From a virus: a DNA stretch of 28,704 bases. The DNA is taken from positions 1 to 28,704 of IMG/VR virus record IMGVR_UViG_3300042458_000738; one strand, written 5' to 3'. Below the pieces are notes generated by a model that saw only the letters and a list, made by a program, of their open reading frames with translations, did no database searches and was not told where the DNA came from. Made by a program: the position numbers and the translations under genes. Below are positions 1 through 28,704 of this stretch, one piece after another; position 1 is the stretch's first letter, and every line of letters begins with the position of its first letter.

Positions 1-646
1 CCGCATCGGCGGCTTTCTCGCCCTCGACGATCAGCACGCCGGCGTCTGGGTTGGAGGCGAGTAGGTCGAGGCCGTAGAGCGGGCGCGGTTTCGCGAAGGA
101 CAGCCAGCGCCACTGCTCGCGGCCATCGGTGTGGCGCGCCCATGTCAGCGGCACCACCTGCTTCGCGCCGTCGGGCAGGTCGAAGCGGCAGACAGCACCG
201 AACAGGCAGCCAGTAGCGTCCCGGTATTCCCAGACGCCGGACGATGTACCATAGCGGTGGTGCTGGATCCGCTCGGGGAGTCGCGTGCCGAACGGCGCGG
301 TCGTCGGCATCCACTCGGCCGGGGCGGCAGGCTTGGGTGCTGCGGTCACGCCCTGCGACTCGATCCCGGTGCGGAACCGCTCGCCGATCTCAGCGGCGGC
401 GTCCTTCATGGAGCAGGACCGGATCGCAGCGAGCAGGGAGATCGGATCTGATCCTCCGGCGTCGGAGGAGAAGTCCTTCCATACGCCGGTGCGGGCGTTG
501 ACGCTGAGGGACCGGCCAGGCTCGCCTGAGAGGCTGCCGATCTTGAACTCGTGGCCCTCGCGGTGCCCGTGCGGGAACCATTCGTAGAGCAGGGATTCAA
601 GGGATGAGAGGGCGGCGGCGTTGATGGCCGCGAAGTCGATTTTCAT
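1..646 (-). CDS. Toprim primase-like replication protein, N-terminal part (cut by window edge)
   Basis: The gene begins with ATG at 646-644 and is still open at base 1; 215 codons are visible. Residues 48-65 read SVNARTGVWKDFSSDAGG, the pattern seen in N-terminal domains of phage primase/helicase proteins that lack the full CHC2 zinc finger. Residues 204-215 read VLIVEGEKAADA, the first Toprim motif with its metal-binding Glu, so the missing part should hold the rest of Toprim and possibly a helicase/ATPase. Such proteins make primers or act as primase-helicases at the phage fork. It closes the block containing helicase and VRR-NUC nuclease, which fits a replication role. The leader is ACCAACC-rich with no Shine-Dalgarno sequence. 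The Toprim assignment is quite sure; the exact subfamily is not. Confidence 0.8.
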   Translation of the reverse strand, partial: MKIDFAAINAAALSSLESLLYEWFPHGHREGHEFKIGSLSGEPGRSLSVNARTGVWKDFSSDAGGSDPISLLAAIRSCSMKDAAAEIGERFRTGIESQGVTAAPKPAAPAEWMPTTAPFGTRLPERIQHHRYGTSSGVWEYRDATGCLFGAVCRFDLPDGAKQVVPLTWARHTDGREQWRWLSFAKPRPLYGLDLLASNPDAGVLIVEGEKAADA

Positions 647-705
647 GGTTGGTTGGTGGTTGGTGCGGTTCGGATCTGTTGCAGTTGGGCGGGCGGGTGG
701 CAAGT

Positions 706-903
706 TCAATTCTGGTTTTCAGACTCGCCCGCATGGAATGCCTGGAGGGCGTCGCGGATCAGTTCGGCCTTGCGTTTGCACGATGTCAGGCAGACGCGGC
801 TTTGGTCGCGGGTGTCGCCGACTTCCCACTCGTGCCACTCTTGGAGCTTCACCAATGAGCCGAGAAGAGTGCCGGGTTCGGCGATAAAAAAACGGGGTTT
901 CAT
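706..903 (-). CDS. Small hypothetical phage protein
   Basis: 65 residues starting MKPRFFIAEPGTLLGS. I do not recognise a family. It is hydrophilic, with a Trp/Glu-rich centre (KLQEWHEWEVGD) and a Lys/Arg/Cys stretch (VCLTSCKRKAEL), and no membrane segment. The ATG overlaps the stop of the upstream gene by four bases (ATGA), so it is probably translationally coupled to it. It sits between small genes of the replication block and the primase-like gene. Existence is supported by tight packing and the preserved frame; function is unknown. Confidence 0.55.
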   Translation of the reverse strand: MKPRFFIAEPGTLLGSLVKLQEWHEWEVGDTRDQSRVCLTSCKRKAELIRDALQAFHAGESENQN

Positions 904-1097
904 GGTTGATTCTGAGTTTCGCCCTCGTCCCAGCCCGCCTCGTAGGCATACCAGCGGAGCGTCCGGGGTGGCTGGTCGTTGTCCCAGTGGCCCCTGCGGG
1001 CGTCGTCAAAGCCGGTCTGGAAGATCGACTCCAGCGCCTTCCAGTGCGGGCTGCGCCGGAGCTGTAGCAGGGTCGGCGGGATAGGTGGTTGTGGCAT
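900..1097 (-). CDS. Small hypothetical phage protein
   Basis: 65 residues starting MPQPPIPPTLLQLRRSP, soluble and aromatic-rich in the second half (RTLRWYAYEAGWDEGE). The pattern of an acidic segment with 'AYEAGWDEG' resembles short phage proteins of unknown role that end in such a Trp/Gly motif. It starts two bases after the TAA of the VRR-NUC gene (TAACCATG) and ends in an ATGA overlap with the next gene. No function can be assigned. Confidence 0.6.
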   Translation of the reverse strand: MPQPPIPPTLLQLRRSPHWKALESIFQTGFDDARRGHWDNDQPPRTLRWYAYEAGWDEGETQNQP

Positions 1098-1099
1098 GG

Positions 1100-1447
1100 T
1101 TAGAGCGGGCTGATGATCCCCAGCGCATCCTCCACCGATCGCGCCACGCCTGCAAGCCCGCCGTCGGCCCGGACCCGTGCGATGAAGTTGCGCTGCTGGT
1201 CGGTGGCCTTGCCCCGCTCACCCTTCACCTCGATGGCGAGGAAGATCGCGAGCTTCTGGCCGACCATGTCCGGCGTGACGGTCACGGATCGCCAGCCGAT
1301 CAGGTCGGACCCGCCGGGGTTGGCGACGCCGTAGCGGATGAGTCGGCCCTCGGCGTCCTTGAGCGCGCCGCAGTTGTTGCGGAAGAGCCGGACGCCGGGA
1401 GTCGAGAGGCCGAGCATGATGGCTCGCAGGCGGTTCATTTCGTTCAT
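1100..1447 (-). CDS. VRR-NUC domain nuclease
   Basis: 115 residues forming a compact single-domain PD-(D/E)XK nuclease of the VRR-NUC type. Visible motifs are PGGSD at 44-48 (Asp48), then IEVKGERGK with Glu73-x-Lys75, followed by QQ at 84-85 and a hydrophobic helix. These match the family's catalytic order D...ExK...Q. Known VRR-NUC proteins cut branched DNA or flaps; phage stand-alone versions usually sit beside SF2 helicases, as here. I place the start at the ATG whose first base is shared with the TGA of the upstream repeat protein (TGATG coupling); an in-frame extension further upstream is only an antisense-like reading inside that gene. A role in resolving or trimming replication/recombination intermediates is inferred. 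Confidence 0.85.
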   Translation of the reverse strand: MNEMNRLRAIMLGLSTPGVRLFRNNCGALKDAEGRLIRYGVANPGGSDLIGWRSVTVTPDMVGQKLAIFLAIEVKGERGKATDQQRNFIARVRADGGLAGVARSVEDALGIISPL

Positions 1448-1941
1448 CAGAAGAGGTCTGGTTGTGGAGTTGGTTGGGCGGGTTGTGGATCCTCGATCAC
1501 CGGCGGGTTCGCGATCTGCTCGCAGACCTCCATCGCGTAGCCGCTGAGTTCGTGGATGAGTTCGGCGAGGGTTTGGCCGGGGTGGGGTTGAAGGTTGGCG
1601 ATGGATTTGAAGACCGCGTTCCTGTTGTAGAGACTCGCCTGCCATGATTGGAATGATGATCCGTTTTCTCCGGCGAAGCGTTTTCGGCGTAGCCATCTCC
1701 GTTTCATCTCCGCATGATTCTCTTTGTTGGCTTCGCGCCATCGGCGTTGCTGCTCCGTCTGCTTCACCTTGTTGCCTTCGCGCCATCGGTGTAGCCGCTC
1801 CGTCTCCTGCTCCTTGTTGGCTTCTCTGTATCGGCGTTGTCGCTCCGCGTTCTTCTCCTTGTTGGCCTCCTTGTTGGCTTCCCAGTATCGGCGCTTTTGT
1901 TCACGCAGCCGCGCCCTCCTCTCCTCCGGTGTCATACTCAT
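1447..1941 (-). CDS. Helical 15-residue repeat protein (REANKE repeats)
   Basis: 164 residues. Residues ~1-75 are extremely charged and built from imperfect 15-residue repeats around the core RRWREANKE (variants RRYREANKE, RRWREGNK), predicted to form one long helix. The rest contains an ordinary-looking domain (QTLAELIHELSGYAMEVCEQIA) and a Pro/Gln-rich tail. The start is the ATG in the ATGA overlap with the helicase stop; an in-frame ATG 27 bases upstream lies inside the helicase gene. Comparable REAN(K/P)E repeats occur in phage proteins, some next to HNH nucleases, but no function is established that I can cite. Position between helicase and VRR-NUC suggests a DNA-binding or scaffolding partner; this is inference. 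Confidence 0.75.
   Translation of the reverse strand: MSMTPEERRARLREQKRRYWEANKEANKEKNAERQRRYREANKEQETERLHRWREGNKVKQTEQQRRWREANKENHAEMKRRWLRRKRFAGENGSSFQSWQASLYNRNAVFKSIANLQPHPGQTLAELIHELSGYAMEVCEQIANPPVIEDPQPAQPTPQPDLF
1724..1893 (-). repeat. Tandem 45-bp coding repeat
   Basis: The word ttgttgg/ttgttgc recurs on the plus strand at 1724, 1769, 1814 and 1859, exactly 45 bp apart, followed each time by a variant of cttcgcgccatcggcg. A further ttgttgg at 1871 marks a 12-bp internal duplication (EANKEANKEK). It encodes the 15-residue helical repeats of the protein that spans it. Confidence 0.85.
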
Positions 1942-3317
1942 CGCAGCACCCCCTTCCGCGAGTTCCACACGTGCTTCGCCCAGACATCCGGCGAGCGGTA
2001 GCCCCGCGCCCGTCCCAGCGCGATCAAGTCATCCAGCGTTTGCGCCGATCCCTGCTCCTGCCGTTTCTGGCGGGCGATCTCCTTCGGGTCGATCTGCACC
2101 AGCTCGCCCTCGGCCTGCTCGATCTCGCGCTCCTTCTTCGGATACTCGAACCCGCACTCCGGGCAGACCGGCGCTGGCGGGTGACAACAGTAGCACTCCC
2201 TGCACTGCCGCTGCTGGATCTCCTCCTCGTCGCTGGCCTTGCGCTTCTTCTTCTTCCGGCCCTCCAGCGTCCAGTCGCGGACATCCTCAGCGAACCCGTG
2301 GCGGGACAGGTTGCCTACGTGGTCGAGGATGATCGCCTTCGTCTTCCCCGGTGCCGGCCGCAGCACCCGACCGATCTGCTGGAGGTGCAGCCCCAGCGAC
2401 TTCGTCGGCCGGAGCAGGATCGCAGCGGTGACGAGCGGCAAGTCGAAGCCCTCGTTGATGATCTCGCAACTCGTCAGGACATGCAGGCGGCCGTCACCCA
2501 GAGCCCGCACGACTTCCCGGCGTGACTCGCGGTCCATCGTGCCGTCGATGGTCGCAGCCCTGTATCCCGCGGCGTTGAACTGCTCGGCGACGTGCTGGGC
2601 GTGCTTGACGGAGCAGCAGAACGCGACGGCCGGCGCTCCCCGGCAGATTCTTGAATAGTGCTCGACCGCGTCGCCGGTGATCGTCGGGCGGTCCATCTCG
2701 GCGGCGAGTTCGTCCTGGGCGAAGTCCCCGCCTCGGGTGCCGATGTGGGAAAGGTCAGCCACGATCGGCGGCGCGAAGTAGACCGGCGGTGCCAGGTGCC
2801 CGCCCTCGATCAGATCGGCGACTTCCGGCCCGCGGATCAGGTCGTCGAACACGTCCTTGAGGCCGCGCCCGTCGAGCCGCTGCGGCGTCGCTGTCACGCC
2901 GAGGACGCGGGCCTGCGAGTGATGGGCGATCACCTTTCGCCAACTTCCAGCCGTCGCGTGATGCGCCTCGTCGGCGATGATCAGCGCCGGCCGGAACGAG
3001 TCGAGACGCCGGACGTAGGTCTGCACCGATGCCACCTGCACGGGAAGCGATCGGTCAGGCGTGCGGCCCGCGGCGATGACGCCGTGATCGACACCGAACG
3101 CCCGGAGCGTCCGGCAGGTCTGGTCCACCAGCTCCTGCCTGTGGACGAGGATGACGACGCCGTTGCCCTTGGCTGCGGTCCCCTGCGCGATGTAGGAGAA
3201 CAGAACCGTCTTCCCGGATCCGGTCGGAGCAACGACGAGAGGCGACCGTTTGCCGGATCGGTAGGATCCGCGAACGCCATCGACCAGGTCGAGTTGGTAG
3301 TCTCGGAGGGTGATCAT
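1938..3317 (-). CDS. SF2 DEAD/DEAH-type DNA helicase with C-terminal zinc finger
   Basis: 459 residues. Helicase superfamily 2 motifs appear in order: Q-type N terminus (LRDYQLDLVDGV), Walker A APTGSGKT at 30-37, DEAH at 116-119, TAT at 142-144 and motif VI QQIGRVLR at 313-320. The layout matches the ResIII/DEXD family of phage helicases. A lysine run at ~354-360 is followed by a four-cysteine zinc finger (Cys372, Cys375, Cys385, Cys388, with extra Cys377/378). The enzyme should use ATP to unwind or remodel DNA at forks or recombination intermediates. It overlaps its neighbours by ATGA on both sides and shares a transcript with VRR-NUC and primase-like genes, so a replication/repair role is likely. 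The family call is firm; the substrate is not known. Confidence 0.93.
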   Translation of the reverse strand: MITLRDYQLDLVDGVRGSYRSGKRSPLVVAPTGSGKTVLFSYIAQGTAAKGNGVVILVHRQELVDQTCRTLRAFGVDHGVIAAGRTPDRSLPVQVASVQTYVRRLDSFRPALIIADEAHHATAGSWRKVIAHHSQARVLGVTATPQRLDGRGLKDVFDDLIRGPEVADLIEGGHLAPPVYFAPPIVADLSHIGTRGGDFAQDELAAEMDRPTITGDAVEHYSRICRGAPAVAFCCSVKHAQHVAEQFNAAGYRAATIDGTMDRESRREVVRALGDGRLHVLTSCEIINEGFDLPLVTAAILLRPTKSLGLHLQQIGRVLRPAPGKTKAIILDHVGNLSRHGFAEDVRDWTLEGRKKKKRKASDEEEIQQRQCRECYCCHPPAPVCPECGFEYPKKEREIEQAEGELVQIDPKEIARQKRQEQGSAQTLDDLIALGRARGYRSPDVWAKHVWNSRKGVLR

Positions 3318-3574
3318 GTGTGGTCTCCGCTGAGGTGGTAGTTGCCTCGCTCTTGCCCGAGGATCTTGTCGAAGCCGGACACGAACCCGAGGTCTTGCAT
3401 CCTTGGATCGCTCGGCAGGCGTTGGCCGACCGCGTCGATCTCGCGCGCCTGCTCCAAGGTGTGCTTGGGATACTTCCGCAGCAGGTGCCGGTCGTCCTCG
3501 CTGAGTCCCGGCGCACGGTCGCGGAGCAGCCGGGCAGCGGCCTGCTTGGCGAGTTTCATTTCGCGGTCAGTCAT
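3314..3574 (-). CDS. Hypothetical phage protein upstream of helicase
   Basis: 86 residues starting MTDREMKLAKQAAARLLRDR, mostly helical and charged in the first half and Gly/aromatic in the second (GFVSGFDKILGQERGNYH). No family recognised. The start codon overlaps the stop of the helix-turn-helix gene (ATGA), and its stop overlaps the helicase start (ATGA), so all three are probably translated in a coupled way. No zinc-binding or catalytic pattern is visible. Confidence 0.6.
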   Translation of the reverse strand: MTDREMKLAKQAAARLLRDRAPGLSEDDRHLLRKYPKHTLEQAREIDAVGQRLPSDPRMQDLGFVSGFDKILGQERGNYHLSGDHT

Positions 3575-3750
3575 GGCTTCTCAATGCTGAGGATGATGCT
3601 GCGGATCCGGGAAAGGCTCGCAGCCCGCGGCTGGAACTTGCCCGTCTTCCAGCGCCAGAACGTGGCGCGGTTGACGCCGGCGAGGATAAGGACGCCGGCG
3701 ATGGTGTGGCCCGCGGCCTTGGCCCGGGATTCGATTTCGGTGGTTGTCAT
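3571..3750 (-). CDS. Small helix-turn-helix DNA-binding protein
   Basis: 59 residues starting MTTTEIESRAKAAGHTIAG. Residues ~14-45 look like a Cro/excisionase-type helix-turn-helix: TIAGVLILAGVNRATFWRWK is a helix, turn, and recognition helix with a basic Trp-rich end, the pattern common in short XRE-like phage regulators. The ATG is preceded by ATCCAACC and no Shine-Dalgarno sequence. It overlaps the next gene by ATGA and the upstream membrane-protein gene by the same arrangement. It is one of the few candidate transcription regulators in the window; target sites could be the repeated promoters, which is speculation. Confidence 0.7.
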   Translation of the reverse strand: MTTTEIESRAKAAGHTIAGVLILAGVNRATFWRWKTGKFQPRAASLSRIRSIILSIEKP

Positions 3751-3866
3751 GGTTGGATGAGGTGAGCAGGCCCGCGGACATCAGCTTCGCCGGGTCCGGG
3801 GTTGAGGTGGTTGATGATGGTGACGGCGGCGTAGAAGGCGGCGGCGAGGATGAGGAGTCGGGTCAT
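3747..3866 (-). CDS. Tiny single-pass membrane protein
   Basis: 39 residues starting MTRLLILAAAFYAAVTIINH. Residues 4-18 are a hydrophobic stretch long enough for one membrane helix, followed by a short polar Pro/Gly-rich tail. There is no lipobox. The start overlaps the preceding stop and its own stop overlaps the next ATG. Small phage membrane proteins of this kind can be inhibitors of host functions or superinfection factors, but nothing here shows which. The call as a real gene rests on the exact overlaps on both sides and sensible composition. Confidence 0.5.
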   Translation of the reverse strand: MTRLLILAAAFYAAVTIINHLNPGPGEADVRGPAHLIQP

Positions 3867-4009
3867 GGCTTTGGCAGGTTGCGGAGTTCAAGCCGGGCAG
3901 CCACGGCCTTCTCGATGTGCCATCGGCGCGCGTTGGGTTTACCCATGCGGCGGGCGTGGCGGGCGAGCGCCAAGCGGTCGCGCATCTCAGAGTGCAGGTC
4001 GGTGGTCAT
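3863..4009 (-). CDS. Small basic hypothetical protein
   Basis: 48 residues starting MTTDLHSEMRDRLALARHAR, strongly basic (many Arg/His) and helical, without membrane segments. No family recognised. It begins three bases after the TGA of the upstream gene (TGACCATG) and ends overlapping the next start. Likely a small nucleic-acid- or protein-binding factor given its charge, but that is inference only. Confidence 0.5.
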   Translation of the reverse strand: MTTDLHSEMRDRLALARHARRMGKPNARRWHIEKAVAARLELRNLPKP

Positions 4010-4011
4010 GG

Positions 4012-4275
4012 TCAGGCGAGGATTGCGGCAACAACGCGGTCAAAACGCTCCAGAGCGTCGTCACCGGCTGGCATGGATGCGATCTTGGCGAGGATCGGCA
4101 GCGCTTTGGCTTGATCGGCAAGGACCGTCTTGTGCTCGGCGGTCATCATGTGGGCCAGCGACTGGAGCATCCCGGCGGCGGCAGCTTGCTCGGCGGTCAT
4201 TCCGGCGCGGGCGGCCATGGCATCAAACTTGGCTTTTCCGTCGAGTCCGAAAATCAGTTGGGCGATGGTGGTCAT
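4012..4275 (-). CDS. Hypothetical phage protein, first gene of block 3
   Basis: 87 residues starting MTTIAQLIFGLDGKAKFDAM. It is Ala-rich and helical, with a Met-rich centre (GMLQSLAHMMTAEHK). No known family is recognised. As the first gene behind promoter A it should be among the most strongly expressed of the block, which ends with helicase and primase-like genes. The leader carries three ACCAACC-type repeats and no Shine-Dalgarno sequence. Function unknown. Confidence 0.6.
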   Translation of the reverse strand: MTTIAQLIFGLDGKAKFDAMAARAGMTAEQAAAAGMLQSLAHMMTAEHKTVLADQAKALPILAKIASMPAGDDALERFDRVVAAILA

Positions 4276-4311
4276 GGTTTGTTGGTTGGTTGGTGGTTGG
4301 TGTCGGTTGAC
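4276..4311 (-). promoter_or_regulatory. ACCAACC-rich 5' leader of block 3
   Basis: Between the predicted transcription start and ATG the RNA reads, in part, ACCAACCACCAACCAACC followed by AACAAACC and the ATG. It has no purine-rich Shine-Dalgarno sequence and almost no self-pairing potential. Nearly the same leader precedes the genes starting at 646, 6258 and 8234. Confidence 0.6.
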
Positions 4312-4317
4312 GGCGTG

Positions 4318-4345
4318 AAACTAGCCCCCTGTCGCACAAGTGCAA
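4318..4345 (-). promoter_or_regulatory. Promoter A (block 3)
   Basis: Minus-strand TTGCAC at 4345-4340 and TAGTTT at 4323-4318 are separated by 16 bp. The -35 box is inside TATTGTTGCACTT, which is shared with the junctions at 6322 and 8313 at the same spacing. It follows a terminator directly and precedes a gene start by about 40 bp, the expected geometry for a promoter. Confidence 0.7.
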
Positions 4346-4347
4346 CA

Positions 4348-4385
4348 ATAAAAAGCCCGCCCGCGAAAATAATCCACGGACGGGC
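4348..4385 (-). terminator. Rho-independent terminator ending block 2
   Basis: On the minus strand an 11-bp stem GCCCGTCCGTG / CGCGGGCGGGC (two G-U pairs) with an AT-rich loop is followed by TTTTTATT. It lies 22 bases after the stop of the winged-helix gene, and its T tract leads straight into the -35 box of promoter A. Confidence 0.85.
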
Positions 4386-4407
4386 GAACCGGCGACGAAC
4401 ACGACCG

Positions 4408-4701
4408 CTAGGGCGGCGGGTTGTCAGGGGTGTTGGCTAGAGAATCCACCCGCCGCAGCCCCTCCGCAGTCAGCCGCCAGAACGGCCAGCCGTTGCGGTT
4501 CTCCTCGGGTCGGACGAGTCCTTTGCTCTTGAGGACAGCCACGACGGCCATCGGATCTTTCGAGCAGTGGTCGAGCGCGGCCTTGATGTCGGGCGACTGC
4601 GCCTTGCCGTCCATCCCGGCGATGACTCCGAGGGCGATGGCCTCCCGTGCCCCGACGCCGGCAGCAGCGAGCATCTTTCCAGCGTTAATCAGTGCCTGCA
4701 T
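4408..4701 (-). CDS. Winged-helix-like small regulator
   Basis: 97 residues from the ATG at 4701 (MQALINAGKMLAAAGVGARE). The second half resembles a MarR/PadR-like winged helix: a helix (IKAALDHCSKDPMAVVAVLK), the turn SKGLVRPEENRNG and a wing (WPFWRLTAEGLRRV). The final LTAEGLRRV is typical for the last strand and helix of such folds. The start overlaps the upstream membrane-protein gene by 13 bp. It is the last gene before the terminator, so it may regulate the block. DNA binding is inferred from the fold pattern only. Confidence 0.65.
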   Translation of the reverse strand: MQALINAGKMLAAAGVGAREAIALGVIAGMDGKAQSPDIKAALDHCSKDPMAVVAVLKSKGLVRPEENRNGWPFWRLTAEGLRRVDSLANTPDNPPP

Positions 4702-4904
4702 CGGTTGGAGCGGTTGAGGTGGTGCCGGCGGTCGGAGTATTCCGCCGCGGCGAGGTTGAGTGCCTGCACGCCTATGCAGGCAAATGCCAGCGAAGGCCAT
4801 GACGGCCCGGTGAGGATTGCCCCGGAGATGAGGATGATCCCGCAGCTGAGGAATAGGCGGGCGAGCATTAAGCAGTTGCGGGCGCGTAGTTGGTGGTAGT
4901 TCAT
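4689..4904 (-). CDS. Small membrane protein with two predicted helices
   Basis: 71 residues starting MNYHQLRARNCLMLARLF. Two hydrophobic segments (about residues 13-32, LARLFLSCGIILISGAIL, and 35-52, WPSLAFACIGVQALNLAA) are separated by a short turn; the C terminus is Arg/His-rich. There is no lipoprotein signal. It starts four bases behind a terminator-like hairpin with a T tract, which should reduce its expression relative to the upstream gene. Function unknown; a second holin or an inner-membrane host-modifier are possibilities. Confidence 0.5.
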   Translation of the reverse strand: MNYHQLRARNCLMLARLFLSCGIILISGAILTGPSWPSLAFACIGVQALNLAAAEYSDRRHHLNRSNRCRH

Positions 4905-4907
4905 GGG

Positions 4908-4936
4908 TAAAAAGCGGGAGGGATCGGACCTCCCGC
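4908..4936 (-). terminator. Terminator-like hairpin placed just before a start codon
   Basis: The minus strand reads GCGGGAGG, loop TCCGATC, CCTCCCGC, then TTTTTA and ACCC before the ATG at 4904. This is a strong rho-independent terminator by stem and T tract, yet it lies between two genes of one block with no promoter visible after it, so it probably acts as an attenuator. Confidence 0.75.
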
Positions 4937-4947
4937 GGGGTTGGTGG

Positions 4948-5829
4948 TTATCGTTTGACCTTCAGGTTCTGGAACACCCGGAGCCCTGCGACATCCGGCA
5001 GCTTTCCGTTGCGCTCGAAGCTCTTCTTCAGCGCCGCCAGAACATCAGCCCGCTTCGGTTCGATCCGGCAGAGCTGCGGGAATTTCGCCACGAACGCGAG
5101 GATGTCCTCGACATCGAAGTCGATCTCTTCCCGCACGCCGGCAGGCGCCGGTGCTGCGACGGCCTCCGCTGCGGCGATCCGTGCGGCCCCCTCCCGCTCC
5201 CGTGCTGCGGCTGCGTCAGCTTCAGCCTGGCGACGGGCGGCTTCGGCCCGTGCCTCGGCCTCCCGCTGCGCTGCCAGTGCCTTCTCCTGCGCCTCGCGGG
5301 CTGCTCGTTGTCCATCCTCCGACTGCGCGGCCTCGGCCTTCAGGCGGGCGATCTCGGCCTCATGCGCGGCCCGTTCCGCGGCCTGCCGTTCCCGCTCGAT
5401 CCGGGCGGCCTCCCGCTGCGCTGCCATCTCGGCCTCGTGGCGCTCGCGCTCGACCCGTTGGCGCTCCTGCTCTGCCGCGAGTTCGGCCTCACGCTTGATG
5501 CGCTGCTGCTCGCGGGCGTATTCCGTCACCAGTCCGGACAGGCGGGCCTCCTCGGCGATGACCTCGGCCACGAAGTCGGCGGCGATCCCGTCGATCCGTT
5601 TACCCAGGTCGATGACCGGTGCTTTGACCTGCTTGCGGCTCGACTCGACCGCGGTGCGAACGCTGGCAAGGGATCGGAGCCGGGACTGTGCGATGTCGCA
5701 AGAGTCGGCGTCAGTGACCGCCACGACGGCGCGGGCGGCGTTGATGATTGTGGCCTTCTGCTTCTCAGCTTCGGGCGTGATGGCGATCTGATAGCCATCT
5801 CCGAGGATGGCGAGTGCGTTGGTGCTCAT
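4948..5829 (-). CDS. Coiled-coil protein of the RecT-neighbour (DUF1351-like) type
   Basis: 293 residues. Residues ~1-110 form a globular N-terminal part (MSTNALAILGDGYQIAITPE), residues ~110-220 are an uninterrupted Ala/Glu/Arg helix (repeats like EAEMAAQREAARIERERQ), and ~235-290 are a second small domain (EEIDFDVEDILAFVAKFP). This plan, a conserved head, long coiled coil and short tail next to recT, is that of phage DUF1351-type proteins thought to assist recombination or replication; the exact role is not established. The start overlaps the upstream gene (ATGA) and is preceded by ATCCAACC. Family call is by architecture and context, so moderate. Confidence 0.65.
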   Translation of the reverse strand: MSTNALAILGDGYQIAITPEAEKQKATIINAARAVVAVTDADSCDIAQSRLRSLASVRTAVESSRKQVKAPVIDLGKRIDGIAADFVAEVIAEEARLSGLVTEYAREQQRIKREAELAAEQERQRVERERHEAEMAAQREAARIERERQAAERAAHEAEIARLKAEAAQSEDGQRAAREAQEKALAAQREAEARAEAARRQAEADAAAAREREGAARIAAAEAVAAPAPAGVREEIDFDVEDILAFVAKFPQLCRIEPKRADVLAALKKSFERNGKLPDVAGLRVFQNLKVKR

Positions 5830-6035
5830 GGTTGGATAGGCTTGCCGTTGATGTCACAGTTGATGCCGGGGATGGGATGCTGGTTGCTGGTCGCCAGCGG
5901 CAGCTCGGGGTGGCCGGCGAATGGATCGGGTTTAGCGGCGGCTTCTGCGATCCGCTCGGCGCGGTCAATGGCTTCGCAGAATCGGGCGAGCAAGGCGTCG
6001 ACCTGCTCGATCAGTTGTTTCAGTTCTCGGTTCAT
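5826..6035 (-). CDS. Small hypothetical protein
   Basis: 69 residues starting MNRELKQLIEQVDALLARFC. The first ~35 residues are one amphipathic helix with heptad-like leucines; the second half is Pro-rich and probably unstructured. It ends in an ATGA overlap with the coiled-coil gene, suggesting the two proteins are made together and may interact. No family recognised. Confidence 0.55.
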   Translation of the reverse strand: MNRELKQLIEQVDALLARFCEAIDRAERIAEAAAKPDPFAGHPELPLATSNQHPIPGINCDINGKPIQP

Positions 6036-6081
6036 GGTTGGTATTGTTCCGCGTGTAGGATGCGCGGCCCCCGTTGGAGAT

Positions 6082-6258
6082 TTAGCGGCGGGTCCGTTTG
6101 ATCCACCAGTGTTCGCCGTTTTTGATTTCAGTGACCATTGTCTTGGCGGTTTGGAAGCTCAACCCGCGACTCCGAAGAAAGCGGATTGCAGGGATGGTAT
6201 CGCCATTTCTGGCAGCGAGGATTTCGAGGACTTCGGTCACTGATGCTTCAAGTGTCAT
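6082..6258 (-). CDS. Small basic protein, possible helix-turn-helix, first gene of block 2
   Basis: 58 residues starting MTLEASVTEVLEILAARNG and ending with a basic aromatic tail (HWWIKRTRR). The central part (TIPAIRFLRSRGLSFQTAKT) has the helix, turn, helix spacing of small DNA-binding proteins, though not a clear family match. It is the first gene behind promoter B and has the leader ACCAACCGACCAAGACC before ATG. Its position makes a regulatory role plausible, but this is inference. Confidence 0.6.
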   Translation of the reverse strand: MTLEASVTEVLEILAARNGDTIPAIRFLRSRGLSFQTAKTMVTEIKNGEHWWIKRTRR

Positions 6259-6294
6259 GGTCTTGGTCGGTTGGTGGTGTCGGTTGACGTGCGA

Positions 6295-6322
6295 ACCCTA
6301 TCCGATGCGGCCCGGAGTGCAA
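6295..6322 (-). promoter_or_regulatory. Promoter B (block 2)
   Basis: Minus-strand TTGCAC at 6322-6317 and TAGGGT at 6300-6295 with a 16-bp spacer. The upstream context TTTTTTATTGTTGCACT matches promoter A. Downstream, GTCAACCGACACCA is also shared with the leader behind promoter A. Confidence 0.7.
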
Positions 6323-6325
6323 CAA

Positions 6326-6366
6326 TAAAAAACCCGCCCCGGCAAAATAAATTCACCGGGGCGGGT
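6326..6366 (-). terminator. Rho-independent terminator ending block 1
   Basis: Perfect 11-bp stem ACCCGCCCCGG / CCGGGGCGGGT on the minus strand with a 13-base AT-rich loop, followed by TTTTTATT that joins the -35 region of promoter B. It starts eight bases after the recT stop. Confidence 0.9.
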
Positions 6367-6374
6367 GGCGAGTA

Positions 6375-7166
6375 TCACCCGAAGATGTCGCCGTCGTCAG
6401 TGGCAGGCTGCGCGTCCTTACGCGCTGCATCCCGCTCCTGGGTGTTTTCGGCGGCCTTGCGTGCCTGCTCGACGTATGGGTCTACCTGCACCGGCTCGGC
6501 CTTCGCAGCCTTCGCCTTCTTGGCCGGTGGCAGCACCTCCACCTCGGCGGCTGGCTCCGGTGCGTCGTCGAGGATTGTTGACTCGGTGCGGGTCGTCACG
6601 TTGCGCGGGCGGTCGCCGATGTCCTCCACCTCCTCAGTGGCGTGCATCCCGTTGAGGACATCGGGCGCGTAGAGTCGCCCGAAGAACGCGGCGGCACGAT
6701 AGCGGAGCATCAGCTCCGGCATGGTCTTCCACTTCGATCCATTCTTGGCATACCATCCTTCTGCCTTGGCCATCGCAATCGACGCCGGCGGGCCTTCGAG
6801 GCGCTCGCCGGTCTTGTCGGTCGTCCATGCGATGCAGCTCCGATCGTCGCCCTCGCCGGTCACCTCGAAGCGAACCGGCGCGAACCGGCCGCAGGAGTTG
6901 AGCGCCGCGATGATGAAGGTGGAGGACCACGATGGGCGCCCGTGGATGATGTTGAGGTTCTGCATCACGGCGAGCGGCGAGGCCCCGATGCGCTGGGCCA
7001 TCTCCAGCGCCACGATGGCGTTGCCGATGTTGTCTTTTCCTCGGTATTGCTCCGGGACGATGTTGCTAGAGACGAGCGCCAGCGCCATGCGCTGGGCGGA
7101 CTCGAAGCTGGCGGCGTTTGAAAACGCGGTGATGGAATGCGTGGTGGTCGTGATGTCGGTTGTCAT
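6375..7166 (-). CDS. recT: RecT-family single-strand annealing protein
   Basis: 263 residues from the ATG at 7166. The conserved RecT core is visible: GASPLAVMQNLNIIHGRPSW at 61-80 continuing into SSTFIIAALN, then PELMLRYRAAAFFGRLYAPD near residues 165-185, and an acidic, Ala/Lys-rich tail ending GDIFG. RecT proteins bind ssDNA left by a 5'-3' exonuclease and promote annealing and strand invasion in phage recombination. The gene directly follows a RecE-like exonuclease, the usual partner. A longer reading upstream to 7205 overlaps the exonuclease gene and lacks the family's start, so it is rejected. Strong call. Confidence 0.93.
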   Translation of the reverse strand: MTTDITTTTHSITAFSNAASFESAQRMALALVSSNIVPEQYRGKDNIGNAIVALEMAQRIGASPLAVMQNLNIIHGRPSWSSTFIIAALNSCGRFAPVRFEVTGEGDDRSCIAWTTDKTGERLEGPPASIAMAKAEGWYAKNGSKWKTMPELMLRYRAAAFFGRLYAPDVLNGMHATEEVEDIGDRPRNVTTRTESTILDDAPEPAAEVEVLPPAKKAKAAKAEPVQVDPYVEQARKAAENTQERDAARKDAQPATDDGDIFG

Positions 7167-7195
7167 GGTGGTATTGGTTGGGGTGAGGGAGAGAA

Positions 7196-7993
7196 TCAGG
7201 CCCACTTGGGGAGGTCAATCGTTAACGGCGCGTCGGAGTAGCCGGGCCAAGTGTCGGCATCCTGGCACCGGCGGAATGTGTCCAGGTCGGTCTGGTATTC
7301 GATCCGGCCGCGCTGTGCCATCGTCTCGCTGGCGACATAGACGGCGACGAGGTAGGGCGGCTCGGTCTCGACGGCGATGAAGACGAATCCACGCGGTGCC
7401 TCGCCGAACGCAGCCCGGTAGCCGTCGGAGTAGAACGCGGCCTGCACGTGGTAGCGATACTGTGCCACCGACTTCGCGAAGCCATCGGGTGAGGCGTCGC
7501 GGGTGGTCTTGAGATCGACGATCACCCCACGCTCGGTCACCGCATCCGGCCTGCACCTGCACGCGATCCCGTCGGCGTTCCAGAAGATTGACTGCTCGAT
7601 CACCGGCGAGCCTGCTAGCGCCTTCGCAGCGGCAGGGTGGGATCGCACTGCGTCCCGGATCGCGGCGAGCTTCGCGCCCTCCTCGTTGGTGATGATCTCG
7701 CGGCCCTCAGCCTCCAGCTCGAACGCGGCCCAGTCGGCCTTCCCGGCGCTGGTGCGGCGGTCGATGCCTTCGGGGCGGGCGATCACGGAGTGGGCGAAGA
7801 CTTCCGGCTCCAGAACGACGGTGTGCGTCAGCGTGCCAAGCCGCATCGCGGGCGTCTGCTCCTGTGGGTTCTCCCTCCGGTAGGCGTAGAGGTAAGGAGC
7901 GCGGCGGATTAGATCCAGCCCGCTCTTGGAGATCGCGGGCGAGGCGTGGTATTCTGCGTTGGTCAGGTCGTGACTGATGGTTGGTGTGGTCAT
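7196..7993 (-). CDS. RecE-like 5'-3' exonuclease (exodeoxyribonuclease VIII / PD-(D/E)XK)
   Basis: 265 residues from the ATG at 7993. The N-terminal YHASPAISKSGLDLIRRAP and LGTLTHTVVLEPE (His57) are hallmarks of the phage RecE C-terminal nuclease family. The catalytic region is CRCRPDAV (Asp150), VIVDLKTT (Asp160-x-Lys162) and the downstream helix QYRYHVQAAFYSDGYR. It should chew one strand of linear dsDNA to give ssDNA for RecT, encoded next. The start is separated from the upstream small gene by a hairpin and the leader TTTTCCAACC. In-frame codons upstream to 8161 belong to the intergenic hairpin and the neighbouring gene and are not coding. Confidence 0.92.
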   Translation of the reverse strand: MTTPTISHDLTNAEYHASPAISKSGLDLIRRAPYLYAYRRENPQEQTPAMRLGTLTHTVVLEPEVFAHSVIARPEGIDRRTSAGKADWAAFELEAEGREIITNEEGAKLAAIRDAVRSHPAAAKALAGSPVIEQSIFWNADGIACRCRPDAVTERGVIVDLKTTRDASPDGFAKSVAQYRYHVQAAFYSDGYRAAFGEAPRGFVFIAVETEPPYLVAVYVASETMAQRGRIEYQTDLDTFRRCQDADTWPGYSDAPLTIDLPKWA

Positions 7994-8009
7994 GGTTGGA
8001 AAAGGAAGA

Positions 8010-8032
8010 GCGCCGGGGATCGAACCCGGCGC
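8010..8032 (-). promoter_or_regulatory. Intergenic hairpin with tRNA T-arm-like loop before the exonuclease gene
   Basis: Minus strand: GCGCCGGG, loop TTCGATC, CCCGGCGC, then TCTTCCTTTTCC and AACC-ATG. Stem and loop are those of a tRNA T arm lengthened to 8 bp, but no D or anticodon arm is present upstream. The T/C tract could make it a weak terminator or an RNA-stability element. Confidence 0.65.
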
Positions 8033-8042
8033 GGTGGGTGGG

Positions 8043-8234
8043 TTAGGCGGGGCGGCCTGCGCGGATCGCTTTTGGGGCGTAAACGCGGACGCCGCCGTAG
8101 TAGAGCGAGGATGATGGCTGGGTAGTAAAGCCAGCGGCAGCAAGCTCGGCTTTCGTTTCAATGGAGATGGACGAGAAGTCCGCGTAGCCGTTGTTGCCGT
8201 TGGTTGCTGCGGTCTTGATTGCTTCGGTGGTCAT
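8043..8234 (-). CDS. Small hypothetical protein, first gene of block 1
   Basis: 63 residues starting MTTEAIKTAATNGNNGYADF, Ser/Thr/Ala-rich with a C-terminal strand-like part (SSSLYYGGVRVYAPKAIRAG). No family recognised. It is the first gene behind promoter C and precedes the RecE-like exonuclease, so it is expected to be strongly expressed; exonuclease or host RecBCD inhibitors are often encoded here in phages, but nothing in this sequence proves that role. Confidence 0.55.
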   Translation of the reverse strand: MTTEAIKTAATNGNNGYADFSSISIETKAELAAAGFTTQPSSSLYYGGVRVYAPKAIRAGRPA

Positions 8235-8285
8235 GGTGTCGTTTGGTTGGTGGTTGGTCGTCGCGTTGCTCGCTTCGATGCGAGG

Positions 8286-8313
8286 AACCTACCCCGCCCC
8301 CTGCGAAGTGCAA
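8286..8313 (-). promoter_or_regulatory. Promoter C (block 1)
   Basis: Minus-strand TTGCAC at 8313-8308 and TAGGTT at 8291-8286 with a 16-bp spacer, in the context TTATTTTGTTGCACTT. Same word and geometry as promoters A and B. It drives the recombination block starting at 8234. Confidence 0.7.
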
Positions 8314-8335
8314 CAAAATAAATCCACCCGCCCCA

Positions 8336-8368
8336 AAATAAAATCCCCGCCCCTTTCGAGGCGGGGAT
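8336..8368 (-). terminator. Terminator after the structural/lysis region and tRNA
   Basis: Minus strand: ATCCCCGCC, an 8-base loop, GGCGGGGAT, then TTTTATTTTG. A second T-rich stretch, GGATTTATTTTG, follows and carries the -35 box of promoter C. It lies 29 bases behind the tRNA and should end late transcripts. Confidence 0.85.
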
Positions 8369-8397
8369 CATGACACGCACGAATTACCCTGGAAAGA

Positions 8398-8469
8398 TTG
8401 CAGGGGTGGGGATCGAACCCACGACCTAGAGCTTATGAGACTCCCGCGCTACCACTGCGCCACCCTACG
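8398..8469 (-). tRNA. tRNA with CAU anticodon (Met, or lysidine-type Ile)
   Basis: The 72-nt minus-strand sequence folds as a full cloverleaf. D arm is GCGC-AGTGGTA-GCGC; the anticodon arm is GGAGT-CTCATAA-GCTCT with anticodon CAT; variable loop AGGTC; the T arm is GTGGG-TTCGATC-CCCAC. The acceptor is CGTAGGG with CCCTGCA and discriminator A; CCA is not encoded. Position 1-72 is a C-A mismatch, a mark of bacterial initiator tRNA, but the three G-C pairs at the anticodon stem base expected for initiators are missing, so an elongator Met or an Ile(CAU) tRNA is more likely. It sits at the end of the structural/lysis transcript before a terminator. Confidence 0.9.
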
Positions 8470-8583
8470 ATTGAAGTGCCCGGTCCCATCGCTAGCTTGC
8501 GCATGACGGCGGAGGGACCGAGCTGGCACCAACCAAGATACCGCCGACAGGGTCTCATGCCTTGGCCGGTTGTCGAGCCGTAA
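8470..8583 (-). other. Non-coding spacer between endolysin and tRNA
   Basis: No gene or second tRNA is visible. A 7-bp inverted repeat CGGTCCC/GGGACCG (about 8480-8520 region, loop of roughly 26 bases) could form a weak hairpin. With the tRNA, the terminator, promoter C and its leader this makes 8235-8583 the longest protein-free stretch of the window. Confidence 0.5.
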
Positions 8584-9252
8584 TCACTGGGTCGCTTGGA
8601 AGTGCATGGCATCCCTGCCGATCAGCCAGCCAAGGCCGACCCATCCCTCGGCGGCGAAGGCCTCCATCACCTCCAGTGGCATGTCGGCAGAAACCGGCCA
8701 CGACTGCGACATCCGGTTAGTGTCCGACGCGAGGTCGATGGCGGCACCGCGAGCGTGGAGACTCGGCAGCGATCCGCCGCGCATTGGGCGGTTGTTGAAG
8801 CATCCAGCGTATTGCGCGAGGATGTCAGGGTGCGTCTTCGAGAGTGCCACCAGCACGCGCTTGAGGCTGTCCGCTACCTTGTCGTGGCATCGGATCGACT
8901 TGACCGGCTTTCCGTCGTATCTGAGCCCGAGTCCTTCGACGTTGACGCTGACCAGCTTCGACTCGTCGCCGGGCGATCCGTAAAAGCCCTGTAGGGACTC
9001 CTGAGAAGCTCGCGGCCAGTTGGCGTCCTTTGGCATCAGTGAGCGCAGATAGGACTGGCAGGCGGCGATTGATTTCGGCCCCCAGAAGCCGTCAACCTCG
9101 ACGCCGATCTTGCTCTGGATCCTTTTGATGCGGTCGCGTGTCATGATCTCTTCAGGTGTTAGGTAGCTGATTGTGATCGTCGGGTCTGGCGGAAATATCG
9201 CGTCCCCGATCCGGCCGGCGAGCCAGGCCGAGAACTCGACGAGGAGATTCAC
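8584..9252 (-). CDS. M15-family peptidase endolysin with peptidoglycan-binding domain
   Basis: 222 residues from a GTG that overlaps the TGA of the holin-like gene (GTGA). Residues ~40-70 (RIKRIQSKIGVEVDGFWGPK) match a PG_binding_1 repeat. The C-terminal part is a D-Ala-D-Ala carboxypeptidase/L-Ala-D-Glu endopeptidase fold of family M15: SLHARGAAID gives zinc ligands His166 and Asp173, and GRDAMHF gives His217. It should cleave peptide cross-links of the cell wall for lysis. The frame is open further upstream to 9420, but that stretch is antisense-like Arg/Gly-rich sequence inside the holin gene. A later ATG at about residue 37 is an alternative start. The enzyme family is sure. Confidence 0.92.
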   Translation of the reverse strand: MNLLVEFSAWLAGRIGDAIFPPDPTITISYLTPEEIMTRDRIKRIQSKIGVEVDGFWGPKSIAACQSYLRSLMPKDANWPRASQESLQGFYGSPGDESKLVSVNVEGLGLRYDGKPVKSIRCHDKVADSLKRVLVALSKTHPDILAQYAGCFNNRPMRGGSLPSLHARGAAIDLASDTNRMSQSWPVSADMPLEVMEAFAAEGWVGLGWLIGRDAMHFQATQ

Positions 9253-9584
9253 GGATTTTTCAGCGCCTCCTTGACGCTGCCGAGGATTTCCGACGCATTC
9301 CGCAGGACGTTGGAGTTTTGCTCGACGACGGTGATCAGGCTCTTGCGATCCGCATCCCGCTCGTCTTCGCGCTTGTCGGCTTTTGCCTCGGCCTTGTCCA
9401 ATCGCTTGGACATCCACCACAGGCCGAGGGCGAGGCCGATGAGCGCCCCAAATGGGCCTTGCAGCTGCTGTATCCAGTCAGGCGCGGGAACTTGCGAGAG
9501 GATATCAGGGAGTGCTTGGGAGCCGACGATGCCTGCCACGATTGCGGTCAGGCCTGAAAGTGTGTGGTCGATGACAGGGTGCAT
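9249..9584 (-). CDS. Holin-like small membrane protein
   Basis: 111 residues. Two hydrophobic segments (residues ~9-28, LSGLTAIVAGIVGSQALPDI, and ~46-60, FGALIGLALGLWWMS) are followed by a highly charged helical tail (KRLDKAEAKADKREDERDAD) and a coiled-coil-like C terminus. Two helices plus charged tail directly upstream of an endolysin is the classic class II holin arrangement. Its stop overlaps the endolysin GTG. The assignment is by topology and position, as holins lack sequence motifs; a phage 'holin-like' or Rz-type role cannot be excluded. Confidence 0.75.
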   Translation of the reverse strand: MHPVIDHTLSGLTAIVAGIVGSQALPDILSQVPAPDWIQQLQGPFGALIGLALGLWWMSKRLDKAEAKADKREDERDADRKSLITVVEQNSNVLRNASEILGSVKEALKNP

Positions 9585-9589
9585 GTAGG

Positions 9590-10057
9590 TTAAGGCTCAG
9601 GCTCTGGTTCTGGCTCCGGTTCTGGCTCAGGCTCTAGCTCAGGCTCAGGCTCAGGCTCTGGCTCTGGCTCAGGCTCTGGCTCAGGCACCGGGATGTCCGC
9701 CACCACGAACGCGCCGCCGATGACCTCCAGCACGCGGCCCTGATCGAGGAGCTTGTCGAGGACGCTGCGGGTATCCACGCGCCCGAGGCTGCCATCTGCC
9801 GCGCCGGTTGCGAACTCGCTGCTGGCGGCTGCTTCGTTGAGCGCCTCACCGGTTTCTCCGTGCGCCGCGAACTCGGCAAACCGCTGCTCCAGCGGGCGGG
9901 CGTTCAGCCACTCGTTGAGTTCCGGCGTCGGCAGGTCGAGCGCGTGGCCGGTGATGCGGTTGGCGAGGTGGATTGCGTTGCGGAGGTGGGCGGCGAGAGC
10001 GCCAGCATCGGAGGCGATGCGGGCGGTTACGGATTCGGTTGGGGTGAGGAGGGACAT
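9590..10057 (-). CDS. Small protein with C-terminal Pro-Glu repeat
   Basis: 155 residues. The first ~120 form a helical soluble domain (SDAGALAAHLRNAIHLANRI ... SVLDKLLDQGRVLEVIGGA). The last ~32 residues alternate Pro and Glu (VPEPEPEPEPEPE, one Leu), a stiff extended acidic rod. There is no signal peptide. It lies between the LamG protein and the holin, the usual place of tail-fibre accessory or lysis-associated proteins. The domain itself is unfamiliar to me. The ATG lies five bases after the preceding stop with the context CTAATCCC. Confidence 0.65.
   Translation of the reverse strand: MSLLTPTESVTARIASDAGALAAHLRNAIHLANRITGHALDLPTPELNEWLNARPLEQRFAEFAAHGETGEALNEAAASSEFATGAADGSLGRVDTRSVLDKLLDQGRVLEVIGGAFVVADIPVPEPEPEPEPEPEPEPELEPEPEPEPEPEPEP
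9593..9685 (-). repeat. Hexanucleotide-type repeat coding for Pro-Glu
   Basis: The plus strand reads about fifteen consecutive variants of ggctct/ggctca/ggttct, encoding (Pro-Glu)n on the minus strand. The copies differ mainly at third positions. Such arrays expand and contract by slippage without changing frame, because each unit is two codons. Confidence 0.85.
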
Positions 10058-10061
10058 GGGA

Positions 10062-10778
10062 TTAGGTCAGGGCAATGCCCCACTTGTTGGACAGGTAGAT
10101 TTCAACGTTGCGGCGGTTAGAGTCGGAGAGCGCGGTTGGGAAAACCATAAACTCAGCAAAATCCGATGGGTGAGTCGCTCCTATATTGTTGCCGCTAATT
10201 CCAAGGGTCGTCGTAGAATGCGCAGCGATTGAACCAGTGGTCTGAACTCCATTTGCGGAAATTGATGATGATGCGACGTTTGATGTGGCACTAAGGATTT
10301 CAAGCGTCGTCGGCCTTGATCTTGATACGGTAATACCGGTCGTGGAAAACGCATACAACTGCGCGGTATTATTGTATCCCATCGCAAACACATTGGCCCC
10401 AAATCCATAGGCAACTCTAAAACCAGTTACGTCACCAGAAAGATAGACGACAGCAAAAACAGTAACCGGATTGCTTACTGTGAATCCTGTTCTGGTCATC
10501 AAATCACCAGATCCTGAAAATCTAAGAATGTCCCGCCCGTTGTAAATGGATGTTTTGCGAGCGGGCCTGTTTGCAAGGGTGCCTTGGGTGAGGTGTCGCA
10601 AATTGCCGGATTTATCCTCCCATCGCGCAACCGTGCCGTCGGGCGAGACAAGACCTCCTCCGGTGGTTGCGTCGTAAAGCGTCGCGGCATCACTCGCGTC
10701 CAACCACAAAGCAGGCGAGAGCGACAGCGGGTCAAACCGCCTGCGACTCGCTGCCATGATGGGTGACAAGCTGTTCAT
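10062..10778 (-). CDS. LamG/concanavalin-like lectin-fold tail protein
   Basis: 238 residues. After a short basic N terminus the protein reads SLSPALWLDASDAATLYDA and ARWEDKSGNLRHLTQ, the start of a LamG/ConA-like sandwich domain, then GRDILRFSGSGDLMTRTGFT and the C-terminal AEFMVFPTALSDSNRRNVEI typical for the last strands of this fold. Such domains bind carbohydrates and, behind a fibre gene, probably contact cell-surface glycans. The ATG overlaps the stop of the fibre gene by one base; a second ATG at residue 8 is possible. The domain call is good; ligand unknown. Slightly more A/T-rich than neighbouring genes, which might indicate recent exchange. Confidence 0.75.
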   Translation of the reverse strand: MNSLSPIMAASRRRFDPLSLSPALWLDASDAATLYDATTGGGLVSPDGTVARWEDKSGNLRHLTQGTLANRPARKTSIYNGRDILRFSGSGDLMTRTGFTVSNPVTVFAVVYLSGDVTGFRVAYGFGANVFAMGYNNTAQLYAFSTTGITVSRSRPTTLEILSATSNVASSSISANGVQTTGSIAAHSTTTLGISGNNIGATHPSDFAEFMVFPTALSDSNRRNVEIYLSNKWGIALT

Positions 10779-12142
10779 CAGATGAAATCGTAGGTGCCGC
10801 TTGCGATGTGTTTCAGGGCGAACGCGCCGTTCGTCGGGACGCTGGCGAGGTTCGCCGTGCCGTTCACGGTGCCGCCTGAGAAGGCGAGTGATTGAGTCGT
10901 GATGCGATAGAACTGGAACTCCGCGCCCGCCGAGATGCCCGATGTCGGCAGCGTGATTGTCTGCGTGCTGCCGGTCTTGGTCAGCCGCATGTAGGTTCCG
11001 GCGTCGGTCTGCGCGAGCGTGAAGTCGGCGCTTTTGGTGACGATGTTGTTCGCGAGGATCGTGTTCGCCGCTGCCGCATCCGCCGCCCCAAACAGCGCCG
11101 CGCCGGTTGTGCCTGCGCCGAGGGCGATGCGGTGGTCCGACGCGCTGGTGCCGCTGTAGGTAAAGGTCGCGCCAACCGAGGCCTGGTAATCCTCGAAAAA
11201 GAGAGTGCTAATCTGCGTCTCGTTGAAGATGGCTGTGCCCGCAAAATTTGTCCCGCCACTTGCATCCCGCAGCACCAGCCTGTTCGCCGTCGCTGCGCTG
11301 GTCGCGTCAGACACGTCGGCGCTGACAATGGCTTCATTGATCCAAAGCGTGTTGCCCGCGTTGCGCTTGATCACCTGCTTCGCGGCAGGCGAGGAGATCG
11401 CGACATCGTGAATCTCGTTCAGTTCGTAGCCGTTCTGGATGCCAACCAGAATCCTGCCGTCCAAATTTACACCGGTGCTGATCCGAGTGATGACGCCGAC
11501 GTAGACAAGATGATTTGGGGCGGAAGGTTTCGTCCGCGTGAACGCTCCGGGAGTTGTCGGAGAGAGGTAAATCTGAATGCCTGCGCCGATGATCCCATCC
11601 GCGTCAGCCGTTCTGACATTCTCAAGCTCGCCTTCCATGATGACGAACCCGTTCGCGCCGTTGGCAATGTCTGCCTTCGCGAAGCCAATCGTTCGCGCCG
11701 AGTTGGTGTCGTTGTTTGCCTGCGCGAGCGTGATGCGAGGATTGCCGCTGACCGCTCCGTTGATGTAAACGATGGATCCTTTCGTGATGGTTGCGCCGGT
11801 GCCGTTGTGGGCCAAGAACTCAAGGTTCTTCGCCACCGCGACTCCAGACGCAAGCTCCTGCTGCACGAATGCCGTGGTTGCAAGCTGCGTCGTCGAGGTG
11901 GTCGTCGCGGCTGTCGGTGCAACGGACATCCCTGTAATAGTCGCCGTCGCGGTCGTGACGTTGGACAGAGAGAGGTTGGCGGTGCCGTCGCTGGTCGTGG
12001 CTGAGGTGATACTGTTCGTCCCGCTACCATCAGCGCCAGCCGGTCCCTGCCGGATCTCAACCAGCGCGACGGTTGACGGCTGCGCCACTGCGACGGTGTC
12101 GATGACGGACGGCTGTGCGATTTCGACAATCTGGATACTCAT
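10778..12142 (-). CDS. Tail fibre / receptor-binding protein
   Basis: 454 residues, Thr/Ala/Gly-rich. The first ~40 residues are a probable attachment part (MSIQIVEIAQPSVIDTVAVA) followed by a short collagen-like GPAGADG. Then come low-complexity beta-rich repeats and, at ~105-245, a domain beginning NLEFLAHNGTGATITKGSIV and containing GRILVGIQNGYELNEIHDV that is common in environmental phage fibres. The C-terminal ~80 residues (FTLAQTDAGTYMRLTKTGST) form another beta domain seen at fibre tips. It should recognise the host surface. It overlaps the baseplate-like gene upstream by four bases. Confidence 0.8.
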   Translation of the reverse strand: MSIQIVEIAQPSVIDTVAVAQPSTVALVEIRQGPAGADGSGTNSITSATTSDGTANLSLSNVTTATATITGMSVAPTAATTTSTTQLATTAFVQQELASGVAVAKNLEFLAHNGTGATITKGSIVYINGAVSGNPRITLAQANNDTNSARTIGFAKADIANGANGFVIMEGELENVRTADADGIIGAGIQIYLSPTTPGAFTRTKPSAPNHLVYVGVITRISTGVNLDGRILVGIQNGYELNEIHDVAISSPAAKQVIKRNAGNTLWINEAIVSADVSDATSAATANRLVLRDASGGTNFAGTAIFNETQISTLFFEDYQASVGATFTYSGTSASDHRIALGAGTTGAALFGAADAAAANTILANNIVTKSADFTLAQTDAGTYMRLTKTGSTQTITLPTSGISAGAEFQFYRITTQSLAFSGGTVNGTANLASVPTNGAFALKHIASGTYDFI

Positions 12143-12468
12143 ACGCGCGGGACGATTTGACGGAAGACGATTGGGCCGGACTCGATTGGGATGACGCCGC
12201 CGGCAGGAGTGACCAGCACGAGTCCCCAGACGTAAGCGCCTGGCTCAATCAGGGCCGTCACCTCGTCGGTGATGCTGATTGTAATGATCCCATTCGCAGG
12301 CGTCGGGATCGTCGGCGAGAGATTGAGCGTGATCGTCGAGCTGGAGATCGTAGGTCGAACCTCGGCGCGGGCGGTGTAGCCGGTGAGGTCCACCGGGTCG
12401 CCGTCTTCGTCCTTCGCCGTGAAGGACAGGCTGAGAGTCGCGCCAGAGTAGGCGTTGATCTTCGTCAT
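12139..12468 (-). CDS. Ig-like baseplate/fibre-anchoring protein (BppU N-domain-like)
   Basis: 109 residues from the ATG at 12468 (MTKINAYSGATLSLSFTAKD). The stretch DEDGDPVDLTGYTARAEVRP followed by alternating hydrophobic strands and IEPGAYVWGLVLVTPAGG resembles the Ig-like N-terminal domain of phage baseplate upper proteins. It is placed just before the fibre gene, so it probably joins the fibre to the tail tip. An upstream ATG at 12504 would overlap the glycosyltransferase gene; I prefer 12468, 11 bases after that gene's stop. Confidence 0.65.
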   Translation of the reverse strand: MTKINAYSGATLSLSFTAKDEDGDPVDLTGYTARAEVRPTISSSTITLNLSPTIPTPANGIITISITDEVTALIEPGAYVWGLVLVTPAGGVIPIESGPIVFRQIVPRV

Positions 12469-12478
12469 GCGCGGGACG

Positions 12479-13177
12479 CTATTGGATTTCCCGCGCCCGG
12501 TCAATACCGGAGGCGAATCGTCGCATCTCCAGCGTGACTTGGATTTGACGGTCCTCCCAGCCTCCTCTGGGCGGGTTGCCGAATGTCAGCGCGGCGAACC
12601 GCTCGGGCCGATCCACCGGAGATCCGATCGGCACCGCGGCCAGCCCTCCACCGTCGGGGTGGTGGTCGATCATGCCGAACGGGTGGCCGGTTGCGCGGAT
12701 CGCGCTCCAGATCGTCAAATCTTCCGGGCAGTAAGGGTCACGCGGCATCCCGCGAAGGATCGCCAGCGCCGCGGTGATGGTCTCGCGCCGGATCGAGTAG
12801 CAGGCACCGAAGGCGTCGCGTCGGGCTGTCATCGTCGAGCAGCACCCGACCGTGCCGGCGGCGAACAAGTCAGGCTGAACCAGCAGCGTGTCGGCGTCGA
12901 TCTTGGCGACGACATTGGCCCCGGTTGACAGCATGGATTCGAGGATGCCGATGCAGCACTCGGTGCCGTTCAGGTTGCCGCGCCTGGCGAACTTCGTCAC
13001 GTCGTAGGCGGCGCCCATCCGCCACAGTTGGCCCTGCACCCATCCCGGCAGGCGGTGCTCGGAGTCGTCGAAGACCCATGCCCGGACGCCGAGCTGCGCC
13101 AGGTGGCGCACGCACTCGATCACCGGCAGCGCGTCGCCACCGTAGGCGAAGACGGCGGCTGTCAGGCTGGCCGCCAT
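12479..13177 (-). CDS. GT-A-fold glycosyltransferase-like protein within the tail module
   Basis: 232 residues from the ATG at 13177. Residues 91-98 read AKIDADTL, a DxD motif (Asp94, Asp96) preceded by the hydrophobic strand typical of GT-A glycosyltransferases; YCPEDLTIW near 149-157 supplies the Glu-Asp pair often used as catalytic base. The N terminus (LTAAVFAYGGDALPVIECVR) and HRLPGWVQGQ also fit the fold. The enzyme would transfer a sugar from a nucleotide donor to a protein or glycan, possibly the virion or the host surface. It is a tail-region gene overlapping the previous one by 16 bp, an unusual place. The frame is open upstream to 13438, but that extension is Arg-rich antisense-like sequence. 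No membrane segment. Fold call is moderately sure; the substrate is unknown. Confidence 0.72.
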   Translation of the reverse strand: MAASLTAAVFAYGGDALPVIECVRHLAQLGVRAWVFDDSEHRLPGWVQGQLWRMGAAYDVTKFARRGNLNGTECCIGILESMLSTGANVVAKIDADTLLVQPDLFAAGTVGCCSTMTARRDAFGACYSIRRETITAALAILRGMPRDPYCPEDLTIWSAIRATGHPFGMIDHHPDGGGLAAVPIGSPVDRPERFAALTFGNPPRGGWEDRQIQVTLEMRRFASGIDRAREIQ

Positions 13178-14136
13178 GTGATCGGGCCAAGCTGGATCTG
13201 GGTGACGTTCCCGGCGCCGTCGCTGTAGGCGATCGGTACCGAGACAGCCGTCAAAGAGTTGGCCGGAAGGGAAGATGCGAAGAACGGGCCTGTCACGGCC
13301 GTCACCTCGTCGCTGCCGTCGAGCGTCAGGGTGACGTAGAGCAGCCCTGCGATGGGGAATGCGCGGGTCTGGTAGATCTGAGCGTAGAACGTCTCGCCTG
13401 CTCCGTAGGTTGTAGCGCCGTAGGCCGTCGAGACCCACGCGTTGCCTGTCGGGTCATAGATCCGATCCGCATCGGCAGCGCGTTCCAGAACGTCGTCGGT
13501 GCCGTCGTTGATGATGCCTGCGCCGGTGCCGTCGATGGTGATCGTCCAATCGGGATCATCGTCCGACTCCCACGCCTGCCATCCGGTGCGCGAGTAGCTG
13601 CCGAGCTGCACGGTGGTATCGTCGCAGACCAGCACGGCAGGGCGCGCCGGCCATGTGTCCGCGTTGCCCTCGTAGGTCGTCGAGATTGAGAATGCCGTGC
13701 CGCCGTTGTAGGTCGTCCTGCCGTAGGTTGTGGCATTGAAGGTGCCATACGGCGCGACTGTGGTGGTCGCTGCCATCGTGGCCACGACGTTGGTGTCGTC
13801 CTCGATGTCGGCATTCCCGGTGCCAGGGTCGAAGGTCATGGTGAAGCCGCCGCTCGTCCAGACATCCGGCTCCAGCGGCTTGAAGAATCCATCTGGCACC
13901 AGCGTGCCGAGGACGGCGGATGTTGCTGCCACGTTGGCACCGCTCCCGCCGTAGAACCCGCCGAGGCCACGCGACGCATCCATGAGAGCCATCGTCGGGT
14001 CTTGCACAGCCACCGCGTTCGTCGAGCCACCGGTCAGGAAATATACAGTCGTGCCGTGCAGGCCGATGACGACGCCGCCCTGCATGTAGAGGTTGCCGAA
14101 CTCATCGACGGCTGTGGAAAACGGTGCGGCTGTCAT
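13162..14136 (-). CDS. Tail-associated structural protein
   Basis: 324 residues, beta-rich and Thr/Gly/Asp-rich with almost no Lys. It begins MTAAPFSTAVDEFGNLYMQG, a pattern of a head sequence with beta propeller-like repeats (GNLYMQGGVVIGLHGTTVY), and contains repeated YGATTYGAGETFYAQIY and TYGRTTYNGGTAFSIST motifs, suggesting two or more similar beta units. It probably lies on the tail tip or fibre. The gene overlaps the glycosyltransferase gene and follows the hub gene by two bases. No enzymatic motif seen. Confidence 0.65.
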   Translation of the reverse strand: MTAAPFSTAVDEFGNLYMQGGVVIGLHGTTVYFLTGGSTNAVAVQDPTMALMDASRGLGGFYGGSGANVAATSAVLGTLVPDGFFKPLEPDVWTSGGFTMTFDPGTGNADIEDDTNVVATMAATTTVAPYGTFNATTYGRTTYNGGTAFSISTTYEGNADTWPARPAVLVCDDTTVQLGSYSRTGWQAWESDDDPDWTITIDGTGAGIINDGTDDVLERAADADRIYDPTGNAWVSTAYGATTYGAGETFYAQIYQTRAFPIAGLLYVTLTLDGSDEVTAVTGPFFASSLPANSLTAVSVPIAYSDGAGNVTQIQLGPITWRPA

Positions 14137-14138
14137 CG

Positions 14139-15926
14139 TTAGTTGATGGTGATGTTCGTCTGCGGAGTCTGCCGCACCTTGCCGCCGAGGGTGGCAAAGT
14201 TGAAGCGCGACGGCGCGCCAATCTCTATATCGAGGGAAGTCGCCGCGAGATCGTAGGTGACGACGCGAGGCAGGGCGTCGGCAGTCGCGAGGCCAGTCTG
14301 CGCGCCGGTGATTCGATACGTATACTGGAGGTAGTTGACAAGCCCTCCGAGGTCGCTGACAACGAGTCGCAGCGATCCTTCGTAGGGATCAAAGTTCTGC
14401 GCGCTGAGGAGGTTGGAGGCTAGGCTCGCAGGCGGCTCCAGGTATTCGTAGTCCTGCGGCTTGTAGATTGTTTGCGGCGAGGAATACGTCGAGGTGGTCA
14501 GGATCGCGTCCACCTCGAAGTCGAGGTATAGAAAGTTGATATCGGTCGAATCCTGCCTCCCTTCTGGTGCCTTTGATGTCCCGGAGAAATACAGAATCGG
14601 AGTCTGCCTCACCCACGGGAATGACTGCGACCACAAAGGCTCGGCTGTTGCTGCCACCGGCACCGAGTTGAAAGTTGCCTTGGTGGTGATCACCTGCGCC
14701 CGGTAGAGCCTGCCCGTGACCTTGACCTTCTGCGCGCTGGCATAGACGCCTGTCGCCCAGTCTGGAGTGTCGGCCTTGATGACGAGGTTCTTGCCCGTGA
14801 ATGATGTGATGACAGTGCCAGTCTCTGCATCCCGCACCTGATAGGCAGGCTGTTGCACGCTTTGATGTGTAGTGACGCTATCGACCGGTTGTCGGTTGAA
14901 ATACCACAGCGATTCACCATTCGCGAGGGTGGCATCAGACGTCCCTTCGCGGGGATAGTTGGCGAACTTCGTCCGGCTCTCAGCTACCTGCGGGATCAGC
15001 GCGATGATCGCGTTTTTGATCGCTGTCGAGGTGTTCATCGGCTTCGTCTGAGCGACAAACGTCTGGTAATCGTCAGGCGGCAGGAACGTGTCGAGTTCCT
15101 TTCCCGACAGGCCCATCGTCTGGATCCTTCCGGTGATGGCGCTGCCGCTCGCCTGCTCGACGAACTCCGGGCGCCCGTCAGCAGGAGACAGGCGGCGGCG
15201 GGTGTATTTGATGACGACCTGCGAAGGCTTCAGATCCGGCCTGCTGGTCAGATCAAAGTCAACGAGCGGCGCAGTCCCGACGGCATAGGTCTGGGCCGAC
15301 ATCCCGGAGCGACGGGACAGGTTGAAAATCGGATCAGCTCCTCCGCTGTAGTCGAACCAGCCGATTGAGTCCGGCACCCACCGCATGAGTTCCGCCAGGA
15401 CGTCCGCGCAGGTCATCATGCTGAGTTGCAGCTTCGGGATCGTGAATGTGCTGGCGATGGTTCCAACCACAAGCGGAGCGCCTAGCGCGATGGCACGAGC
15501 AAGCAGTGCCTCGATGTTGGCCTTCACCGTCGCTTCGTTGAAGATGATCGTCGGGCGATCCTGCGTGTTCGTGCCGCTGCTCACGCTGCTGGTGATGTCG
15601 ATCTTCCGCAGGAACTGCCACGGTCCCTCGACGACGACCTGCACGCCGAAGTTCGTCGCTCGTGCTTGCGTCACCCACCCGCGGAACTGGCGGCTTGCAG
15701 GGAATGCGCCGATGGCTGGGATCCACAGCTCCACGCGCTGCCCGACATCGGGAATGATCGTCTCGCCGGCGTTGATGCTCTCGGTGCGGCAGGTCCACGT
15801 CAGGACATCCGGCCCGAGGTTCTCGAAGCGCAGGCTGGCGTTGACCGCGAGCAGGTCGGCCCCGAGGAATCGGTCAGTCGCGTTCAGGGTTTTCCCGGCC
15901 TCGCCCTTGATGATGTAGTCGGTCAT
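14139..15926 (-). CDS. Tail tip / baseplate hub protein
   Basis: 595 residues, directly downstream of the tape measure in the transcript. The first ~200 residues (LRFENLGPDVLTWTCRTESI, GQRVELWIPAIGAFPASRQF, FRGWVTQARATNFGVQVVVE) follow the gp27/gpD-like hub pattern: beta barrels that hold the tail-tip ring. The remainder is beta-rich. Hub proteins close the tail tube and anchor fibres. No peptidase or lysozyme motif is visible. The start context is GGCAACTGACC-ATG. Position is strong evidence; sequence family is inferred. Confidence 0.72.
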   Translation of the reverse strand: MTDYIIKGEAGKTLNATDRFLGADLLAVNASLRFENLGPDVLTWTCRTESINAGETIIPDVGQRVELWIPAIGAFPASRQFRGWVTQARATNFGVQVVVEGPWQFLRKIDITSSVSSGTNTQDRPTIIFNEATVKANIEALLARAIALGAPLVVGTIASTFTIPKLQLSMMTCADVLAELMRWVPDSIGWFDYSGGADPIFNLSRRSGMSAQTYAVGTAPLVDFDLTSRPDLKPSQVVIKYTRRRLSPADGRPEFVEQASGSAITGRIQTMGLSGKELDTFLPPDDYQTFVAQTKPMNTSTAIKNAIIALIPQVAESRTKFANYPREGTSDATLANGESLWYFNRQPVDSVTTHQSVQQPAYQVRDAETGTVITSFTGKNLVIKADTPDWATGVYASAQKVKVTGRLYRAQVITTKATFNSVPVAATAEPLWSQSFPWVRQTPILYFSGTSKAPEGRQDSTDINFLYLDFEVDAILTTSTYSSPQTIYKPQDYEYLEPPASLASNLLSAQNFDPYEGSLRLVVSDLGGLVNYLQYTYRITGAQTGLATADALPRVVTYDLAATSLDIEIGAPSRFNFATLGGKVRQTPQTNITIN

Positions 15927-15928
15927 GG

Positions 15929-17656
15929 TCAGTTGCCGGAGCGGATACGAGCTTGGAGTTCATCGATCTGGCGCTTCTGCGCCACCGTGCGCCGGTCCAA
16001 CTCCCCCATCAACTGGATGAGCTGCGTGACGTTGGTGTTCACTCCTCCGATGCTGGTATTGATGGATCCGTTGAGGGTCTGGAGAGCGATGGCGACCTTC
16101 GATGTCTCGCTTGCTGCGATCACACCGTCTGCGACGGCACCTTTCAGAGCTTCGACCGCTGCGACCTGCCCGGAGTTCTCGGGCCTGGCGCTCTCTGCGA
16201 TCAGCTTGATCTCGTCGGCAGCTTGCTTCCCGGTTTCGACGAGTCCGGCCACCTCAGCCTTGATCGTCTCAGCTTGCAGCGTCTGCTCGATCTTCGGAAT
16301 CTCGATGGCGATGGACTCGGCCACGGTCGCAGCGTTCGCCATCGCGTCGTTGAGTCCCTGCGCGGTCGTGGCGACAGCCTCGGCGATCTTGCCTCCATTC
16401 GCGGAGAGTTGCGCGTCCAGCGCGTTGACCCTTGCCTCGGTGGCTGCGATCAGAGCTTGAAAAGCCGGATCGTCGAGTTGCCTCTGCGCTTCGATGGCCC
16501 CGCCGGTTTTAGCGAACGGGATTTCACCTTCCGATAGTTTGCCTCGTTCCGACGCCTGCTTCTGGAGTTCATCACGCTGCGCGCGGAGAACCTCGAGCTT
16601 TCGAGTCTCAGCTTGCCGGGAAAGCTCGGTCTGAATCGCCTGCGATTGAGTCGCGAGGAACAGCTCCTGCGCAATGGTTTCCTGCTGCTGTGCTTGCGAG
16701 AGCTGCTCGTTCTGCGCGGCGATCTGCTGGCGGGCCTGCTCCTCACGTGCGGCCGCATCCGCTGCCACGTTGTCGGAGATGGCCTTCACCTCGTCCACGG
16801 ACTCCCCGCGAAGTCGCGCAAGGTCGAGTTCAGCCTCGCGCAGTTTCTCCGTGTTGCTCAGGGCTGCCGCCGTGCTGGCGTTCTGGGCGTCCGTGACGCG
16901 CTGGTAAGCACCGATCAGGTTCTCGGCTTGTTCAGCAGCTAGGACGATCTGGGAAAGCCCGAAGTCGATATTCTCGTCTACTGCCTTGGCCGCGTTCTCC
17001 CCGATCTGCTCGACGGCTTCAGCAAGCAGTGCCGCCTTCTCCGCGGCGTTTGCCGAGTCGTCGGCCATGCCCATGAACACCTTGACTGCGATAGCACCCA
17101 CGGCGATCAGAGCGCCCGCAATCGCACCACCGGGGCCGAACACCCCGAGGAACTGCGGAGCCTGCTGGGACATGGCGACAAGCGCCGAGGTGCCGCCAGC
17201 CACCTGGACGGCGAAGTCTTGCACCTGATAGCCTGCCGACTGGGCGATCACGCCGATGCTGGCGGTCCCTTTCCCTGCTTTCGCTGTGGATGTCGCTGCC
17301 TTGTCGCTCGCCTGAGAGACGGCGTCAATGGAGCGAGCTGCGCCCTTGCCGCTGGTTTCGACGACATGGAGCGCGTCGTCGAGCTTGTCGGTCGCCTGCG
17401 CCGTATCAGTGACCCGGTCATCGAGTTTGACGACGGAGTCGGTCAGGTTGTCGACAGCGCGGTCGACGACCTTGGTCGAGTTGTCAACTTCGTCCAGCTT
17501 GCCGTCCAGCTTGTCGACCGCTTGACTCAGGTCCACGACGGCGACCTCAGCCTCATCGACCTTGTCCACCATCTTGTCGATGGCCTGCGTCGTGTCCTTC
17601 GCGCCGGTCGTGTCGGCCTTGGTCGAGATCTGGATGTCAACTTTGCGGCTCGCCAT
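15929..17656 (-). CDS. Tape measure protein
   Basis: 575 residues, which at the usual ~0.15 nm per residue would predict a tail of about 85 nm. Residues ~20-100 are regular coiled-coil (repeats like AVDKLDGKLDEVDNSTKVV), residues 173-196 are strongly hydrophobic (FGPGGAIAGALIAVGAIAVK), and ~255-400 are another long helical Glu/Gln/Ala-rich part. The tape measure fixes tail length and leaves during DNA ejection; a membrane-active segment is expected. It lies between the tail-tube-side genes and the hub. No lysozyme or peptidase domain is present. Strong call by architecture and place. Confidence 0.88.
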   Translation of the reverse strand: MASRKVDIQISTKADTTGAKDTTQAIDKMVDKVDEAEVAVVDLSQAVDKLDGKLDEVDNSTKVVDRAVDNLTDSVVKLDDRVTDTAQATDKLDDALHVVETSGKGAARSIDAVSQASDKAATSTAKAGKGTASIGVIAQSAGYQVQDFAVQVAGGTSALVAMSQQAPQFLGVFGPGGAIAGALIAVGAIAVKVFMGMADDSANAAEKAALLAEAVEQIGENAAKAVDENIDFGLSQIVLAAEQAENLIGAYQRVTDAQNASTAAALSNTEKLREAELDLARLRGESVDEVKAISDNVAADAAAREEQARQQIAAQNEQLSQAQQQETIAQELFLATQSQAIQTELSRQAETRKLEVLRAQRDELQKQASERGKLSEGEIPFAKTGGAIEAQRQLDDPAFQALIAATEARVNALDAQLSANGGKIAEAVATTAQGLNDAMANAATVAESIAIEIPKIEQTLQAETIKAEVAGLVETGKQAADEIKLIAESARPENSGQVAAVEALKGAVADGVIAASETSKVAIALQTLNGSINTSIGGVNTNVTQLIQLMGELDRRTVAQKRQIDELQARIRSGN

Positions 17657-17658
17657 GG

Positions 17659-19665
17659 TCAGGGTGCTGTTGTTCGCCCGGTGATGCTTGCGTCAATAGA
17701 GAGAGAGAGTCCCCGATAACCAGCTGAAACCTGAGCAATCGCTTCGTGGATCGTGATCTTCGGGGTAATCGTGTCAGGCGATCCGGGAGCAGTGTTGGAG
17801 CTTGTGGAAACTGGAGTGATACCTGCGCTGGGTGAACCATTGGCGGTCGCAATGTTCAAGGACGAATCACTCCTGTGGGTCCGCGATGTCAGAATGATTG
17901 AAGCTCCAGACCCGGAAACAGTGTAGTCGCGATTGATGAAATACGAGGCAGCGAGTTGAGCGCGGGCAGTTGCGGCCCACGTTGACGCGGCTTGACCTGC
18001 AAAGACAGGGACGTTGAATGATTGAGTGATGGAATCGACCGTGACGGAAACCAGAACAGTGCCAGATGCTGGATCTGTGCTGGATGGCGTAATCGAAGCA
18101 GGACTGGCTACTGGTCCGTAAACGTCGATCGTCGTGGCGCTGTCAACGTGTCGCAGAATGATAATGCCATCGGCCCCGTTCTGCCCTGCGTCGCCGTCAG
18201 TCCCTATCCGGCCGGCTCCGCCGCTGCCAGGGGTGAGAGTTGTTGCCGTGGCGAGAACGCCGCCGCCGTTGCAGTAAACGGTTGAGATGTTGTCGAGCGC
18301 CGAGGTTGTTCCGGCTCGGCCGATACGGTCCGTGCTCGATCCTGATTGAGTCAGCCCCACTGCGGTGGAAGATCCGCCACCGCCGGAAAGGAACCCGGCA
18401 GATACTCCTCCATCCCCGCCTGCAAAGCCGAGGCTGAGGATTGAACCGCCGCCGATGCCAGTTGATCCGGTGCCACCTCCCCCAGATCCATTTGCGCTCC
18501 TTCCGTTTTGAGCTGCCCCGACGCCACCGCCGCCGCCACCGAATCCGCTGAAGCCGAAAATCGAACTGGTCGTCCCATCCGAGGCCGAAGTCGCTGGTGA
18601 TGTCGTCGAACTGATGCCGCCTTTGCCGATGACTGCTGAAACTGTTTGCGCGCTTGCTGATGCGGATCCGGCAATGAGCCTGCCAGCGCCCCCACCGCCG
18701 CCGCTGCGGCCTCCAGACCGACCGCCGCCCGCTCCGCCGCCGCCTGCAATGAGGTAGTCGATTGAGGCTGAGGTGTTGATTCTGACGATGGAGTCAGCCG
18801 TCAGCTTGTGCCACCGGTATGTTGTGCCGCCGTCAACATAGGTTCCGGTCGTGTAGCCGGATGCAGCCGGAAGCGAGATGAAGTTCACCTGCTTGATGGG
18901 GCTCACCAAAGAAAGCCCAAGAGAAGACAGGACACGAAGCTGGCCTGGGACGGGAACAGATACCGTGCCTCCGCTTGCCACGGTTGGAGAGCTGGTTGTC
19001 GGATCAGTGCCGTCGGTCGTGTAGTGACTGGTCGCGCCGGCTGTTGGAATCGTGACGGTCACGGTGACCGTCCCGGCTGGTTGGGCGGAACTTTCAGGTG
19101 ATACGTATACTTCAGGCAACCCCCCTGATTCAATGAATCCCCGGCAGATGATGGCGCTGTTAGTTTCTCCGGTCTTTACCGCAAGCGCCTTCACGCGGAA
19201 CGTGCCAGCCTGAAGAAACGAAGACCCGCTTGCGATTGTGGGGGATCCTGTCGTCGGATCGGTGCCGTCGGTCGTGTAATGGATCGCGGTTGCATCTGCT
19301 TGCGTGATCGTCACTTGAGTCTGAACAGTGCCCGATGCTGTGGCGGTCTCAACTTGATTGGTGCCGTCGTAAACGATGTCTCCAAGGTAGGCTGTTACAG
19401 TGCCGCTTTGGTCCTTCAGAAACTCATACAAGCTGCCGATTTCGGCCTCGCAGTCTGACACGCTTGCAAACGCTGTAACGCTTGAAAACGAGGCGGTGAT
19501 TGCTGATCCCGGGCGGGCATAGTTCCGTGATTCAGTGACGCCGATGTAGTTCACCGTCTCCGAATTCACGGAGTAATCGACCCGCAGACCCTGAGTGTCG
19601 CTTGATGCGCCATCAGAGCCAGCGAGGTCGTAATACCTCGATCCTATTTCAAGGCGGCATTTCAT
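17659..19665 (-). CDS. Tail protein fused to chitobiase-like repeats and polyglycine adhesin domain
   Basis: 668 residues in a mosaic. The first ~115 (MKCRLEIGSRYYDLAGSDGA ... EAEIGSLYEFLKDQSGTVTA) look like a small tail protein. Two chitobiase/hexosaminidase C-terminal-type repeats follow, each with HYTTDGTDPTT (residues ~130-145 and ~215-230). From ~305 to ~500 lies a Gly-rich domain beginning WHKLTADSIVRINTSASIDY then LIAGGGGAGGG and ending GQNGADGIIILRH, the pattern of polyglycine-helix adhesins. The last ~160 residues are a further tail-like region (ITQSFNVPVFAGQAASTW). The position between tail tube and tape measure is unusual for an adhesin. I infer a virion surface protein decorating the tail or its tip. 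Confidence 0.75.
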   Translation of the reverse strand: MKCRLEIGSRYYDLAGSDGASSDTQGLRVDYSVNSETVNYIGVTESRNYARPGSAITASFSSVTAFASVSDCEAEIGSLYEFLKDQSGTVTAYLGDIVYDGTNQVETATASGTVQTQVTITQADATAIHYTTDGTDPTTGSPTIASGSSFLQAGTFRVKALAVKTGETNSAIICRGFIESGGLPEVYVSPESSAQPAGTVTVTVTIPTAGATSHYTTDGTDPTTSSPTVASGGTVSVPVPGQLRVLSSLGLSLVSPIKQVNFISLPAASGYTTGTYVDGGTTYRWHKLTADSIVRINTSASIDYLIAGGGGAGGGRSGGRSGGGGGAGRLIAGSASASAQTVSAVIGKGGISSTTSPATSASDGTTSSIFGFSGFGGGGGGVGAAQNGRSANGSGGGGTGSTGIGGGSILSLGFAGGDGGVSAGFLSGGGGSSTAVGLTQSGSSTDRIGRAGTTSALDNISTVYCNGGGVLATATTLTPGSGGAGRIGTDGDAGQNGADGIIILRHVDSATTIDVYGPVASPASITPSSTDPASGTVLVSVTVDSITQSFNVPVFAGQAASTWAATARAQLAASYFINRDYTVSGSGASIILTSRTHRSDSSLNIATANGSPSAGITPVSTSSNTAPGSPDTITPKITIHEAIAQVSAGYRGLSLSIDASITGRTTAP
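18997..19281 (-). repeat. Direct repeat encoding the two chitobiase-like modules
   Basis: A ~30-bp stretch at 18997-19026 recurs at 19252-19281 with about three changes (core ggtgccgtcggtcgtgta). It codes for HYTTDGTDPTT in both modules. The similarity at DNA level suggests a fairly recent duplication or ongoing conversion. Confidence 0.8.
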
Positions 19666-20579
19666 GGGGCAGCGACAGCGGCGACAGTGAAGAGCGCGAC
19701 GGGCGCTCCGGCGCTGAACGTGCGCTTCGCTGCTAGCGTCAACTGGCCGAGGCGGTTGTCAGTTGGTGAGAATCGCTTTTGCAGATCAATTAATTGCACC
19801 GCAGCGCAATCGAAGTTGATGCCGCCGACGGTTGCCGTTGCGATGTCGAGCGTGGAAGATGCGAGGTCTTCGCCTGTATCGAGGGATCCGAAAAACCCAT
19901 CGAAGGAGCTTTCAGCGACTCCGGTAGGAATACAGGTGATGGTCGCACCAAGGTTCTGAAGGCTCATGTCCACAGTGCCGATCCCGTCAACGGTTACCGG
20001 GTTGAGCGAGAGGTCGAAGGAAATCTCGAAGCCGCCTTCGGAGAAGAACGTCAATCCACCTCCAAGAGTGGCTTGATACGGAGCGGTGATGATCTTCGAT
20101 GGGTCGAATGCGGTCCCGATGGGGTTTCCTCCTGCCACCGCGTAGTAGTCGGCCAGCGCCGCCGGGTCACCGCTGATTTCCAGAAGGCCGGTGAACTGCA
20201 CGCTTCCGAAGGCTGTGTTGTTGGCGCTGCACCGAATGCTCGGCATCTGCGTGATCGCAGCATTGTTGATCGTGTAGGTGGCATCTGTCGCAGTGATCAC
20301 GAGCGGCTTGTCGGTGCCTCCATAGATGCTCGCTCCCATAACGGTATTGCCGTATGGAAAGAGCTTGGCGAGGTCTTCGATCTCACCGACAGGCTCGAAC
20401 TCGACGACGATCTGGAAGTCGGTCTTTGACTTGGAAACGACACCGTAAGCGTCGGTCTCCTTGTCGAAGGTCGAGTTGGTCATCGTCAGGGAAACGCCGC
20501 CCTTGGAGTAGAAAGTCGCGCTGTCGAAGGCGATCTTACATGGGCCGCGAACAATGGTGGTGCGGTTGAAAGTTGGCAT
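19662..20579 (-). CDS. Major tail tube protein
   Basis: 305 residues starting MPTFNRTTIVRGPCKIAFDS. Beta-rich, with a core of alternating strands (KTDFQIVVEFEPVGEIEDLA, YTINNAAITQMPSIRCSANN) and the motif LGGGLTFFSEGGFEISFDLS in the middle, as in phage tail tube proteins of siphoviruses. A single abundant ring protein polymerises around the tape measure. Location between the tail terminator and the tape-measure side is right for a tube gene. There is no accompanying sheath gene, which points to a non-contractile tail. Confidence 0.75.
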   Translation of the reverse strand: MPTFNRTTIVRGPCKIAFDSATFYSKGGVSLTMTNSTFDKETDAYGVVSKSKTDFQIVVEFEPVGEIEDLAKLFPYGNTVMGASIYGGTDKPLVITATDATYTINNAAITQMPSIRCSANNTAFGSVQFTGLLEISGDPAALADYYAVAGGNPIGTAFDPSKIITAPYQATLGGGLTFFSEGGFEISFDLSLNPVTVDGIGTVDMSLQNLGATITCIPTGVAESSFDGFFGSLDTGEDLASSTLDIATATVGGINFDCAAVQLIDLQKRFSPTDNRLGQLTLAAKRTFSAGAPVALFTVAAVAAP

Positions 20580-20582
20580 GGC

Positions 20583-21065
20583 TTATCGGGTGGGTGGTTC
20601 GTTGGAGAGGCCGATTGGAATGGTGAATTGAAGAGCCTGCTGGAGCATCGAGTCGTTGGTCTGCTGGCTCATGCCGGCGAAGAGCAGAACGCCGCCGGAC
20701 AACGGGGCGTCGTCACGGTCGGCGGGCTGCACGTGATGCAGTAGGCGGGCGACGGCCTCCGCGATCTCGGTGCATGACGGGCCGGGGCGCGCCTTGGATC
20801 GCCAGATGCTCGGGATCTCCGACACAGTCACTTGGAAGGTGGAGGTCGTCAGGTATGGGCCGGGCGTGTTGTCGGTGTCGGTCTCGCCGGATGCGAAGTT
20901 GACCATCACGAACGCGCCGGTCTTCTGCGCGGCATTGACGATCTCGCGCTCGACATCCTTCTGGTCCTCGATGAGGACGGGGATCGTCGGGACCGTGCGG
21001 AAATACTCGGACTCCCGCAGGTGCTCCGCGATGCTCTCAACGATCTGGCGGATGAGGGAGGCCAT
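20583..21065 (-). CDS. Tail terminator / tail completion protein
   Basis: 160 residues starting MASLIRQIVESIAEHLRESE. The N-terminal helix followed by PVLIEDQKDVEREI and the central TSTFQVTVSEIPSIW, then LHHVQPADRDDAPLSGGVLL form an alpha/beta fold like phage tail terminators, which cap the tube and join it to the head. It lies between the head-tail connector and tube genes, the normal order. The start follows its neighbour by three bases. Family match is by architecture and order; specific family not assigned. Confidence 0.68.
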   Translation of the reverse strand: MASLIRQIVESIAEHLRESEYFRTVPTIPVLIEDQKDVEREIVNAAQKTGAFVMVNFASGETDTDNTPGPYLTTSTFQVTVSEIPSIWRSKARPGPSCTEIAEAVARLLHHVQPADRDDAPLSGGVLLFAGMSQQTNDSMLQQALQFTIPIGLSNEPPTR

Positions 21066-21068
21066 GGG

Positions 21069-21521
21069 TCAGGGAGATTCTGCGAAGTCCATCAGCGCCT
21101 TGCCCGAGTAGCGGAACGATGCGCCCGAGGCAGTAGCGAAGGATGCAGCGCCCGTGTCGTCGGCGTCGGCGTTGTTGTTGGCGAGGTCGTCGAGGAAGTT
21201 CTCGGCTGCCTCCACGGAGAGCTTGCGGTCCTCGCCGTTGAACTCAGAGAGCGACGGGAATGCGTCGGTCAGGAGGCGGCGGGCGATGGCGTAGGCGTGC
21301 CGCTGAGAGCCGGGCGGGATGTAGAGGCCGGTATTGACCAGCGGGCCGAGACCACGCTTGCGGCGGCCGGCGTTGATGCGAGAGACGAACTCAGCGGCGA
21401 CTTGGGCGAGGATCTCAGCGAGCTTCGCGTCAGGCGTCGGCGACTCTTCGACCAGCCGGTCGAGTTCGTCGTTGCCGAGGCGGTCGCGGAAGGAGTCAAC
21501 GGTGAGAGCAATCCAAGCCAT
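21069..21521 (-). CDS. Head-tail connector (gp36/DUF1320-like)
   Basis: 150 residues starting MAWIALTVDSFRDRLGNDEL. The helical array with ELDRLVEES, ILAQVAAEFVSRINAGRRKR and YAIARRLLTDAFPSLSEF matches small connector proteins of Mu-like phages that bind under the portal. It comes right after capsid and cement genes and before the terminator, the expected order. A hairpin with a T/C tract lies just upstream of its ATG, so it is probably made at a lower level than capsid proteins. Confidence 0.72.
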   Translation of the reverse strand: MAWIALTVDSFRDRLGNDELDRLVEESPTPDAKLAEILAQVAAEFVSRINAGRRKRGLGPLVNTGLYIPPGSQRHAYAIARRLLTDAFPSLSEFNGEDRKLSVEAAENFLDDLANNNADADDTGAASFATASGASFRYSGKALMDFAESP

Positions 21522-21538
21522 GAGTCAGGAAAAGGAAA

Positions 21539-21566
21539 GAGGCCCGCCCGCGAACAGGCGGGCCTC
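21539..21566 (-). promoter_or_regulatory. Hairpin between capsid cement and connector genes
   Basis: Minus strand: GAGGCCCGCC, short loop, GGGCGGGCCTC, then TTTCCTTTTCCTGACTC and ATG at 21521. A strong GC stem with a T/C tract suggests partial termination or protection of the capsid mRNA. The arrangement and flanks resemble the hairpin at 8010-8032. Confidence 0.7.
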
Positions 21567-21580
21567 AGTGGGTGGGTCGG

Positions 21581-21988
21581 TCAGAACAGCAGCTTGGCGA
21601 CCATGGCAGCGGTGAGCGTGCCAGGGGATGCGCTTGCAGTCTGGGCGATGCGGACATACCGGCGAGTGTTGGCCGGGACGCGGAACCGGACGGTCTTGGC
21701 GGCAGCACCAGCGGCACCGGCACCGGTCTGGGTCGTCGTGATCGCAGGATCAACTGCGGCGAAGGTCGTGCCGTCGGCGCTGTCCTGCAGCGTGTAGGTG
21801 ACGATCTTCGTATCAGCGAGCTGGGCAGTGGTCAGGGCCGGGCCAGCCAGTTCAAACACGACGCGCTCGATGTCACCGCCGACGGCCTGCTCGAGGTCGA
21901 AGGCTGCGGTGTTCGCTCCACCGGAGAGGAGCGTGACGGTCGAGACGTAGTTCTGGTCCTGCTGGTTGCGATTGAATTCAAAAGACAT
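21581..21988 (-). CDS. Capsid cement / decoration protein (Bbp16-like)
   Basis: 135 residues starting MSFEFNRNQQDQNYVSTVTL. The pattern TYTLQDSADGTTFAAVDPAI followed by an Ala/Gly-rich stretch and FRVPANTRRYVRIAQTASAS is that of Bbp16-type capsid cement proteins: a beta sandwich that binds at capsid threefold sites and stabilises the shell. It is encoded right after the major capsid gene, which supports the role. No Shine-Dalgarno sequence; the context is CACGACC-ATG. Confidence 0.7.
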   Translation of the reverse strand: MSFEFNRNQQDQNYVSTVTLLSGGANTAAFDLEQAVGGDIERVVFELAGPALTTAQLADTKIVTYTLQDSADGTTFAAVDPAITTTQTGAGAAGAAAKTVRFRVPANTRRYVRIAQTASASPGTLTAAMVAKLLF

Positions 21989-21996
21989 GGTCGTGA

Positions 21997-22935
21997 TTAG
22001 CTGAGGGTTTCGGTGTCACTGATGGAGTCGGTGATGATGATCGGGATGCCGAACGACTCGGTCGGAACACCCGGAAGGATGCCAGTGAAGGCTTCCTGCT
22101 TGGTGCTGGCGGTCATCGTCCGGCTGATCTGAAGCTGATAAGCGGAGCGACGGGACATGAGCAGATGGCTCGGGCGCTCGCCGACCGGGAACTTGCTCAG
22201 AAGCTCGGCGATCTTAGCGTCGGTAACTCCCTTGCCGGTATCAGCGGTGCAGTCCTTCAAGCGGCCCACGGCGTACTTGTTGACGCACTGGAAGCCGATC
22301 CACGCGGTGAGGTCGGAGATGAACGCGGCGTAACGCTTCGAGTTGGCGTCCACTGCGTCACCTTCGCGGAATGGCGAGAGGTCGAAGGTGGTTCCGTTGC
22401 CGTAGACGTATTGCACGCCGGTGGTGCCTGCCTTAATGGCGTAGACCGAGGAGCCGGTGGCGGAAGTCGTCCCGCCTGCATCGACGACCAGCTCGTCACC
22501 GAAGGTGCCGATGAGCTGCTGGAGGCCGAAGAAGCCCTTCGCGCCTGCGGCGGTGCCGTAGATCGTCTGAGATCCAACGGTCGAGAGAGCCGCGCGCATG
22601 ACGCCGGCAGCTTCGATGGCCTGGATGGCTTCGGGTCCGTCTTCGTAGCCGCGGGCGACTGCCTTGTCCACCTCGACGCGAGACGAGAGGATGTAGCACT
22701 CGACGAGGCGATCGGTGAAGTTCGACTTGGTGGCGTCGGTGCCTTCGTTGGCAGCGCGGAACCCGACAGCCGGGCGGCTGTTGCGGATAACCGTCTTGTA
22801 GGAGGTGCCGCGGATCGTGCGCGCCGGGATGATGGTCACCTCGGGCGAAGCGGTTGCGACTTCCTCGATGAGTCCGACGATCGGGTCGGCACCGTTGAGC
22901 TTGGCGAGGTCAAGCAGGGTCAAGTTGTTGGACAT
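21997..22935 (-). CDS. Major capsid protein (HK97 fold)
   Basis: 312 residues starting MSNNLTLLDLAKLNGADPIV. The features GRRxGxSYKT-like TIRGTSYKTVIRNSRPAVGF, ESRVEVDKAV-like LSSRVEVDKAVARGYEDGPE and TVGSQTIYGTAAGAKGFFGL, and the C-terminal FGIPIIITDSI are those of compact HK97-fold major capsid proteins in phages with Mu-like portals. There is no extended N-terminal delta domain, because scaffolding is supplied by the upstream protease/scaffold gene. The capsid shell is built from this protein. Strong call by position, length and fold pattern. Confidence 0.85.
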   Translation of the reverse strand: MSNNLTLLDLAKLNGADPIVGLIEEVATASPEVTIIPARTIRGTSYKTVIRNSRPAVGFRAANEGTDATKSNFTDRLVECYILSSRVEVDKAVARGYEDGPEAIQAIEAAGVMRAALSTVGSQTIYGTAAGAKGFFGLQQLIGTFGDELVVDAGGTTSATGSSVYAIKAGTTGVQYVYGNGTTFDLSPFREGDAVDANSKRYAAFISDLTAWIGFQCVNKYAVGRLKDCTADTGKGVTDAKIAELLSKFPVGERPSHLLMSRRSAYQLQISRTMTASTKQEAFTGILPGVPTESFGIPIIITDSISDTETLS

Positions 22936-22941
22936 GGGATG

Positions 22942-23919
22942 TTAGGATTGGGATTGAGCTTTGAAGGCGGCTTCAACACGGGCGAGGCCAGTGAGAGCTG
23001 GGCCTTGAGGCGGGTCTTCGGTGCGGCCCGCGAGGACTGTTTTGCCAGAGAGGGCGGGATTGACCGGGATGGCGTTAAGCGCCTTCACGGCTTCCGGGTT
23101 GCTGGTGATGGACGAGCGCCAGAACGCCTTGGTCGCGTCGTCCTGAGGGGCGATGCGGCCGGCCTTGATGGCGTCTTCGATGGCGGCGTCGGCGGATGCC
23201 GATGCCTTCGCAGCCATCTCGTCCTTGAGCGACTTGTAGGCGGCTTCGAGTTCGTCGTTGCGCTTCTTCATGTCGGCCAGATCATCCTCGGCGGACTTCT
23301 TGGCCATGTTGGCGGCTTCGACGGTTTCGACCTGCGCGGCGGCTTCACGGAGGGAAGCGAGCGCGGTTTTGGCGGTTTCGAGAGCTTGATCGGGCGCGCA
23401 AGACGCCTCCACGAGCCCGAGTTCAACTAGGTGTTGCATGGGGTCTGTTGCTTGGTGAGCTGCGGCGATCCGCGGGATTTCCTCGAAGGCCGGGTCGTTG
23501 ACCAAGCTGCCGATCTCCCCGCGGCCTGTCAGGCCGGTCGGGATGCCGTCTTTCGAGATGAGGAAAGTCGGGGAAAAGTAGGAGTAGTCGCGGCCTTCGA
23601 TGGCTGCGCGGCCGGCGGCAGTCCATTCGACGTCGAGCAGCAGGCCGACGCCTGGCTCGTAACGAAATCCCTGCGGGATGAACGACGCAGCACCTGGCTT
23701 GTGGTCGAACCCGGCGAACGGCCGGACGTTGGACTCTTGCCGGCGGGCGAGATCCTCGGTGAAGCCGGCCAGAACCCGGTCATCGACCGTCACCGTCAGC
23801 GTCTTCGGCTTGCCGCCCACGCTCGCGGTGATGCTGTGCGTGCCTTCAGGCAGGAACACGATCGACCCGGCTTCGGAAAGCTCGGATTGGAACGCGGAGT
23901 TGACTGTGAGGCCGGTCAT
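22942..23919 (-). CDS. Mu gpI-like prohead protease and scaffold
   Basis: 325 residues from the ATG at 23919. The N-terminal ~150 match Mu gpI-type proteases: PFAGFDHKPGAASFIPQGFR (His73) and EGRDYSYFSPTF with conserved Ser residues 113-116. The remainder (~175-240) is a helical scaffold with LADMKKRNDELEAAYKSLKD, as expected for a protein that fills the prohead and is then cut. I prefer the 23919 start because TAAGG, a Shine-Dalgarno sequence, sits nine bases upstream; the frame also allows ATG at 23958. A candidate promoter TTGACT-N16-TAAGGT overlaps the same bases. Confidence 0.85.
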   Translation of the reverse strand: MTGLTVNSAFQSELSEAGSIVFLPEGTHSITASVGGKPKTLTVTVDDRVLAGFTEDLARRQESNVRPFAGFDHKPGAASFIPQGFRYEPGVGLLLDVEWTAAGRAAIEGRDYSYFSPTFLISKDGIPTGLTGRGEIGSLVNDPAFEEIPRIAAAHQATDPMQHLVELGLVEASCAPDQALETAKTALASLREAAAQVETVEAANMAKKSAEDDLADMKKRNDELEAAYKSLKDEMAAKASASADAAIEDAIKAGRIAPQDDATKAFWRSSITSNPEAVKALNAIPVNPALSGKTVLAGRTEDPPQGPALTGLARVEAAFKAQSQS

Positions 23920-23965
23920 CTGGCGAAACCTTAGTAAATTGCTCAGGATAGTCAACATTGCAAAT

Positions 23966-24571
23966 TCAAGGGGTCTCGAAGGAGTCGATCAGGCTGTCGA
24001 GCGCCTCGTCGATGAAGGTGTCGAGGTAGCTCGCTTCGGGCGGCAGGGCACCCGGCCAAGGGCGCTGCGTGATGCTCTTCTTGAGCGCATAGGCGGCCTT
24101 CACGTCGGCCGTCTGCTCGTCGACGAACATCAGCATTCCCTTCGCCGCGAACAGCGGGGCGATCGTGCGCGAGAACGTCTTCGCAGTCAGGCCATGCGCC
24201 CGCGGATCCACCGGGATGGTGAGGAACTTCTTCCGCTTCGCTCGGATCGTGCCGCCGGTGACCTTGTGGGCGAGGCCAACGGTGCCGTTGACGAAGCCCA
24301 CCGAGAACGTATTGGTCTGCTTCATCGACCAGCCGGTTTCGGTAGACCTCCACCACTGCGTCACCCTGCGGCCGGGGCCGTGAGTCGGCAGCGCAGGGTT
24401 GACCCAGAACGGCCGACCCTTGGCTTGGTAGTAGCCCTTGATCACAGCCAGCGCGGCCTGCCCGCCGTCACCGATCGCTTGGCGTCTGGCGGCAGTGGAG
24501 GAAAGCAGGACGAGCCCCAGCTTGACCGACTGGTCGCCGGTCATCGTGACGTTGACGGTGAGCTTAGACAT
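23966..24571 (-). CDS. Phage virion morphogenesis protein (Mu gpG-like)
   Basis: 201 residues starting MSKLTVNVTMTGDQSVKLGL. The order VIKGYYQAKGRPFWVNPALP, HKVTGGTIRAKRKKFLTIPV and LKKSITQRPWPGALPPEASY fits the virion morphogenesis family, small proteins that finish head assembly or tail joining. It overlaps the preceding small gene by eight bases and precedes the protease gene. No Mu gpF-like head morphogenesis protein is found in the window, so this protein may be the only one of that class here. Confidence 0.7.
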   Translation of the reverse strand: MSKLTVNVTMTGDQSVKLGLVLLSSTAARRQAIGDGGQAALAVIKGYYQAKGRPFWVNPALPTHGPGRRVTQWWRSTETGWSMKQTNTFSVGFVNGTVGLAHKVTGGTIRAKRKKFLTIPVDPRAHGLTAKTFSRTIAPLFAAKGMLMFVDEQTADVKAAYALKKSITQRPWPGALPPEASYLDTFIDEALDSLIDSFETP

Positions 24572-24803
24572 TTGGCTCGATCCCTCGGATGACGGCCTCG
24601 CCGATCTCCGCTTCGAGAGCGTCGGCGAGTGCCTTTTGGTTCAGCATGGAGAACATCCGCGGCACCTGCTGCACGGCCTCGTCGACCAGCGCGTTGAATG
24701 CGCCAGGCGTCAGCGTGCGGCTCTGCTCGATCAAGTCACCGAGTAGCTCGTCCATCGGGGCGAGCCATTCGGCAGCGAGGTCACGGAGGTCGGCCTTGGT
24801 CAT
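24564..24803 (-). CDS. Small helical hypothetical protein downstream of the portal gene
   Basis: 79 residues starting MTKADLRDLAAEWLAPMDEL, almost entirely helical and acidic, without membrane segments. No family recognised. It starts in an ATGA overlap with the portal gene stop and ends overlapping the morphogenesis gene. The place is normally occupied by gpF-like head morphogenesis genes in Mu-like phages, but this is much too short to be one. It may be a head accessory protein. Confidence 0.55.
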   Translation of the reverse strand: MTKADLRDLAAEWLAPMDELLGDLIEQSRTLTPGAFNALVDEAVQQVPRMFSMLNQKALADALEAEIGEAVIRGIEPNV

Positions 24804-26440
24804 TCTGCTTCGATGAGTTTTTGCTTCGCCTTCGCCCAGCGGTATCCGGCGTCGCCGCCCCAGCCGTGCCAGGCCTGCCAGCCTTTGCCCTTGGCCGGCC
24901 AGGTCTCGCCGGACTTGTCCACCTCGTGGCGGGCGAAGAACGAGACCATGCGCTGCACGGTGTCGGGCGTGAGCGTCGTCCGGTTCGCGATGTCGCGGGC
25001 GCGGGCGATCCCGACAGCGGTCATGCCTCGCTCGCTCGCAGGCTTCGTCCGTCGGATGTCGAGCGCCTCCTGCGCGTTCGCTGCCATCTCGGCGGTCGGT
25101 CGAAGGTCGATTTCGTCGAGGCGGGCTGCTGCGAGCGCGTCGAGAGGGTCGGCCAAGTCGAGAGTGTCGTCCTCCATGTCATCCTCGCCGAAGATCGCGT
25201 CGCCGTCGACAGGCTCGGGGATCTCCAACTCCTCGTAGACCCACTTCGCCGGCATCTTGACGCCGGTCTCGACGAGGATCTTGAACCGCTCGGCCGCGGC
25301 CTTGGCGTCCTTCACGCGAGGGATGGTGATCTCGGCGTAGGGCATGTCCTCGGCCGGCACCGCGCCGAAGTTCAAGCGCACGATGGCTGGGATGAGCTGC
25401 TCGGTCAGGATCGACGCCGTCCACGACGCGACGGACTGGAGCACCTCGGTGCGGATCCCGTCATGCACCTCGCCCAGCGCCCGCGAGCCGGTGCCGGTGT
25501 TGTCGGTGGTGAGGGTCTGGCCGAGCAGCAGGATGTCGCAGGCTCGGTCGGCAACGTCCATGAGGTGCGACTGCGGCATCGAGTCGGCGGCGCCGGAAAC
25601 CCCGTCAAGGATGTTCAGCTTCACGCCGGGGCCGGTCACTGCTGCGCCGGTGCTGCCGACGTTCTCAAGCATCGCTTCGGCGGCATCCATCGCGCCTTCG
25701 CTGCCGTCCGTCTCGACGTGTCGCCACGGGACGCCGAACAGCTGGGCGTATTGCATCAGCCACCCGAGACCGTAGATGCTCGCCAGCCAGTATTTCGTGA
25801 GCGTTCGCAGGTTGGCGGCGTGGATCGGGTGCGTGCCGCCTTGGCTCCAGACGGCGATGAGGAAGCGATCCGGTGGGAAGTCCTCCAGCGGGCTGTTGTT
25901 CGCGCCGCCTGGTGCGACCATCAGCCGGTCGACCTCGTTTCCGGCGGATGGGTAAGCGAGATACTTCGCAGGCACCGGGGCGTAGCACCGCGGTGAGACG
26001 ATGCCGTTCTGGACGTGCCACGCGATCTCCAGCACGCTGATTCCCTTCGCGTAGGCGTCGATGAGAGCGCGGATCCCGCCCTCCATGTCGAGTTCCCAGT
26101 AGCCCGGGCGAGGCGCGAAGGACTCCATCGCCCGCTCGACGACCTCGTGGATCCGCAGCGCCTGCGGTGTCGGCTCCTCCGATCCTTCGCGGGTCGCAGG
26201 CTTGATCTGGATCTCAAGGCGGGCGACGGCACCGGACACCTCGTTGAGCGCCTTCCGCAGGCGCGGCCAGGTGTCGAGCATCAGGCGGAACAGCCGGTCT
26301 TGGTCCTCCAGCTTGCCCGTGCGGACGTTCCGCAGGATCGTGCGGACCTGCTCAGGGGTGACATTCGACAGGTCGAAGTCGTTGGTGCGATACTGCGCCG
26401 GCACGGGCCAGACGACGCCTTTTCGTTCGTCGATTGTCAT
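24800..26440 (-). CDS. Portal protein (Mu gp29/DUF935-like) with extra C-terminal domain
   Basis: 546 residues. The conserved portal core runs from ~20 to ~430: TILRNVRTGKLEDQDRLFRL, GGIRALIDAYAKGISVLEIA and ALGEVHDGIRTEVLQSVASW are hallmarks of DUF935 portals, ring proteins through which DNA is packaged. After ~455 an additional segment appears, with ERGMTAVGIARARDIANRTT and VSFFARHEVDK followed by a Trp/Gly-rich end (GWQAWHGWGGDAGYRWAKAK). The same kind of module occurs attached to other phage head proteins, as I recall. It sits between terminase and the head genes. The ATG lies nine to ten bases after TAAGG, but that sequence lies in a hairpin. Confidence 0.9.
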   Translation of the reverse strand: MTIDERKGVVWPVPAQYRTNDFDLSNVTPEQVRTILRNVRTGKLEDQDRLFRLMLDTWPRLRKALNEVSGAVARLEIQIKPATREGSEEPTPQALRIHEVVERAMESFAPRPGYWELDMEGGIRALIDAYAKGISVLEIAWHVQNGIVSPRCYAPVPAKYLAYPSAGNEVDRLMVAPGGANNSPLEDFPPDRFLIAVWSQGGTHPIHAANLRTLTKYWLASIYGLGWLMQYAQLFGVPWRHVETDGSEGAMDAAEAMLENVGSTGAAVTGPGVKLNILDGVSGAADSMPQSHLMDVADRACDILLLGQTLTTDNTGTGSRALGEVHDGIRTEVLQSVASWTASILTEQLIPAIVRLNFGAVPAEDMPYAEITIPRVKDAKAAAERFKILVETGVKMPAKWVYEELEIPEPVDGDAIFGEDDMEDDTLDLADPLDALAAARLDEIDLRPTAEMAANAQEALDIRRTKPASERGMTAVGIARARDIANRTTLTPDTVQRMVSFFARHEVDKSGETWPAKGKGWQAWHGWGGDAGYRWAKAKQKLIEAE

Positions 26441-26448
26441 TCTTGAGC

Positions 26449-26471
26449 ATCCTTAGCGACTTACTAAGGAT
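26449..26471 (-). promoter_or_regulatory. Hairpin covering the portal gene's Shine-Dalgarno sequence
   Basis: Minus strand: ATCCTTAG, loop TAAGTCG, CTAAGGAT, a perfect 8-bp inverted repeat. The TAAGG inside the 3' arm is the only Shine-Dalgarno candidate, nine to ten bases before the portal ATG at 26440. The 5' arm word CCTTAGTAA also occurs on the opposite strand at 23929-23937. Confidence 0.7.
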
Positions 26472-26489
26472 TTGGCAAGGGTGGGGATT

Positions 26490-27830
26490 CTACAGGCTGT
26501 TGAACCCCCGCACCGCCCGCGTCGCCATCGGGTTTCGCTGCGTCCTGATCGCCGACTTCTCCGACATCAGCCCGGAGTGATGCGCGCCCAGAGCAATGCA
26601 CGCCAGCAGGGCGTCGGCGCGGTCGGGCGACTTCAGGCCGGCCTTCCGCATCTTCTCCTTGTCCTCGATCCGCAGCTTCCCGGTGGCGTTCCACTCGCTC
26701 CGGCGCGTGGTGATCTGTTCGAAGGTCATCGGGTCGAGTTCGCCCAGGTTGACCTCGCCGCGGTGGATCGCCTGCGTCCCGGTGTGCCAGACCTCGCCGA
26801 TCAAGTTGGCATACTCGTCAGAGTCCTTCGCGGCCTGCCCGCCGTGGAACCGGTTGATGTGCCATCCCTCCTCAGCCATCTGGCAGACGAACCCGGTGCC
26901 GAGGCCGTCGGCGTCGCCGAAGATCTGCCCTGGCTTCAGCTTCTCCTCTTCGAAAAGCCGGATGAACTGCCGCGCGGCCTGCACGGTGTCCCGCTCCTGC
27001 CATGCCTTGACGACGCGGGCGCGGTTGCCGCGGCGGATCGCCAGCACGTTCTCATCCCGGCCGGCAGCGAAGTCGCAGAACGCGACGACCTCCCCGGACT
27101 CGTCGGCCTTCGGTTGGCGCTCAAGCGCGGCGGTGAGGCGGGCCGGTGACAGCACCATCAGCTCGTCGTCGGCGGTGAACTCGGCGAGATGCTTGGACCG
27201 ATACAGCGGGTGGTCCTCGCCATATTTGATCCGGTCGAGCTGCCTGCGCTCCTCGGGGATGTGCGGGCACTCGCTGCTCGGCACCTTGCGCGTCCAGTAG
27301 AGGGACCGGTCCTTGTGGTGGCTGTCGTAGAATTGCCCACGCGGTGCGCCAGGTGACGACACCCAGAGCTGGAGCAGGCGAGTGCATCGGTCGAAGGCCT
27401 CGAAGATCTGGTCCGGCACCGTCTTCGCTTCGTCCACGATCAGCATCAGCGGCGCGTCAGGGTCGCCGTGCCATCCTTCAGCGCGGCCTCCGTCGTCGGT
27501 CGAAAACCCCAGTGCGAAGCCGCCTTCGGGCGTGCGGAGTTCGTCGCTGAGGAACGTCCACGTCGGGAACTTGTCGCGGTGTTTGCGGATCGCCGGCCAG
27601 AGCTGGTTCGAAAGCTGCCGGAAGGATCCCGAGGTGAAGACGACCTTGCCCTTGGGGTGCTTGTCGAGGAACCACAGGATCAGCGGAGCGACCAGCCGGT
27701 CGGTCTTGCCGCTGCCGTTGGCGGCGACGACGGAGGAGAACTGCCCGATGCCGACCGACTCCAGCGCCTCGATCTGCCAGACGTAGGGGATGATGCCCAG
27801 CTTGAGGACGCAGAACTCGGTCGGAGTCAT
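26490..27830 (-). CDS. Large terminase subunit
   Basis: 446 residues. ATPase motifs: Walker A-like AANGSGKT at 36-43, Walker B LMLIVDEAKT with Asp133/Glu134, and the coupling motif VSSPGAPRG at ~157-165. RNase-H-like nuclease motifs: FCDFAAGRDEN (Asp253), FGDADG (Asp306/Asp308) and SPDRADALLAC (Asp403/Asp406). The enzyme cuts concatemeric DNA and pumps it into the prohead through the portal. The start follows a Shine-Dalgarno AAGGAG lying inside the end of the preceding gene, which it overlaps by four bases. Well-supported. Confidence 0.95.
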   Translation of the reverse strand: MTPTEFCVLKLGIIPYVWQIEALESVGIGQFSSVVAANGSGKTDRLVAPLILWFLDKHPKGKVVFTSGSFRQLSNQLWPAIRKHRDKFPTWTFLSDELRTPEGGFALGFSTDDGGRAEGWHGDPDAPLMLIVDEAKTVPDQIFEAFDRCTRLLQLWVSSPGAPRGQFYDSHHKDRSLYWTRKVPSSECPHIPEERRQLDRIKYGEDHPLYRSKHLAEFTADDELMVLSPARLTAALERQPKADESGEVVAFCDFAAGRDENVLAIRRGNRARVVKAWQERDTVQAARQFIRLFEEEKLKPGQIFGDADGLGTGFVCQMAEEGWHINRFHGGQAAKDSDEYANLIGEVWHTGTQAIHRGEVNLGELDPMTFEQITTRRSEWNATGKLRIEDKEKMRKAGLKSPDRADALLACIALGAHHSGLMSEKSAIRTQRNPMATRAVRGFNSL

Positions 27831-28126
27831 CTCAACCTCTCCTTCAGCTCATGCAGCTCGATGAACAGGCTGATCGCCGTCTCATGCTCGGCCTTGAGTT
27901 GATCTCGCAGCGTCTCGACCTCGTGCTTCCAGACGACCAGCTCGCGCTCCAGCTCGGCAATGCGATCAACTCGCGGCGCGTCACAATCCTCGCAAGCCTT
28001 TTGAGCTGCTCGGAAGGTCTGGTTTTCGCGCTCCAGCTGTCGGCTTAGGCCGGTCATCTCCGAGATGTAGGCGGACTCGTTGTAGCCTCGATGGGCAATG
28101 GCGTCGGTGCGTGGGGTCGGTGTCAT
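27827..28126 (-). CDS. Small coiled-coil protein
   Basis: 99 residues from the ATG at 28126 (MTPTPRTDAIAHRGYNESAY). A helical central and C-terminal part (ERELVVWKHEVETLRDQLKA) forms a coiled coil. The protein contains a Cys pair (ACEDCDAP). It overlaps the preceding stop (ATGA) and terL start. Such small MTPTPRTD-type proteins are seen in phage genomes near nucleases or terminases, but the role is not established. A longer frame open upstream to 28168 is rejected as it overlaps the neighbour. Confidence 0.6.
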   Translation of the reverse strand: MTPTPRTDAIAHRGYNESAYISEMTGLSRQLERENQTFRAAQKACEDCDAPRVDRIAELERELVVWKHEVETLRDQLKAEHETAISLFIELHELKERLR

Positions 28127-28464
28127 ACTCGTCGAGCCTCCTTCCATGCGGCAAACATCTGCTGGCATCCACCGGGGTCGTAGGTGAATGACGCATGCTC
28201 AAGCTGAGATGCCATCTCGTTTGAAAGCGCCCGCTCGGCGGCAAGCTCGCGCTCCAGCTCCTCCAGACGGTCGGCGGCTTCGTCGATCGTCGCGCCGATG
28301 TCTGCCGGGTTCGGCTGCTCAAGCGTCTCATCACCGCGCCTCCATCGGTTGAACTCGCGGAGTCGGACGGGTAGGTAGCTGGTCGGTGTCATGGTCGGTG
28401 TCATCAGGTCTTGTTCGGCGAGGAATTCGGCAAAGTCGCTCCCTCGGTGCGGGTTGGTGGTCAT
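28123..28464 (-). CDS. Small coiled-coil protein with a GSDF-DFLAE-like N terminus
   Basis: 113 residues from the ATG at 28464. The first 20 residues MTTNPHRGSDFAEFLAEQDL resemble the N-terminal tag GS(S/D)F-DFLxEE found on short regulators and antitoxin-like proteins. The rest contains a helix (DRLEELERELAAERALSNEM) and a Cys near the end. Its ATG overlaps the stop of the small-terminase-like gene (ATGA). Internal ATGs at 28404 and 28392 are alternative starts. Coiled-coil pairing with the neighbour is plausible. Function unknown. Confidence 0.55.
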   Translation of the reverse strand: MTTNPHRGSDFAEFLAEQDLMTPTMTPTSYLPVRLREFNRWRRGDETLEQPNPADIGATIDEAADRLEELERELAAERALSNEMASQLEHASFTYDPGGCQQMFAAWKEARRV

Positions 28465-28704
28465 AGCCTGCGGACTCGTTCCTGCGCGTCTTCGATCACC
28501 CGGCGGAGCGCGGCATCTTGGTCGGGTGGCAGGCTGATGAGCGCCGACTTCGTGCTGTTGTCGATCCCGACGTTTACCTCCATCTCGGCCGGTGGCTTCC
28601 ACCCGCCGCGGCACTTGAGCCAGAAGATGCACGCGGTCAGCGCCTCCTTGCTCTCGCCGGTCGCGATGTCGAACAGCCGCTTGGCGATCTTGCTCGTGGC
28701 CTTG
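28461..28704 (-). CDS. Small terminase-like protein, C-terminal part (cut by window edge)
   Basis: An open frame enters from the right edge and stops at TGA 28463-28461, giving 80 residues. The part TSKIAKRLFDIATGESKEAL followed by TACIFWLKCRGGWKPPAEME is the pattern seen at the ends of phage small-terminase or packaging-associated proteins, with an amphipathic helix and Trp-Lys segment, then a hydrophilic tail (RRVIEDAQERVRRL). Position two genes upstream of the large terminase fits DNA packaging initiation. The N-terminal DNA-binding half is outside the window, so the call stays moderate. Confidence 0.6.
   Translation of the reverse strand, partial: KATSKIAKRLFDIATGESKEALTACIFWLKCRGGWKPPAEMEVNVGIDNSTKSALISLPPDQDAALRRVIEDAQERVRRL

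Follow-up and report, generated by a model that had tools for sequence, protein, structure and literature searches.

What is the role of a promoter-like motif that occurs three times, always on the same strand, between the early genes of a phage? The DNA analysed, here called the window, is the 28,704-nt stretch at positions 1–28,704 of virus record IMGVR_UViG_3300042458_000738, which probably derives from a tailed phage with a host in the Verrucomicrobiota/Kiritimatiellota group; positions 1–24000 of the window gave no match to named phages (near mode). Here, we document at the level of sequence the sites themselves, a palindrome, the accompanying terminators and the way in which these recur in relatives; we also show that the palindromic operator co-occurs with a helix-turn-helix (HTH) protein and that residue 28 of that protein covaries with the outer operator base. 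Promoter activity, HTH binding, dimerisation, repression and the host are inferred. The whole is likely to be best explained by sigma-70-type promoters placed behind terminators, one of which, P3, would be under the control of an HTH autorepressor. In this way an unexplained repeat may be turned into a phage switch that can be tested, and probably one from bacteria of which few phages are known.

Putative promoters and terminators of the early region

The three sites, P1 (8286..8313, TTGCAC N16 TAGGTT), P2 (6295..6322, TTGCAC N16 TAGGGT) and P3 (4318..4345, TTGCAC N16 TAGTTT), lie on the minus strand and would be sigma-70-type early promoters with TTGCAC as the −35, a 16-bp spacer and TAGNNT as the −10. 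Within the window the pattern TTGCAC-N14..20-TAGNNT has exactly these matches, each of them on the minus strand and each with N16, while 100 dinucleotide shuffles of the window gave a mean of 0.03 and a maximum of 1; the reversed pattern has no match in the window, and TTGTTGCAC is found three times on its minus and never on its plus strand. The claim of an earlier note that three such sites exist, at 8313-8286, 6322-6295 and 4345-4318, is thus borne out (3 against 0.03 expected), but the copies are similar rather than identical as had been stated, since they have TTGTTGCACT, the 16-bp spacing and TAGNNT in common and differ in their spacer sequences. The exact spacing likewise holds for the three window sites, but not for the relative L008, which has 17 bp. 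The near-palindromic nature of the site at 4345 had been overlooked.

The layout is of the sigma-70 type in that the hexamers are spaced within the 16–18 bp usual for such promoters and T1, A2 and T6 of the −10 are kept. None of the three sites is listed by a consensus scan of positions 1–12000 (at least 9/12 matches to TTGACA/TATAAT), by which the −10 boxes of the window appear weak. At equal spacing the relatives carry TATACT, TAAATT, TAAGTT, TAGATT and TAATAT besides TAGNNT, a variation that fits a sigma-70-type −10 keeping T1, A2 and T6 and that lends no support to the special sigma or activator previously suggested from TAGNNT. For the sequence at the P3 −35, an operator bound by a phage-encoded XRE-type protein offers the better explanation. 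Among 19 related records, several of them near-copies of one another, TTGCAC-N14..20-TANNNT is present in 13, with 29 matches (24 of them at exactly N16) against 13 for the reversed pattern. A scan with TTTTTNTTGTTGCACTN15TAG returned 16 stretches, several of which are known relatives.

Each putative promoter would stand behind an intrinsic terminator closing the preceding block. G+C-rich stems followed by T-rich tails were found at all three, with 15 pairs after recT and fused to P2 (6332..6366, minus strand; folding z-score −5.9), 13 pairs fused to P3 (4355..4385, minus strand; −4.9) and 12 pairs after tRNA-Met and upstream of P1 (8342..8369, minus strand; −3.9). The T tract runs directly into TTGTTGCAC only at 6322 (P2) and 4345 (P3). 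At P1, 28 bases lie between the end of the stem (8342) and TTGCAC, and what adjoins the site is a ATTTATTTT stretch distinct from the hairpin, so that the proposed fusion of a terminator to every copy is correct as to the hairpins and, for direct fusion, as to P2 and P3 only. Positions 1–12000 show no general enrichment of terminator-like hairpins (11 against 9.7 expected), and the three in question stand out there only by having the longest stems. Downstream of two sites the common sequence reported earlier was found again by sequence match, as the leader GTCAACCGACACCA at 6288-6275 after P2 (6275..6288, minus strand) and at 4311-4298 after P3 (4298..4311, minus strand).

These promoter-terminator units, or cassettes, recur at the same places in related contigs. 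Their proposed position at the head of early blocks is upheld by intergenic location, strong stems and recurrence, but P2 is absent from L101/L006, L008 and L010. All three sites with TAGNNT are present in five of eight close relatives and one or two in the other three; P1 of L010 and P3 of L101 are without TAGNNT at 16–17 bp.

A palindrome over P3 and its candidate HTH regulator

At P3, and likewise in numerous relatives, TTGCAC forms the left arm of the palindrome GTTGCAC-NN-GTGCAAC, with TANNNT 16 bp on. The candidate operator GTTGCACTTGTGCGAC (4331..4346, minus strand) overlaps the −35 and matches 13 of the 14 palindrome positions. P1 and P2 have the left arm and no right arm, and the operator therefore accounts for only one of the three window sites. 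The inverted right arm recurs in remote phages. In a chosen set of 30 sequences, in which each palindrome was counted both ways, TANNNT follows at 15–17 bp in 28 of 125 oriented sites (at least 9/10 matches), against 0.9% by chance, and in those 28 the left arm has one mismatch overall and the right arm nine, as would be expected if the left arm doubles as a −35. No TANNNT is found at 15–17 bp at P3 of L006 and L104 or at the terL-portal copies.

The proposed regulator is a 59-aa HTH protein (3571..3750, minus strand) encoded shortly before the helicase gene, in the window and in relatives with P3. The end of its gene lies between 3 bases inside and 254 bases before the helicase start in five cases measured, and the P3 operator lies 595 bases before its start in the window and 52 bases in L111. 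The predicted structure (pLDDT 91.8; helices 3–12, 17–24, 28–36 and 43–57) has the helical fold with a helix-turn-helix typical of XRE or lambda-repressor-like proteins, helix 28–36 being the recognition helix with R28. Foldseek matched the model to P22 c2, SinR and controller proteins (C.Kpn2I) with TM 0.69–0.76 (TMq) and weak E-values, the best being 0.073; superposition gave Z 6.2 with 434 repressor 2r63 (model 1–55 on chain 1–54) and Z 6.5 with Aca10 7xi5, values below 8 that can reflect a common arrangement only. By sequence, no family match of the protein reached significance (the best E-values were 0.068 in Pfam and 0.078 in PHROGs), and there was no HTH_3 profile match and nothing convincing among solved structures. 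In 16 related records HTH_3 was never above cut-off and matched more weakly in two places, one being the HTH of G013; Peptidase_S24 was in none and no partner repressor was recognised. Phage_integrase lies just before the operator in four of them (G008, G012, G013, G016) and in none of the other 12, which are possibly fragments.

The operator and the HTH gene tend to occur together. TTGCA-N4-TGCAA with at least 9/10 matches lies within 1.6 kb upstream in 17 of 20 HTH loci, and is perfect in ten; the loci without a site in range are L109, L370 and L110, the last of which has a 9/10 site further up. When all 5-bp half-sites with gaps of 0–10 were ranked in 20 HTH loci (L013, L015, L016 and L414 left out), it was the commonest exact upstream palindrome, in 7 of 13 lineages against 2 for the next best, the lineages being grouped by hand and not independent. 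In L414 the HTH is accompanied by no such site within the stretch covered, and for the upstream region of the window HTH, 3 of 100 shuffles score as well. Exact operator copies number 8 in 12 window-type HTH contigs (0.23 expected), 17 in 7 remote HTH contigs (0.29 expected) and 0 in 13 helicase relatives lacking a close HTH (0.25 expected), and 8 were counted in 68 other recT contigs (2.76 expected). In the recT contigs L014, L017, L018 and L026 an HTH of this type lies further away and exact copies are absent; these four contigs and the missing P2 copies weigh slightly against the explanation given above. Across all viral contigs, operator plus −10 was found in 48 stretches, two of them with the HTH within 3 kb and one more being a known HTH contig; 35 of the remaining 45 overlap reading frames longer than 100 codons.

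A covariation links protein and site. R28 goes with an outer G in 26 of 28 half-sites and other residues with an outer G in 1 of 50, in a table that was typed by hand and omits L371:16077 and L372:3423 (inside long frames), L110:5357, L376:11958, the terL-portal copies, P1, P2 and every HTH contig that has no site. Among the natural homologues with another residue, that of L108 carries H28 and that of L107 Y28. At the level of hand-grouped lineages the association is 6/0 versus 0/8 (Fisher 3.3e-4). In the 933W repressor the outer conserved pair is specified by the first residue of the recognition helix (PMC3317979). Under the predicted rule of protein-DNA recognition, the outer base of the operator would be read by residue 28 of the helix. 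Like that of Aca-type autorepressors, the inverted repeat is situated within the putative core promoter of the protein's own operon, and its position, spanning the −35 and the upstream portion of the spacer, suggests repression. We propose that the P3 −35 is the left arm of an operator for a 434/P22-like HTH protein. By occupying the −35, a dimer of this protein would silence P3, a negative feedback of the Cro or Aca type. With the left arm only, P1 and P2 should escape full control or be weakly bound.

Alternative readings of the palindrome

The sites might also be ordinary host-type promoters of the form TTGCAC-N16-TAGNNT, with the P3 palindrome due to chance and the cassettes duplicated within the phage. 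The recurrence of P1 and P2 in relatives despite their lack of a right arm, the difference of 1 versus 9 mismatches between the arms, and the leaders and terminator loops that the cassettes have in common would all agree with this. We nevertheless regard it as unlikely, as a −35 explains neither the inverted right arm in remote phages nor the covariation of the outer base, nor why the palindrome is absent from helicase relatives without a close HTH. Still less probable is an HTH protein acting as an activator that replaces the −35 contact of sigma at a half-site, the weak TAGNNT being dependent on it and P1 and P2 being half-site targets. MotA takes the place of this contact at the middle promoters of T4, and the weak −10 boxes of the window and the retention of a half-site at 16-bp spacing even without a second arm could be read in the same manner. 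However, Aca proteins, HTH proteins whose core promoter contains an inverted repeat, have been shown to repress (PMC9410906). Relatives with the palindrome also have near-consensus −10 boxes such as TATACT, and the spacer is taken up by the second arm, an arrangement better suited to blocking than to recruiting.

Phages often make use of host SOS operators, and the palindrome could in principle be the site of a host regulator such as LexA, borrowed for sensing the state of the host. The Verrucomicrobia LexA box is reportedly TGTTC-N4-GAACA, with the same spacing as the palindrome. Its sequence is different, however, and the outer base of the palindrome tracks a residue of the phage protein across lineages, so that we give this reading very little credence. 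Operator plus −10 was found in none of seven genomes of the sampled phylum with related terminases and GTTGCACNNGTGCAAC in none of three genomes, both weak arguments as the genomes need not include that of the true host. The three best terminase contigs of the sampled phylum (6.4–8.1 kb) had none of the eight other window proteins tested. A terminase search of genome contigs for the host matched 28 stretches, none of which was confirmed. Helicase alignment kept 80 loci with a best identity of 55%, none from a Verrucomicrobiota-named record except one Pontiellaceae at 29%. The Akkermansia phages Chambord and Chantilly have no operator of 12/14 or better. In 387 genomes of Verrucomicrobiota, an HTH profile matched 11 (best E 2e-11), and in a rescan of 16 loci 14 frames matched, the best carrying FWAW, LWRW or LWKW for FWRW. 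Under a narrow motif rule applied to 11 of the 16 loci, only L377 conformed, without a palindrome, and among seven loci tested for TTGCA-N4-TGCAA a 9/10 site was found in one only. From the profile-matching frames, a related family of regulators may be present in those genomes, without such an operator being seen.

Known switches and the genes behind the cassettes

The autorepressor proposed for P3 seems to be a new example of a well-known type of phage switch, one that regulates itself. No paper describing this operator or HTH family was recognised among the literature records searched, which leaves room for one to exist. The early region of actinophage phiC31 has several early promoters, terminators between blocks and repressor-bound inverted repeats near promoters, with another host and another operator. 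The P22 c2 and 434 repressors, with which Cro is grouped as a similar lambdoid system, resemble the modelled protein in fold, helix numbering and an operator over the −35, and in both cases the outer base seems to be recognised by the residue that opens the helix; the present protein differs in having 59 aa and no further domain. In acr-aca operons (PMC9410906), a small phage HTH protein is likewise encoded in the operon that it controls, with small first genes and an inverted repeat inside the core promoter. Here, by contrast, the block also holds a helicase and a nuclease, no anti-CRISPR was identified, and one −35 word is found three times, each time behind a terminator. Mycobacteriophages L5/D29 also have several repressor sites in intergenic gaps, one of them over the early promoter, and the L5 sites are asymmetric, 13 bp long, present in about 24 copies and active on passing transcription (PMC5712189). 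The sites described here are in contrast symmetric and few, and most have their own −10 box.

The P1 block holds a 63-aa gene (8043..8234), an exonuclease VIII-like gene (7196..7993) and a gene for a RecT-like annealing protein (6375..7166); the P2 block holds a 58-aa gene (6082..6258), a 69-aa gene and a 293-aa gene; and the P3 block opens with an 87-aa gene (4012..4275) and further on holds the HTH gene, an 86-aa gene, a ResIII/DEAD-type helicase gene (1938..3317) and a VRR-NUC nuclease gene, all those with coordinates being on the minus strand. The three first genes have no Pfam or PHROGs family at E <0.1. In related contigs the first genes change behind the recurring cassettes. Among 29 cassettes, chosen by us and including close relatives, 28 are followed by an ATG frame of at least 40 codons starting 38–140 bases after the left arm, and the 29th by an ATG frame at 35 bases. 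The 28 first genes, one of which is the HTH itself and one an exonuclease, fall into 22 groups without mutual blastp match, and 27 of them encode 49–105 aa. First genes behind cassettes appear mostly small and unrelated, and the motif points to small early genes of unknown kind. A tentative reading, which we hold to be rather doubtful, is that the cassette serves as a docking site for revolving small early proteins of anti-defence or host takeover under one phage autorepressor. If so, a search beside the HTH family for a T tract or A-rich stretch, NTTGCAC-NN-GTGCAAN, N7 and TANNNT could find counter-defence genes in uncultured phages. The 58-aa protein of the P2 block, compared by eye alone, faintly resembles the end of ribosomal L7/L12.

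Probable early promoters and their recurrence

The pattern TTGCAC-N16-TAGNNT occurs three times in the window against 0.03 expected, each time on the minus strand: after the tRNA-Met gene (P1, 8313-8286), after recT (P2, 6322-6295) and after a 130-aa frame (P3, 4345-4318). The earlier note described a terminator fused to each site. A strong hairpin is indeed present upstream of all three, and the T tract runs into TTGTTGCAC at P2 and P3 but not at P1. Host RNA polymerase would start the early blocks here: from P1 a 63-aa gene, the exonuclease and recT; from P2 the 58-aa, 69-aa and 293-aa genes; and from P3 an 87-aa gene, the helix-turn-helix (HTH) gene, an 86-aa gene, the helicase and the nuclease. 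Transcription of the preceding block would stop at each stem, leaving every block dependent on its own start.

Among related phage contigs gathered by RecT and helicase searches, five (L004, L005, L007, L009 and L012) carry all three sites with TAGNNT at 16-17 bp, L004 and L005 being near-copies of the window and L012 of L007. At this spacing TAGNNT was found at P1 and P3 in L008, at P1 only in L101 and at P3 only in L010. With the -10 disregarded, P1 and P3 are recognisable in 8/8 relatives and P2 in 5/8. The looser pattern TTGCAC-N14..20-TANNNT gave 29 matches in 19 records (24 with exactly N16), compared to 13 for the reversed pattern. By eye, an A-rich stretch such as gaaaataatcgaaaaa takes the upstream place of the P2/P3 terminator in several relatives, and also at the window group's fourth site. 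The P3 terminator of L007 and L008 combines a P2-like left arm (CCCCGGTGAATTTATTTT) with a P3-like right arm, and looks as if cassettes had recombined.

A likely palindromic operator and a small HTH protein

TTGCAC forms one arm of a palindrome, GTTGCAC-NN-GTGCAAC, both in P3 and in relatives. The related record G016 has GTTGCACAAGTGCAAC (14/14 match), G012 ATTGCACAAGTGCAAT, G013 CTTGCACAAGTGCAAG, and G004 and G006 both GTTGCACAAATGCAAC. Of the 14 positions, 13 agree in the window's P3 and 8 in P2; P1 falls under the scan threshold and shows the left arm alone by eye. Among the relatives aligned, two of the earlier note's three sites (P1 and P2) lack a right arm, save for a shifted one in L010 P1 (by eye). 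As the box 16 bp past TTGCAC reads TATACT, TAAATT, TAAGTT or TAGNNT, the hexamer with fixed spacing noted earlier is half of a promoter-operator overlap. TANNNT at 15-17 bp is absent from P3 of L006 and L104 and from the terminase-portal copies of G001 and G003.

These terminase-portal copies (L272:1952-1967 and L256:14567-14582, respectively) consist of the palindrome and a leader, GTCAACCGACACCACCAACC, with a small gene of 77 or 61 aa on the strand opposite to the terminase; the two genes have no blastp match to each other, and the window has a 49-bp gap at this place. The leaders just after the -10 of an operator promoter in three distant phages (L108, L110 and L371) have TGTCGCCGCGAGCGAC in common, a potential small hairpin. 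G004, G006 and G007 have one more palindromic promoter, located beyond the nuclease gene in the distal part of the early region (L258:3114, L261:13940 and L262:5712); the window ends before this place or lacks the promoter.

The 59-aa HTH protein is encoded at 3571-3750, with GVNRATFWRWKTGKFQP in its helix. Homologues with an invariant T-x-WRWK core are present in the relatives with P3, their genes ending from 3 bases inside to 254 bases before the helicase gene (five measured). Neither Pfam nor PHROGs gave a significant match. The AlphaFold model (pLDDT 91.8, recognition helix 28-36) has C.Kpn2I, HipB, SinR, DdrO and P22 c2 among its top Foldseek ranks, with TM-scores near 0.7 and weak E-values, and a second structural aligner placed residues 1-55 on residues 1-54 of 434 repressor (Z 6.2). 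Four loci in G077, a genome from the sampled phylum, match the HTH profile (L377, L388, L390 and L392; best E 2e-11); their open frames are longer, their core residues differ and no operator was seen there.

Association and covariation of the proposed operator and the protein

The core TTGCA-N4-TGCAA was found at 9/10 or better within 1.6 kb upstream in 17/20 HTH loci. When all 5-bp half-sites with gaps of 0-10 were compared, it was common to 7 of 13 lineages and every other to at most two. In seven remote homologues from a profile search (L370-L376), which had no part in motif discovery, it again came first (3/6 against 2). Exact copies numbered 8 in 12 window-type contigs, the window left out (0.23 expected), 17 in the remote set (0.29), 6 in another three recT contigs whose HTH is related (0.14), 8 in 68 other recT contigs (2.76) and none in 13 other helicase relatives (0.25), among which only L122 gave a weak HTH profile match (E 2e-5 in that set). 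RecT-bearing contigs of another phage group (L013, L015 and L016) each contain two exact copies, with outer base C, and encode a related HTH, ESTFYRWQ.

Some results speak against the link, among them the right arms missing at P1 and P2 and the copies without TANNNT described above. L414 encodes the HTH (Y28) and has no such site in the stretch scanned, and no exact copy was found in four contigs with a more distant, EST-type HTH (L014, L017, L018 and L026), three of which have N for R33. Searched against all viral contigs, the motif with its -10 is not diagnostic by itself: of the 48 stretches returned, two have the HTH within 3 kb, a third comes from a known HTH contig, and among the other 45 there are 35 that overlie frames longer than 100 codons.

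The first recognition-helix residue, position 28, covaries with the outer base. Arginine goes with G in 26/28 half-sites, whereas non-R proteins have an outer G in 1/50; H/C (4/4), Y/A (2/2) and E/C (10/10) are consistent pairs, and Q and W are mixed. Since half-sites are kin by descent, with several per contig, these counts overstate independence; at the lineage level, by hand, the contrast is 6/0 versus 0/8. For the 933W repressor, a model and a mutant show that the outer conserved base pair is specified by the first residue of the recognition helix (PMC3317979), and this is therefore the position expected to do so here.

Expression from P3 would yield the HTH protein, and this may bind as a dimer across the -35 and into the upstream part of the spacer, turning P3 off. 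P1 and P2 would be active longer or less damped because they keep the -35 arm and miss the second. In four more distant relatives there is an integrase whose domain match ends 82-148 bases short of the operator, in line with a role in lysis-lysogeny in these phages. The 16 records searched yielded no S24-type repressor, though G016 showed a further weak match to HTH_3. The promoters proposed earlier are very probably real, but were partly misread as needing a special sigma factor or activator, which is not called for. What is new is a family of small phage repressors, together with the operator and the recognition rule that it probably uses; systems of this kind are already known.

Cassette cargo, genome layout and host

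An ATG frame follows the cassette in 28 of 29 chosen cases. These first frames form 22 groups without mutual blastp match and all but one measure 49-105 aa; they include the exonuclease and the HTH itself. The cassette first genes resemble those of acr-aca operons (PMC9410906), and an archaeal-virus study is likewise comparable in finding anti-defence genes via conserved early regulatory sequences (PMC11065993). Anti-defence cargo is a lead, not a result.

The record, at 28,704 bases, is classed as a linear contig, which is often a fragment. Every gene assigned lies on the minus strand, in the order terminase-like, Mu-type portal, protease, capsid, tail-region and endolysin genes, then tRNA-Met (8396-8470, anticodon CAT) between the late genes and P1, then the non-structural genes. 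The terminase, named from its relatives, has its nearest named matches in Akkermansia phages (39-46% identity), and a relative occurs in 15 of 387 genomes of the phylum holding Pontiellaceae (best 63-65%). This phylum is Kiritimatiellota in NCBI and Verrucomicrobiota in GTDB, and the host likely belongs to this group. A short-period repeat of GGCTCAGGCTCT-like units lies between the endolysin and tail genes (9587-9698). Many early genes (700-8300, minus strand) have CA-rich leaders that end in AACC or ACC before the ATG and hold no Shine-Dalgarno-like stretch, and their translation may start by another route.
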